A stretch of 45,822 nucleotides of DNA from a virus. This document shows positions 1 to 45,822 of this stretch, piece by piece. Made by a program: the position numbers and the translations under genes. The stretch is from IMG/VR virus record IMGVR_UViG_3300025132_000072, positions 1 to 45,822 of that record, one strand, 5' to 3'. The notes below the pieces were generated by a model, which was not told the DNA's origin, did not search any database, and worked only from the letters and a program-made list of their open reading frames with translations. Every line of letters starts with the position of its first letter. The stretch's first letter is position 1.

Positions 1-440
1 CTGATTCTTTCCGAGAACCTTTCTTCTTTTCCGATGGACAAATTAAGATGTTCGGACAATCGTTCTTGAAGATTACTAGTTTCAGCCTAGCCATGAATAA
101 TACACTTACTGATAAGCGATTCATTGGAATTGGAAGTCGAGGAGTTAAGGATGCTATTCCAGCACAAAGAACTTACGAAATGACTTTCAGTGCTATGGTC
201 ACTGATGATGGAATGTATAATGAACTAGTCAATACTTCCGAAACTACAGATAGCCAAGTTGAGTTAGTTTTCACAAAGGGCAACGGAGAAAAGATTACTC
301 TCAAGTTTAGCAACTATTTCCTAACTTCTAACTCTTGGCCTATGCCGGAAGACAAAGGAGCAGTGACTATTGAAGGCACTATCCAAGCAAGAAGTTTGCA
401 TACTTGTGAGGTCATAACACATTGGATTTTACAAGGATGA
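1..440 (+). CDS. Tail tube protein, C-terminal part (cut by left edge)
   Basis: The reading frame is open from base 3 with no stop before the first ATG at 48, so this is the 3' part of a longer gene. The visible ~146 residues alternate short beta strands and read like the end of a phage major tail (tube) protein: a strand running into LKITSFSLAMNNTLT, a central ...TYEMTFSAMV..., and a closing ...VTIEGTIQARSL... strand. Tube subunits of this fold stack as hexamers to form the tail channel. Position supports the call: it directly precedes two tail-assembly-chaperone frames and the tape measure, the standard order in siphovirus and myovirus tail modules. No sheath gene is visible, but it could lie left of the window, so tail type is undecided. 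The family call is inference from pattern and synteny. Confidence 0.6.
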   Translation, partial: DSFREPFFFSDGQIKMFGQSFLKITSFSLAMNNTLTDKRFIGIGSRGVKDAIPAQRTYEMTFSAMVTDDGMYNELVNTSETTDSQVELVFTKGNGEKITLKFSNYFLTSNSWPMPEDKGAVTIEGTIQARSLHTCEVITHWILQG

Positions 441-449
441 TTATATTCC

Positions 450-476
450 ACCAACACCGTTTGTTTGTTTGTTGGT
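450..476 (+). terminator. Hairpin after tail tube gene
   Basis: ACCAACA (450-456) and TGTTGGT (470-476) form a perfect 7-bp inverted repeat with a 13-base loop, followed by TTTG. It lies in the only sizeable gap (441-495) between the tail tube gene and the assembly chaperone gene. It could be a partial terminator or RNA-processing site that keeps tube protein mRNA more abundant than the downstream genes. The tail of T residues is short, so it may only attenuate transcription. Confidence 0.3.
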
Positions 477-495
477 TTTGAAGGTGGAGAAAACT

Positions 496-858
496 ATGGA
501 AAATACCGTAAAAGATAAGAGTGTGCTATTTGCACTACAAGAAGAGAAGTGTCACGAATTAAGAGTGTCACCGGAAAGCGACGAATACCTTAAGGTTTGG
601 ATTAGAGAACCCACATGGCTAGAAGTAGAACAAGCCATGACTTCTCTAATGAACATTGATGCTAAGGCACAAAGTTTTGACATTGACCTAAATGGAATGT
701 ACCGCTACCTAGTAGAGAAGTTTGTTGTTCGTACAGAACCAAGTCTATCTACTCTAGAACTAATTAGACTCACGCCATATATTGGCTCACAATTAAAAGA
801 AGTGCTACCTAACCCAATGGAAGCATTAGCAGAGGATTCAGCAAAAAACGAAGAGTGA
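496..858 (+). CDS. Tail assembly chaperone, upstream frame (lambda gpG-like role)
   Basis: A 120-residue acidic protein between the tail tube and tape measure genes, the place always held by the tail assembly chaperone. The start is ATG 496 because GGTGGAG (483-489) lies six bases before it; the longer frame from TTG 469 has no such site. The middle (EPTWLEVEQAM..., MYRYLVEKFVV...) is mostly helical and charged, as in this family. The gene ends GCA AAA AAC GAA GAG TGA: A-AAA-AAC in register is a canonical -1 slippery site nine bases before the stop, so some ribosomes should continue into the next frame to make a ~188-residue G-T-like fusion. These proteins bind the tape measure and recruit tube subunits and are not part of the finished virion. 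Sequence identity to known families is too low to claim by eye; synteny and the frameshift carry the call. Confidence 0.7.
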   Translation: MENTVKDKSVLFALQEEKCHELRVSPESDEYLKVWIREPTWLEVEQAMTSLMNIDAKAQSFDIDLNGMYRYLVEKFVVRTEPSLSTLELIRLTPYIGSQLKEVLPNPMEALAEDSAKNEE

Positions 859-917
859 GAGATGCCCTTAACGGTAGGAGTAAAGACCCTGCTATGGCAT
901 CTCTCTTAATCACCTAC
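843..917 (+). promoter_or_regulatory. Programmed -1 frameshift signal: slippery heptamer plus stem/pseudoknot
   Basis: A AAA AAC at 843-849 is in the correct phase for tandem -1 slippage in the 496-858 frame. After a 7-base spacer, GAGAGATGCC (857-866) pairs perfectly with GGCATCTCTC (896-905), a 10-bp stem with a 29-base loop. Loop bases GTAGG (874-878) can pair with CCTAC (913-917) just after the stem, giving a possible H-type pseudoknot. Heptamer, spacer length and stem match the architecture known from phage tail assembly genes. Confidence 0.75.
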
Positions 918-1061
918 ACACTGTCTAGCGCATTATCAATAAGCCCCTTAGAAGTGATGCAAATGCCAGCAAGTATGGTGATGGACTTTTTGTATATCCA
1001 CAGGAATGTAGAAGAACTTAAATCCGAAGCCATGAACAAGGAAATGAATAAGGTGAAGTGA
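849..1061 (+). CDS. Tail assembly chaperone, frameshift extension (gpT-like)
   Basis: This frame is -1 relative to the upstream chaperone gene and overlaps its stop as GTGA (855-858). Read by frameshifting at 843-849 it adds 70 residues (R-R-V-R-D-A-L-N...) to residue 118 of the upstream protein. Read independently it would start at GTG 855 and give 68 residues, but there is no Shine-Dalgarno sequence in front, and a stable stem (857-866/896-905) covers the region. The helical stretch LEVMQMPASMVMDFLYIHRN resembles the C-terminal part of other tail assembly fusions, which contacts the tube subunit while the G part binds the tape measure. It ends two bases before the tape measure start. The frameshift reading is inference from a very specific signal; independent initiation cannot be excluded. 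Confidence 0.65.
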   Translation, partial: RRVRDALNGRSKDPAMASLLITYTLSSALSISPLEVMQMPASMVMDFLYIHRNVEELKSEAMNKEMNKVK

Positions 1062-1062
1062 G

Positions 1063-2631
1063 ATGGTAAGAACGGCTCCGAGAAGACAACGGACTACTCC
1101 CGATGTTCCTTTGGATTTAGAGCAAGTTCAAAATTCAATGGCCGGTTTAATATCAGTTCAAAAAGAAATGATAAAAATAATGAGAGCAACTAATACAGTA
1201 ATGCAAGCGCAATCTCAAGCGGTTTCTTCTTTGGGGGATTCTGCCGCAGGTGCAATAGGTAATATTGAAGAAGTAAGCACAGTGCTTACTAGATTTATTG
1301 GTTCTGCGGATAGGGGTTTTTTAAGAGCAACTAGTGGACCTGCTGGAATTTTCCACAAGTTAATGTACGGAGTCCCCGGCTATTTCATCTTTAAAAATCG
1401 CTTAGATACCGTTTTATCTGGCATAGATGCTGGCCTACTTAAACCACTTAAAAGGGCTATTCAAGGTGGAGAAAGAGAAGGAGGATTTTTAAATACAGTA
1501 ATATATGGAGTTGGAGGAACTTATGGTAAAAGTAAAAGACAATTATCTCTTTTATTTGGTGCAATAAAAAACGCACCCTTTCCTAGGCAAATAGGTAGGC
1601 AAGCGAGAGGTACTCCGCAAACTCCTAGACAGGCAATAGCGCAAGCAATAGGTAAGGCAATTATAGAAAGTAAAATTGCCAAAGGAATAGGCAACTTCTT
1701 AGAAATAGTTGACACTGGGATTTGGAAATTTGTAAAATCAAAAGGTAAAGAGTTTATGAAAGGCATTTTTAGTTTTGCTAAAAAAGGTCTTCTGTTTTTT
1801 GCTACTGTATTATTAGTTTTTGCTAAGATAGGATTTGCTGTGGTTATAATACTAGTCGCTCTCAAATTCCTAGTAGGTTTGTTTAAGGGAATAGATGGAA
1901 AAGCGGAATTTTTCTTGAGGGTACTAGACACAATGAAAGAGATAGCAAGTACTGGAATAGGTTTGATTAGCAGGGGGGCTGGTAAAATCCTTGACGGTCT
2001 TGATTTAATTTACAGTTCTATATTCGGAGATGGTACTATGACCGATTTATTGGAAGGAATTTATGGTTCAGTAGAGGGAATATTAGAAATATTTGGTGGA
2101 GTATTGTTGGTATTGTTTTCTCCTATTTTGGCTCTTATAGTAGAATCAGTAAAAAGCGCAGTAAGGATAGCAGAAGATAGAGGAAATGAAATATTAAACA
2201 AATTCGGTCAACTGTTATTTGCTATTGGTGCAATTATGGCATTAGGACTTTTAATAGTGGCCGCAATTCCGGCTTTGGGCGTGGCATTAAGCAGTGTTAT
2301 TCCATATATCATAGGGTTCATTGTGACTTCCATTGTTGGTTTGGTTCTTGCGGCAGTAAAACCATTCGCTAACGGAGGTGTGACTACGAGTGGCCTCTCC
2401 TTAGTTGGAGAAAGAGGACCGGAACTAGTGAGACTGCCAAAGGGAAGTCGAGTACATTCTAATCAAGAATCTAGAAAAATGATGAGCAGTGGAGGAAATA
2501 ACATTACTGTCAATATTAACGGTAGGGTGGGGTCTTCCGATAGTGAATTAAGAATCATAGCACAGAAGGTTGGTAAGATGATTAACAAGGAAATCAACAG
2601 AACGACTTCCTCTAGAAGTTTAGGAGCATGA
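1063..2631 (+). CDS. Tail tape measure protein
   Basis: A 522-residue protein that sets tail length and is threaded through the tube. The N-terminal ~60 residues are helical with many Q/S/A. Hydrophobic stretches lie at about residues 236-275, 335-365 and 385-430, typical of tape measure proteins thought to enter the host membrane during DNA delivery. The C-terminal part contains FANGGVTTSGLSLVGERGPE followed by LVRLPKGSRV, a hallmark found near the end of many tape measures (GG...T..VGE.GPE). At ~1.5 angstrom per residue the tail would be near 80 nm, so this is a fairly short tape measure. ATG 1063 follows the chaperone stop by one base. No peptidase or lytic domain is seen. Confidence 0.85.
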   Translation: MVRTAPRRQRTTPDVPLDLEQVQNSMAGLISVQKEMIKIMRATNTVMQAQSQAVSSLGDSAAGAIGNIEEVSTVLTRFIGSADRGFLRATSGPAGIFHKLMYGVPGYFIFKNRLDTVLSGIDAGLLKPLKRAIQGGEREGGFLNTVIYGVGGTYGKSKRQLSLLFGAIKNAPFPRQIGRQARGTPQTPRQAIAQAIGKAIIESKIAKGIGNFLEIVDTGIWKFVKSKGKEFMKGIFSFAKKGLLFFATVLLVFAKIGFAVVIILVALKFLVGLFKGIDGKAEFFLRVLDTMKEIASTGIGLISRGAGKILDGLDLIYSSIFGDGTMTDLLEGIYGSVEGILEIFGGVLLVLFSPILALIVESVKSAVRIAEDRGNEILNKFGQLLFAIGAIMALGLLIVAAIPALGVALSSVIPYIIGFIVTSIVGLVLAAVKPFANGGVTTSGLSLVGERGPELVRLPKGSRVHSNQESRKMMSSGGNNITVNINGRVGSSDSELRIIAQKVGKMINKEINRTTSSRSLGA

Positions 2632-2635
2632 TAAT

Positions 2636-3304
2636 ATGAGCGCATTAGACCATGTAGTATTCTTGAAATTTGGAGCATACAAAACTGCCGACTTATCTAT
2701 CAATACTATTCCCTTGAAGGTCACTAGTTTGAGCATCAGTACTAACAAGACCATTCCCTCTCTTGAAGTACCTCTATCGGGGGCTTTATCCGGAGAATCA
2801 ATGACAGCCGCACTAGACTTAGGTATGGCTTCTAAGAGCGTAAGCCTACAAGGTTTCATTACAGAACAGGCTATCAATAAAAAGTGGAGTGAAAGTGACG
2901 CACCTACAGGAGCAAAAACATACACACCTATTGAGATAGCACAGATGATTCATTCCAGTGTAGACTCAACAGGAATACAAACATATCAGTCAATTAACGA
3001 ATTAGTTTTTCTTTATGATTCTAAGGTAGGTAATGATGGAAACTCTAGAACTGCTGTTTCTATTCCCTTTACTTATGCTTCTAGAGGCGATGATGGAAAA
3101 CTGGATAACTACGGTACTAGAGATGATTTGAAAAGTGACTTTCCAACTTCAAGTACCTCCGAAGGAATGAAAGGATTTATTAGAAATTTTGAATCCACAA
3201 TAGACTCGGAAACTATTGATGTGAGTTTTACTATGCAGTTTGAAATCGCAGAAGTATTCCCAAGCGGAAAGGTCGCTACCAAGTTAGCCGACGCTCTTTC
3301 TTGA
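2636..3304 (+). CDS. Tail protein after tape measure, distal-tail candidate
   Basis: 222 residues, beta-rich, no recognisable motif. The first ~80 residues alternate polar and hydrophobic positions (FLKFGAYKTADLSINTIPLK, SVSLQGFI) and the last ~50 again form strands (TIDVSFTMQFEIAEV), suggesting two beta domains joined by a helical segment (IEIAQMIHSSV). In siphovirus tail modules the gene directly after the tape measure usually encodes the distal tail (Dit) ring that links tube to hub, and the length fits. This is inference from position only. It starts at ATG 2636, four bases after the tape measure stop, and is followed nine bases later by the LamG-type gene. Confidence 0.4.
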   Translation: MSALDHVVFLKFGAYKTADLSINTIPLKVTSLSISTNKTIPSLEVPLSGALSGESMTAALDLGMASKSVSLQGFITEQAINKKWSESDAPTGAKTYTPIEIAQMIHSSVDSTGIQTYQSINELVFLYDSKVGNDGNSRTAVSIPFTYASRGDDGKLDNYGTRDDLKSDFPTSSTSEGMKGFIRNFESTIDSETIDVSFTMQFEIAEVFPSGKVATKLADALS

Positions 3305-3313
3305 GGTGAAATT

Positions 3314-4471
3314 ATGTATCGAGTATTAACAGGAAAGCAACGAAGCCTAGTCTTTCCTGTAATGTGTAATGGTCATGTCAAAATAGACTATTATGATAAT
3401 ATTGCGATAGGAGCAGATTCTAGCGTAGGCAGTAGTGACGATGTAATCTACGGTCCTTGGTCCTTAGACGATGCTTTTACTATCGAGGCTACTGTGACAC
3501 CCTATGACATAAATGGATTCGGAAGGCATAGCGTAGGCAGTTTAACAGGTGTGGCTACTGATTCGGGAAAGGTGATGCCAGCCGTAGATAACGATGTGAC
3601 TCAAACAGATTATGTCTCTCATTATTATTTGGCTGAGACTGCAAAGCATACACATGAGATGAGAATATTTCACAGTAGTAAGGCGCAACTTTCTTTGATA
3701 AATACTACTTCACATAATGAAAATCAACCAGCAGAATACAAGATTAAATTTTCTGTCACACTAGGTACTACTACTCAAAACTTAGAAACTTCTGCATTGA
3801 TTTTACCTTCTAGCGGAATAGATTGGCCACTATCCAGTCACACACAAGCCTCGTATGCTAAAGGTATTTTTGACTCGAATGGTAAATACAGTCATGTCTA
3901 CGCTAAAACCACAAAATCAAGTGGAAATAGCGGGACTACTTTGACCTTTATTTCCACTGCAAACGACATACTACACGAAGACCAAGAACTATTCATAAAG
4001 AATGGATTTGGTTTTACTTCCATAGGAAAGGTTGCCGCTACTCCATCGTCTTCTTCCGGAGATTCTTTTGCAGTGACTTTGGATACTTCTCAATCTACTG
4101 CATTAAATTCAACAGACCTCTATATCAAAGCACCAATGAATCCATCTTATGTTGATGGATTATTTCACATAGCCGCTACCTATGATTCGGCTAGTAAAGT
4201 AATGGCAATTTATTTTAATAATAGTGAAGTAGCAAGTGCTACTCATTCTGGAAGTGGGACTTTTGCTATGGATAAAGAAGATTTATTTTTAGGTGCTAAT
4301 GGTAGTGGGGCTACTGGTCAAAATAGTGCGACTACCAACAAACAATTCATGGGAGAGTTTCACGAATTCGCAATGAGTAGAGGGGCTAGAAATAAATTCA
4401 ATGTCAATAATTTAACCCCTAGATTTGCGGATACTGTGCTTTATTTTAGATTCGAGGAGATAGACCAATGA
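3314..4471 (+). CDS. Tail protein with C-terminal LamG/concanavalin-like domain
   Basis: 385 residues, rich in S, T, N, G and beta strands. The C-terminal ~120 residues have the laminin-G/jelly-roll signature: VDGLFHIAATYDSASKVMAI followed by YFNN.., then DLFLGANG and F.GEFHEFAMSRGA, as in Laminin_G_3 domains that bind sugars or other ligands. The N-terminal part (...GPWSLDDAFTIEATVTPYD) also resembles the first strands of such a fold. A role as adhesion or baseplate-periphery protein is likely. ATG 3314 is preceded by GAGGTGAAATT, a good ribosome site. The end overlaps the next gene by ATGA (4468-4471), so the two are translationally coupled. Confidence 0.6.
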   Translation: MYRVLTGKQRSLVFPVMCNGHVKIDYYDNIAIGADSSVGSSDDVIYGPWSLDDAFTIEATVTPYDINGFGRHSVGSLTGVATDSGKVMPAVDNDVTQTDYVSHYYLAETAKHTHEMRIFHSSKAQLSLINTTSHNENQPAEYKIKFSVTLGTTTQNLETSALILPSSGIDWPLSSHTQASYAKGIFDSNGKYSHVYAKTTKSSGNSGTTLTFISTANDILHEDQELFIKNGFGFTSIGKVAATPSSSSGDSFAVTLDTSQSTALNSTDLYIKAPMNPSYVDGLFHIAATYDSASKVMAIYFNNSEVASATHSGSGTFAMDKEDLFLGANGSGATGQNSATTNKQFMGEFHEFAMSRGARNKFNVNNLTPRFADTVLYFRFEEIDQ

Positions 4472-7400
4472 CAGTTTATGTGATGCGTAAGGGTACTACA
4501 ATAAATCCCACTGTAGTCGCTACTCTAGCAAACGCAGGGAACAATGTCAATTTTGACTGTCCTACGAATCCTATTATCCATGACACGGCTACTTGCACTG
4601 ATACTCATAGAATGTTCACTTACATTTCTACTGATGATTCTAATAATGACACCTTTATTCAGCAATTACAAGGTTCAGATTCTGCCGGTACTCAATATTC
4701 TAATTTAGAAAATACTGAGGGGTATAAGATAAAGTGCTATGATAGTATTACGGGAGAAGGTATTCGTCTAAATTCCACTGCTAGTGACCACAACTACTAT
4801 GTTTTGATAAACTCGGATAATGGATTGACTCACCACTTTGCTAGAATTACACAATTTACCACTGACGATGTTTCGGGAGATAGTTTTGAATTTGAGCCAA
4901 GACTAGGTTCTTCTATTACTAAGAACACTAAATTCATGGTGTTCAAAGGAGATGATGAAGACGAATCTACTATCGTAGCGGTAAGTAGCGGTATTCTTGC
5001 TACCGAGATTACTGCGGGTAGTACTACCTACAGAATGAATAAATCATTGCTATGTTCTAAACCCCTATTTTACTTTCACAACTCTAGGCTAGATAAGAAA
5101 AATCAACTTGACCACAATAAAAAATATTATGTCAAATATGCTTCTTCTCAAATGAGCAGTGCCACTATTAGTTCATTTACAACAAATACATTTATCACTT
5201 CTCAAGATTATGGATTCTTGATTAAAGACTATAGCAAGTTTAACATCAAAACTACACTTGTTGATAACCTAAAAACACTAGACGACCCTACTAATTCCAG
5301 CAGTTATAATAGTACCAAACAGACTTCTAATGAAGGATTGACATTAGCGAATAATGACTTCACAGATTACGATGAATCGTTTTACAATGCTAGGCGTGAC
5401 GACGACAATGTGAAATCTGCTCTCAATCTAGTTGGCCCATATCGGTATCTTCACTACGGCTATTCTCCCGAAACAGCCAATGAAGCCCCTATGGTTCTTA
5501 GCACCAATTTGAAAGAATCATATGGAGGTAGGGGGGGTTATGCGGAGGCAAAAATCGTAGACACCTCCCGAATCATGTCCTCAAAGGTAGGAGAGTTCGA
5601 GGCTTTTAGAGTTCGACAGCAACAACACAGGGGCGAGTTCTTTGAATGGTTCCCACTCAAGGCGACAGTGAAAGCGAATGTCACAGGAAATGAGTACACA
5701 TTTACTACAGAAGAAGGATATGATTTAGCAAATTTGTTATCACAATATGATGAAGTTTTGGTAGGGTCTAGAGTAGTAAGAGTTAGTACAATTGATTCTT
5801 TTAACGCTAGCGCATTTACACAAGATATTACTTTTGATGGAAACTCTAGATTGGATACAGAAAGTGCCTTTTCTGCATCTTCCTATACATTGAGCGCAGG
5901 TGATAGATTATACCGTAGGGCTTTTAGTTCATCTAAGAGCAATCTACTTACCACCTTTCCTTTCGTGGAAGGTAGAGAAAGTCAACTAAGAATAGTTTTC
6001 TTGGATAAGAACTATGCTGGACTTGAAGCAACTGTGACAGGTTCAAGCAAAGACCAAAAATATTTGACATTATCATTTTCTAATGCTAAGGTGAAAAAGC
6101 GCACTACAGTCTTTACTTCTTTAGAATATGTCTCCGGACAATATATCATTGAAGTAGAGAGATTCAATGGAGAAATAGAACAAATAGAAATAGACAAAAA
6201 TATGGGTATGAGTACCATGACTATTTCCGGTAGAGATAATTATTCAAAACTAATTTCTCCAATAGTAAATCGCAATTCTAATTTCTCCGAAGATGTAATT
6301 TATTCAACTATGAGTCCACATAACAAGTTAGAACTCGTCGGTGTTTTAGATAGTGGGAATGATTTGAATTTCAATAGTAAGACTTTTGATTTAACATCAT
6401 CAATAACGGTTAATTCTTTAGCAAATACAAAACTCTTCGTGAAATACACTAACGGAGTTGTAGCATATATCGGGGAGGGAGCCTCTAACACCACTACTAG
6501 AATCACTCTCAAAAACCTACCATTAACAGAAGCATATGGTACTTCCACACATAATGAAGTACAATTGTGGAAAGAAATAGAAACCAATTACATTCTAAAC
6601 AAGGCACTATCTTCTAACAATAAACTAACAACCTTTGCTACTAGCCTAGGAGGAAACAGTGACAAAGGACTGCTTTTCAGCAGTGGCGAAAAACTAGACG
6701 GTACTCTATTAAGTGGGACTACTACTTCTAGAACTTCCGGCGTTGATAGCAATGCTGTTGGTTTTCACATACAACACCCTACTTCGATAGGTAAAGAAGA
6801 AGCATTCCAAGCCAAACTAAGTGATGGAGGTACAAATTATGAAACCTTTGAAACAGTCAATACCTTGATTGATTTTACTGTCTTGAACACCTCTACTGTA
6901 GATGGAAAGACCACCATAGAATTAGCCCCTTATCTTCCAGTCACTTTAGGAAGAGTAGACCACAACGATTACGATACTTATGATGTGACATTAACCACAA
7001 TAGGTACTACTACAGGAAGCGATAGTGGTTTCGATATTGCTGGTAAAAAATATTTAGACCTTACCCCATCTAACACTTCTACTATTAAGGCGGTAGCAGA
7101 TGTAGGATTGCCTATTTATTTGAGTTCTGTATTTGTAGGGTATTGCACTCAAGTAGTATGTTTTAATACAGTCTCAAGCGGGGCAGATACTTGGAGAGTT
7201 TTCTTGGATAGGCCAGTGAACAATTTCAGTTCCGGAGAAACTATTTCCACATTAGGGTTCACAACTGCTGTAAATAATCAGTATTCCGGAAAAAATACTC
7301 ACAATTTGTACCTAGTAAATGGGGAACATTTGCATGGAGGTAAGATGGTGACGCTATTGAATTCTCTATATGGAGTAGAAGCGGGAGTTGACTACAGTGC

Positions 7401-10400
7401 TGATGATATGCAGAAGCCAACTTACTACAATTACATTAGGCCAACCACAGCACTATCTCACGAATTGGTCGGAACCTATATTGAAAAATATGGGGTTCCA
7501 CTTTACAAAATAAACCATATTGAGAAAGGAATTTTCAATAGAAAAACTCAAGCAATCGCCAGCGACTACCACACTACTGATGCTAGCACAGCAGAAAAGG
7601 AAGAGGTCGGTAGGGCTTCCGATGCTAATTACTATGACGGTAGCAGTTCTGTTCAATACTATGCCTCGGCTTACAAAATGAATCAAGGAAGAAGTTCTAC
7701 CGCTTTAGAAAAGATACCTAGCAGATTTAGAGAAACTGCTCACTTACATTTGCCAGTTGAAGAAAGAGGATACTTCCCCGCTAGTGGTTCACTGTTTTGG
7801 GATTATATCGTACACGAAGCAAGTCACACTAGAGATAAGGTTCTAACTTCTCACGACCCTACATTAGGTGGCAGGGTTAAATCTAACTTCTACATTAAAG
7901 ATTTCTTGGAACAACTAGACCCAAAGACTGCTAGATTATTCTTATTTGCGACTTCGGACTTATTACCATACAGTAGTTTAAGAGATGATAGTTTGTTCTA
8001 CTCTAATAGAGATTTGAAAAACTTTAGTCTATATTTGTTGAACAAACCAACCGAAGATACTACTTCCGATAAACACTCCAAGTATGGTGGTGCTGGAAAG
8101 GCAAAGAAATACCTAGACAGCGATTATGATACTGCGGCCATTCTAGAATACGATGTAGAAGATATTACCAAAATGACCACTTTTGGTTTAATGAGATTAA
8201 CCGAGGTATTGTTTGACTCAAATATGAATCAAATAAATCCGGAACATCTGCCGGACAAAAAGAAAACAATGAGAGTTTTTAATTATCACTATTATGAATT
8301 TACAGATTTAGGAGTGACCTTTAGCCTCGATGATAGTGATAATACTATAGACGCTAGTTCAGATGTGAGTTCGTCCCTAAGTGCAAATGACATTATTTGT
8401 GATAGTGATGGAAACATGATTGGGGAAGTTTCCAGTATTTCGACAACTCAAATAACTCTAAAGAATTTGTATCATGGGGATTCTACTAGAAAGGTAGTTC
8501 GTACAACAAGTTCGGGAGGATTTGCTACAGGTAATTTATTCAAGGCGGTTAAACACCAAGCCGCATTTAGTGGACACGGAGATGCACAGAATGTCAACAA
8601 ACTAGATGGTTCTATACAACCCCTCGTTGCTTTATTTCACGGTGGAAATTATTCTAGTGACGCTTTCACAGATGAGGCAGGTCAAGCATTCAATGTAGGA
8701 ACTACAAGTGCTGGACACGAAAGCCACTTGGCTTTGCCTATGGTAATCACCAACCTTACCTTTGATTCGGAACAACACAACGGACACTCTAGCCTTCTTC
8801 TTAAGCAATATAATGACCTAAGATTACACACCAATTCTCCCGCTACAGCCGCCTCTTTCTTGAAGAGCGGATTGGTGGGTATGGTCCTCGATAGATTTGA
8901 TATTTCCGGAGGAGATACTCTGTCCAGTGCTGGTACAGTAATGCCTCCAATTAAAAATGCACATCTAAGAGAGTACACTGATAGTTCATCCAAGAACTTT
9001 ACAATTATCAACTACGGCATGGCTACTAGGCCCAACCGATTTGCTACTACCAAATTAGATGATAATGGAGGTGGTGATGCCGATACTTCATCTGCTACTA
9101 CAGATGCAGAAGGAATATATTTAGGATTTAAATTGAGGGTAAAATTACCCACTAAAGAATCAACAAATCCTAGGGGGCCTTCGGGAACAACTCATTACAA
9201 ATATATTCTAAACTCTAGCACCTATCCATATTTAGACTATGTGAAGGATTTAACAGGTTGCTATTTAGCCTCGGAAGCAGGTACAGAATATGCTACAGGA
9301 ACCGCAGTAGCGCAACCTGCTATTGATGCAGATACTCAACAACATAGCATGCAGAATGTTTCTCCTACCTTTTTAGGATATGTCGTTTCCCATGAAATAG
9401 ATAGTGGAAATAGCACTAAAAGACATATTTTGATACTAGACCAAGAATTAACTGCGGGATATTACAGAGTCATGCAACCTAACGAAACCTGTACTTATGA
9501 ATATACACCTAGCAGAATTAAACTGAATACCCTATCTTCGGAATATACTAAGATGCCATATAAAGATGAAACTTATTCTGCTACTCAAGACTATCACATT
9601 AGGGTGGAATCTGCTTACGATAGAACACTAAATGGTTCCTTTGAAAATGTAGGTCACAATGAAGGAGTCTTATCCATGTATTGTGTGATAGATATGGACG
9701 GAAAACTAGCCTCCGGTACAAAGGAACATATTGTGTCTAGAAGTCCACTATTGGCCCTATACCAATTCGCTGATATGACAACTAAGAAGGCAGAAATACC
9801 TTCAACACTATGCGTCAGCGATGGTAATACTACCTTCAAAACTTCAACTGAAATAGATTGGCTAGGAACAGGAGATAGCGAAACCATAGGAAGAGGACTT
9901 ACTATTACATTTGGAGAACATAAGTTGACTAAGGGTGTGGTTTCAGTATCGGATACGATTACTATTACTACGAATAAGAACTTAAAAGGAAAGCCTATTC
10001 GTGCTGTTATAGGTTCGGGAGTCACTATTGGAGAAGAAACAGAAACCCTCATCAATAATCTCTTTGAAGAGAATGACATAGAATTCACTACTGGTTATAC
10101 CGACGACTATCCTCTAGTTGTAGCACCCAATCTAAAGGGAGTAGATTTATTCTCTGCAATCAACTACTTAATTGAAAAGAAGAATAAACAATTGATTTAT
10201 GATAATGACAAATTCTCAATCAAGGACCAAAAGGATTCAGCCTTTTCACCGAAGATAAAAATTACTGATATGAATAATGATTTACAAATTGTGAACTTTA
10301 GCCAATCCGATGTTCTCTTTGACTTCTACAATGAAGTAAGGGTCTATTCTAAGGATAAGATTGCTATTAGGAAGAATGGAAGTAGTATCCGTAAGAGAGG

Positions 10401-10938
10401 AAGAAAGGTACTAGAAGTCAACGACGATAGTTTGTCTACTCAAGAAGAAGTAGACAGTAGGGCGTATAATCTATTAAGACTACATTCCAGTTCTAACAAG
10501 AAGGTTTCTTTAGAACTAGGACATAGGAGTTTAGGACAAATAAGGCCCTCGGATATTATCGAACTTGAACTATTACAAGAAGGTATTACTTCCTCCAAAT
10601 ATGTCATTTTAGAAATGGAACATACTCAAATGGGTACTATTAAATTAGAACTTGGTAAATTCACTAAGGGCTTAACCGATAGATTTGCTGAAATCTTGAA
10701 AAATAATAAAAAGATAGAGGCAAATGTAAGAAGTGAGGCTTTCAACAATGTCCGTACTTCTAGAGATTACTTCGGAAAAATAGGTATCACTGAAAGAAAG
10801 TTAATCGTCAAGAAGAGGGCCAATGCAAGCGCAAACTCTTTCAATCTTGGGTTTGAGCAGACTCTAGGCTTCGCCCTACCTTTGGGCCTATCAACTGGTG
10901 GAAATACGCTTACGACTATACTGGAGGAAGAATTTTGA
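4468..10938 (+). CDS. Giant tail hub/tip protein (2156 aa)
   Basis: By far the largest gene. The long N-terminal and central region is beta-rich with many S/T/D/N residues. Around residue 570 is VERFNGEIEQIEIDKNMGMS and TISGRDNYSKL, and the last ~350 residues (GVDLFSAINYLIEKKNKQLI..., DFYNEVRVYSKDK..., RSLGQIRPSDIIELEL) look like the hub fold shared by gpD/gp27-type baseplate hubs and siphovirus Tal proteins: a repeated beta domain followed by a surface-binding module. It would close the tail tube and carry the host-contact apparatus. It overlaps the LamG gene by ATGA, and its stop overlaps the next gene's TTG start. No peptidoglycan-cleaving motif is visible, consistent with an archaeal host without murein. 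The hub assignment is inference. Confidence 0.5.
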   Translation: MTVYVMRKGTTINPTVVATLANAGNNVNFDCPTNPIIHDTATCTDTHRMFTYISTDDSNNDTFIQQLQGSDSAGTQYSNLENTEGYKIKCYDSITGEGIRLNSTASDHNYYVLINSDNGLTHHFARITQFTTDDVSGDSFEFEPRLGSSITKNTKFMVFKGDDEDESTIVAVSSGILATEITAGSTTYRMNKSLLCSKPLFYFHNSRLDKKNQLDHNKKYYVKYASSQMSSATISSFTTNTFITSQDYGFLIKDYSKFNIKTTLVDNLKTLDDPTNSSSYNSTKQTSNEGLTLANNDFTDYDESFYNARRDDDNVKSALNLVGPYRYLHYGYSPETANEAPMVLSTNLKESYGGRGGYAEAKIVDTSRIMSSKVGEFEAFRVRQQQHRGEFFEWFPLKATVKANVTGNEYTFTTEEGYDLANLLSQYDEVLVGSRVVRVSTIDSFNASAFTQDITFDGNSRLDTESAFSASSYTLSAGDRLYRRAFSSSKSNLLTTFPFVEGRESQLRIVFLDKNYAGLEATVTGSSKDQKYLTLSFSNAKVKKRTTVFTSLEYVSGQYIIEVERFNGEIEQIEIDKNMGMSTMTISGRDNYSKLISPIVNRNSNFSEDVIYSTMSPHNKLELVGVLDSGNDLNFNSKTFDLTSSITVNSLANTKLFVKYTNGVVAYIGEGASNTTTRITLKNLPLTEAYGTSTHNEVQLWKEIETNYILNKALSSNNKLTTFATSLGGNSDKGLLFSSGEKLDGTLLSGTTTSRTSGVDSNAVGFHIQHPTSIGKEEAFQAKLSDGGTNYETFETVNTLIDFTVLNTSTVDGKTTIELAPYLPVTLGRVDHNDYDTYDVTLTTIGTTTGSDSGFDIAGKKYLDLTPSNTSTIKAVADVGLPIYLSSVFVGYCTQVVCFNTVSSGADTWRVFLDRPVNNFSSGETISTLGFTTAVNNQYSGKNTHNLYLVNGEHLHGGKMVTLLNSLYGVEAGVDYSADDMQKPTYYNYIRPTTALSHELVGTYIEKYGVPLYKINHIEKGIFNRKTQAIASDYHTTDASTAEKEEVGRASDANYYDGSSSVQYYASAYKMNQGRSSTALEKIPSRFRETAHLHLPVEERGYFPASGSLFWDYIVHEASHTRDKVLTSHDPTLGGRVKSNFYIKDFLEQLDPKTARLFLFATSDLLPYSSLRDDSLFYSNRDLKNFSLYLLNKPTEDTTSDKHSKYGGAGKAKKYLDSDYDTAAILEYDVEDITKMTTFGLMRLTEVLFDSNMNQINPEHLPDKKKTMRVFNYHYYEFTDLGVTFSLDDSDNTIDASSDVSSSLSANDIICDSDGNMIGEVSSISTTQITLKNLYHGDSTRKVVRTTSSGGFATGNLFKAVKHQAAFSGHGDAQNVNKLDGSIQPLVALFHGGNYSSDAFTDEAGQAFNVGTTSAGHESHLALPMVITNLTFDSEQHNGHSSLLLKQYNDLRLHTNSPATAASFLKSGLVGMVLDRFDISGGDTLSSAGTVMPPIKNAHLREYTDSSSKNFTIINYGMATRPNRFATTKLDDNGGGDADTSSATTDAEGIYLGFKLRVKLPTKESTNPRGPSGTTHYKYILNSSTYPYLDYVKDLTGCYLASEAGTEYATGTAVAQPAIDADTQQHSMQNVSPTFLGYVVSHEIDSGNSTKRHILILDQELTAGYYRVMQPNETCTYEYTPSRIKLNTLSSEYTKMPYKDETYSATQDYHIRVESAYDRTLNGSFENVGHNEGVLSMYCVIDMDGKLASGTKEHIVSRSPLLALYQFADMTTKKAEIPSTLCVSDGNTTFKTSTEIDWLGTGDSETIGRGLTITFGEHKLTKGVVSVSDTITITTNKNLKGKPIRAVIGSGVTIGEETETLINNLFEENDIEFTTGYTDDYPLVVAPNLKGVDLFSAINYLIEKKNKQLIYDNDKFSIKDQKDSAFSPKIKITDMNNDLQIVNFSQSDVLFDFYNEVRVYSKDKIAIRKNGSSIRKRGRKVLEVNDDSLSTQEEVDSRAYNLLRLHSSSNKKVSLELGHRSLGQIRPSDIIELELLQEGITSSKYVILEMEHTQMGTIKLELGKFTKGLTDRFAEILKNNKKIEANVRSEAFNNVRTSRDYFGKIGITERKLIVKKRANASANSFNLGFEQTLGFALPLGLSTGGNTLTTILEEEF

Positions 10939-11306
10939 TAGTAGATTCCGTTAGAGAAAGCCTTGCCTTACACTTGAAAACCATATTCACAAAGGCTAGG
11001 GTGGGAGTGGGAGGCAATGCTACCGACCCCTCGGCAACTAATTTAGATGTACCCATCTACAACATATCCGCCTCTTCCTCTACTAGTGAAGGGAATGTCA
11101 TAGATTTCAAATTCACTCTTTTGGGTTCTTCTGTAGCAGGGTACACAATAAGAGAAATAGGTATTTTTAATAAAGCATATGAAAATGTACCGGAAACTGC
11201 AATAGCAGAATACACTGAAATGCTATCTAGAATTACATTCGATGGAATAGGGCCATTTACTTCCGGAGAAGAAATTGATTTTTACATTACCATAGAGGTT
11301 GAGTGA
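10935..11306 (+). CDS. Baseplate/tail-collar-like protein
   Basis: 123 residues. The pattern SSVAGYTIREIGIFNKAYEN is typical of phage tail-collar/baseplate proteins that carry a G..IRE.G.F motif, and the N-terminus (LALHLKTIFTKARVGVGGNA) and C-terminal strand (FTSGEEIDFYITIEVE) fit that small family. Such proteins attach fibres to the baseplate. The start is TTG 10935, supported by GGAGG at 10923-10927 with seven bases between, and by its TTGA overlap with the hub gene's stop. It lies directly before the fibre-like gene, as expected for an adaptor. Confidence 0.5.
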   Translation: MIVDSVRESLALHLKTIFTKARVGVGGNATDPSATNLDVPIYNISASSSTSEGNVIDFKFTLLGSSVAGYTIREIGIFNKAYENVPETAIAEYTEMLSRITFDGIGPFTSGEEIDFYITIEVE

Positions 11307-11307
11307 T

Positions 11308-13467
11308 ATGACAGACAGCAGAAATATAGGACAGTACAGTAGATTCCATTCTAATCCAGCAGGTAGCGGATTAGTTGATGGTGTAGATTTCCCCCACAGT
11401 GGGTTGTTTAAAGCACTATCAGTAGGGTTGCAGAACAGTTATGCTATCCTAAATGGAACTACAGCAGACGCAACTAAGAACTTTAGTATCGTACAAACAA
11501 ACTCCGGTGGAAATACTCAATTCGTAGTGAGGGCAGGTACAGTCATTAGAGATGGAAAACTAATGCCAGAAATTGCTACTGCTACTTTCACTCAAGGAAC
11601 TCCTTCTACCTTCGATGAACCTGCCTCCGGAAACGCATATTTCGTCTTAGTAGTGACTAGTGACTCTACAAATGTATTGGCCATTAGAGGAGATAAGGCC
11701 GATACTGATGTAGTGCCACAACTAACTGCGGGCGATATTCCTGTTGCTATAATCAAATTAGATGCGAGCGGTACGGTAGACGGTAGGGCTATTCAGTATT
11801 TGACTACGGCTAAGAGTGAAAATTCAATGAGCATCGGCTATGATGCTGGAAGTACTACCTACACAGAAACAAGTGCTATTACTGGAACTAGTGCGGGTTT
11901 ATTTATTTCCGGTATTGGTACAGCGACAGTAGCAAGCGATGATAAAGTCTTGATTCAAGATACTGGTTCTTCCGATGTAATCAAATCAGTCACAGCCGCT
12001 TCAATTGCCGCATTAGCCCCTCAAGGTGATATTACAGGAGTCGATTTAAGTGAAGGAGCCGGTATTGATATTGCTTCGGAAACCAATACTACAAGTGGAG
12101 CCTATTCTGCTACAATCAATTTAGATTTAACAGAAGTAATTGCATCGGATGGAGCCAATAGAGTTCTAACTTCGGATGGGGATGGTACATTAACTGGAGA
12201 GGCAAACATGTCTTTTGACGGAAGTACTCTAACTGTCACAGGTGATGCTAAAATTACAGGTAATACATTTCAATCGTACATAGACTTTGGAGATGATTTA
12301 TCAGTAGGATGGTACACTTTTGCCGTTATTGAGGGAAGAAGTGGAGGTTCTGCGAGCGGTACGGGAGGAACTCAACAAAGAGGTATTGGTACTTTTACAC
12401 TTAGAGAAGATGATAGTTCAAGGCACCAAACAGTTAAATTAACTGCTTCACATTTATTTGGGGGAGGGAATTCTAATGGCATATCAATTGAACACTGTTC
12501 TTATTTCTCTACTCTTGGCATTTCTCAATTTAGAATTAAAGAAAGCGGTACTTATGATGGTGCGGCTTTACAAGTCTACATTAACGACGCAACAAATGAT
12601 ATTGATTGCTTTTTACAGAACAACTTTCACGACGATGGTTGGATTTTAATTACCCCAGTTGCAGACGGAAGTGACCCTTCTACTGGAAGTCTTGGTCTTG
12701 GCTATAATAACGCTTATTCTACTTTCAGTGCTACGAGCACTGTTAATATGGATAGCAAAGGAATCGCTTCAAGAGGTTCTTCTTCGGGGGGTCCGTTTTT
12801 AGTCAACGGGCAGTCTACTTTTGAGGGACAAATACTACTGAAAGAAATTTCTGCCCCTTCAAATACTGGTAGTTATGGGCAAATATATGCTAAGTCCGAT
12901 GATGAATTACGATATTTAGATGGTTCCGGTGTTGATACTCCTATATTGAAAGGAGGGAAACATTCTATTTGGGTTCCTTCTTCTGCTATGACTCCAACAA
13001 CAACTGCTGGTTGTTCTGCATTAACTCAAGTTGAAATGACAGCAGGTAGGCCGGAATTACAAATATTAGATTTTGCCGCAGATGCAGACGACCACGCTCA
13101 ATTTACTGTTGCTTTCCCTAAATCATGGAACGAAGGAACAGTGACTTTTCAGCCCTTTTGGACTGTCACAGGAACAAATACAGGTACGGCAGTTTGGGAA
13201 TTAACTGGACTAAGTGCTAATGATAATTACGCCCTAAATACTGCTTATCCCGCAGTTGCCGCAACCGGAGCAAAAGCCCATAGTGGTACTTCTAATGACA
13301 TAAATGTGAGCGCAGAAAGTGGTGCATTAACAATAACAAATGCTTCTGCTGATAGCGTGACATATTTTAAACTCAACTTAAAAACGGCTTCTAGTTCTCA
13401 AACTGGGGTAGTTCGTCTTATTGGACTTAAATTATTCTATGATATTGATGCGGGGAATGACGAGTGA
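11308..13467 (+). CDS. Tail fibre/receptor-binding protein
   Basis: 719 residues starting MTDSRNIGQYSRFHSNPAGS. The first ~180 residues resemble the baseplate-attachment end of tail fibres. The middle is made of repetitive S/T/G-rich segments such as ...VLTSDGDGTLTGEANMSF and SAPSNTGSYGQIYAKSDDE, the phrase seen in trimeric fibre shafts. The C-terminal ~170 residues form a beta-rich tip (MTPTTTAGCSALTQVEM...). ATG 11308 is chosen over TTG 11299 because GAGG lies at 11295-11298, nine bases before the ATG and too close to the TTG. It likely determines host range. Its stop overlaps the next gene's GTG start. Confidence 0.6.
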   Translation: MTDSRNIGQYSRFHSNPAGSGLVDGVDFPHSGLFKALSVGLQNSYAILNGTTADATKNFSIVQTNSGGNTQFVVRAGTVIRDGKLMPEIATATFTQGTPSTFDEPASGNAYFVLVVTSDSTNVLAIRGDKADTDVVPQLTAGDIPVAIIKLDASGTVDGRAIQYLTTAKSENSMSIGYDAGSTTYTETSAITGTSAGLFISGIGTATVASDDKVLIQDTGSSDVIKSVTAASIAALAPQGDITGVDLSEGAGIDIASETNTTSGAYSATINLDLTEVIASDGANRVLTSDGDGTLTGEANMSFDGSTLTVTGDAKITGNTFQSYIDFGDDLSVGWYTFAVIEGRSGGSASGTGGTQQRGIGTFTLREDDSSRHQTVKLTASHLFGGGNSNGISIEHCSYFSTLGISQFRIKESGTYDGAALQVYINDATNDIDCFLQNNFHDDGWILITPVADGSDPSTGSLGLGYNNAYSTFSATSTVNMDSKGIASRGSSSGGPFLVNGQSTFEGQILLKEISAPSNTGSYGQIYAKSDDELRYLDGSGVDTPILKGGKHSIWVPSSAMTPTTTAGCSALTQVEMTAGRPELQILDFAADADDHAQFTVAFPKSWNEGTVTFQPFWTVTGTNTGTAVWELTGLSANDNYALNTAYPAVAATGAKAHSGTSNDINVSAESGALTITNASADSVTYFKLNLKTASSSQTGVVRLIGLKLFYDIDAGNDE

Positions 13468-13928
13468 GTTTTGGCTATGTTGTTCTTGGTTTCAATTCTT
13501 ATCCTAAGAGGGGAGAAGCCGCACCTTCTTCTCTTTTAATACAAGATGCCGCAGGTAATGATAATAGATTTACAACTACTATTGGCGGCACTGCTACAAA
13601 TGATAAAGATTTTCAAGCACCCTTAGATATTCAAGCAGGGCAAGCAATTACCTTTGGATTCTATTCCCAAGTAGTTGGTAATGTTAATTCTTGGCAGTGG
13701 TCTATTGTTAGTTTAAATGACCCCGAAGGAATAGTAGCATCTTGGAGTTCAAGCCCAAGCAGTGGTACTATTACTGGCCCTACAACTGTCAACTGGAATA
13801 ACCTAGTTGCGACGATTGCTGGCTCATTAAATCCGGGCGCTCAAGCAGACATGACTGTGAGAGTAGCCGCCACTAACAACGGCGGTACGACTACTACTAA
13901 TTACACTCTAACCCTTATGTCTCCATGA
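13464..13928 (+). CDS. Ig-like/beta-sandwich tail-associated protein
   Basis: 154 residues starting at GTG 13464, within a GTGA overlap with the fibre gene. It is entirely strand-like with a PASSL..., QAGQAITFGFYSQVVGNVNS pattern and a closing ADMTVRVAATNNGGTTTTNY strand, typical of an immunoglobulin-like or PKD-type beta sandwich. Such small domains are often displayed on tails and bind host surface sugars. Coupling to the fibre gene suggests a fibre tip or fibre chaperone. No specific family is recognised. Confidence 0.45.
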   Translation: MSFGYVVLGFNSYPKRGEAAPSSLLIQDAAGNDNRFTTTIGGTATNDKDFQAPLDIQAGQAITFGFYSQVVGNVNSWQWSIVSLNDPEGIVASWSSSPSSGTITGPTTVNWNNLVATIAGSLNPGAQADMTVRVAATNNGGTTTTNYTLTLMSP

Positions 13929-14035
13929 AATTAAAACGGGAAAAAATAGAAATGGTATTGGTTTTAATACTGACATTATCTTATTTATTTTTTCTTTGGA
14001 TGGGGCCTACTCTATTTGGCAATCGCTATTCTTAA
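13925..14035 (+). CDS. 36-aa single-pass membrane peptide at end of tail operon
   Basis: ATG 13925 overlaps the preceding stop as ATGA and the frame runs to TAA 14033-14035. The product is a charged N-terminus MKLKREKIE, one ~20-residue hydrophobic helix (VLVLILTLSYLFFLW) and a short polar tail. It is the last gene before the terminator. End-of-late-operon membrane peptides are often holins or release factors, so a role in lysis or membrane disruption is possible but unproven; it might instead be a minor virion protein. Perfect coupling to the upstream gene argues that it is translated. Confidence 0.5.
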   Translation: MKLKREKIEMVLVLILTLSYLFFLWMGPTLFGNRYS

Positions 14036-14043
14036 AAAAATAG

Positions 14044-14132
14044 TATTTTTTCAAATCACTTTTGGACACCAGAAAAAAATCCATAAAAAAATGGCCACTC
14101 GATTCGCCCAAAATAGAGCGAGCCGAGTGACC
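14044..14132. terminator. Two-way terminator between convergent operons
   Basis: For + transcripts a T-rich tract (ATTTTTT, 14044-14051) follows the last tail gene. For - transcripts a hairpin is formed by 14093-14101 (GGCCACTCG) and 14124-14132 (CGAGTGACC), 8 of 9 pairs, extended by TCGC/GCGA at 14104-14107/14118-14121. On the - strand it is followed directly by ATTTTTTTATGG and a second T7 run. The zinc-ribbon gene on the - strand stops at 14136, four bases before the hairpin. Confidence 0.6.
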
Positions 14133-14135
14133 AAA

Positions 14136-14267
14136 TTATTTCCAAATGTAGCCGCATGAACGACATTCCCACAACTTTACTTTCTTATCCGAACCTAGAT
14201 AGAAACCCTGTAGCCTAAGTGCAATAGTGGATTCACCACATTTAGAACACTTCTGCTTTAGCGTCAT
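14136..14267 (-). CDS. 43-aa zinc ribbon protein
   Basis: Short protein MTLKQKCSKCGEST... ending ...KLWECRSCGYIWK. CSKC at residues 7-10 and CRSC near residue 36 form a classic four-cysteine zinc ribbon spaced by ~25 residues, and the end GYIW is typical of rubredoxin-like knuckles. It is the last gene of the - strand operon, coupled by ATGA to the upstream membrane protein gene. Many archaeal viruses carry such mini zinc proteins; it may bind nucleic acid or a protein partner. Function unknown. Confidence 0.6.
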   Translation of the reverse strand: MTLKQKCSKCGESTIALRLQGFYLGSDKKVKLWECRSCGYIWK

Positions 14268-14416
14268 TTCTTATCTTCGGCACTATCTTTCATCAGCCGT
14301 TGCATGTATTCCTCAACGCTTTGTTCTGTTAGGTTCGAGCCACCAAAAGCGGCAAAGAACAACAGAATTACAACGATAAGGAAGGCAAACAAACCAATCC
14401 ATTCCCATGTATCCAT
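14264..14416 (-). CDS. 50-aa membrane protein
   Basis: MDTWEWIGLFAFLIVVILLF then FAAFGGSNLTEQS and a charged tail ending EDKK. One N-terminal transmembrane helix (residues ~6-25) and a ~25-residue helical cytoplasmic or external tail. Start ATG 14416 overlaps the exonuclease stop (TAATG), and its own stop overlaps the next start (ATGA). It is unusual for a replication operon to end with a membrane peptide; it might anchor a complex to the membrane. No family recognised. Confidence 0.5.
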   Translation of the reverse strand: MDTWEWIGLFAFLIVVILLFFAAFGGSNLTEQSVEEYMQRLMKDSAEDKK

Positions 14417-15027
14417 TACCAATCAACCTCCAAATCTAAAAATTCTTCCTTCTCTATCGAGAATGCCTTGACTAAACCATTCTCTTGACCATGCTTCCAA
14501 AGGTCATATACAATTTGAGTATCCTTCATGCAATACTCTACAACCTCTTCATATCTACCCATCTTCCAAAGTTTAGGTGCTTCTGCGCTTTCCATCAACT
14601 TATCTTGTTTCAAGGTGTTTTCTGCTAAGTTCTGCAACTTGAATCGCTCTCCAAAATTACTAGTTAAGTAGCGGCTGGTGTCAATGTACTGTTTATCATC
14701 CAAATACTTTCTAACACAATATATGTCTAAGGAGTTCTTTAGGATAGGTAAGTCAAACGCACCTATGTTGTGGCCCAATAGTAGGCCTCCTTCTTCTTGG
14801 TGCTTTTCCAAATCGTACTTCAACTCCGACATATCTTTCACACTAAATCCGGACTTGGTTAGAGTATCTACGCTCTCTCCTACTTCTTCCTTGGAGAGAT
14901 AAACTGTACCGTTTGACCCATCCCAAGTTGCTACAGTAGATACTTGGAACATGTGAGTATTACCAAACCCACCTATCTCATGGGACATATTCTTAGTTTC
15001 TATGTCCAACGCTAGTACACTAGACAT
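14416..15027 (-). CDS. DEDDy 3'-5' exonuclease (DnaQ-like)
   Basis: About 203 residues with all proofreading-type motifs: ExoI LALDIET (D8, E10), ExoII LLGHNIGAFDLPIL (N87, D92), ExoIII EYCMKDTQIVYDLW (Y165, D169). These bind two metal ions and remove nucleotides from 3' ends. It is separate from the exonuclease domain inside the polymerase, so it may act in repair, primer trimming or degradation of host DNA. The start is uncertain: ATG 15027 lies four bases after the upstream stop, ATG 15045 is an alternative with a 14-base overlap, and the frame is open to 15108. The short start places ExoI at residue 8, as usual for the family. Confidence 0.8.
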   Translation of the reverse strand: MSSVLALDIETKNMSHEIGGFGNTHMFQVSTVATWDGSNGTVYLSKEEVGESVDTLTKSGFSVKDMSELKYDLEKHQEEGGLLLGHNIGAFDLPILKNSLDIYCVRKYLDDKQYIDTSRYLTSNFGERFKLQNLAENTLKQDKLMESAEAPKLWKMGRYEEVVEYCMKDTQIVYDLWKHGQENGLVKAFSIEKEEFLDLEVDW

Positions 15028-15031
15028 GGAA

Positions 15032-15265
15032 TCACTTACCGCCATCGGTAGCCCAAAGTTTGTTGATTTTTTCCGTAGTAGGGTCGGCCTTGGTTTCTTC
15101 TTCGCCAAGGCTTCTCTTTAGGAAAGCAACAATGTTCATGTTTCCTACCGTAATCATGGTAGAACATTCCCACCCTTCTTCGCCGTATGTATTCAACGCT
15201 TCAATGATAACTTTTGGTCCTTTTGTCACATCGAAAACGATGAATGTATTTTCGTATTTTTTCAT
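15032..15265 (-). CDS. DUF4177-like small protein
   Basis: 77 residues: MKKYENTFIVFDVTKGPK, IIEALNTYGEEGWECSTMIT, VAFLKR, then an acidic tail. The pattern of an initial strand, a helix, L.....GEEGWE and a final strand ending FLKR matches the small bacterial/phage DUF4177 family, whose function is unknown. Start ATG 15265 has GGTGAAAGAAA in front and overlaps the upstream ATPase stop as ATGA. The ~25-residue tail is extra compared with the family. Confidence 0.5.
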   Translation of the reverse strand: MKKYENTFIVFDVTKGPKVIIEALNTYGEEGWECSTMITVGNMNIVAFLKRSLGEEETKADPTTEKINKLWATDGGK

Positions 15266-16845
15266 TTTCTTTCACCTTCTTTTTTTAGTCTAACGAATAC
15301 TGCTCGGTTGTCTTTTGTTTCCTCAAAATATCCTTCGACTTTATCCCAATGATTGTACCCTGTTGCTGGACTTACATTTTTTGTAGTTCGGTAGTTCTCC
15401 ATCATAGATTTCTTTGGAACCCAACCGTCTACATCATTGATTCTACGAACTTGAGTTTTCTTCAAATTTTCATAGACTTCCAAATATCCCGCTCCAATCG
15501 TTTTTGCCATACCGGACTTAGTGACCCGTAGGCTTTGAGCAAACCACGAAATCAATGATTTATAGCAGTTGCGGATAATAAAAGCAGATTGATTGACATT
15601 TCTAGCAGTGACTACAAACTGTTTCTTAGGGTCTTTTATGTCCTTGGCTTCGACTACAGAACACAGGTAGGCAATCCTACCCATCATTATGTTCATCCTT
15701 GTTAGGAAGGTTCTAGCGGCCTCTCTAGTTATGCCTTCCTCTGCCTTTACCATTTTTCTCAAGTCGTGCATTCGTAGGCGCATAGCATCTCTAAAGTCCG
15801 GTCCTCTTCGGACCACTTTGGTAGCATTGGGTCCTTCTATCTCATTCCCTTGTTCGTCGTACTTAGCAGTTGAGAGATAGCGGGCCTGTGTTAATTTGTA
15901 AATCTCGAATAGTTCTTCTGTGTATTTCTCAATAGGCAGATTAACATCTTCAAATGTTCCGAAGTTATCAACAATCATTTCATCAATTTCATCCTTAATA
16001 TATTCGGGTACTTTCCAAATATATACGGTCGCTCTTTGGAATAATCCTGTTTCTGTAATTGCCTTATCTAGTTCATCCGGAGGAAAGGTAGTTGCCATAA
16101 TAGAACGCTCGGAATGGCATTCTACTACTGGACCTTCCTTCAATTTCTTAGTAATTACTTGAGAGGAACCGCCAAGAGAATTCATTAGAGTATTCAAATA
16201 AGTGACAATTGAATTCTTGTGTTGTGTCTTACTGAAAACTCCGGAGTTAGTGAACTCATCCCATCGGGCTAAACCATGTCCATCTAAGGAACCTTTGACA
16301 GGCTCCCATACTTCATCTCCAACTTCAACATCTACATTTTCTTCTGCAAAGGTTTCATTAGCAATTACTATTTTTTGGTATCCAATCAAAGCCGCATCCG
16401 TGTACTCAACAACCTCAAAGTTGTCGAACTGTTGTAGTTTTTCGTGTGGTCCTATGTACTTGTGTTCCCTGTAATTGTGATGTGCGTTAATCTTATCCCA
16501 TAGTCCCTTTGAAACAGGAATTACAAAATTCATCAGTTCGCTCTTTCCAGTACCGGAAGTTTGAATCCAAATGAAATGTACTCTAGAATCTATGATAGAG
16601 GATTTAATTGGTATCCTAACAAAACCTTTGCACATTTGCCCGACTAGTACTAAGGCAGTCATGGCCGCAGGTATTTCATTGTAGTGGGAAACATTGGTTG
16701 CTTCCTTTACCCATCCTTCTAAGAATTTAGGCAGTTTAGTATCTCCTATAATTCTATCCGGCTGTTCTCTCGCTTCTTCCGTAGGAAGGGCATGTAATTC
16801 TTCGTCTTCATATTCGGGGGTTATCACCCAATCTTCGTCATTCAT
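15262..16845 (-). CDS. P-loop ATPase, likely replicative helicase-like protein
   Basis: 527 residues. Walker A is QTSGTGKSE (K101) after FIWI. A Walker B-like ARWDEF and a sensor-like SIMATTFPPDELDKAI follow. The layout (N-terminal ~85-residue domain, ATPase core, long helical C-terminal half, final winged-helix-like segment with GWVPKKSMMENY) recalls DUF3987/primase-associated helicase proteins of phages. It lies in the same coupled run as primase, XPF-type nuclease and exonuclease, so a role in unwinding at the fork is plausible. No MCM gene is visible in this window, which strengthens that idea. Start ATG 16845 has GGTGACAAT before it and overlaps the upstream stop by ATGA. The exact helicase superfamily is not certain. 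Confidence 0.55.
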   Translation of the reverse strand: MNDEDWVITPEYEDEELHALPTEEAREQPDRIIGDTKLPKFLEGWVKEATNVSHYNEIPAAMTALVLVGQMCKGFVRIPIKSSIIDSRVHFIWIQTSGTGKSELMNFVIPVSKGLWDKINAHHNYREHKYIGPHEKLQQFDNFEVVEYTDAALIGYQKIVIANETFAEENVDVEVGDEVWEPVKGSLDGHGLARWDEFTNSGVFSKTQHKNSIVTYLNTLMNSLGGSSQVITKKLKEGPVVECHSERSIMATTFPPDELDKAITETGLFQRATVYIWKVPEYIKDEIDEMIVDNFGTFEDVNLPIEKYTEELFEIYKLTQARYLSTAKYDEQGNEIEGPNATKVVRRGPDFRDAMRLRMHDLRKMVKAEEGITREAARTFLTRMNIMMGRIAYLCSVVEAKDIKDPKKQFVVTARNVNQSAFIIRNCYKSLISWFAQSLRVTKSGMAKTIGAGYLEVYENLKKTQVRRINDVDGWVPKKSMMENYRTTKNVSPATGYNHWDKVEGYFEETKDNRAVFVRLKKEGERK

Positions 16846-17537
16846 ATTGTCACCTTATCTTCTGTGTTTAGGACTTCAAGTACTCTTTCAGCAAGGGTAG
16901 TCCCGAATCCCTCTACTGCCTTTATTTCGGATAGTTTGGCATAGGAAATTTCAACGACAGAGCCAAATTTCTTCAAAAGGGCTTTGGCTTTCTTCACTGA
17001 AATTCCTTTAATAGAAGTCAATACATCGACTCTCATATCATCAGTTGCTATCCTTTTTATCAATTGAGGATTCAATGAGGGTCTTTCTATTGGCTTCATC
17101 TTACAAATAGTTGTGATTATCAAAGAGGCTTCGTTTTCACTAGGAACCCAAAAGGCTCTTGTGTCCGTATCTAAAGTAATCCTACCTATTGCTCCTAAGA
17201 ATCGCCTTCTTAGATTGTGTCTACTGAATACAAAGTTAGTATTTTTAGAATTAGATATTAAAGAACTAATGTCGGCGTCTAAGTCACCATAGATAATTAC
17301 TATGTTGTGTTTGTAATGTCGGTCCATGTTATCTATTTGAGTCCAAATTCTTTTACTTAGAATGGACTGAATAAAGTCAAGACAAGACTTTGCCTCAAAA
17401 CAAACATCGTCAAAAACATAGTCCCCTACTTCTATCCACTTCTTCTCATTTGGTATTCCTAGGGCATCGGCTTTCTTGATAACTAAATCAACTAATTTAG
17501 AGCCTTTTCTTTCCCTACTATCTATTGTCAACATCAT
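16842..17537 (-). CDS. XPF/ERCC4-family structure-specific nuclease
   Basis: 231 residues: an ERCC4 nuclease domain (1-150) and tandem helix-hairpin-helix domain (175-225). Seen residues: TIDSRER (D6), VGDYVF (GDY 38-40), CFEAKSCLDF giving E48-x-K50-x3-D54, and the C-terminal LTSIKGISVKKAKALLKKFG and VEGFGTTLAERVL hairpins. The usual ERK triplet is EAK, so the central Arg is missing while the metal-binding E, K and D remain. The family cuts branched DNA at forks and flaps; archaeal Hef/XPF binds the sliding clamp. It probably processes replication or recombination intermediates. ATGATG start at 17537 with ATGA overlap. Confidence 0.85.
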   Translation of the reverse strand: MMLTIDSRERKGSKLVDLVIKKADALGIPNEKKWIEVGDYVFDDVCFEAKSCLDFIQSILSKRIWTQIDNMDRHYKHNIVIIYGDLDADISSLISNSKNTNFVFSRHNLRRRFLGAIGRITLDTDTRAFWVPSENEASLIITTICKMKPIERPSLNPQLIKRIATDDMRVDVLTSIKGISVKKAKALLKKFGSVVEISYAKLSEIKAVEGFGTTLAERVLEVLNTEDKVTI

Positions 17538-17878
17538 TCCAACTCCAACTTTTGTTGCTTAGAGTCTTCGTTTATAGATGTGGTGAGAACTTTTGTTTCT
17601 TTGTCGGTATAGCCCCATACATAATCTATGAAATCGAAAAGCAACCAATCCGGCCACTCTTTGGGATATTCATTTCCTTCATCATTCCATCTCTTAGGGG
17701 AGAACTCAAAAGACCCCATCATCTTATTTTCAAATCTCCAAAAGACCTGTCTTCCTTCCATTCTAACTTCCCATCTCCAAGCGGATAAAATGACAGGGGC
17801 AGGTTCTTCTTGTTCTCCTTCATCATAATAAGCATGGCCGTATATCATTTGATTCCATTTTATTCTTTCGTATTTCAT
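17534..17878 (-). CDS. Unknown Trp-rich protein
   Basis: 114 residues from ATG 17878 (MKYERIKWNQMIYGHAYYDE), chosen because GGAGG lies seven bases before it and it forms an ATGA overlap with the primase stop; the longer frame from 17914 has no ribosome site. It has eight or more Trp residues, many acidic residues and strands such as SAWRWEVRMEGRQVFWRFEN, suggesting a compact beta protein. Located between primase and XPF nuclease, so a replication accessory role is possible. No family recognised. Confidence 0.55.
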   Translation of the reverse strand: MKYERIKWNQMIYGHAYYDEGEQEEPAPVILSAWRWEVRMEGRQVFWRFENKMMGSFEFSPKRWNDEGNEYPKEWPDWLLFDFIDYVWGYTDKETKVLTTSINEDSKQQKLELE

Positions 17879-18930
17879 TTCTTTTCCTCCAAATAGTCGG
17901 GGTATCTCCAACATTTACCAGCACAATACCCTTCGGGTATTAACTTGGTTTTACAGTTGGGAGTATTGTAATTACCATATACGGTAAATTTTGCATGTTT
18001 TCTTGTTGTTGCCTTATCCCAATCAAGCCAAACTTCATCGGAACTAGTAGCAATCTTTTCTATCTCATCTACAATAGTATTGAGTATTGATTCTTTTTGT
18101 TTTTGGTCTTTCAAATCTTGTCTTCCTGTTAGTAAATCTCGGAACCAAGATACCAAATAAACTCTAGCCATGTGCGAAGGGTTCTCAACCATTATAGCAT
18201 TGTAAATGCAGGGGAGAACAGGGAGCGAACCCTCAACGACTACAGGCTCAATTTCCCCTTCGACCTCATCAATGGGGGGTGCGGAAGGCCATACTGCTAA
18301 CTTGCTACCGGAGAACTCCATAGGAACAAGACGAGGGGCCATAGCCAAATCTAGTATGTGTTCGATTCCCTTCTCTATATCTTCTTCAAAGATTGGAATG
18401 CAATAGTAGGGGATGCCGTGTCCATTGTCGCTGGCTAGATTTACGGTATTTGGTACTCTTCTTAGTCTAGTAGTTTGACCTACTCTTTCATCTAAAGTTA
18501 GCATAGAAGCCTTATAGCGTTGTCCTAGTAAGTAATCTCTTACTTCTCTAAAATAGAACTGTAGGTTTCTTGGTTCATCAGTCACTTCTCCAAAGACAAA
18601 CAAGTGGAACCCTCTTCCGGAGAAGAAAAGAGTGTGTTTAGTGTCGCCAATGTAGTCCAAAGTATCTTTCAAATCCGCATAAGCATGCCACAATCCTCCC
18701 TCTCCATGAGCATCAAAGTCAAAGAATACTCTATCTAGGATAACAGAAGATTCTACCTTTGCTGTTTCTGCAAACTTAGCAAAGTCGTAGACTGTAGTGT
18801 AGACATTGGTTCTATTATTGTGACTTCTCACAAAATCAATGTAGTCACTCTTCTTCTGTACTACTCTTCTCTTCATCTGTGGGGCGTTCTTGATGTGACT
18901 TCCCGCCCACACTTCTCTCGGATATTTCAT
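17875..18930 (-). CDS. Archaeo-eukaryotic DNA primase, catalytic subunit-like
   Basis: 351 residues. The primase core shows DRVFFDFDAHGEGG (acidic metal pair D71, D73), SGRGFHLFVFGE (SGRG..H nucleotide-binding motif, H109) and TTRLRRVPNTVN, in the order expected for the PriS/AEP superfamily. The C-terminal part has NCKTKLIPEGYCAGKCWRYP, a cysteine cluster that may bind zinc or iron-sulfur, as in primase C-terminal domains. It would make primers for the split polymerase. ATG 18930 is chosen since GGAGG lies eight bases before it; the frame is open to 18990. It overlaps the end of the upstream gene by ~86 bases. No separate large subunit is visible. Confidence 0.85.
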   Translation of the reverse strand: MKYPREVWAGSHIKNAPQMKRRVVQKKSDYIDFVRSHNNRTNVYTTVYDFAKFAETAKVESSVILDRVFFDFDAHGEGGLWHAYADLKDTLDYIGDTKHTLFFSGRGFHLFVFGEVTDEPRNLQFYFREVRDYLLGQRYKASMLTLDERVGQTTRLRRVPNTVNLASDNGHGIPYYCIPIFEEDIEKGIEHILDLAMAPRLVPMEFSGSKLAVWPSAPPIDEVEGEIEPVVVEGSLPVLPCIYNAIMVENPSHMARVYLVSWFRDLLTGRQDLKDQKQKESILNTIVDEIEKIATSSDEVWLDWDKATTRKHAKFTVYGNYNTPNCKTKLIPEGYCAGKCWRYPDYLEEKK

Positions 18931-19210
18931 TTTTATTTCCTCCAAAATCAATCTTTGCTGTTTGTAGCATTTTAGTAAAAACTTCTGCAATCATTCCAGT
19001 TAATTCTATTTTAACTGCTTTCTTCATACTCTCTTCATAGGTTTTAGAAGGATAAACTTCCGCATCTCTAATCATGGAAAACCTATCCATTAAATTCATT
19101 TCATGGTAAATCTCATCTCCTAGTGCAGAAATAGTGCTTCTTAAATTAGAGAGTTCCGAGAAAGACCAATCTCTATTTCTAACAATAATTTCTATATCTT
19201 CTTCATTCAT
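18845..19210 (-). CDS. Unknown helical protein
   Basis: 121 residues. The first ~85 residues are predicted helical (ELSNLRSTISALGDEIYHEM, AVKIELTGMIAEVFTKML), and the last ~35 are charged and serine-rich. The last 86 bases run through the start of the primase gene, so the polar tail may simply be the by-product of that overlap. It starts at ATG 19210 with an overlap of the 38-aa gene upstream. No family recognised. Confidence 0.5.
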   Translation of the reverse strand: MNEEDIEIIVRNRDWSFSELSNLRSTISALGDEIYHEMNLMDRFSMIRDAEVYPSKTYEESMKKAVKIELTGMIAEVFTKMLQTAKIDFGGNKNEISERSVGGKSHQERPTDEEKSSTEEE

Positions 19211-19319
19211 CTAATCTCTCCAAACGGTTTAGTAATGGCATTGCGTATTGTGTATATCCTAACGAATGCAAAATAGTAATTGCATCTAAAGCAACCTTCT
19301 TCACATTATCGTTCATCAT
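19203..19319 (-). CDS. 38-aa small protein
   Basis: MMNDNVKKVALDAITILHSL then GYTQYAMPLLNRLERLDE: a single amphipathic helix pair. Start ATG 19319 overlaps the nuclease stop (ATGATGA) and its stop overlaps the next start. It is too short to classify, but both junctions follow the coupling pattern of this operon, which supports real translation. Confidence 0.45.
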   Translation of the reverse strand: MMNDNVKKVALDAITILHSLGYTQYAMPLLNRLERLDE

Positions 19320-20233
19320 AACCACCCACTATCTTGAGCCGCATCACAAAGCCCAAAGAAGGAACAGTGTGTGCAAGTCTTGTAGTAAAACTTAGTCTCA
19401 AATATTTTTTGCTCGTAAGCGTGAATCAACTTAGCAATGTTTTTCATAACTCCATTTACATTATTCACACGGTATCTGCTAGTAGCGTCTTCGCAGTGGA
19501 AATGATTAGAGATTGGATAATACCAAGCCCAATGACTAACAGGAATATTAGGTTCTAATCCAGCCTGTCTCAAAACCGAGTCACTAGAGTTTTCAATTAG
19601 AATCTTGTAGAATGCCATTTCCTTTCTCATAGAGGTCGCTTTGTAATCCTTCCAAGGTCCGGTCTTGAATTCCATAGGAATGTAGCCGCCGTCTTCCAAG
19701 AATATCCTATCAATAATTCCTTGAAGATGCACAACATAATCTCTACTAAGAGGGTAGTCTGGATTTTGGTCTGCTCGAATTACCACTTCACAATCGAACT
19801 TACCTTCATTACAAGCAGGTAAAAACTCATCTAGTTTTTCGTCACTTCTAGCATCTACAAATCGCTGTGCTTCAAATGCAATAATAGTTTGGTAGTCGTC
19901 AAAGTAATCATCTACAGGGAAGAGAGTAGCGCAGTAGTCTAACACTTCACTATGGGACATATCTTCTGCCTTCTTAATATCAAAGTCATTGAAGAAATCT
20001 TCTCTAGCATTGTGCATGACTGTACCCTTTCTCATTGCTTCTGTTTGGTCTTGAGGTAGCCTCTTAACATAACTGAATTCGTACTTCTTTGGACACCAAT
20101 CGAATGTTCCAAGAGAAGACTTACTTATCTTCAAGATAGGTTCTGTAGGGTCGTCGGAGTTTTCCGGCAAAAACTGGTAAGTGTATTCTGCCATCGCTTC
20201 TATTTCTATTTCGTATTCTGTTTTTTCGGTCAT
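19316..20233 (-). CDS. PD-(D/E)XK nuclease, Cas4/RecB-like
   Basis: 305 residues. KISKSSLGTFDWCPKKYEFS is the typical N-terminal S.ls.f..CP..y motif with a first cysteine. GTVMHNARED is the G...H motif. A central YVVHLQGIIDRIFLEDGGY and PMEFKTG give the D...EXK catalytic core. The C-terminal CTHCSFFGLC supplies three further cysteines, together forming the iron-sulfur cluster of Cas4/AddB-type nucleases. It probably resects DNA ends during recombination-dependent replication or packaging. Start ATG 20233 lies two bases after the polymerase C-part stop; an upstream GTG at 20245 is less likely. No CRISPR array is seen nearby, so a CRISPR role is not suggested. Confidence 0.8.
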   Translation of the reverse strand: MTEKTEYEIEIEAMAEYTYQFLPENSDDPTEPILKISKSSLGTFDWCPKKYEFSYVKRLPQDQTEAMRKGTVMHNAREDFFNDFDIKKAEDMSHSEVLDYCATLFPVDDYFDDYQTIIAFEAQRFVDARSDEKLDEFLPACNEGKFDCEVVIRADQNPDYPLSRDYVVHLQGIIDRIFLEDGGYIPMEFKTGPWKDYKATSMRKEMAFYKILIENSSDSVLRQAGLEPNIPVSHWAWYYPISNHFHCEDATSRYRVNNVNGVMKNIAKLIHAYEQKIFETKFYYKTCTHCSFFGLCDAAQDSGWL

Positions 20234-20235
20234 AA

Positions 20236-21120
20236 TTACCACCACTCGTCAAAGTTTCTCTGCTGTGTTTTTATTTGTTTAGTATCCCAACCCATAGCAT
20301 CGAAAATAGGTTGGACTTTACTCACTACTTGTTCGGCGTAGTGGGGCCAATCGGGTTCAAAACCCTCTATCTCGGAAAAAGTATTTCCGGAAACATAAGT
20401 GGCTTCTTTACGAACACCGCTTAGTGGGTCAGTAAAGAAACCACTTGGTCTTATTCTTAGGAAGACATAAGAATCTTCAAAGGTAATATTTCTTTCTTGC
20501 ATAGAGTACAACACTCCTACAATACCTTCGCTAATTGTTGGCTTCTTTCCTTTGGTCGTTAAGAAAGTAGACGGGTGCTTGGCACACTTGCTACAATAAA
20601 ACTCCCCATCGGTCCAAGAAATTTCCCTAATGTCGTACTTCTTATTACAGGTACATTTGACTTGAAATCTCTCCTTCTTTAGTCTAGTTCTTTTTGCCAC
20701 TTCTTGGTAGTTGAGTTCACCATTCAGTACTTTCATGTAGACAGACTTAGCATAATCGACTATTTCCTTTTCGGATTTACCGGAAACCCACATATTGAGG
20801 GCTACTGTTTGAACTTCTTTTGCCATTACTGTCTCGGAAATTCTCTTAGAAGTAAATCCTGTTAAGGTAAATTTAGGTTCGTCTAACCAAACTCCATCTT
20901 CCCAAGAAATCAATCCGGCGTTTCTATTCTTTGTGATTCCTACGCCTAATGATTCAAAGTATTTCTCAAATTCTAGAATAACAGGGTGTTCTTCTAACCC
21001 TAGTAAATTAGGAAAGATAGTCCTAACTTCTTCATTTATTTTCTCAAGGGATGAAAAAGCCGACTCTATAGAATCCACCTTGACATAGATTGAGTCTGTG
21101 TGTCCATAAACTACTTCCAT
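20236..21120 (-). CDS. polB: DNA polymerase family B, C-terminal half (from motif C)
   Basis: 294 residues beginning MEVVYGHTDSIYVKVD, so motif C (YxDTDS) is at residue 5. The first Asp of the motif is His, but the second, the metal ligand, is kept. The rest is the lower palm and thumb (EPKFTLTGFTSKRISET..., AKRTRLKKERF), with a cysteine cluster CTC...CSKC (zinc ribbon-like) inserted, and the protein ends QQRNFDEWW, close to a clamp-binding PIP box (QxxhxxWW). Start ATG 21120 has a perfect GGAGGTGA five bases before it; the frame is open to 21141. The other half is at 22589-24331. Joining the halves leaves no obvious missing residues. Both must associate to be active, as known for the split polymerase of Methanothermobacter. 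Confidence 0.9.
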   Translation of the reverse strand: MEVVYGHTDSIYVKVDSIESAFSSLEKINEEVRTIFPNLLGLEEHPVILEFEKYFESLGVGITKNRNAGLISWEDGVWLDEPKFTLTGFTSKRISETVMAKEVQTVALNMWVSGKSEKEIVDYAKSVYMKVLNGELNYQEVAKRTRLKKERFQVKCTCNKKYDIREISWTDGEFYCSKCAKHPSTFLTTKGKKPTISEGIVGVLYSMQERNITFEDSYVFLRIRPSGFFTDPLSGVRKEATYVSGNTFSEIEGFEPDWPHYAEQVVSKVQPIFDAMGWDTKQIKTQQRNFDEWW

Positions 21121-21121
21121 A

Positions 21122-21280
21122 TCATTCACCTCCAAAAGCATCTTCCCAACTAAAGACAGAATTATTTTCTTTGGAAGTTTTTATAGCCCATTTAACATCA
21201 TAATAGCACTTATCAAGATACCAAATAAGAGTCACTAGCCAAATGAACATCAGTGCAAATACTAGAAGAGTTAGAATCAA
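21122..21280 (-). CDS. 52-aa membrane protein
   Basis: TTG 21280 (TTGA overlap with the upstream stop, GGTGGTGG just before) begins a strongly hydrophobic ~20-residue helix (LILTLLVFALMFIWLVTLIW) followed by a ~30-residue polar tail. A shorter form from ATG 21250 would have half the helix. Its stop is two bases before the polymerase C-part start, and that gene's Shine-Dalgarno GGAGGTGA lies inside its last codons. Function unknown. Together with the next gene it makes a pair of tiny membrane proteins inside the split polymerase. Confidence 0.5.
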   Translation of the reverse strand: MILTLLVFALMFIWLVTLIWYLDKCYYDVKWAIKTSKENNSVFSWEDAFGGE

Positions 21281-21432
21281 AGTACCACCACCAATAAGGT
21301 GACGATAGTAGCAATGTTGACAATGTTGACCATCATCAAAATCTTATTGCTTCTCTTGACATTAGCCAGTAGTTCGCTGAGTGTCCCGTTTGTTGTTTTT
21401 TGTACTTCTATCAATTCATCTAAATTAAACAT
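21277..21432 (-). CDS. 51-aa protein: coiled coil plus membrane helix
   Basis: MFNLDELIEVQKTTNGTLSE then LLANVKRSNKILMM is a helical, possibly coiled-coil segment, followed by a C-terminal hydrophobic helix (VNIVNIATIVTLLVVVL). This layout is common for tail-anchored or dimeric holin-like peptides. Start ATG 21432 is preceded by GAGGAATAAGAA, the recurrent ribosome site of this genome, and its stop overlaps the following TTG start. Function unknown. Confidence 0.5.
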   Translation of the reverse strand: MFNLDELIEVQKTTNGTLSELLANVKRSNKILMMVNIVNIATIVTLLVVVL

Positions 21433-21556
21433 TTCTTATTCCTCTTTTATTTTTATTTACTACAGTTGCCCTATAGTATTTAACATAGCATGAGAAGCAA
21501 TAGTTCTTGGAAGGGTGAACAACCCTAACAACCCTATTACATCTAACACATCTCAT
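21425..21556 (-). CDS. 43-aa zinc ribbon protein
   Basis: MRCVRCNRVVRVVHPSKNYC then FSCYVKYYRATV... with CVRC at residues 3-6 and C20/C23, a compact four-cysteine knuckle. GGGTGATA precedes ATG 21556. The rest of the protein is basic (K/R-rich), compatible with nucleic acid binding. It lies inside the polymerase insertion and overlaps the start of the next gene. Confidence 0.5.
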   Translation of the reverse strand: MRCVRCNRVVRVVHPSKNYCFSCYVKYYRATVVNKNKRGIRNV

Positions 21557-21606
21557 ATTATCACCCTCGATATTTCTACGGCGATAATTCCCACTATTTT
21601 AATCAT
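21553..21606 (-). CDS. Possible 17-aa coupling peptide
   Basis: ATG 21606 with GGAGG seven bases before it encodes MIKIVGIIAVEISRVII and stops in an ATGA overlap with the zinc ribbon gene. The frame is very short. Its role may only be to carry ribosomes to the next start. Reported because both junctions look deliberate. Confidence 0.2.
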   Translation of the reverse strand: MIKIVGIIAVEISRVII

Positions 21607-21754
21607 TAGGGTTTCCTCCATATGACATATCCTGTAAAGTAGGGGGTGGGAAGGTTGTCACCCAAATTCTCTTCAACTCACTAGCGGTACAAGTCTTACA
21701 ATTGTGCTTGCTCTCAAATTGAGGAAAATGCTTGTTGGGTTTAATGCACTTCAC
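21599..21754 (-). CDS. 51-aa Cys/His protein
   Basis: GTG 21754 (GGAGGTGA at 21766-21759, GTGA overlap with the upstream stop) encodes MKCIKPNKHFPQFESKHNCK then TCTASELKRIW... C3, H/C pairs and CKTC at about residues 19-22 could bind one zinc. A Pro-rich stretch (FPPPTLQDM) follows. No family recognised. Confidence 0.45.
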   Translation of the reverse strand: MKCIKPNKHFPQFESKHNCKTCTASELKRIWVTTFPPPTLQDMSYGGNPND

Positions 21755-21927
21755 TCCGTCACCTCCTTATTCTTCTTAGATGGCTGAACATTAAACTTGA
21801 ATGTATATGATTTACCTTTTTCTCCAGTAACATATTCCCAATTAGTGTGACCGAAAAAATCCATACTGATTTTATCTAAAGCCTCGCTAAACTCGTTTTC
21901 GTAAAAATAAACTTCAATATAACTCAC
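21751..21927 (-). CDS. 58-aa unknown protein
   Basis: GTG 21927 follows GGAGGTGACGGC, and the frame ends in a GTGA overlap with the next gene. The sequence MSYIEVYFYENEFSEALDKI then SMDFFGHTNWEYVTGEKGKS is a strand-helix-strand-strand pattern ending with a lysine-rich tail, like a small alpha/beta fold. No family recognised. Confidence 0.45.
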   Translation of the reverse strand: MSYIEVYFYENEFSEALDKISMDFFGHTNWEYVTGEKGKSYTFKFNVQPSKKNKEVTE

Positions 21928-21939
21928 GCCGTCACCTCC
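21921..21939. repeat. 19-base junction repeat, copy 1
   Basis: AACTCACGCCGTCACCTCC, identical to 22237-22255; a third, shorter copy with one change (TCACTCCGTCACCTCC) is at 21751-21766. On the - strand each reads GGAGGTGACGGCGTGAGTT, carrying the ribosome site, the stop of one gene or the approach to it, and the GTG start of the next. Confidence 0.7.
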
Positions 21940-21946
21940 ACCATTC

Positions 21947-22243
21947 TCAACACCAACCCTCTTTTTCCAATTTATCTATGTCAAGCACTTCGGATTTCTC
22001 TTCGCACTTTCCGCAACAATCAATACCATACATCATGTAAGTGTGTTTAGGCTTCGTTCCATTTACAATCGCTTGCTCTCTTTTCATTATATCTCTTGGA
22101 GTAAAGAACCTACCCACATAGCCACCGCAACCGCAAAGATATGGTTTCTCACAAAAGGGACACGATGACATTTCTTCATCACATTTTATGCACCAATAGG
22201 CTTTCACTATCTTGGTCACGATTTTTGGTGGTCGCCAACTCAC
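21947..22243 (-). CDS. 98-aa multi-zinc-ribbon protein
   Basis: Fourteen cysteine-type positions in 98 residues: CIKC, CPFC, CGC, CCGKC and a terminal Cys. The arrangement (WCIKCDEEMSSCPFCEKPYL, CGCGGYVGRF..., GIDCCGKCEEKSE) suggests two or three zinc knuckles. GTG 22243 with GGAGGTGACGGC in front. Such proteins may act as nucleic-acid or protein adaptors. It is the largest gene in the polymerase insertion. No family recognised. Confidence 0.55.
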   Translation of the reverse strand: MSWRPPKIVTKIVKAYWCIKCDEEMSSCPFCEKPYLCGCGGYVGRFFTPRDIMKREQAIVNGTKPKHTYMMYGIDCCGKCEEKSEVLDIDKLEKEGWC

Positions 22244-22255
22244 GCCGTCACCTCC
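22237..22255. repeat. 19-base junction repeat, copy 2
   Basis: Identical to 21921-21939. On the - strand it joins the end of the 37-aa zinc gene to the GTG start of the multi-zinc gene. Two identical junctions 316 bases apart suggest duplication or recombination at gene boundaries. Confidence 0.7.
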
Positions 22256-22353
22256 TTAAGTAATAGATACCCCTTTTCAAGACAATAGTAGCACTCGAAT
22301 GAATAGGCTACTCCCATAGTTTCACAATGCCACGCTCCACAAATACACCTCAT
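22240..22353 (-). CDS. 37-aa zinc-binding peptide
   Basis: MRCICGAWHCETMGVAYSFE then CYYCLEKGYLLLKEVTA, with C3, C5, H9, C10, CYYC: enough ligands for one zinc. Start ATG 22353 overlaps the upstream stop as ATGA, and its stop overlaps the next GTG. The last codons KEVTA come from the shared junction repeat. Confidence 0.45.
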   Translation of the reverse strand: MRCICGAWHCETMGVAYSFECYYCLEKGYLLLKEVTA

Positions 22354-22592
22354 TTTTTCATCACCTTTCTAATATCGAATGTCTTTCTTTCTAAGAATAA
22401 GTAATTTGTGCAAAGGACTAGTAATGGCATCCGGCAGACCTTTTTGCCATCTATTTCAATCTCTATAATATCTCTTTCTATTTTATCTTTAGAAGAGTCT
22501 GTGGTAATGTAAAAGTGTATGTAGTCGTAATCTTCTAATTCTTCATGTAAAAGAAAATAATCGGAATCTTCATTCATTGTATAGTGGTTCAT
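22350..22592 (-). CDS. 80-aa unknown protein directly after polymerase N-half
   Basis: MNHYTMNEDSDYFLLHEELE..., an acidic N-terminal half, then a strand-rich basic half (IEIEIDGKKVCRMPLLVLCT). Its ATG overlaps the polymerase N-half stop (ATGA), so it is the first gene of the 1.47-kb insertion between the two polymerase parts. No family recognised. Confidence 0.5.
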   Translation of the reverse strand: MNHYTMNEDSDYFLLHEELEDYDYIHFYITTDSSKDKIERDIIEIEIDGKKVCRMPLLVLCTNYLFLERKTFDIRKVMKK

Positions 22593-24331
22593 CCTTTCAT
22601 CTCCCTTGCTGTAAATGCGGCCTTACGAATAGCCTCTCTTGCACTAGCAGTAATGCTAGCGGCTAGGTCTACATTCGACCAACCGAATCCCTTGAAGGCA
22701 AGGATACCATAGAAGGAAGCCATCAAACGCTTTACAGCCATTTGATTGTTGTTCCACTTAACAACAGCCTCCTTATCTCCAGCCTTCCTAGCCTCTTTCA
22801 TGTACTTCTTGTACTCGCCTCTCAACTCTTTCAAGTCGATAAGAGAGCGAGGCAGTAATCCCAATTTGTCAGTCTTGAAATAACGCATATCTTTCTCGTA
22901 GTCTTCTGCTACAGGTTGTAGATTCTGTGGAGTATTCAAGTCAGCACTGAATAGTGTTGGCTCTTCTGTAAGAGTTTCAAACGAGATATTCCTAGCAATA
23001 ATCATACTAGGATAAAGACCAGCAAAATCAAAGGCGGCTACATTATAATGCAATCCGTTAGTACCTTCGTCAGTAGGATTGTAAATCATAGCACCCGAAT
23101 AAGATAGGCTTGCTCCGCACTTCTTACACTCTCTTAGTGTCTTCTCGTTTGGATTCTTATGACTACACTTATCGCAGACTTTGAACTTAGGCTTCTCTCC
23201 TGTTGGGGCTTTCCACCAAGCATTTCTCATAAAATAGATTGAACCCATGTTAGAAGCAAAGAAGCAAGCATCGAAAGGAGCAATCAGTAATCGCTGTAAA
23301 GAAAGAATGGCTTCACTACAGAAGTTAGTCTCATCAATCTTAACCAATAGTTCAACATCTATCAAAGCATACTTCAAGTAGGCTTGAGTATCTTCTAGCC
23401 AACCCCTACGGTAGAACTCGTTAGGGTCTTCAAACTTAGTTTCCTTTGATTTACCTTCACCAAATAGAGCAGTAGAAACATACTCTAGAGATAGGCTAGG
23501 TAGTGTGCCTTTCTGTGCATCATTCCATTGTCTTTCAAAGGCCATGTCCAAGTTTAGTGTAATCCTACCTCGGATAGGTTGAGCAGTAGCGTGATAGCCA
23601 TTCTCTTCTTTAGTGAATCTTACCTTACCGTCTTTGACCTTTATACCATCAACAACTCCCAAGGGAGAAAGAATGCTAGGGTCAATATCGTAGAAGGCAC
23701 ATCTAGAAAATAACTTAGGAAGGTCAGCCCAATTACCAAACCATGCAATTAGCATGTCGGGGTCTTTCTCTATCATTGTAGTCAAGAAAGATTCAATCAT
23801 TTTTTCTTCTGTCCTAAAGACAAATAGATTCTTTGATTTATCAGTATAGGGGTGGTAGACATACGGGCCTTGGTCGGGGAACCAAGCCCACTGATGGTAT
23901 TCCTTATCGTAATTATCATACATTACAATAGTAGTAATCTCATCATGGTGTTCTCCACCTTGTTGCCATTCCATATCCCAATACCACTTACGCATATCGT
24001 ACTCTTTGATTTCTTCTAATCGGTCTACACAATATCTGTAGGTGTAAGGTACATCAGCCTCGTAAGTTCTAGAAAAAGTATTCTTCAAATTCCTCAAGTC
24101 TTCCGGCATTTCTGCATAGACTTTCTTCAATCGAGTACCTTCAAGATTAACCCAATCGCCTCTCTCGTATTCTATTTCCCTAGTAATGTACTTACTAGGC
24201 TGGTAAGTAGGCGGTTCCTTACTAGTCTCTTCCACAAAAAAGTATGGACGAAACGGAATAGTAGAACTGTGCTTAGTACCATCTTCTCTCCACGATAAAT
24301 AAATATTTGAATTGTTATGTGAGATTATCAT
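22589..24331 (-). CDS. polB: DNA polymerase family B, N-terminal half (exonuclease, motifs A and B)
   Basis: 580 residues. Exonuclease motifs: ExoI WYWDMEW (D119, E121), ExoII AWFGNWADLPKLFSR (N200, D203), ExoIII YLKYALIDVELL (Y321, D325). Polymerase motif A FDFAGLYPSMI (D435), motif B VKRLMASFYGI (K534, Y541, with Ala where Asn is usual). A zinc ribbon (CDKC 386-389, CKKC 402-405) is inserted between exonuclease and palm. The protein stops 39 residues after motif B at AREMKG, exactly where motif C should follow; motif C opens the gene at 20236-21120. No intein-like ends are seen on either half. Start ATG 24331 lies four bases after the clamp gene stop. Confidence 0.93.
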   Translation of the reverse strand: MIISHNNSNIYLSWREDGTKHSSTIPFRPYFFVEETSKEPPTYQPSKYITREIEYERGDWVNLEGTRLKKVYAEMPEDLRNLKNTFSRTYEADVPYTYRYCVDRLEEIKEYDMRKWYWDMEWQQGGEHHDEITTIVMYDNYDKEYHQWAWFPDQGPYVYHPYTDKSKNLFVFRTEEKMIESFLTTMIEKDPDMLIAWFGNWADLPKLFSRCAFYDIDPSILSPLGVVDGIKVKDGKVRFTKEENGYHATAQPIRGRITLNLDMAFERQWNDAQKGTLPSLSLEYVSTALFGEGKSKETKFEDPNEFYRRGWLEDTQAYLKYALIDVELLVKIDETNFCSEAILSLQRLLIAPFDACFFASNMGSIYFMRNAWWKAPTGEKPKFKVCDKCSHKNPNEKTLRECKKCGASLSYSGAMIYNPTDEGTNGLHYNVAAFDFAGLYPSMIIARNISFETLTEEPTLFSADLNTPQNLQPVAEDYEKDMRYFKTDKLGLLPRSLIDLKELRGEYKKYMKEARKAGDKEAVVKWNNNQMAVKRLMASFYGILAFKGFGWSNVDLAASITASAREAIRKAAFTAREMKG

Positions 24332-24335
24332 TTAA

Positions 24336-25166
24336 TCACTCTTCTAGTCTTGGCGTTTTAATCAATAGTCGGTCTTCTCCCACCAAAAGCAACGGGAAAG
24401 CATCTTTCAAATAGAACTCAATAGTTCCGCTTTTGAAGAATTTATGGATAGGTCCACTGAAAAGAACAGTAGCAGACTGTCCTGTTGAGTGTAGTAATTC
24501 TTCTGTGGTTAATTCATGTGAGTAAGACTTTCGGCCTCTATCAGTAGATGAAAAACGAACAGAAGGAGATTCTAATGTAGGCGTGTCGGAAACTGCCTTG
24601 AAGTCTATTTCATAGATTCCTGTACCCACTAACTCGCAGAACTCCATTGTTCTAGAGAACACCTTAGCGTCCATAGAAATGGAGCCTTCGTATTGTGTAG
24701 TGTTAAAGTATGGAAATCCTTCATCTACGATTAGACGATTCATTGCAGAAACTCTATGAATTACATCTAAACTAGGATGAACCTGTACTGTATTTAGAGT
24801 AAATTGGTTAGAACTAGTATCTGTAATTGTTAGTCTAGTACCTCCTTCAATAGTAATCTGCCCCTTGAATTTCTTCAAGATTGGAATTATTTCCGATATT
24901 CTTAGCGTTGCATTAACGCCCAAATCTTTAGTCTGTGTCCAAACTGTATTTGCATCTTCTTGAGGAACCTCAACTAGAGGAATAGAAACTCTAAGAATGA
25001 AACCAGCATCAGCGTTCCAAACTTCTAATGAATCATTATGTTGTACCAAGAAAGTAAAGTCCCCAATGCTATCGCCCTTAAGACCGCTAGCAACAGAGTA
25101 CTTTCCCGCACCTTTCACACTTGTAATTGCATCTAGAAGTTCTTTTGATTCAACTCTAAGTTGCAT
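24336..25166 (-). CDS. PCNA-like sliding clamp
   Basis: 276 residues from ATG 25166 (MQLRVESKELLDAITSVKGA); GGTGAT lies five bases before it, and a TTG at 25169 is the alternative. The protein is a divergent clamp: early strands and helix with L.A...VK, a middle interdomain stretch, and a C-terminal VLFSGPIHKFFKSGTIEFYL followed by KDAFPLLLVGEDRLLIKTPR, which matches the end of archaeal PCNA (strand, helix, strand, P-L...). It would tether the polymerase, which carries a PIP-like end. It sits directly upstream of the polymerase N-half. Confidence 0.65.
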   Translation of the reverse strand: MQLRVESKELLDAITSVKGAGKYSVASGLKGDSIGDFTFLVQHNDSLEVWNADAGFILRVSIPLVEVPQEDANTVWTQTKDLGVNATLRISEIIPILKKFKGQITIEGGTRLTITDTSSNQFTLNTVQVHPSLDVIHRVSAMNRLIVDEGFPYFNTTQYEGSISMDAKVFSRTMEFCELVGTGIYEIDFKAVSDTPTLESPSVRFSSTDRGRKSYSHELTTEELLHSTGQSATVLFSGPIHKFFKSGTIEFYLKDAFPLLLVGEDRLLIKTPRLEE

Positions 25167-25954
25167 CAAATATCACCGCTCTTAACGCAGTCCAATCCCT
25201 TCCATGTCACTTCACCTTCTCGGCTAACAGTTAAGACATTGAATCTCTTATTCAAAAGACTAGGGAAGTATTTACTACTCTTCACATAGGCTTCGTATTC
25301 CATACCTTTGACAGTACTTCTTTGGGTAGTTCGTATTACACTCCAAAGATGAGAGTCCCACTTATTCCAAATTGGTTGCGGGTCTTCATCTCTAAAAGGA
25401 GGCTTAGTGTGAGTGATGTAAATTTGGTCGCAGTCAATCGCTTTCGCTTCCTTTAGAACCTGCCTAAAGGGATTGTTTCGTTGCCACCAATCTTGTTGCT
25501 TTGCTGTCTTCATAGGTCGCATTCTAGCGTTCTCCATTCCTGTCATGTAAAGAGTACAGTACTCAAGCCATGTATCAATTCCATCCCAAACAAACAGAAT
25601 CTCTTCTGTCTTAGCCGCTTCTCTTGCTAGAGCAATGAAAGACCTAATGTTTCCTTGTGTTTGGTAAGGTAGTAGTTCGCCATCTTCTCCGTATTCTGCT
25701 GGATTGTAGATAGTAATTCTTTCAGTAGAATCATGATTTGCTTTCCATGTAGGTACTCCGCCATCATCTACATCTAAGTAGAAAGTTCGCTTATCAGTAT
25801 CCATTGCTATTCCGCTCTTGCCAGTCTTAGCATCACCTTCTATTCCTAGTCGCATTCTTCTAGGAGCATCCTTAGCCATCTTAGTCTGCGCTAGAATCTT
25901 AGCCCTCATACTGTCAATGTCAATCTCCGTTTGTTCTTCTTTTCTTTTTTGCAT
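25166..25954 (-). CDS. RecA-fold ATPase, Sak4-like
   Basis: 262 residues. Walker A GIEGDAKTGKSGIA (K46), Walker B ILFVWDGIDTW, and a later strand with QIYITHTKP. This is the single-domain RecA-like ATPase (AAA_24) common in phages, related to Sak4 single-strand annealing proteins. It likely acts in recombination with the SSB and Cas4-like nuclease encoded nearby. ATG 25954 has GGTGA six bases before it. Full RadA motifs are missing, so RadA is less likely. Confidence 0.7.
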   Translation of the reverse strand: MQKRKEEQTEIDIDSMRAKILAQTKMAKDAPRRMRLGIEGDAKTGKSGIAMDTDKRTFYLDVDDGGVPTWKANHDSTERITIYNPAEYGEDGELLPYQTQGNIRSFIALAREAAKTEEILFVWDGIDTWLEYCTLYMTGMENARMRPMKTAKQQDWWQRNNPFRQVLKEAKAIDCDQIYITHTKPPFRDEDPQPIWNKWDSHLWSVIRTTQRSTVKGMEYEAYVKSSKYFPSLLNKRFNVLTVSREGEVTWKGLDCVKSGDI

Positions 25955-25956
25955 TT

Positions 25957-26178
25957 TTATTCACCTTTTGTTTTTGTCCATTCTTGGACTAGTTCTTCCA
26001 CTTCTTCTTCTGTATCTAGTTGTAGTCTTGTTTCTTTATCTCCGATGTGGAGTTTAACAAAATAACTACCATTCTCATAGTTTTCCTTCCATGTGATAAA
26101 CTGAATATCAGTTAGGCACACAGTCCAAGTATTGGCCTTGGTAAGGAAACCTTCTTCAAAAGTAATAGTATCACTCAT
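25957..26178 (-). CDS. 73-aa unknown protein
   Basis: MSDTITFEEGFLTKANTWTV then strands with TWKENYENGSYFVKLHIGDK and an acidic helix (EEEVEELVQEWTKTKGE). It resembles a small beta-barrel with a helical tail. ATG 26178 is chosen for its GGGTGA site; the frame is open to 26184. It resembles the next gene upstream in the central strand and may be a paralogue. Function unknown. Confidence 0.5.
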   Translation of the reverse strand: MSDTITFEEGFLTKANTWTVCLTDIQFITWKENYENGSYFVKLHIGDKETRLQLDTEEEVEELVQEWTKTKGE

Positions 26179-26413
26179 TAGCATTCACCCAATTGGTATA
26201 GTTTCCTATCAGTCTGGTAAATTCTACCTCGTTCATATGTTGTTGAATAAGGTTAGCATTAGAGTAAATTTTAACAGAGTAGAATATTTCGTCATTGTCT
26301 ATTTCTTCCTTGTATTTTCTATCTGCTGTCCAAGACATATGAGCAATATTTCTATACGAAATAATAGCCCTGCTTGTTTTAATCATCGTTTTAGTTATCG
26401 TTAGTTCATTCAT
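26171..26413 (-). CDS. 80-aa unknown protein
   Basis: MNELTITKTMIKTSRAIISY then SWTADRKYKEEIDNDEIFYS and VKIYSNANLIQQHMNEVEFT. The order of strands (I..I...I.Y..., FYSVKIYSN) and a C-terminal helix resemble the neighbouring 73-aa protein. ATG 26413 is chosen because GGTGA lies six bases before it; the frame is open to 26479 without a site. It follows a likely promoter. Confidence 0.5.
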   Translation of the reverse strand: MNELTITKTMIKTSRAIISYRNIAHMSWTADRKYKEEIDNDEIFYSVKIYSNANLIQQHMNEVEFTRLIGNYTNWVNANE

Positions 26414-26428
26414 AGTTTTCACCGTGTT

Positions 26429-26464
26429 AGTGGGCTTCGCACCCACTTGAGCAACATTATATGG
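26429..26464 (-). promoter_or_regulatory. Likely promoter with TATA box and hairpin
   Basis: The 90-base gap 26414-26503 is the longest in this stretch. On the - strand CCATATAAT (26464-26456) looks like an archaeal TATA box about 43 bases before ATG 26413. A 6-bp hairpin (AGTGGG 26429-26434, CCCACT 26442-26447) lies between. The hairpin may also end transcripts from the SSB gene. Confidence 0.35.
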
Positions 26465-26503
26465 AACTTGCTTGCACACGCACTTTAGAGTTAATTAGCC
26501 GAC

Positions 26504-27703
26504 TCAAAACCAATCAAGGTTTTCTTCTTCGTCGTCAGCAATTTCAACAACTTGGCCCTTTCTTTCAGTCACTAAAAGACCGGACATGTTGATTGTAGAT
26601 GGCTCCATACCATCATCACCTTCTCGCATAGAAGTACGACCAACAACAACCACTTCGGAACCAATGCCAAAGTCAACTTCGATATGCTGAGGAACCCAAC
26701 AAGTGGTCATTCCATCAGTATCGTAGTCAAAGTCTGCGTTAAGGTCAGTAATGTTCAAGATTCTATTTCCGTTGGCAGTAGGAGTCATGTTCATATTACA
26801 GACAGTACCCATAGTAATCACAAATCGTTCAACTGCTGGTAGGTCACGCTGTTCCATGTGCCTATCATCGAGGAGAGATAGTGATACTACCTTGTCTGCT
26901 AGAATACTACTGGCCAAGTTGTAAGGGGTCATTGGTGTTTCCCGATGGGTATCTCCTTCGGGGTCTAGTTCTGCGTTGTATTCCCAACCCTCTAGAGTCT
27001 TCTTAGTGTAGCCGTAGATGTAGCCTTCTCTATTACTATCCTTAATGACTGGCATGTGGATAAATTCAAAGGTTCTTGGTAAGAAGTCAACACCGTTTTG
27101 ATTCTTGTAAGAGAAGTGGTACATTTGGTAGTCGGCATCGTCGCCAACTTTACCAATGAATACTCCGCTTCGGCGCATTAGTTCCTTGGCCAATGGCTTT
27201 CCGTAGTTCTTGTTCTCTCCGCCGTTAGTGTATCGCTTGGTCACATCTAAAGGAATGACAATCGTTCCGTCTTCCAATGTTTCTGCTCCGTCTGCTAGAA
27301 CACTTAGGGTTCTTGTCTGTTCTTCTCCGTCGAATACACGACTAACAGTGTAGTTTCCGTCTTCTGTTTCTTCAACTGTAGCAACAAAGCCTTCTTGATA
27401 GGCCTTGTAAGCGTCACGCTTCCACTCTTCAATCGCTCGTCGTCGGTTGTAGGCCATCATGTCTCTTGGTTCCTCTAAAGAAACAAAGAATCCAAAGGCA
27501 CTGTCTCCCCAAGATTTACGCTCTGTGTTGTTCGTTCTCTTTTTCATGCTAAGTTGTTGACTAGCGTAGGCTCGCCATAGACCCTTTGCTAGGGTCGAGT
27601 CGGTTCCAACACCATTCGTCTTGCATATCTCTTCAAATTTCAGTTGTGCATCCTCTTCCGAGATGCCTAACTTCTCTGCCGCTTTACTTATTTCGTTTTG
27701 CAT
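26504..27703 (-). CDS. Single-stranded DNA-binding protein (RPA/SSB-like)
   Basis: 399 residues. The middle and C-terminal part (~130-370) is strand-rich, including VERFVITMGTVCNMNM and DFGIGSEVVVVGRTSM, compatible with one or two OB folds. The protein ends IADDEEENLDWF: an acidic tip closing with an aromatic residue, the protein-recruiting tail of SSBs. The N-terminal ~60 residues are helical (AAEKLGISEEDAQLKFEEIC). It sits between RFC and the recombination ATPase. GGAGGT precedes ATG 27703. The length is greater than bacterial SSB and closer to archaeal RPA. OB folds are inferred from pattern and tail, not a clear family motif. Confidence 0.55.
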   Translation of the reverse strand: MQNEISKAAEKLGISEEDAQLKFEEICKTNGVGTDSTLAKGLWRAYASQQLSMKKRTNNTERKSWGDSAFGFFVSLEEPRDMMAYNRRRAIEEWKRDAYKAYQEGFVATVEETEDGNYTVSRVFDGEEQTRTLSVLADGAETLEDGTIVIPLDVTKRYTNGGENKNYGKPLAKELMRRSGVFIGKVGDDADYQMYHFSYKNQNGVDFLPRTFEFIHMPVIKDSNREGYIYGYTKKTLEGWEYNAELDPEGDTHRETPMTPYNLASSILADKVVSLSLLDDRHMEQRDLPAVERFVITMGTVCNMNMTPTANGNRILNITDLNADFDYDTDGMTTCWVPQHIEVDFGIGSEVVVVGRTSMREGDDGMEPSTINMSGLLVTERKGQVVEIADDEEENLDWF

Positions 27704-27715
27704 TTTTTTTACCTC

Positions 27716-28621
27716 CTATTGTAGGTTTCCCACCATCCATGATACGAGTAATTTAGGGGTCATGTTGTGGGAACGCCATTCTCCTTCTCCAATTACTCGT
27801 AGGAATTTCAATTTTTTGTTGCTATCCATTTCCGAAGAAACGATATAATCATGCAACCCTATGCAAATCTCCTTAGTGGAGATTCCTTCATAGATTAGAT
27901 TGTGTAGATTTTTCAGTGCTTCGTTTGGATTGTTATTCAATATGTTCATTGTAATTTGTTCGTACTTTTTGAGGCCCTTTTCGATTTGAGTCGTCAGTCG
28001 TATGCCGGATGCGACCGATGCCTGTAGTTCGGTAAGTGTCCTTCTCATATCACCGTTGAAGGCATATATAAACGGCCTAATTTCTTCGGGGACTGGATAA
28101 TTTTCTGCCTCTAGGATTTGGATAATTGCTTCTTCAATCACTTCAAAGGTGAGGTTTTTGAAGAAGTAGTTAGCACAACGAGATTGTAGAGCATAGATAA
28201 TCTTGTTTCGATTATTACAAGTAATGATGAATCGTATGTTTGATTCATAACGCTCCATCAATCTCTTAAGTGCGTTTTGTGCATCATTAGTCATACCATC
28301 CATCTCATCTAATAGGACTATTCTAAAGGGTACATCTCCAATCGAAGATTCCTGTGCAATGTTTTTGATTTTAGTCCTAACAGTTTCTAGCCTTCTATCA
28401 TCGGAAGCGTTTATCTCAAAGAAGTTTGAGAGCGCATCCTTTCCTAGAATAGCATTTGCTAGAGCAACTGCGGCTCCTGTTTTACCAGTTCCCGAATTAC
28501 CATAAAGCAAAAGGTTAGGGCATTCCTTATTCAAAACCCAATGTTCAGCATCCATGACAAAATGCTCTTGTCCTAGAACATCGGATAATTTACTTGGTCT
28601 GTACTTTTCAGTCCATAGCAT
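27716..28621 (-). CDS. rfcS: Replication factor C small subunit (clamp loader)
   Basis: 301 residues with all clamp loader boxes: WTEKYRPSKLSDVLGQ (start motif), LLLYGNSGTGKT (Walker A, K47), IVLLDEMDGM (Walker B), ALKRLMERYE, FIITCNN (sensor 1), LQSRCANYFF (arginine finger SRC). The AAA+ lid and C-terminal helical collar follow, somewhat shorter than cellular RfcS (~320). It would load the clamp of 24336-25166, perhaps as a homo-pentamer, since no large subunit is visible. GAGGTG six bases before ATG 28621. Its start overlaps the winged-helix gene's end by 14 bases. Confidence 0.93.
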   Translation of the reverse strand: MLWTEKYRPSKLSDVLGQEHFVMDAEHWVLNKECPNLLLYGNSGTGKTGAAVALANAILGKDALSNFFEINASDDRRLETVRTKIKNIAQESSIGDVPFRIVLLDEMDGMTNDAQNALKRLMERYESNIRFIITCNNRNKIIYALQSRCANYFFKNLTFEVIEEAIIQILEAENYPVPEEIRPFIYAFNGDMRRTLTELQASVASGIRLTTQIEKGLKKYEQITMNILNNNPNEALKNLHNLIYEGISTKEICIGLHDYIVSSEMDSNKKLKFLRVIGEGEWRSHNMTPKLLVSWMVGNLQ

Positions 28622-28895
28622 ACGCTACACCTCGCAATCCCCAAACACTAGTTCTAGTTTCATTGTCATAGCCTAAGTTATCAAATTGTTTTCTCTTCAT
28701 TATTTGACCCACCACTCTTTTGTGCTGTTGCCAAAAGACAGTTTCCGATTCGTATTCGTAGATAGTACCCTTACTCTTGACAACTTGAGTTGTTTTCAAT
28801 GTAGATAAATGGTCTACAATTTGTTTTGTGTTCATCGGCTTTCCTTCGTTCTCCAGTAATTTAATTATTTTATTTTGTAATCTTTTGTGTTTCAT
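28608..28895 (-). CDS. Winged-helix protein, tandem copy 1
   Basis: 95 residues: MKHKRLQNKIIKLLENEGKP, MNTKQIVDHLSTLK, and VFWQQHKRVVGQIMKRKQF. A helix-turn-helix with a following recognition helix and a short wing. It is a paralogue of the next gene (KHIRLTNKIKTYLTENGPKN). ATG 28895 is chosen because GGAGGAATACAA lies directly before it. These proteins probably bind DNA as regulators or replication accessories. Confidence 0.6.
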   Translation of the reverse strand: MKHKRLQNKIIKLLENEGKPMNTKQIVDHLSTLKTTQVVKSKGTIYEYESETVFWQQHKRVVGQIMKRKQFDNLGYDNETRTSVWGLRGVAYAMD

Positions 28896-29140
28896 TTGTA
28901 TTCCTCCTTTACTTCCCAAATATCTAAAGCAACTTCTTTATCGTGTCCAACCTTTACGAAGTATTTTCTTCGCATTAGGTTTCCAATCACATTCATATTT
29001 TGATGATACATTAGATTAGACTTTGAGCCAGTCTTTTTATTCTTTAGATTAGAACAATAAACTTGTATTTCTCTAGTATTTTTTGGTCCGTTTTCTGTTA
29101 GGTATGTCTTTATTTTATTTGTCAATCTTATGTGTTTCAA
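28892..29140 (-). CDS. Winged-helix protein, tandem copy 2
   Basis: 82 residues from TTG 29140 (GGAGGAATATAAA before it, TTGA overlap with the upstream stop): LKHIRLTNKIKTYLTENGPK, NTREIQVYCSNLK, NVIGNLMRRKYFVKVGHD. Same helix plan and spacing as the neighbouring 95-aa gene, including the starting K-H-x-R-L-x-N-K. The frame is open to 29155. Probable DNA-binding. Confidence 0.6.
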   Translation of the reverse strand: MKHIRLTNKIKTYLTENGPKNTREIQVYCSNLKNKKTGSKSNLMYHQNMNVIGNLMRRKYFVKVGHDKEVALDIWEVKEEYK

Positions 29141-29325
29141 TTTATATTCCTCCAACCTTCTTCGATTGAAATTAAACTAGCGTATCTAGGCAATATCTTA
29201 CTAAGTTCGGACATAGTAATGCCCCACTTGAGTTTAGAATTAAGATGATTGTAAATCTCATCTGTTGTTTTAGGGCCACTCTTCAAGTATTTTCTCAAGT
29301 GCCTAATGGCTACAACATTCGCCAT
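29137..29325 (-). CDS. Winged-helix protein, tandem copy 3
   Basis: 62 residues: MANVVAIRHLRKYLKSGPKT then TDEIYNHLNSKLKWGITMSE. A helix, a G-P-K-T turn, a second helix and a recognition helix, the same plan as the two next genes but shorter and starting MAN like the 43564-43812 protein. ATG 29325 overlaps the ATPase stop. Confidence 0.5.
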   Translation of the reverse strand: MANVVAIRHLRKYLKSGPKTTDEIYNHLNSKLKWGITMSELSKILPRYASLISIEEGWRNIN

Positions 29326-30170
29326 TAGAATTCCCCCAAAGCCATTGGCTTTACTGTTTTCTTTTTCGCCTTTCTTTTCTTTTTCTCACCAAGACCTAGT
29401 ATTCTACATTCCGCATTATTCAACTTAGTCTTGGCAAACTTAGCGAAGTCTTCATCTTTGAGCAATTGTCTAAGTAGCCGTTCATCTCCACCTTTCACTC
29501 CTAATCTTCTACAGAAACTAGGGACCTTGGAGTAGGCTCTCCTCTGTGGCATCCTCGGTCTAGTGAAGGATTTACCGCTATGAGAGTAGGCTAACATCTC
29601 TTGAAAATAGGCGAGTGACCATCTTCTCTTCACAATAGTATCTATGAAGAGTAGTCGATTAGGATGAATGTTTTCAGCCAGCCAACTTATGAATTGAACA
29701 TCGGAAGGTTTGTTGAATTTGATTAGTTCTAACACCTTCTCTCTATCGCTTTCTCTTAGATAGTCCAATACTAAAGAGAATACATCTCGTTCTAAATTAT
29801 TAGGTTCTTGACTTCTAGGGGCGAGTTCTGCAAATTGTTCTTGTCTGTAATTTATCTTACCCGCTCTTTTTATCTTAACCATATTTTTAATTTCATTAGG
29901 TATTGATTTTTGATTTATACTTGTTAGTACAATAGTACCTCGGTACTTTCTCAAAACATTTAGAATTTCATCGGTCTTTGGTTTGTAATGAACATCTTCA
30001 ATTATGATTCCTAGTTCCAAAGGAAAGGAAAGAACATCTCGTATTTCCATTTCATCAGCATAAAGCACTATAGCGTTAGGCAACATTTCTCTTGCCTGTG
30101 TGCTTTTTCCTGTTCCTGTCTTCCCGACAATTATTATTGGTTTCTTCTTTTCAATCGTAGTTAGTGCCAT
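29325..30170 (-). CDS. P-loop ATPase with basic C-terminus
   Basis: 281 residues. Walker A IIIVGKTGTGKSTQ (K22), a Walker B-like GIIIEDVHY, then TIVLTSINQ (sensor-like). The N-terminal 130 residues form a small P-loop domain. The rest is helical and very basic, ending EKKKRKAKKKTVKPMALGEF, probably DNA- or RNA-binding. It may be a viral AAA protein that works with the clamp loader next to it, or an ATP-driven packaging/recruitment factor. GAGGAATTATAG precedes ATG 30170. Confidence 0.5.
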   Translation of the reverse strand: MALTTIEKKKPIIIVGKTGTGKSTQAREMLPNAIVLYADEMEIRDVLSFPLELGIIIEDVHYKPKTDEILNVLRKYRGTIVLTSINQKSIPNEIKNMVKIKRAGKINYRQEQFAELAPRSQEPNNLERDVFSLVLDYLRESDREKVLELIKFNKPSDVQFISWLAENIHPNRLLFIDTIVKRRWSLAYFQEMLAYSHSGKSFTRPRMPQRRAYSKVPSFCRRLGVKGGDERLLRQLLKDEDFAKFAKTKLNNAECRILGLGEKKKRKAKKKTVKPMALGEF

Positions 30171-30567
30171 CTATAATTCCTCTAATTTTCATTATATTTT
30201 CTATTCCAGTTAGCGTTAGATGTTCCTTTCTAACCAGCATTTGAACAACATCATTGTGTTCTTGAATATGATTTTGTAATTGTAATAGGTGTTCGGGAAT
30301 AAGAGCCATCGTCTTTGCATTGTTTTCAATGCCCCTAATTACCAGTATTGGTTTTGGTCTTTTTTTGTTTTCAACTTCTTTCACAGAATTGACTATTCCG
30401 TAAAGAGAAAGAGTTCTATTGATTTGATGAAGGAGAGGTAAGTTGCCTCTTATTACTATGAGAGGTCTAACGCTATAGCCTAATCTAGAATTCGGACTTC
30501 TAAACAATTCTATGTTATATGCTGGCTTGCACAAAAGAATGCCTACCAAGATATTCTTATTCAGCAC
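30151..30567 (-). CDS. Possible degenerate LAGLIDADG-type protein
   Basis: 138 residues: LVGILLCKPAYNIELFRSPN, RPLIVIRGNLPLLHQINRTL, SLYGI, KPILVIRGIENNAKTMALIP. The repeat of a strand pair and helix resembles half of a LAGLIDADG homing endonuclease fold, but the acidic catalytic positions (G..D.D) are absent, so it may be a degenerate endonuclease or a domesticated DNA-binding protein. GTG 30567 overlaps the upstream stop. The assignment is weak. Confidence 0.3.
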   Translation of the reverse strand: MLNKNILVGILLCKPAYNIELFRSPNSRLGYSVRPLIVIRGNLPLLHQINRTLSLYGIVNSVKEVENKKRPKPILVIRGIENNAKTMALIPEHLLQLQNHIQEHNDVVQMLVRKEHLTLTGIENIMKIRGIIDGTNYD

Positions 30568-30859
30568 TACGAACCACTGCTCCTATGTATTCGTATTTTT
30601 GTTTTATAGTAGAGACAATATTGGCTAGAATAAATGCTTCTGCATCTAGTTGATTTCCCGATATTGTGACTACCATGTACCCCTCATAAGAACCATATTT
30701 ACCACTTATCTCTTCTAGATGAATAGTACTCTTGACTGCCATTTCTCTTCTTTCCATCATTTCATTATTGACTTGCCCTATTAGGAAAGCGTCTATGACT
30801 TCCATTTCTCTGTCTAGACTAAAGACAAATTGAGTTGCCTCGCCGCATTCACGAATCAA
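30557..30859 (-). CDS. 100-aa unknown protein
   Basis: TTG 30859 begins MIRECGEATQFVFSLDREME with acidic character. Strands and helices alternate (MAVKSTIHLEEISGKYGSYE, GYMVVTISGNQLDAEAFILA, a C-terminal helix). No motif recognised. It lies between the ligase homologue and the possible LAGLIDADG protein. Confidence 0.45.
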   Translation of the reverse strand: MIRECGEATQFVFSLDREMEVIDAFLIGQVNNEMMERREMAVKSTIHLEEISGKYGSYEGYMVVTISGNQLDAEAFILANIVSTIKQKYEYIGAVVRSAE

Positions 30860-30880
30860 ATCTTCTGCACCGGAGTTAAT

Positions 30881-32386
30881 TCAAAAGCCCCCTATTGTAT
30901 CGACTTCTTGTATTGTACTAGCATCTATCGCATACTTATCATTTCGTATTGCGTGTATTCTAGGTAGCCTTAGTGAATACTTATCATCTTTCTTCATTAT
31001 TATTTCTGCCTTTACATGTAAAACTACTCTAGGTAGGAAAGAATATCTTTCATTCTTAAACGAAGAAACTACTTTTCTTAGCATGTTAGAAAGCAGTTTG
31101 TGATTTATCGTGGAAAGTCCAGAAACAAAACCGAGAGAAACATATCCATTTTCTTTTCGACAGGCTATTTCAAAACTCGAAAAGTTATTCTTAGCATCTA
31201 CTTTTGCTCCTATAACTACCAAGTTCAAGTCTATTCTAGGAGGGGAATGTACCACCACTGCTACAGTTTTGTCATTGGGTTGATACTTAGCATCTAAGTC
31301 CCTAATGAGGATACCATCAAACCCTTCACTTATTGATTGGTTATAGAACGCCGTAGAGTCCTCGTTTTCCTCCGACCTAGTTGGAGGGCAAGGTAAGTCT
31401 TCTAGTGCCTTGAGCCTATCCGAGAAGGGCATATTCATCATACATCTCCCGTTCTTTGATAGGCAGTCTAAAATTACATACCTTAGAGTGTCCTGTGTTT
31501 GAGCATGGTTGTTGTGAAGTATCTTCAAGACTTCGTAGTAGTCCAGTGGTTTTTCATCCGAGTCTACGCAATAGAGTTCAGCCTCCAAAATAAAGTCGGA
31601 TGGGCAATCACTTATCTCTTGTTTTAATTTTGTAGGCAATGTGAGTATTTTGCCCTTTCTGTTGAAAAAGATAGTATTATTGTTTTTCTTATGAATCTGT
31701 ATTCTTATTCCACCGTATCTATATTCGCAAATAGAATTAGTAGGTTGCCTGTACTTACTCCATTTAGTATTCGACTTTGCTAACATAGGCGGAATAAATA
31801 ACCCATGAGTAGAATCATTCCTAAGTTTTCTTTCGTTAGAATATGCATGATACATAGTATCTAGTTCGTGCATCTTAGAATCCCTTTCAACAGAAGACCG
31901 TTCTAAGTTGAAATACTTGCTTAAGCAGTTAATTACAATTCTATTTTTGTCCATCTTCAATCTAGGTTCTCTTACCCAAAATGAAATGAACCATTTCCTT
32001 TCAAGTGAAGAAAGACTTTCTAGAACTTCGGAGAATAATTCAAAGGAACCTTTCTGTCTGCAATCCATTTCTAAAAGTCGCATAACCATGTTTAGGCTAT
32101 AGTCGGCAGTCTTCTGTTTATCTCTTTCTAGATTGAACACTGCTCTCCCTAAATCATCTCCGTATATTTCTAATTCTTCTAGAAATATACCAAAGTGTTC
32201 ACAAATCCACTTCTTTGTTTTATGCTTACCAATATGAGAACTATCTAAATCTAGAGTTAGAATCTTTAGTAATTGTAAAGGTTGAATATGCTTAGAATTG
32301 AAGGCTTGAAGAATTAGACGAGTCTGTTGTGCTGATGTTTTTTTCTGCATCGTTTCGCACAGTCTCGCTAGGTGGCTCAATGTCAT
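30881..32386 (-). CDS. ATP-dependent DNA ligase homologue lacking catalytic lysine
   Basis: 501 residues with the archaeal/eukaryotic ligase layout: a helical DNA-binding domain (1-195), an adenylation domain (200-385) and an OB fold at the end. Seen: FIPPMLAKS, motif I EYRYGGIR (usual EYKYDGxR; catalytic Lys is Arg223, next Asp is Gly), FNRKGK (R243), FILEAELY (E268, E270), RYVILDCL, motif IV EGFDGILIR (final Lys is Arg362). Motif V (usually W.K.K) is not recognisable, although the LNLVVIGA strand that follows it is. Without the lysine it cannot form the enzyme-AMP intermediate, so ordinary ligation is not expected. It may be a DNA-end or nick binding or structural protein. ATG 32386 has GGTGGA before it and overlaps the upstream gene by ~95 bases. 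Confidence 0.8.
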   Translation of the reverse strand: MTLSHLARLCETMQKKTSAQQTRLILQAFNSKHIQPLQLLKILTLDLDSSHIGKHKTKKWICEHFGIFLEELEIYGDDLGRAVFNLERDKQKTADYSLNMVMRLLEMDCRQKGSFELFSEVLESLSSLERKWFISFWVREPRLKMDKNRIVINCLSKYFNLERSSVERDSKMHELDTMYHAYSNERKLRNDSTHGLFIPPMLAKSNTKWSKYRQPTNSICEYRYGGIRIQIHKKNNNTIFFNRKGKILTLPTKLKQEISDCPSDFILEAELYCVDSDEKPLDYYEVLKILHNNHAQTQDTLRYVILDCLSKNGRCMMNMPFSDRLKALEDLPCPPTRSEENEDSTAFYNQSISEGFDGILIRDLDAKYQPNDKTVAVVVHSPPRIDLNLVVIGAKVDAKNNFSSFEIACRKENGYVSLGFVSGLSTINHKLLSNMLRKVVSSFKNERYSFLPRVVLHVKAEIIMKKDDKYSLRLPRIHAIRNDKYAIDASTIQEVDTIGGF

Positions 32387-32537
32387 TCTCTTCCACCTTT
32401 ACTTCTTCTACTCCAGCCGTGAATATTTTAGTATTTACGAGTTTAACCAGTTCTTCTATGTATTGGAATTTACCTTGCCTCGTTCTTTTAAGAAACCAAA
32501 GATAACTCGCTAGTTCAACCCATTCACTCTTCTTCAT
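32292..32537 (-). CDS. 81-aa unknown protein
   Basis: From ATG 32537 (MKKSEWVELASYLWFLKRTR then QGKFQYIEELVKLVNTKIFT), a helical domain ~50 residues long, then an acidic, Ser/Thr-rich tail. Alternative starts lie at 32549 and 32588. The tail lies within the overlap with the ligase homologue. It starts in an overlap with the acidic end of the upstream gene. No family recognised. Confidence 0.4.
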   Translation of the reverse strand: MKKSEWVELASYLWFLKRTRQGKFQYIEELVKLVNTKIFTAGVEEVKVEENDIEPPSETVRNDAEKNISTTDSSNSSSLQF

Positions 32538-32883
32538 CTTCTTCCCCATCCGAAAGAATCTCGTTATGTATTCTAGGTATATTGGCAATCATAGTATTGA
32601 TTGTATTTGATAAGTCATTAAGACCCTGTTGTTCTGCGGCGTATTGCATAAAGGTTAGAGTTCCAATCGTCACAGGCAATGCTATGTGATTTATTTCTCC
32701 GCCTAGAATTAGACTCCAATGGGAAACAAACGCTCCCCTTATCAAATCATTTGAGTTAGCGACTACCGGCCAAGATTCAGTGAAGGCCATTCTTTCCTTG
32801 TGTGGCATTTCTGCTGATACTTCAACAGTCTTACACCAACTTACAAAGTTCTTCTGTTTAGTTCTGTTTCTCAATGTTCTCAT
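32524..32883 (-). CDS. 119-aa unknown protein with acidic tail
   Basis: MRTLRNRTKQKNFVSWCKTV, a basic N-terminus, then helices (PHKERMAFTESW, FVSHWSLILGG, LPVTIGTLTFMQYAAEQQGL) and the end DGEEDEEE. The hydrophobic middle could pack as a small helical bundle. ATG 32883 shares a base with the stop of the PC4-like gene. Function unknown. Confidence 0.45.
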   Translation of the reverse strand: MRTLRNRTKQKNFVSWCKTVEVSAEMPHKERMAFTESWPVVANSNDLIRGAFVSHWSLILGGEINHIALPVTIGTLTFMQYAAEQQGLNDLSNTINTMIANIPRIHNEILSDGEEDEEE

Positions 32884-33086
32884 TAGTCTTCCTCCAATAT
32901 TTCTCCTAGCATATGATATAGAAGTAGGGCTTCCTCTTTGTTCATTCGTATTCCCTTCCTAGTAGGTTTATCATTATTATACCAACGACAATCTATTACA
33001 TCAATCTTCCAATACTGCCCTTGGTAGACTCTTATCGAGTCTTCGCTGTTTCTAGGTATCTCTCCTACGAATGTTAGTTCACTCAA
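32883..33086 (-). CDS. PC4/YdbC-like single-strand-binding transcription cofactor
   Basis: 67 residues: SIRVYQGQYWKIDVIDCRWY, then DKPTRKGIRMNKEEALLLYH. The PT(K/R)KGI motif after an aromatic-rich beta sheet, followed by a helix, is the signature of the PC4/Sub1 fold, which dimerises and binds melted DNA. In archaea and viruses such proteins assist transcription or replication. TTG 33086 with GGAGGG eight bases in front. Probably acts with the virus TFB on promoter opening. Confidence 0.6.
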   Translation of the reverse strand: MSELTFVGEIPRNSEDSIRVYQGQYWKIDVIDCRWYNNDKPTRKGIRMNKEEALLLYHMLGEILEED

Positions 33087-33477
33087 TTTGCATTCCCTCC
33101 TTGAAGGTAGTAAGGGCTTTCCTACTAGTGAAGTATTGAGGGGACTCTAAATTAGATAGGCAGTTAGCAATCCAACATGCTCCGCCTATACTTGAAATTT
33201 GAACAATCTCATATTGTTCTCCATCGACTTCAACCATTTCAGTAGTGTTTATCTCCGGAACTAAACCGTACATTCTTGTGACTTCTGCGGATACCTCCAC
33301 TAAGTTGTCAACAACATACTTGATGATGTGCGCTCTTTGTATTGGTATCTTTGGTGCGACCTTAATCTTCATTGTTCCCGTCATTTTACAAACAAGGCAC
33401 TTGTTTCCCTCGCATATAGGACAGGCTATTTCTGCCGCATAAGGGGCGGGTAAGGTCACAGTCACGGCTCTCTTCAT
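33079..33477 (-). CDS. 132-aa zinc-binding protein
   Basis: MKRAVTVTLPAPYAAEIACP then CEGNKCLVCKMTGTMKIKVA: CPIC...CLVC gives a four-cysteine zinc site near residue 20-31, as in DnaJ/phage CxxCxGxG-type ribbons but degenerate. The rest alternates strands and helices. It follows the GroEL gene by four bases. ATG 33477 is chosen; TTG 33489 overlaps the chaperonin stop. Whether it is linked to the chaperonin is unknown. Confidence 0.45.
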   Translation of the reverse strand: MKRAVTVTLPAPYAAEIACPICEGNKCLVCKMTGTMKIKVAPKIPIQRAHIIKYVVDNLVEVSAEVTRMYGLVPEINTTEMVEVDGEQYEIVQISSIGGACWIANCLSNLESPQYFTSRKALTTFKEGMQIE

Positions 33478-33481
33478 AGTA

Positions 33482-35011
33482 TCACTCAAGAAGTACTGCT
33501 ACATCGGTTGTTAAAAACATCATCGCAATAGAGAAGGCCGCAGAAACGCTACTCTTTGTGACAAGAGTGGGGTCAATAATTCCATCCTCTAAAAGATTGG
33601 AAATGGCTATTGTCTTAGCATTAAAGCCTTGACTTCCTCCTTCCATCCAACCAGTTAATACCTGTTTGTCCTCTAGTTCATACTCACAATTATTCAAGAG
33701 AGTTTCTATTGGTGCGGAAAGTACATCTTTAGACATGAAATCATCGGAAGGCATTTCATGTTTCCAATATGGATAATATTGTGATAGAGTTAATCCCCCG
33801 CCGACAATATATCCACCATCCAATGCCGCCTTAGTAGCGTTAAGTGCGTCGTCAAGTCTTTCCTTAGTATCTCTCATTTCAACAGAAGAACCAGCACCCA
33901 CACGAATTACTGCGATACCTCCGCTAAGTCTAGAGATTCTTTTAGAGATGCTTTCCTTCACGAAGTCATTCGTACCTAATTCGTGGAGTTTTCTCAAGGC
34001 TTCTATTCTTTCAACAACTGCCTCTCCTCCATCTCCACCAATGATAGTAGTCTTGACTTTATCAATCACGACCTTAGTGCAACTACCTAGAGTATTTTCA
34101 TTGACTATTCTTAGGTCGTCGTCTGCTTCTTCTGCATAGGCTTTACCACCTACTACTGCAATCAAATCCTTTAGTTCGTCTAGTTGGGCGTCACCATAGT
34201 TTGGAGTTTCAATTACTCCCACATCAAGCCTACCTTGTGCCACATTCAATAGCACATTTTGTAGTGCTAGGTTCTGCAATCCTCTACAGACTAATAGTAG
34301 AGGTCTTCCTTTTTGTGAAGCATATTCACAAGCAGGTAGAATATCTTGGAACTTTCTAATGATTTTGTTAGTGGATAGGATGAGTGGATTTTCTAAAACA
34401 CAATCTCCATTATCCCGATTAGCAAACAAGTGACTAATGTAGCCGCTCTCTAATTCTAATCCTTCCTTAATCTCAAAAGAAGTATTCAAGTCTAGACTTT
34501 CCTCGACTGAAACTACTCCGTTTCTACCAACTGCTTTGAAAACCTCGGCAATAAGTTCACCTAGTTTCTCATCATTGTTGGCCGCAATAGTAGCAATCTT
34601 TTGAATATCATCGTCAACGACGGGGATGCTTCTACTATCCAAATAACCAAGAAGACCATCTCTAACATCTGTTAGGTAGGTTCTCCATTCGTGAATACTT
34701 CTATCATCTCTAAATTCGTGTAGCGATTTACACAATGCCCTAGCCAAAATACAGGCAGTAGTAGTACCATCACCTGCTTTTGATTGGGCCTTTGATGCTA
34801 GGTCTTGAACGAGTTGTACTCCCAACTGAACATAGGGGTCTTCGGAACGGACATATTTAGTGATAGTCACTCCGTCATTTATGACAACTGGAGGGTTGCC
34901 TTGTAGAATAACGGTCTTCGCTTGTGGCCCAAATGTTGGGGCTACAGTATCAGCGACTAAACTAATACCCTCTAGTAGTTTCTCTCCTACTTCCTTTCCG
35001 TTTAGAATCAT
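33482..35011 (-). CDS. groEL: Group I chaperonin (GroEL/Cpn60)
   Basis: 509 residues. Group I signatures: SLVADTVAPTFGPQAKTVIL, NDGVTITKYV, AGDGTTTACILARAL, GRNGVVSVEESLDLNTSFEI, GLELESGYISHLFANRDN, LSGGIAVIRVGAGSSVEMRD, RLDDALNATKAALDGGYIVG. The ATPase Asp residues (DGTTT and DDALNA) are kept. It lacks the Gly-Gly-Met tail of bacterial GroEL and ends VAVLLE. A thermosome (group II) is excluded by these motifs. ATG 35011 is preceded by GAGGAGGAAGA and overlaps the preceding 39-aa gene by ATGA. With the GroES gene it may fold a viral protein such as the huge tail hub. Confidence 0.93.
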   Translation of the reverse strand: MILNGKEVGEKLLEGISLVADTVAPTFGPQAKTVILQGNPPVVINDGVTITKYVRSEDPYVQLGVQLVQDLASKAQSKAGDGTTTACILARALCKSLHEFRDDRSIHEWRTYLTDVRDGLLGYLDSRSIPVVDDDIQKIATIAANNDEKLGELIAEVFKAVGRNGVVSVEESLDLNTSFEIKEGLELESGYISHLFANRDNGDCVLENPLILSTNKIIRKFQDILPACEYASQKGRPLLLVCRGLQNLALQNVLLNVAQGRLDVGVIETPNYGDAQLDELKDLIAVVGGKAYAEEADDDLRIVNENTLGSCTKVVIDKVKTTIIGGDGGEAVVERIEALRKLHELGTNDFVKESISKRISRLSGGIAVIRVGAGSSVEMRDTKERLDDALNATKAALDGGYIVGGGLTLSQYYPYWKHEMPSDDFMSKDVLSAPIETLLNNCEYELEDKQVLTGWMEGGSQGFNAKTIAISNLLEDGIIDPTLVTKSSVSAAFSIAMMFLTTDVAVLLE

Positions 35012-35127
35012 TCTTCCTCCTCTCCTTCGTTTTTTAGATACCAATTATAGAATAAATCCATTCTTTCTCTCGTTGATTGACGGGTTATGATGTAATATAA
35101 TTCTCTATACATTCCTTCATACTTCAT
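35008..35127 (-). CDS. 39-aa gene between groES and groEL
   Basis: MKYEGMYRELYYIITRQSTR then ERMDLFYNWYLKNEGEEEE. It joins groES and groEL by two ATGA overlaps, and its terminal EEEE codons are also the groEL Shine-Dalgarno sequence. It is helical with several Tyr. It may be a true small partner or just a translational bridge. Confidence 0.5.
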   Translation of the reverse strand: MKYEGMYRELYYIITRQSTRERMDLFYNWYLKNEGEEEE

Positions 35128-35342
35128 TCAATTACCGCCATAATATCTTCAATCCTAACAATAGTAAATTCATTGTAAGTGAAATGTCTATTTTCTGCGT
35201 TGTAGATTGCCTTCTTTCCAATGAGGCTACCATCCTTTTGACAGTCTTGTACCAATGCAATGTTGTCATTGATAGAAACAATGCCACTCTCGCTAAGAAC
35301 TTCTTCCGTTTTCAGTATTACCCATTCTCCAATTGCTCTCAT
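35124..35342 (-). CDS. groES: Co-chaperonin GroES-like (Cpn10), short form
   Basis: 72 residues versus ~95 for GroES. MRAIGEWVILKTEEVLSESG then IVSINDNIALVQDCQKDGSL, KKAIYNAENRHFTYNEFTIV and the ending RIEDIMAVIE, which matches the GroES C-terminal strand (...DILAVIE). The mobile loop (EVLSESGIVSIND) is present but shorter, and a roof loop seems missing. It sits directly upstream of the GroEL gene in one coupled unit. GGAGATGAG precedes ATG 35342. Confidence 0.8.
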   Translation of the reverse strand: MRAIGEWVILKTEEVLSESGIVSINDNIALVQDCQKDGSLIGKKAIYNAENRHFTYNEFTIVRIEDIMAVIE

Positions 35343-35379
35343 AATTATCTCATCTCCAATCAGTATTTAACCTACAATA

Positions 35380-35598
35380 TCATGTAGTCATTCCATTATC
35401 GGCTTCCATTTCCATTTGAAATTCCCAAGTGTGAAATGAAGCGTGTCCAGCAATAAACCCACCTGCTTCTCTAATAGTTCCTATGAAAGAGGCACCACAA
35501 ACGCTACAGTGTGTAGTGACTATTCTCTCATCAATGTAATGGCCGTTTTCTGTTTTTATTTCTACAATCTTTCCAATATCTTCATGTGTGTATTTCAT
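35380..35598 (-). CDS. 72-aa C2H2-like zinc finger protein
   Basis: MKYTHEDIGKIVEIKTENGH then HCSVCGASFIGTIREAGGFI and AGHASFHTWEF. CSVC followed ~18 residues later by HASFH gives a classic Cys2-His2 finger with a longer loop. The N-terminal half is strand-like. GGAGGT lies seven bases before ATG 35598; the frame is open to 35613. Probably nucleic-acid binding. Confidence 0.5.
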   Translation of the reverse strand: MKYTHEDIGKIVEIKTENGHYIDERIVTTHCSVCGASFIGTIREAGGFIAGHASFHTWEFQMEMEADNGMTT

Positions 35599-35599
35599 T

Positions 35600-36193
35600 T
35601 CAATTACCTCCAAAGGGCTTTCTGTTTTTTATCATGTTGTGGTAGTGGTTTTCGGGCCACCATTCCGGTCTTCTATTCTTTTTCCAAGTGGCAAAGTCCC
35701 ACTTACCTTGTAGGTAGTAATGACGATAGGACTTGATAACAAAGTCCCAACTGTGTTTTTCTTTAGGTAGGCGGTAAATATCTGCCATAGCAATAGATAC
35801 AGGAGTTAAATCTTCTTCTTCATAAGAGAAGGTGAGACTGTCACTAATTCTTTTTTCAGTGCCATGAACTTTACCATACCTAAATGTATATTCCTTACAA
35901 AGAGCAATAGCGTGGTTGTATAGCCACATGTAATTCGCTTTGTTCTGCCTAGCCCAAATAGTACTAGGGTGATTCAACATAGCAGGTTTCATTAGATAGT
36001 TGAAATGCGATTCTTTGTGGAACTGTTTTAGTTCTCTCAAGGAAGGCTCTCTGCCGTGACATTCCCAAAACAAAAAGTAAAGGGAATTAGTATGTAGCAT
36101 TTGACAACTTTCAGTTGGCATCTTTACTACATGCTTGTCTAACATCTGTTGTGCTGATAGCACTGGGTCTTTGGTTAATGCAAATATATTCAT
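35600..36193 (-). CDS. Conserved phage-type protein of unknown function
   Basis: 197 residues: MNIFALTKDPVLSAQQMLDK, HVVKMPTESCQMLHTNSLY, ...HFNYLMKPAMLNHPSTIWAR, QNKANYMWLYNHAIALCKEY, TFRYGKVHG. The N-terminal pattern MNIF.L..DP...A....DKHV.KM..E..Q.L, a central H.NHP...W.R, NY.WL and EY..RYGK.H belong to a protein found in many marine phages whose function I cannot name with certainty. Conserved His/Lys/Glu suggest an enzyme. ATGA overlap with JAMM gene. Confidence 0.55.
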   Translation of the reverse strand: MNIFALTKDPVLSAQQMLDKHVVKMPTESCQMLHTNSLYFLFWECHGREPSLRELKQFHKESHFNYLMKPAMLNHPSTIWARQNKANYMWLYNHAIALCKEYTFRYGKVHGTEKRISDSLTFSYEEEDLTPVSIAMADIYRLPKEKHSWDFVIKSYRHYYLQGKWDFATWKKNRRPEWWPENHYHNMIKNRKPFGGN

Positions 36194-36777
36194 TCTTCTT
36201 CACTATCCCAATTCTTCTCTAGTAGCATTTCATTGATAGTAGTTTTAATTTCAGCAGTTTTGTAGGTTCTCTTAATCTGCTTTCGCTCCCACTCAAATCC
36301 ACGATAAATGTCTAATCGCTTAGGTAGTGCATTACTCCAAATACCATAGTGGCCTATGCCACCTAGCACAATAGCATTGTGCATCAAAGGTTCCCACTTA
36401 CCAACAGTATTCCAATCAGTACCACTAAAGTAAGCAGAGCCGAAAGGATGGGTGTGAATCCAGCACTTAATTGGTAGAGACATTCCAACAGGGTCAACCT
36501 TGAAGGAAACAAAACCAGCAGAACCAAAGGAAATGTGTAGGTTATCTTTACCATCTACAACAACCTGTACTTCTAATCCATTAAGAATTTCAGTAGATGC
36601 TTTCCAAATGGCATTGTGAAACTCTGTCTCGGCCCAATCTCCATTGAAACTAGGGCGAATCAAGTTCTCTATTAGGCCTTGGCAGTGTGCTTCGTGGTCT
36701 GCTTCTGCTTCACCCCAATCATGTCTATCGTCGTCTTCTCCGTGTACTCTAATGTACCAATCTCCGCTTTTACTCAT
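36190..36777 (-). CDS. JAMM/MPN+ metallopeptidase (deubiquitinase-like)
   Basis: 195 residues. CWIHTHPFGSAYFSGTDW gives H108-x-H110-P-x6-S118-x2-D121, the complete JAMM zinc motif, preceded by strands and a helix (EFHNAIWKASTEILNGLEVQ) as in the MPN fold. Such enzymes remove ubiquitin-like tags or trim precursors. The N-terminal 40 residues are acidic and may bind a partner. It is encoded in one coupled run with an E1-like enzyme, and a small ubiquitin-like protein ending GG-SL lies at 40798-41004. The start and end both form ATGA overlaps. Confidence 0.8.
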   Translation of the reverse strand: MSKSGDWYIRVHGEDDDRHDWGEAEADHEAHCQGLIENLIRPSFNGDWAETEFHNAIWKASTEILNGLEVQVVVDGKDNLHISFGSAGFVSFKVDPVGMSLPIKCWIHTHPFGSAYFSGTDWNTVGKWEPLMHNAIVLGGIGHYGIWSNALPKRLDIYRGFEWERKQIKRTYKTAEIKTTINEMLLEKNWDSEEE

Positions 36778-36938
36778 TCTTCCTCATCCTCCCAATATTC
36801 AACTATTTCAATGTCATATACTTCGGATGAAGCATAACTTTCATCATAACTCCATGCCTCGGATATTGCTTCAGCCTCACTCTCTGCCGTGACCTTAAAG
36901 GTATATTTTATCATTTTTTCAATTTCATATTCTTTCAT
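36774..36938 (-). CDS. 54-aa unknown protein
   Basis: MKEYEIEKMIKYTFKVTAES then EAEAISEAWSYDESYASSEV and an acidic end EYWEDEEE. A strand, a helix and a strand as in many tiny phage proteins (KVTAESEEEA...). Start ATG 36938 directly follows the upstream stop (TAAATG). It lies between the JAMM and ART-like genes. A beta-grasp partner role cannot be excluded but no GG tail is present. Confidence 0.45.
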   Translation of the reverse strand: MKEYEIEKMIKYTFKVTAESEAEAISEAWSYDESYASSEVYDIEIVEYWEDEEE

Positions 36939-37352
36939 TTATTCTTCCTCCATTTTTTCAAATATTTTTCTGTTGTGTTTCATCATGTTTTCGTGCTGTT
37001 TAGCATACTCTTCATTATAGAAGGGATTGTCATAAGTGACAATATCATCCCAATTTAAGTCGCTGGTAGGTATTGACCGAGTAGAAACATAAGATGCTCC
37101 TTCATCATCTACTCCCAATAACTTAGTCATTATTGGAGAATGGTCATTGCCAATCCTCATTGTATCGTCGCCTTCTTCTCTATCGAAGGATAGTACGCAG
37201 ATTTTATCCGAATACATTCTAGTGAAACTAACCCAACGAACTGCTGTTTCTTGGCTAGTGGAACAATAGATTTCTCCGAATTGAGTTTTGAGTCCAGTAG
37301 ATAAAATTGAAATTAAATTATCATAAGGTGTTGCGTGATAATAACGAATCAT
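36939..37352 (-). CDS. ADP-ribosyltransferase-fold-like protein
   Basis: 137 residues: MIRYYHATPYDNLISILSTG, LKTQFGEIYCSTSQETAVRW. The pattern Y-H-A-T-P...I...G-L, then I-Y-C-S-T-S...A, is that of the first two blocks of the PARP/Tpt1 ART fold (H6 and Y29 as NAD-binding candidates). A third acidic residue (E/Q) is not obvious. It is coupled by ATGA to the E1-like gene and could modify host or viral protein, or RNA. I cannot tell substrate or even activity. Other readings, such as an inactive ART-like binding domain, are possible. Confidence 0.45.
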   Translation of the reverse strand: MIRYYHATPYDNLISILSTGLKTQFGEIYCSTSQETAVRWVSFTRMYSDKICVLSFDREEGDDTMRIGNDHSPIMTKLLGVDDEGASYVSTRSIPTSDLNWDDIVTYDNPFYNEEYAKQHENMMKHNRKIFEKMEEE

Positions 37353-37942
37353 ACATTCACCACCATAAACGGATTAACGCTCTCTCCAGCAAACCACCGT
37401 TGCATCCACTGTGCGCCAATACTAGCAATTACAGCATGCATGAAGTGAATACCTTCTTTGCTACCATCCCAAGAATCTCCTTGACATGAGAAGGAACCAT
37501 CCGGACCTGCTAGTAGCGTATCATAAGAAGAAGGCTCCGCTTGATAAGAAACAAGTGCGGCATTCCTTCCTTGAGAACGAAGGTCTAACCATTTTACTTC
37601 TTCCACATTGGCCTTGTATAGCATTCGTCGTGTGTTCAAATTATCAACACAACAAATCACTAAGTCGTATCCTTTCAGTTGGTCGTCAACTAGGATTGGA
37701 TATTTATTTCTAATCTTTACTTGTTCATAGTTCATCTTCATAACTAATGCTTTGTTCTTTCCAACATTATCTGTTGTGAAGCGTTGGTATGTCACATTCT
37801 TTTCTTCAACAGTATCGGGGTCACTTACGGTAATCTCGTAGAGTTCCGCTTCATAACTTCCGTTCCCTGTTAGGTTGTTCAAGGTGTCAATGAGATAACT
37901 CCCAATTCCACCGGCTCCGATTATCAGTATTTTTCTTTTCAT
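37349..37942 (-). CDS. E1/ThiF-like adenylating enzyme
   Basis: 197 residues. LIIGAGGIGSYL (G9-G14), SDPDTVEEKNVTYQRF (D41, N49, Arg finger candidates), NVGKNKA (K62), YDLVICCVDNLNTRRML (D100, R105) are the E1/ThiF/MoeB motifs that bind ATP and a Ubl C-terminus. No zinc Cys pairs are seen. C153 in GPDGSFSCQGDSW is a candidate for a thioester Cys. The protein is short (~250 for ThiF/MoeB), more like phage/PRTRC-type ThiF proteins. It should activate a small GG-ended protein, of which one exists at 40798-41004. GGAGGAATAAAT precedes ATG 37942. Confidence 0.8.
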   Translation of the reverse strand: MKRKILIIGAGGIGSYLIDTLNNLTGNGSYEAELYEITVSDPDTVEEKNVTYQRFTTDNVGKNKALVMKMNYEQVKIRNKYPILVDDQLKGYDLVICCVDNLNTRRMLYKANVEEVKWLDLRSQGRNAALVSYQAEPSSYDTLLAGPDGSFSCQGDSWDGSKEGIHFMHAVIASIGAQWMQRWFAGESVNPFMVVNV

Positions 37943-37944
37943 AT

Positions 37945-38127
37945 TTATTCCTCCTTTATTTTTTCTAATCTTTCTCTAAGATAAAGACAATGTTTGGGTA
38001 AGGCGTGAACCTGTCCACTTATTCTATATCCTCTAACATAAATAGCGGGTTCTCCTTTACCTATAGTCCCAAAACATAGCCTACAATAAGTCCTGCCTGT
38101 TCCTTTCTTTACACCGAATCCAACCAC
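37945..38127 (-). CDS. 60-aa zinc-finger protein
   Basis: MVGFGVKKGTGRTYCRLCFG then TIGKGEPAIYVRGYRISGQV and HALPKHC. The C-x2-C...H-x5-HC spacing with I-x-K-G-E resembles PARP-type or phage-type single zinc fingers. GTG 38127 with AAAGGGAAT before it; it overlaps the end of the TFB gene. Probably nucleic-acid binding. Confidence 0.5.
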   Translation of the reverse strand: MVGFGVKKGTGRTYCRLCFGTIGKGEPAIYVRGYRISGQVHALPKHCLYLRERLEKIKEE

Positions 38128-38975
38128 TGTATTCCCTTTCCTTTTATTTGTTTTTTATTGGTATTGATTATTTCTAAAAGTCTCTTGACTTCACGACCAA
38201 TGGCATCATACCCAATACCACTAACCGATTCTATTTTCTTGTTCGTTATGTTCATGTTCTCCATAGTAGCCACAATAGAACAATAGGCGGCTGGAGTACT
38301 TGGCTTGATATTCTCGTTAGACTTCGAGAGTATATTATCAAAGTGAATTGATAGTTGTGAAACCTTTCCTAGATAAGAAGGGTAGTGAGTTAGTTCTTCT
38401 GCTAACAACATGGCATATTTTTCAGAAAACGGTCTGCATTCTTTTATTAGAAAGACTCCAGTATTGTTTTCTTCCTTTGCTATTTTCCTAGCCAACCTAA
38501 ACACAGACTTCTTGTTGCATTCATATTCAGCACAGACTTCTTTCAGTGTGAAGGGAAGTGACTCATTCTTCAAACAATAGTAGACTAGTGCCGCCGCCCT
38601 ATCTTCAAGAGGAGCAGTAGAGAAGGTGTGCTTTCTGTATAGTGTCAAATACAATTCTTCTACGGTAGTAAAGATTGTAGATGTTCTTGGTATTTTCAAA
38701 GACGCCATCAGTAGTCTGCACATTGAAACTCCTTTATACACTGCTTTATTTTCGATTTGAGCGAATGCTAGTGATTTGGGTTTGATGGTCTGTAGTCCCA
38801 TCTCATGTAAATTAGAAGACCAACGCTCTCTAATAATGGAACCTTGGTTGTCCTGTAGATAAGTTCCTTGTTCAAAAGGTTCGGTCACTAGAACCAAACC
38901 ACACTCTTCACAAACTAGTTCTCCTAAGACTTCATCAAATTTATTGTGCGTCGATTGGCACTCTAAGCATTTCAT
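38109..38975 (-). CDS. tfb: Transcription initiation factor B (TFB/TFIIB)
   Basis: 288 residues. Zinc ribbon CLEC...CEEC (residues 3-6 and ~24-27), a B-reader/linker with ERWSSNLHEMGLQTIKPKSL, and two cyclin repeats (LEDRAAALVYYCLKNESLPF and KPSTPAAYCSIVATMENMNI). It would recruit RNA polymerase to TATA/BRE promoters with host TBP. Viral TFB suggests that viral genes are transcribed from dedicated promoters. Start ATG 38975 has GGTGA; a GTG at 38984 is open. Stop overlaps the zinc-finger gene. Confidence 0.9.
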   Translation of the reverse strand: MKCLECQSTHNKFDEVLGELVCEECGLVLVTEPFEQGTYLQDNQGSIIRERWSSNLHEMGLQTIKPKSLAFAQIENKAVYKGVSMCRLLMASLKIPRTSTIFTTVEELYLTLYRKHTFSTAPLEDRAAALVYYCLKNESLPFTLKEVCAEYECNKKSVFRLARKIAKEENNTGVFLIKECRPFSEKYAMLLAEELTHYPSYLGKVSQLSIHFDNILSKSNENIKPSTPAAYCSIVATMENMNITNKKIESVSGIGYDAIGREVKRLLEIINTNKKQIKGKGIQWLDSV

Positions 38976-40305
38976 TTCCTTCACCTTTATATTTTAATTC
39001 AAAACTGCTACTAAATGGATTGTTCTTTATGAGTTTAGATGGTTTGTTAATTTTCTCGGAGTCCATAATCAATCTAGGTTTAGACTTCGTGACTTCGATT
39101 CCTAAAGTACTAACACGACTCATAGTCATTCTATCATTCAATAAGGAGAGAATTCTCGAAGCGAATTGGTCGCCAAGAGAAGGGTTCTTTCCTCCAGTGT
39201 TTATACAGATGCTAGCACCCCAACACATTTTCTTGTCTGTACTATTCACGGAATCGACTCTAAGCATTTGAGTACTAACTGCTTGAACTCCTATTTTTTC
39301 TCTAGTGAGATTACTCTTGGAGCCAGAGAGTAGCCAATCGGCAGATTGTCCGGAGACAATGATTCGTATTGATTCTTTGCTATCATTTCTTTTCACTCTG
39401 TCCGGATATTGAACCAGTAAATCATCGAGAAGAGTCATAGCCCTTTCTTGCACTAGTTTTTCCGAGCGGTTCTGTTCTAAGAAAGCCATCATCAATTTAG
39501 TTTCTGCTTCTGTAGGTTGCTTATTCATTAAACGAGTAAAGAGAGTTTTAGGACTAAGGAACTTCCAGTTCCCTACTTTCTTCCCATGACGATAAAAACC
39601 AATCATAGTCATTAAGTCCTTTTGAGATATTTTACCCCAAACATTTGAACTAATTTCTATTGCATAGTTATCATCGGAAATCTGCATTACTTGTAATCTA
39701 ACATTGATTGTTCGACCCTCTATCATATATTGATACGGTAGTCTAGAAGTAAGGACATATCTAATATCTTCCGGAACTAGAATAGAAGAAGTCACAATAT
39801 CCCTCAACTCTTTCCTTGAGAGAGCAGTTTCCTTCCTTTGTGTTTTAGCATCAACATCTAAAAGAATTCTAGCGAGAATAGGAGCGATATGTTTTCTAGA
39901 AGTAGTTATTCCATTGATTGAATAGGAACTACCTTTCTTAGAAATTAAAACTTCTACCTCCCTATTAGGAGATACTATGCTATTAGTACTAGAATTAAAG
40001 GTGACTACAAAAACCAATTCATCGTTTTCTGGCCATTCTGTGTATGTATTGCCGGACTCACTAATCTTATTGATGCTATAGTATTGCTTTCTATTATATG
40101 CTCCTTTTAGGATTTTGCTGAATGCTTCGGTAGTTTTCTCTAAAATAGGGTCTGCTGAATATAATACCCTAGAATCTACACGGTTTCTGTTGGGGATAAG
40201 ATGTTGAGCGTATGCAACACTCCTTCCATCCTTTTCAAAATGCACAGTGCATGTTAGTGTTCTATTGTTTTCTTGTGTGGCTATTTCAAATTGTATTGTT
40301 CTCAT
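38941..40305 (-). CDS. 455-residue-class unknown protein upstream of TFB
   Basis: About 454 residues, with alternating strands in the first ~120 (QFEIATQENNRTLTCTVHFE...) and helical segments later. A central FYRHGKKVGNWKFLSPKTLF and a C-terminal ...SIRIIVSGQSADWLLSGSKS are not recognised. It partly overlaps TFB (35 bases). ATG 40305 is preferred over GTG 40314; the latter overlaps the upstream stop as GTGA, so it remains possible. Location next to TFB suggests a role in regulation or replication. Function unknown. Confidence 0.5.
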   Translation of the reverse strand: MRTIQFEIATQENNRTLTCTVHFEKDGRSVAYAQHLIPNRNRVDSRVLYSADPILEKTTEAFSKILKGAYNRKQYYSINKISESGNTYTEWPENDELVFVVTFNSSTNSIVSPNREVEVLISKKGSSYSINGITTSRKHIAPILARILLDVDAKTQRKETALSRKELRDIVTSSILVPEDIRYVLTSRLPYQYMIEGRTINVRLQVMQISDDNYAIEISSNVWGKISQKDLMTMIGFYRHGKKVGNWKFLSPKTLFTRLMNKQPTEAETKLMMAFLEQNRSEKLVQERAMTLLDDLLVQYPDRVKRNDSKESIRIIVSGQSADWLLSGSKSNLTREKIGVQAVSTQMLRVDSVNSTDKKMCWGASICINTGGKNPSLGDQFASRILSLLNDRMTMSRVSTLGIEVTKSKPRLIMDSEKINKPSKLIKNNPFSSSFELKYKGEGNEMLRVPIDAQ

Positions 40306-40310
40306 TGTAA

Positions 40311-40469
40311 TCACATCATATATGTTTTTGATTTGTATTGTTTGAGGCAGTTTTCATGCGCCTCTAATTTCATGTCTTGTGGTGTCATTAAAGAGCCACC
40401 ACATACTCTGCATTTGGTCGCTATTGGGCGACCTCGATTGTTCTTAGTATAGTCGGGGTTTTTACTCAT
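40311..40469 (-). CDS. 52-aa C2HC zinc peptide
   Basis: MSKNPDYTKNNRGRPIATKC then RVCGGSLMTPQDMKLEAHEN and C. CRVC...HENC gives a Cys2-His-Cys finger; the first 20 residues are basic. ATG 40469 overlaps the upstream gene's end. Another member of the set of mini zinc proteins. Confidence 0.5.
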   Translation of the reverse strand: MSKNPDYTKNNRGRPIATKCRVCGGSLMTPQDMKLEAHENCLKQYKSKTYMM

Positions 40470-40752
40470 CTTCGTTCATCTCCGTATATCCAATAATAAA
40501 TCGTTTTTCGACTACCTTTCTTTCTAGGTAGGCGTGGAACCCTATGTCAACTGCGATATTGTTATTCCATAGGGCCTGTTTTAGTCTAGAGACAACCATG
40601 TAGCATTTGCCTTTATTGTCTCTTCCGCTCGTTTCTTCATAGCGGATTCTTTCGACTACTCTTCTGTAGTCGGGGTGACTCTCTTCCAAGAAATCGTCAA
40701 GAATAAGAACAGCGAGTTTCTTACACTCATCGAAGTCTCGGAAGAGAGCCAT
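40462..40752 (-). CDS. 96-aa unknown protein
   Basis: MALFRDFDECKKLAVLILDD then FLEESHPDYRRVVERIRYEE and strands (KCYMVVSRLKQALWNNNIAV, KRFIIGYTEMNEDE). Helix-helix-strand order could be a small alpha/beta fold. Directly downstream of the ubiquitin-like protein gene, so a partner is conceivable. It has no catalytic E2-type Cys motif. A 45-base gap without a gene separates it from 40798. Confidence 0.45.
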   Translation of the reverse strand: MALFRDFDECKKLAVLILDDFLEESHPDYRRVVERIRYEETSGRDNKGKCYMVVSRLKQALWNNNIAVDIGFHAYLERKVVEKRFIIGYTEMNEDE

Positions 40753-40797
40753 AGTTTCACTTTTGGGAAAGTTGTAGTTATGGGAGAGAGGACAACC

Positions 40798-41004
40798 TCA
40801 AAGAGAACCTCCGACAATAGCGGGGGTTAGGTCAACGGATTGAACAGTGTCCCAATTGATACTGTTAATTCCTTCTCGGCTAACCATTTCTCCATTGACA
40901 AAGACCCAATGTGTGGGGTGATTGTCAATCTGTTCAATGACTTCCGAAGAAGCCATCTCAACTTGCGTGTGTCCTGTTTCATTTAAAATTCGTAGTGTAA
41001 TCAT
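40798..41004 (-). CDS. Ubiquitin-like beta-grasp protein with C-terminal GG-SL
   Basis: 68 residues: strands MITLRILNET and HTQVEMA, helix SSEVIEQIDNH, strand THWVFVNGEMV, then the segment INWDTVQSVDLTPAIVGGSL. The order beta-beta-alpha-beta-beta and the ending D.V....P.I.GG match ThiS/MoaD/Ubl proteins, whose terminal GG is adenylated by an E1. Here the GG (65-66) is followed by Ser-Leu, as in precursors that must be trimmed by a peptidase. The same genome encodes an E1-like enzyme (37349-37942) and a JAMM peptidase (36190-36777). GGTGAT precedes ATG 41004. Fold and role are inference from pattern. Confidence 0.6.
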   Translation of the reverse strand: MITLRILNETGHTQVEMASSEVIEQIDNHPTHWVFVNGEMVSREGINSINWDTVQSVDLTPAIVGGSL

Positions 41005-41016
41005 ATTATCACCTTC

Positions 41017-42093
41017 TCATTTCTCCCATGTTCTACCACTATATAAGCGGTCACTTTCCCTTTCTTGTTTGGCTTGCTCTAGAGCGATAGCCCGTCCTAG
41101 TTGTAGTCTAGAGAATCTTTCTATGTCGCTGTTCTCCATGTTCAACTCTTGCGCCCTTTCGATTTGCTCCTGTGAAGGAGATTCAATAAAACGCTTGATA
41201 GTGATAATGTCATTTGCATTCAATGACATAAAAGAAGAGTTTCTATGTGCCATCACATACTGTTGTTCCAACTTCCTAATGAAATTCTTTTCAGCAGGAG
41301 ATAGGAATTCCCAATTTTGTAAATAACCTTTATCGGAAAAACCATACCATTCTAACATATCAGTAGTAATCCATTTAGTTCTTTTATCTTCTAGCGACTT
41401 TCTATAGTCAGCATATTCTTCCTCTGTAAAAGAACGACCGTTGATTGTCGCTCCTCCAACAAATCTGTAAAAGTAATCTAGGTCGGCTAACAATGACTTG
41501 TTAGGATAGCCTCTTCCGTTTATCTGCGCCCTACGATTATTAGGATGGTTCCATCTCCAAACAATAGAAGCCATGCCTTCTTTATTGGCTCTCTTTCGTA
41601 ATTTGGAACCTCTGTAATTATTAGTCACATTCAACCTTAAGTCCAATTCTCGTACTGCTGTGAACTTCTCAACAAATTCTTCACCATGTTTAGACCACCA
41701 TGCTTCATTCTTCATTCCTTCAATACGAACAGAAATCCATTCTTCAATCATAGCGTCTGTGATAAGTTCCCTATCAATTCCCTCACTCTTTTCAATCTCT
41801 TTCAAGATAAGATAGGAGTTGATATGGTCGGAACCAACAGCCATAGTAAGTCCAGTGATAGTATTACGAATAGCAAAGTGATAAACAATACTGTGTCCAC
41901 AAAGACAGTAGCCATAATCTCTAACCCATTCGGGTATTTCAGTATCATCTTCACCATTCCACCACCAACACTCACCGGTAGCCTCCCACTCTAGTTTAGC
42001 ATCATCGTAGTTATCAGCCTCGGATAAGAAGGTAAGTTCTCTCTTTAGTGCTCGGTCCCATCGACCATTACCTAGTTCTCTCTTGAACTTCAA
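41017..42093 (-). CDS. 358-aa protein with CxCGH zinc motif
   Basis: TTG 42093 is chosen (GGAGG six bases before, TTGA overlap with the previous stop); an ATG at 42099 is possible. After ~60 residues comes YGYCLCGHSIVYHFAIRN, TITGLTMAVGSDHINSYLIL. The C-x-C-G-H...N..TG....VGS...N pattern occurs in phage and archaeal proteins and probably binds zinc. The rest is helical and Trp/Glu-rich. It directly precedes the ubiquitin-like gene. Function unknown; possible target or partner of that system. Confidence 0.45.
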   Translation of the reverse strand: MKFKRELGNGRWDRALKRELTFLSEADNYDDAKLEWEATGECWWWNGEDDTEIPEWVRDYGYCLCGHSIVYHFAIRNTITGLTMAVGSDHINSYLILKEIEKSEGIDRELITDAMIEEWISVRIEGMKNEAWWSKHGEEFVEKFTAVRELDLRLNVTNNYRGSKLRKRANKEGMASIVWRWNHPNNRRAQINGRGYPNKSLLADLDYFYRFVGGATINGRSFTEEEYADYRKSLEDKRTKWITTDMLEWYGFSDKGYLQNWEFLSPAEKNFIRKLEQQYVMAHRNSSFMSLNANDIITIKRFIESPSQEQIERAQELNMENSDIERFSRLQLGRAIALEQAKQERESDRLYSGRTWEK

Positions 42094-42356
42094 GCCCATT
42101 CCTCCGTATCCATCTTCTCATTCTTTCGCTGTTCCAATAAGAATCCCGTAAGAATCTCGTCCATCTTGTCTTGTAGGTTATCAATAATACCTGCAATAAC
42201 CCGACGGTTAAGACTAATCCAAATTCTATGGTGGGTATTCAATACCACCTTTGGTTCATCGTTCTCGTTCATGCTAATTACCATAGGCGGCATGTGTTCA
42301 TTGTCAATCAATTTAAATTCTACCTGTGTTTTATTGTCTCTATTTCGTGTGTCCAT
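42090..42356 (-). CDS. 88-aa unknown protein
   Basis: MDTRNRDNKTQVEFKLIDNE, strands with MVISMNENDEPKVVLNTHHR, and helix SLNRRVIAGIIDNLQDKMDE. The central strands and helix suggest a compact fold. GAGGAATAAAA precedes the ATG at 42356. No family recognised. Confidence 0.45.
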   Translation of the reverse strand: MDTRNRDNKTQVEFKLIDNEHMPPMVISMNENDEPKVVLNTHHRIWISLNRRVIAGIIDNLQDKMDEILTGFLLEQRKNEKMDTEEWA

Positions 42357-42567
42357 TTTTATTCCTCATGTATTGTTCGTATTCTTTTAATTTATAGTGG
42401 AGAATGTCTCTCTCTTCTGTAGCATCTGTATATACAACCAATAATTCGCTTGCCCTCTTACAGGATTCAGCCCACCTTCTTCTAAGTTGTTCATAGTTAT
42501 ATTCATCTAAAGTCATTGGTCCGAGGAAATACCCCCTCGGAACTAGTATTTTTCTTGTTTCAATCAT
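42340..42567 (-). CDS. 75-aa helical protein
   Basis: MIETRKILVPRGYFLGPMTL then DEYNYEQLRRRWAESCKRAS and a second helix ERDILHYKLKEYEQYMRNK. Mostly helical, possibly coiled coil. AGAGGAATAAAA before ATG 42567. Function unknown. Confidence 0.45.
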   Translation of the reverse strand: MIETRKILVPRGYFLGPMTLDEYNYEQLRRRWAESCKRASELLVVYTDATEERDILHYKLKEYEQYMRNKNGHTK

Positions 42568-42919
42568 TTTTATTCCTCTTTATTGTTGCTTTTTCTTTTG
42601 TGTGTCTATTTCCTTCGGCGGTGAAGAAGTGGGTTTTTTTGTAGTAAGTTTTCCACCCATAGCGGTTAATCGTATTTTCTTTAACGCACTGAGCCACTCT
42701 TCTGTAAGTATCCTTTCCGCCCTGTCTACCGAATTGGCGGACTGCTCCTCGGTATCCTATTCTCTCTCTACCTAGTGTCCGATAGTGATGTATGATAATG
42801 TCATAGAATTCAGTCTTATCATATTGCTTATTCTCATCTAGAGAATCAAAGGTCAATTCAATACTTTCCTTCATCAAAGGCCAATTGATTCTCTTTATCG
42901 CTCCCCTTCCCATAGTCAT
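42560..42919 (-). CDS. Basic winged-helix-like protein
   Basis: 119 residues: MTMGRGAIKRINWPLMKESI, DKTEFYDIIIHHYRTLGRER, IGYRGAVRQFGRQGGKDTYR, then a basic tail KEKATIKRNKND. Helices of a possible DNA-binding domain with many R/K. Start ATG 42919 overlaps the upstream stop. No family recognised. Confidence 0.4.
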   Translation of the reverse strand: MTMGRGAIKRINWPLMKESIELTFDSLDENKQYDKTEFYDIIIHHYRTLGRERIGYRGAVRQFGRQGGKDTYRRVAQCVKENTINRYGWKTYYKKTHFFTAEGNRHTKEKATIKRNKND

Positions 42920-43266
42920 TCTTCCTGTGTTGAGAAGGGAGGATAGAGTATAGTCAAACCAACCATAGCACCATTTTCGTCATACTCGGCTTCCGAATAG
43001 TTATCCAATAAGAATTCATAGGCTTCTTCGGTAATAGTGTATTCTGCTCCTCTATTGGTTCTATGATTAACAAACCTAATACCTCTTCCCTGTAGTTTTC
43101 TTTGAAGGGCAATTATACCTGCCCTCACTGCGTTTTTGGCAGGTAGGGTTTCTAATGAATCTAGGCCGGACACAATAAGAGCCTCGGCTAGTTCATTTTT
43201 AGTTGCTTTCTTCTTCTTCATTAGTTCACTAATGATTAGTCTCTGTTCCATCGTATTTATATTCAT
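42916..43266 (-). CDS. Winged-helix protein
   Basis: 116 residues: MEQRLIISELMKKKKATKNE (from M6), LAEALIVSGLDSL, NAVRAGIIALQRKLQGRGIR, FVNHRTNRGAEYTITEEAYE. This reads as a helix-turn-helix with a wing (GAEYTIT). It resembles a transcription regulator or a response-regulator-like DNA-binding domain. TGAGGAATTAAA precedes ATG 43266. The 73-base gap on its 3' side of the tRNAs holds no gene I can support. Confidence 0.5.
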   Translation of the reverse strand: MNINTMEQRLIISELMKKKKATKNELAEALIVSGLDSLETLPAKNAVRAGIIALQRKLQGRGIRFVNHRTNRGAEYTITEEAYEFLLDNYSEAEYDENGAMVGLTILYPPFSTQEE

Positions 43267-43339
43267 TTTAATTCCTCATTATTAGGCATCGCACCCTTAC
43301 GGTAGTCATTGATAGTACTACTACACTATTTGAATTAGT

Positions 43340-43413
43340 GGAACAAACAGGATTTGAACCTGTGGTCACTCGGTTATGAGCCGAGAGCATTAACCAAACT
43401 ATGCTATTGTTCC
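43340..43413 (-). tRNA. tRNA-Met (CAT)
   Basis: 74 bases. Acceptor GGAACAA/TTGTTCC, D arm, anticodon stem CTCGG/CCGAG with loop CTCATAA (anticodon CAT), T arm with GGTTCAAAT. CCA is not encoded. It may be elongator Met, initiator, or Ile if the C is modified; sequence alone does not decide. Transcribed with the neighbouring tRNAs. Confidence 0.9.
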
Positions 43414-43419
43414 GTAGGT

Positions 43420-43501
43420 GTCGAAGGCAGGATTTGAACCTGCGAACCATTTAGGACAGGAGTTTAAGCCCTGCGTGTTTGACCTACTCCACCACTTCGA
43501 C
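43420..43501 (-). tRNA. tRNA-Leu (TAA)
   Basis: 82 bases, class II with a long variable arm (CCTAAATGGTT). Acceptor GTCGAAG/CTTCGAC; anticodon stem CAGGG/TCCTG with loop CTTAAAC (anticodon TAA); T arm GCAGG/CCTGC. Reads TTA and TTG, frequent in this AT-rich genome. Confidence 0.9.
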
Positions 43502-43507
43502 ATTGGC

Positions 43508-43578
43508 GAGCGCAACAGGAGTCGAACCCGTATCACCGGCTTAGAAGGCCAGTATGCTATCCATTACACCATGCGCTC
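43508..43578 (-). tRNA. tRNA-Arg (TCT)
   Basis: 71 bases. Acceptor GAGCGCA/TGCGCTC; anticodon stem CTGGC/GCCGG with loop CTTCTAA (anticodon TCT, codons AGA/AGG). AGA is the main Arg codon in these genes. Its 5' end overlaps the last codons and stop (43564) of a winged-helix gene by 15 bases. Confidence 0.9.
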
Positions 43579-43812
43579 ATTTGTCAATTTCCATACATTA
43601 ACAGAATAACTGTACTGACTAAAATCAGCAATTACTCTTTCAGTTCCAATCTTTTCAAATTGTTTATGTCGAGATAGTAAATTACCAATTCTACTACCAC
43701 CCGAAGCCTCCTTCGGCCAGCGATTTTGATACTCGTCTATTATCTCGACTGTGTTTTTACTTCCATTCGCTAGTATTGTTTCTAGTCTTTGGATTGTTCT
43801 CTTGTTTGCCAT
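43564..43812 (-). CDS. Winged-helix protein overlapping tRNA-Arg
   Basis: 82 residues: MANKRTIQRLETILANGSKN, TVEIIDEYQNRW, RIGNLLSRHKQFEKIGTERV. Helix, turn, helix and recognition helix similar to the tandem winged-helix genes at 28.6-29.3 kb. ATG 43812 has GGTGAC before it; the frame is open to 43842. The final codons E-R-M-V-stop lie inside the tRNA-Arg gene. Confidence 0.55.
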   Translation of the reverse strand: MANKRTIQRLETILANGSKNTVEIIDEYQNRWPKEASGGSRIGNLLSRHKQFEKIGTERVIADFSQYSYSVNVWKLTNERMV

Positions 43813-43826
43813 GTCGTCACCATGCT

Positions 43827-44123
43827 TCACATGATGCTCCAATTCAAAAGGTATTCGGCATTGCCATTAGCAACGCTATACTCTAAGGCTCTAATTGATT
43901 CTTCTTCATCATGATTATTTTCCACGATAATAGAAGCAAGACAAAGACTTAGCCTCTCTTTAGAAAGTTTCTCGGCTAGTACATTAGCAATCCTAATTGC
44001 TAGTTCTTCTTTCAAACGCTCCTCCCACATGATACAGTAGCAGGGTTCCTTGTAAAGAACATCATGAGTATGACATTCTACAATTCGTTCTCCAGTTCCA
44101 TTACATTCAGTACATTCGCTCAT
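43827..44123 (-). CDS. 98-aa zinc protein with CxxCxGxG motif
   Basis: MSECTECNGTGERIVECHTH and EPCYCIMWEERLKEELAIRI. C4-x2-C7-N-G-T-G plus a later C-x-C resembles one DnaJ-type zinc repeat, then a long helix. Function unknown. Start ATG 44123 overlaps the acidic end of the upstream gene (ATGA). Confidence 0.5.
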   Translation of the reverse strand: MSECTECNGTGERIVECHTHDVLYKEPCYCIMWEERLKEELAIRIANVLAEKLSKERLSLCLASIIVENNHDEEESIRALEYSVANGNAEYLLNWSIM

Positions 44124-44338
44124 TCTTCCTCATCTCCAAATAAGTCAGCATAAGAACCGTCTTCTGCGTGTGCTTCTCGGAGTACGATTTCATAGTCGTT
44201 CATTCCAGCATAATAGGCATATAGGTTAATTCTTTTCAATACATACGAATAAGTGTAGTCTATTCCAGCAACCTTTGTCTTAGGAAACATTTCGTCTAGC
44301 ATTTCTTCATAGTATTCTTTCATAATTTTTTCATTCAT
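44120..44338 (-). CDS. 72-aa acidic protein
   Basis: MNEKIMKEYYEEMLDEMFPK then TYSYVLKRINLYAYYAGMND and acidic end FGDEEE. Tyr/Glu-rich helical protein. CGAGGAATAAAA precedes the start. Its GAGGAAGAA-TGA end forms the next gene's ribosome site. No family recognised. Confidence 0.45.
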   Translation of the reverse strand: MNEKIMKEYYEEMLDEMFPKTKVAGIDYTYSYVLKRINLYAYYAGMNDYEIVLREAHAEDGSYADLFGDEEE

Positions 44339-44570
44339 TTTTATTCCTCGTTATCGGTTCGGGTATCCATTCCGGATTGTATTGTATATGAATATCTTCC
44401 ATGCACCCGTAGCATAGTCGAGTTAGTATTTTCTCTTCCATCTCTTCCATATCTAGAGTTTGGAATTCGATTAGCATATTGACAGAAGCACCAAGTCCAC
44501 ACTTGTTGCACTTAGGCTTTCTGTCAATCTTTTCTTCGCTAACAAAGAATGATTTAATCCAATTTATCAT
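44331..44570 (-). CDS. 79-aa zinc ribbon protein
   Basis: MINWIKSFFVSEEKIDRKPK then CNKCGLGASVNMLIEFQTLD and CYGC. CNKC and CYGC about 33 residues apart form a four-Cys zinc ribbon; the N-terminal 10 residues are amphipathic. ATG 44570 is chosen; GTG 44579 is open. Function unknown. Confidence 0.5.
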   Translation of the reverse strand: MINWIKSFFVSEEKIDRKPKCNKCGLGASVNMLIEFQTLDMEEMEEKILTRLCYGCMEDIHIQYNPEWIPEPITRNKNE

Positions 44571-44733
44571 TGGAATCACTCAACTGTCCAGCAAAGAAAG
44601 ACTTGTAGGCATCAACCAATACTTGTGTATTGTTGTAGTTGTGTGTAGAAGCAGAAGCCATCCATTGATAATATTCATTGATTAGTTTAATCAAATATTC
44701 GGGGTCGTTATTCCACTGTCCCTTATCTTTCAT
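44554..44733 (-). CDS. 59-aa unknown helical protein
   Basis: From ATG 44733 (MKDKGQWNNDPEYLIKLINE then YYQWMASASTHNYNNTQVLV), helical with aromatic residues. ATGA overlap with the upstream winged-helix-like gene. The frame is open to 44751. Function unknown. Confidence 0.4.
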   Translation of the reverse strand: MKDKGQWNNDPEYLIKLINEYYQWMASASTHNYNNTQVLVDAYKSFFAGQLSDSNDKLD

Positions 44734-45023
44734 TCTTCTCGCCTCTTCCAAATAGCACGATGGTTAGCAGATTGTCGGTGGGGTATTGTACCGTCTTGAA
44801 CATTAGATTTAGCATAGTGTCTCCTCAAGAGAGAACCTACTGCGTGGACATTCCTTGGCATATGATTAGGATGAATCATACCTTTTAGTTCTATAAATAG
44901 TTCATTGGCATACCATTCCTCTTTCTTATCGAAGCATTCATCTATAGCAGAAAGAGCATAGCAATTCTTTCCACGAAACTTCTTTCTGTTTCTCCTGTGC
45001 GTCACTGTAGTATGTCTAGCCAT
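44730..45023 (-). CDS. Basic winged-helix-like protein
   Basis: 97 residues from ATG 45023: MARHTTVTHRRNRKKFRGKN, AIDECFDKKEEWYANELFIE, NVHAVGSLLRRHYAKSNVQD. A basic N-terminal arm, then helices and a recognition helix (VGSLLRRH) like the other winged-helix genes here. The start lies eight bases inside the helicase gene end, with GGAG before it; the frame is open to 45095. Confidence 0.45.
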   Translation of the reverse strand: MARHTTVTHRRNRKKFRGKNCYALSAIDECFDKKEEWYANELFIELKGMIHPNHMPRNVHAVGSLLRRHYAKSNVQDGTIPHRQSANHRAIWKRREE

Positions 45024-45822
45024 TTTGCACAACTCCTTCGGCTGGCCTAGGACCAACATAGTAAAGATTCTTTTTAGCCCTTGTAATAGCAACATAACAA
45101 ATGTTCATTTCTTCACGCATGTTAATTGCTCTTGGGTGTGGCATTCTTTCAGTAGCAAGGACATACACATTATCTGCTTCTAGTCCCTTTGCCTTGTGAA
45201 CAGTAGAGAGCATAATATCTCCCTTGCCATCTTTGTAAGGGAAGACTCTTTCGATTTCAGCAATCAATTCTCTCACAGTATTTGTTCTATAAACGAATAG
45301 ACAAATACATTCATGTCTATCTTCAAGAGTATTAAGACGAGTCAACTTCTCTTGTTCCATCAACTTGTTTCTCTCTCTTTCGTATTCGTTATCTAACTTT
45401 TCAGCAAACATTTGAGTTGACATGTTCAAGTCCTTTGTAATCTTCTTGACACTTTGGACGAGTCCCTTGCCTAGGTCACGACCTTCAATGTAGGCAGATT
45501 TGCCACTACCAATCAAGCGATAGAAAGCACCTACAAGAGGAGCATTGTATCGGCATATCACCATGTCACCCTTGGTTGGTTCAAAGGCTGAATTGACTAC
45601 AACATTGCCCTTCTTGGCATTCTCTACAGCATGGAAGTCTTCGACAAATCGGTTGGCTTCTTCGACCACACTAGTTGGGCAACGCCATGTTAAAGAAAGT
45701 GGATACTTACTTACTGTACGGCCCAGTTGTTTTAGACTATTTTCAAACAAAGACATAGAAGAAGAATCTGCTCCTCGGAATCCATAAATTGCTTGATTTG
45801 GGTCCCCAACAATAACGCATCG
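45016..45822 (-). CDS. SF1 (UvrD/Rep-like) DNA helicase, C-terminal part (cut by right edge)
   Basis: The frame is open to base 45822, so the N-terminal part with Walker A lies outside. The visible 268 residues include motif III-like VIVGDPNQAIYGFRGA, motif IV-like YPLSLTWRCPTSVVEEANRF, motif V STVHKAKGLEADNVYVLAT and motif VI NICYVAITRAKKNLYYVG. The enzyme uses ATP to unwind DNA 3'-5' during replication restart or recombination. A shorter reading from ATG 45756 would lose motif III. It is the first gene of the - strand region that can be seen. Confidence 0.9.
   Translation of the reverse strand, partial: RCVIVGDPNQAIYGFRGADSSSMSLFENSLKQLGRTVSKYPLSLTWRCPTSVVEEANRFVEDFHAVENAKKGNVVVNSAFEPTKGDMVICRYNAPLVGAFYRLIGSGKSAYIEGRDLGKGLVQSVKKITKDLNMSTQMFAEKLDNEYERERNKLMEQEKLTRLNTLEDRHECICLFVYRTNTVRELIAEIERVFPYKDGKGDIMLSTVHKAKGLEADNVYVLATERMPHPRAINMREEMNICYVAITRAKKNLYYVGPRPAEGVVQNG

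Follow-up and report, generated by a model that had tools for sequence, protein, structure and literature searches.

Viruses are known to take single parts of the ubiquitin system or to carry deconjugating enzymes. Mobile elements with a ubiquitin-like protein (Ubl) and/or a JAMM peptidase include phage lambda (gpI/gpK) and the Borg elements (deSAMPylases), neither of which has been reported as a complete set with its own activating enzyme, E1 (PMC1779556, PMC12660748). The SAMP/UbaA/HvJAMM system of Haloferax combines an archaeal Ubl ending in Gly-Gly with a ThiF-type E1 and a JAMM desampylase, but it is chromosomal rather than viral and has no known dedicated cysteine-domain partner. The prokaryotic operons described by Iyer et al. 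2006 (types 6a–6e, including PRTRC-like and poly-Ubl operons), Bil and CBASS type II are compact sets of Ubl, E1, JAMM and a protein with an invariant cysteine; in type 6e, the Ubls are in tandem and a small zinc finger is encoded as well. In the operon of Caldiarchaeum subterraneum (CsUb/E1/E2/srfp/CsRpn11), a JAMM enzyme cuts the tail of an archaeal ubiquitin precursor after GG (PMC6043591). In that operon the E2 and RING can be recognised from sequence, whereas neither can in the virus described here.

The window, a stretch of 45,822 nucleotides, is a magrovirus record, that is, from a virus of Poseidoniales (MGII), an abundant group of ocean archaea. A sequence-only reading had noted genes for a Ubl (40798–41004), an E1-like enzyme (37349–37942) and a JAMM peptidase (36190–36777) on one strand, and all three ORFs were recovered at those positions on the minus strand. 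They belong to a co-directional run, P360-Ubl-P96-P52-P457-TFB-ORF60-E1-ORF137-ORF54-JAMM (36190–42099, minus strand), in which the gaps between neighbours range from −44 to +45 nt. The TFB homologue between P457 and E1 (38109–38984, minus strand; Pfam Zn_Ribbon_TF, 6e-8) has a conserved position in the viruses; it is a neighbour, and a role in the Ubl system is unproven. The virus also carries three tRNAs. A literature search, which did not cover the magrovirus paper of Philosof 2017, found no prior description of the viral system.

The Ubl is a 68-aa putative modifier precursor with the C-terminus VGG-SL and with homologues in other viruses. It matched no Pfam or NCBIfam family, and its dN/dS was well below 1. 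An AlphaFold2 model (mean pLDDT 81, pTM 0.62) placed strands at residues 2–8, 11–17, 33–36, 39–42 and 56–59 and helices at 19–28 and 43–48, which is the beta-beta-alpha-beta-beta-(alpha)-beta topology of ubiquitin and ThiS; the GG tail was flexible (residues 64–68, pLDDT <50). In a Foldseek search of solved structures, beta-grasp proteins made up most of the best 50 matches listed, a ubiquitin-like entry and a ThiS entry taking the top two places, although the matches were individually weak (best E 0.05, TM 0.38–0.54). The beta-grasp fold proposed from sequence alone is thus supported as a prediction, by the modelled topology and by mostly beta-grasp matches with E values of at least 0.05. The VGG was invariant in all 64 distinct viral Ubls (46 distinct in an earlier set), so that the expected conservation of GG at the end of the protein held among relatives. 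The residues that follow were variable in sequence, numbering zero in 14 of the 64 copies, one in 6 and two in 44, and we predict a cut after GG in the Gly-Gly-Ser-Leu terminus (codons 40801–40812, minus strand). Most viral Ubls lacked lysine except at residue 3, so lysine-linked chains of multiple types are unlikely and single tags are likelier. In the window's own Ubl, neither lysine nor arginine occurs beyond R43, so that trypsin would leave a remnant of 23 residues on a conjugate.

The E1 (37349–37942, minus strand; 197 aa, 68 distinct relatives) is a ThiF-type Ubl-activating enzyme by its Pfam ThiF match (4e-16, 59.3 bits, above the cut-off of 28.1). Its ATP-site residues (GxGGxG, D, N, K, D) were invariant or nearly so. 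Among the residues singled out previously, GAGGIG, D41, N49 and R105 were conserved, but K62 was not the relevant lysine; K64, D100 and C153 were invariant. Cys153 (codon 37484–37486, minus strand), in an SCQG motif, is the predicted thioester/transfer cysteine: it was invariant in viral and host E1s and aligned with the catalytic cysteine (in RNC) of E. coli ThiF, whose sequence was checked against PDB 1zud. The arginine of the NxxRQ motif usual in E1s was replaced by Tyr or His in viral and host sequences, and zinc CxxC pairs were absent from both. The viral E1 differs from that of Haloferax in lacking these pairs and in scoring only 27.6 of 450 bits on the SAMP-activating E1 model. Its best NCBIfam match, PRTRC_ThiF (3.6e-16), fell under the cut-off (59.2 vs 144.75 bits). 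PRTRC membership was rejected, as the E1 alone was similar and no partner models (Ubl, E2) matched. Likewise, only the E1 part of the PADLOC E1-E2 models (CBASS type II/Bil) matched, and the E1-E2 fusion or nucleotidyltransferase/effector partner that marks those anti-phage systems did not emerge from this search. The viral system differs from the Iyer et al. 2006 operons, Bil and CBASS type II in having no E1-E2 fusion, in a Ubl outside Pfam and NCBIfam, and in its location in tailed archaeal viruses.

The JAMM/MPN+ metalloprotease (36190–36777, minus strand; 195 aa) contains the catalytic motif HTHPFGSAYFSGTD at ORF residues 108–121 (36415–36456, minus strand). The HxH-P-x6-SxxD pattern seen previously was confirmed in the form HTHP-x6-SxxD: H108, H110, S118 and D121, together with the upstream E69, were invariant in 68 sequences. 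Pfam Prok-JAB scored below threshold on the window's own protein (16.6 vs 25 bits) and matched 37 of 40 relatives (best 3.6e-5). The best PDB matches of the JAMM profile were AMSH-type deubiquitinases (E 0.0017).

Co-occurrence was counted only in related viral contigs that reached far enough. Loci found with the E1 as bait contained the Ubl in 51/51 cases and the JAMM in 79/79, and loci found with the Ubl contained both E1 and JAMM in 73/73, always in the same order and on the same strand. Polymerase-baited records of at least 83 kb carried E1 and Ubl in 9/9. Because these counts were flank-controlled, chance or a truncation artefact was ruled out as the source of the gene set, and the co-occurrence anticipated for relatives was met in full. 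We concluded that Poseidoniales viruses almost always carry Ubl, E1 and JAMM, along with a probable fourth partner described below. Bacterial E1 matches were set aside: in the one Acinetobacter locus examined, the match was a common ThiF/MoeB-type gene with neither Ubl nor JAMM beside it, and that in Sphingomonas was uninformative.

A homologous system is present on Poseidoniales chromosomes, for which we found no published name. All three genes occurred in 57 of 146 Poseidoniales genomes, one set lying on a 2.06-Mb contig, and E1 and JAMM were found together in 64 of the 72 genomes having either (Fisher p ~1e-31; 1e-22 to 1e-31 across the host gene co-occurrence tests). Homology extended to the Ubl (E ~1e-9 to 1e-21), the E1 (1e-14 to 1e-29, with the same SCQ motif), the JAMM (1e-12 to 1e-21, one at 1e-38) and the cysteine domain of P457. 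The hosts differ in often having two to four tandem Ubls per ORF, in Ubl-E1 (Ubl-Ubl-E1) or E1-JAMM fusions, and in the fusion of a zinc finger to the protein with the cysteine domain, whereas the virus has only one Ubl copy, which is poor in lysine. In the E1 tree, viral E1s formed a separate clade (99/98) sister to the host E1s, which leaves the direction of gene transfer unresolved.

The candidate fourth partner is P457 (38941–40314, minus strand), present in every complete locus. Its C-terminal domain contains Cys370 (codon 39205–39207, minus strand), part of an ICI[DN] motif; this cysteine was invariant in 36 viral sequences and also in a set of 33 viral plus host sequences; the C, GD and D of this domain were invariant across virus and host. 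A profile that drew only on host operon proteins retrieved 143 P457 ORFs from viruses at E<0.1 and no other viral ORF below that value. The start of P457 is overlapped by 4 nt by P52 (40311–40469, minus strand), a 52-aa CxxC...HxxC zinc-finger-like protein whose C20, C23, H38 and C41 were invariant (n=52); its host counterpart is a CxxC/CxxC finger fused to the N-terminus of a P457-like protein. In the E2 (UBC) fold, the catalytic cysteine follows a beta-meander and precedes helices, and the P457 model placed Cys370 after a strand (361–369) and before a helix (380–392). Of the 50 Foldseek matches listed, the E2 UbcH5c ranked first by probability (0.44), but with E 0.34 and TM 0.37, and a search of viral models returned only three unnamed relatives. 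No E2 was matched in Pfam or PDB profile searches, and hhalign against yeast Ubc4 (sequence checked against PDB) stayed at noise level, yet aligned at the ICxD motif. An E2 assignment by sequence is therefore unsupported, and P457 remains a candidate whose E2 identity is not shown. The statement of the sequence-only reading that no E2 is visible may nevertheless be wrong, because P457, in the same gene run, shares its invariant-cysteine domain with host Ubl operons.

The genes, their catalytic residues, the invariant GG with its variable tail, the strict co-occurrence and the homologous host system with poly-Ubls are all established at the level of sequence. We consider it probable that together they encode a JAMM-processed, E1-driven pathway of protein conjugation; the virus-encoded pathway proposed from the outset thus gains support from fold, GG and co-occurrence, while its activities are inferred without biochemistry. 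The JAMM would remove the two-residue tail and expose Gly-Gly, for which the precise cleavage of the CsUb precursor after GG by CsRpn11 is a precedent (PMC6043591). The E1 would then use ATP to adenylate the Gly-Gly end and take the Ubl onto Cys153 as a thioester. From there the Ubl would pass to a target lysine, probably via Cys370 of P457 with the help of P52, and the JAMM could also take it off targets again. Activation, transfer through P457, conjugation itself and the targets are all inferences. Several observations count against conjugation: in 14 of the 64 viral Ubls, GG is already the C-terminus, with the JAMM nonetheless always present, so trimming cannot be universally required; the Ubl structure matches are weak; P457 lacks sequence or profile support as an E2; and the NxxRQ arginine is Tyr or His. 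ThiS-type carriers are likewise GG-ended and paired with ThiF and JAMM proteins.

The last point bears on the strongest rival, in which the Ubl would be a sulfur carrier of the ThiS/MoaD/Urm1/SAMP type, its GG converted to a thiocarboxylate for tRNA thiolation or a metabolite, and the JAMM would expose GG or release the product. A tail of one or two residues with a JAMM resembles the QbsE/QbsD- and HcyS/HcyD-type carriers, several of the best structure matches of the Ubl were ThiS proteins (22–26% identity), the E1 is ThiF-type, and the three tRNAs are compatible with such a role. Archaeal SAMPs serve both conjugation and sulfur roles (PMC6043591). However, no rhodanese domain was found in the viral E1 by Pfam search, and rhodanese and PF01171 (the TtuA/Ncs6/TilS family) were detected in 0/13 related virus records, both being detected in a host control genome. 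Both the zinc finger and the partner with the cysteine domain are conserved, and in hosts the relatives take the form of tandem poly-Ubl precursors, an arrangement known from Ubls that are conjugated. The sequence-only reading had left tagging and sulfur transfer side by side; given the host poly-Ubls and the 13 records without rhodanese or PF01171, the sulfur option is now less likely. We regard it as unlikely, but it remains a rival.

A poorer case can be made that the viral genes serve only counter-defence, as decoys that divert the host Ubl system, strip it or poison it (for example, a JAMM removing host tags) without productive tagging. Hosts do have a homologous system, bacterial systems of this kind are directed against phages (Hor et al. 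2024, as cited in PMC12660748), and the many putative deSAMPylases of Borg elements have been read as countering host tagging (PMC12660748). Against this, all active-site residues of the E1 and the GG of the Ubl remain invariant among the viruses, which always inherit the complete set; an intact activating enzyme and a modifier of its own would be superfluous for a decoy, and we consider this explanation improbable. Lambdoid tail clusters do contain Ubl and JAMM pairs (PMC1779556), but a module for virion or tail assembly on the pattern of lambda gpI (Ubl) and gpK (JAMM-NlpC) is scarcely credible and was ruled out by place and strand, as Ubl, E1 and JAMM lie opposite the rightward structural genes (48–13928) and amid replication, TFB and chaperonin genes, with no NlpC domain match, with a full E1, and with the same set on host chromosomes.

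Our data suggest that these viruses tag proteins with a system of their own, and because all parts are small soluble proteins, the idea is directly testable. The broader proposal, that an order of archaeal tailed viruses carries a complete ubiquitin-type cascade as a core function (Ubl, E1, a new E2-like P457 with P52, and JAMM), related to the host poly-Ubl system, stands at about even chances. Modifier, activator and remover were all kept in every long record examined. If conjugation is correct, protein tagging would belong to the normal life cycle of a globally abundant group of ocean viruses, and virus and host would each run a version of one tagging pathway. The undescribed tandem Ubl system of Poseidoniales, in turn, bears on the origin of ubiquitin signalling and on archaeal antiviral biology.

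The 45,822-base IMG/VR virus record carried a magrovirus-type gene set, with structural genes on the plus strand and replication genes on the minus strand (compare PMC10768690). Pfam supported a chaperonin (Cpn60) and a TFB gene; a 72-aa GroES-like gene following the chaperonin was recognized by eye, and family B polymerase, RFC and PCNA-like genes were read from the gene listing. Magroviruses are tailed viruses that infect Poseidoniales (Marine Group II; PMC10768690), and our assignment of the host to Poseidoniales rests on that literature and on relatives. The three ORFs that the sequence-only reading had joined into a possible tagging or sulfur-transfer pathway were present as described: a ubiquitin-like protein (Ubl, 40798–41004), an E1-like enzyme (37349–37942) and a JAMM peptidase (36190–36777). 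They lay in a compact minus-strand run ordered P360-Ubl-P96-P52-P457-TFB-ORF60-E1-ORF137-ORF54-JAMM, where the spacing between neighbors was −44 to +45 nt. The TFB gene (38109–38984) was inside this run. Directly upstream of Ubl was the gene for a conserved 360-aa protein (41017–42099, minus strand) without any family match and with the invariant pattern CxCGH...YHF...GSDH; most related loci of sufficient reach also carry this gene upstream of Ubl. The 137-aa ORF between E1 and JAMM (36939–37352, minus strand) matched phrog_38345 (2.4e-9), and its N-terminus resembled an ADP-ribosyltransferase/KptA-type fold.

An AlphaFold2 model of the 68-aa Ubl, built with 39 relatives in the alignment, gave a beta-beta-alpha-beta-beta-alpha-beta topology (mean pLDDT 81) with a tail disordered from residue 64. 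Most of the best solved-structure matches were beta-grasp proteins, and a ubiquitin-like protein and ThiS took the first two ranks. Because the individual E-values were weak (0.05 and up), the proposed beta-grasp fold is upheld by topology and by the consistency of the matches. The terminal GG was likewise kept in relatives: VGG was invariant in all 64 distinct viral sequences, followed by no residue in 14, one in 6 and two in 44, with tails of many kinds. A constant GG with a variable tail is the pattern expected of a processed Ubl precursor. Only residue 3 was commonly lysine, and 16 of 46 viral Ubls lacked lysine altogether; this scarcity speaks against lysine-linked chains. Ubl dN/dS was ~0.1–0.2 (two sequence pairs).

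The E1 was confirmed as a ThiF-family protein, scoring 59.3 bits where the cut-off is 28.1; its conserved lysine is K64, and not K62 as first read. When aligned with E. coli ThiF, whose sequence was checked against PDB 1zud, viral and host E1s retained the ATP-site residues (glycine loop, Asp, Asn, Lys, Asp) together with the crossover cysteine (C153, SCQ). In both, the NxxRQ arginine is replaced by Tyr or His, and the zinc CxxC pairs are absent. No rhodanese domain was attached. JAMM residues E69, H108, H110, S118 and D121 were kept in all relatives, and the top solved-structure matches of the JAMM profile were AMSH-type deubiquitinases (E 0.0017). A gene of the crAss-like Bacteroides phage DAC17 (L395; MT074138, 4653–5663, DAC17_85) was 28% identical to the viral E1 across 61% of its length. 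Related E1 genes were seen in Methanoperedens/METP1 contigs (L085, 9998–10585; L089, 9905–10492), where they adjoin a gene for a 712–741-aa protein and no Ubl or JAMM was recognized.

A scan of genome contigs plus 146 genomes of the order revealed an apparently undescribed chromosomal poly-Ubl system in Poseidoniales. Ubl occurred in 65 of the 146 genomes, E1 in 66, JAMM in 70 and all three in 57 (Fisher p 1e-22 to 1e-31). One genome, G010, bears all three on a 2.06-Mb contig, so viral contamination does not account for all of the host copies. Host Ubl ORFs often comprised 2–4 tandem repeats, and 63 of 80 distinct repeats ended in GG; hosts also had Ubl-Ubl-E1 fusions (loci L277, L278, L283) and E1-JAMM fusions (L281, L282, L289, L290, L292). 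These fusions and tandem precursors, which resemble poly-ubiquitin, link the three proteins in a single pathway. In the E1 tree a single viral clade (99/98) stood beside the host clade (95/95), indicating that transfer was old, its direction unresolved. Among host loci (L230–L266, L275–L294), several poly-Ubl ORFs adjoin replication-factor-C-like genes. In most host E1-JAMM operons (L277, L278, L281–L283, L286–L290, L294) the gene after JAMM encodes an uncharacterized protein of ~77–100 aa, with no obvious copy in the virus. Locus L280 (G107:C56, 3599–4102) has a JAMM far nearer to the viral family (E 1e-38) than the other host copies are (1e-12 to 1e-21) and a host-like E1, a possible virus-host gene exchange.

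The sequence-only reading saw no E2. Upstream of Ubl, however, host operons carry a gene whose product has a CxxC/CxxC finger at its N-terminus and, in its C-terminal domain, an invariant cysteine. A host-only profile recovered 143 viral P457 ORFs (38941–40314, minus strand, in our virus) at E<0.1, the best of them at 4e-6, while no viral ORF of another kind fell under that limit; C, GD and D were invariant in the joint alignment. The viral zinc-finger gene P52 (52 aa; 40311–40469, minus strand) overlaps the P457 start. The model of P457 places this cysteine after a run of strands and before helices, a predicted placement as in E2 enzymes; of the 50 solved structures listed, UbcH5c matched with the highest probability, though not significantly. 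We treat E2 as a candidate role for P457, one unsupported by any sequence method tried. A cysteine protease role is disfavored because the joint alignment held no invariant histidine.

We propose that JAMM would trim Ser-Leu from Ubl, a step with an archaeal precedent in CsRpn11, a JAMM enzyme that cuts exactly after GG (PMC6043591); E1 would adenylate the exposed GG and load Ubl onto C153; P457/P52, or E1 alone, would pass it to a protein; and JAMM could reverse the attachment. Every chemical step and all targets are inferred, whereas the genes, residues, conservation and linkage are observed. For conjugation by E1 alone there is a precedent in Haloferax, whose targets include the general transcription factor TBP2 (PMC4895103). 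TFB-like genes were seen by eye near several host systems (L281, L282, L288–L290, L293); together with the TFB gene inside the viral run, they make a notable but unproven association. The main rival, in which Ubl is a sulfur carrier, is opposed by the tandem host precursors, by the cysteine-domain partner and by the absence of rhodanese and PF01171 genes from 13 related virus records, both being found in the host control. A pure decoy or a tail-assembly role fits less well.

Bacteria are known to carry Ubl/E1/JAMM/E2-like gene sets (PMC1779556), Caldiarchaeum has a ubiquitin operon (PMC6043591), and Borg elements encode JAMM proteins, occasionally along with a SAMP (PMC12660748). In literature whose coverage was incomplete, we found no tailed archaeal virus described as having the full set and no description of the Poseidoniales system; priority is unverified for both. 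Public-MAG contigs labeled Maricaulis and Altibacter (L082–L084) bear magrovirus E1, JAMM and P457, with Ubl in L084, and look like mis-binned viral sequence.

Co-occurrence of the three genes held throughout related viruses. With E1 as bait, 51/51 loci that extended 7.5 kb or more upstream contained Ubl and P457, and 79/79 that extended 3.5 kb or more downstream contained JAMM; Ubl as independent bait recovered E1, JAMM and P457 in 73/73. Order and strand were constant across 61 loci with all three genes. With polymerase as a third bait, all nine records of at least 83 kb had E1 and Ubl, and those missing either or both were fragments of 54–74 kb. We concluded that the Ubl/E1/JAMM set is a core function of this virus group, not a passenger.
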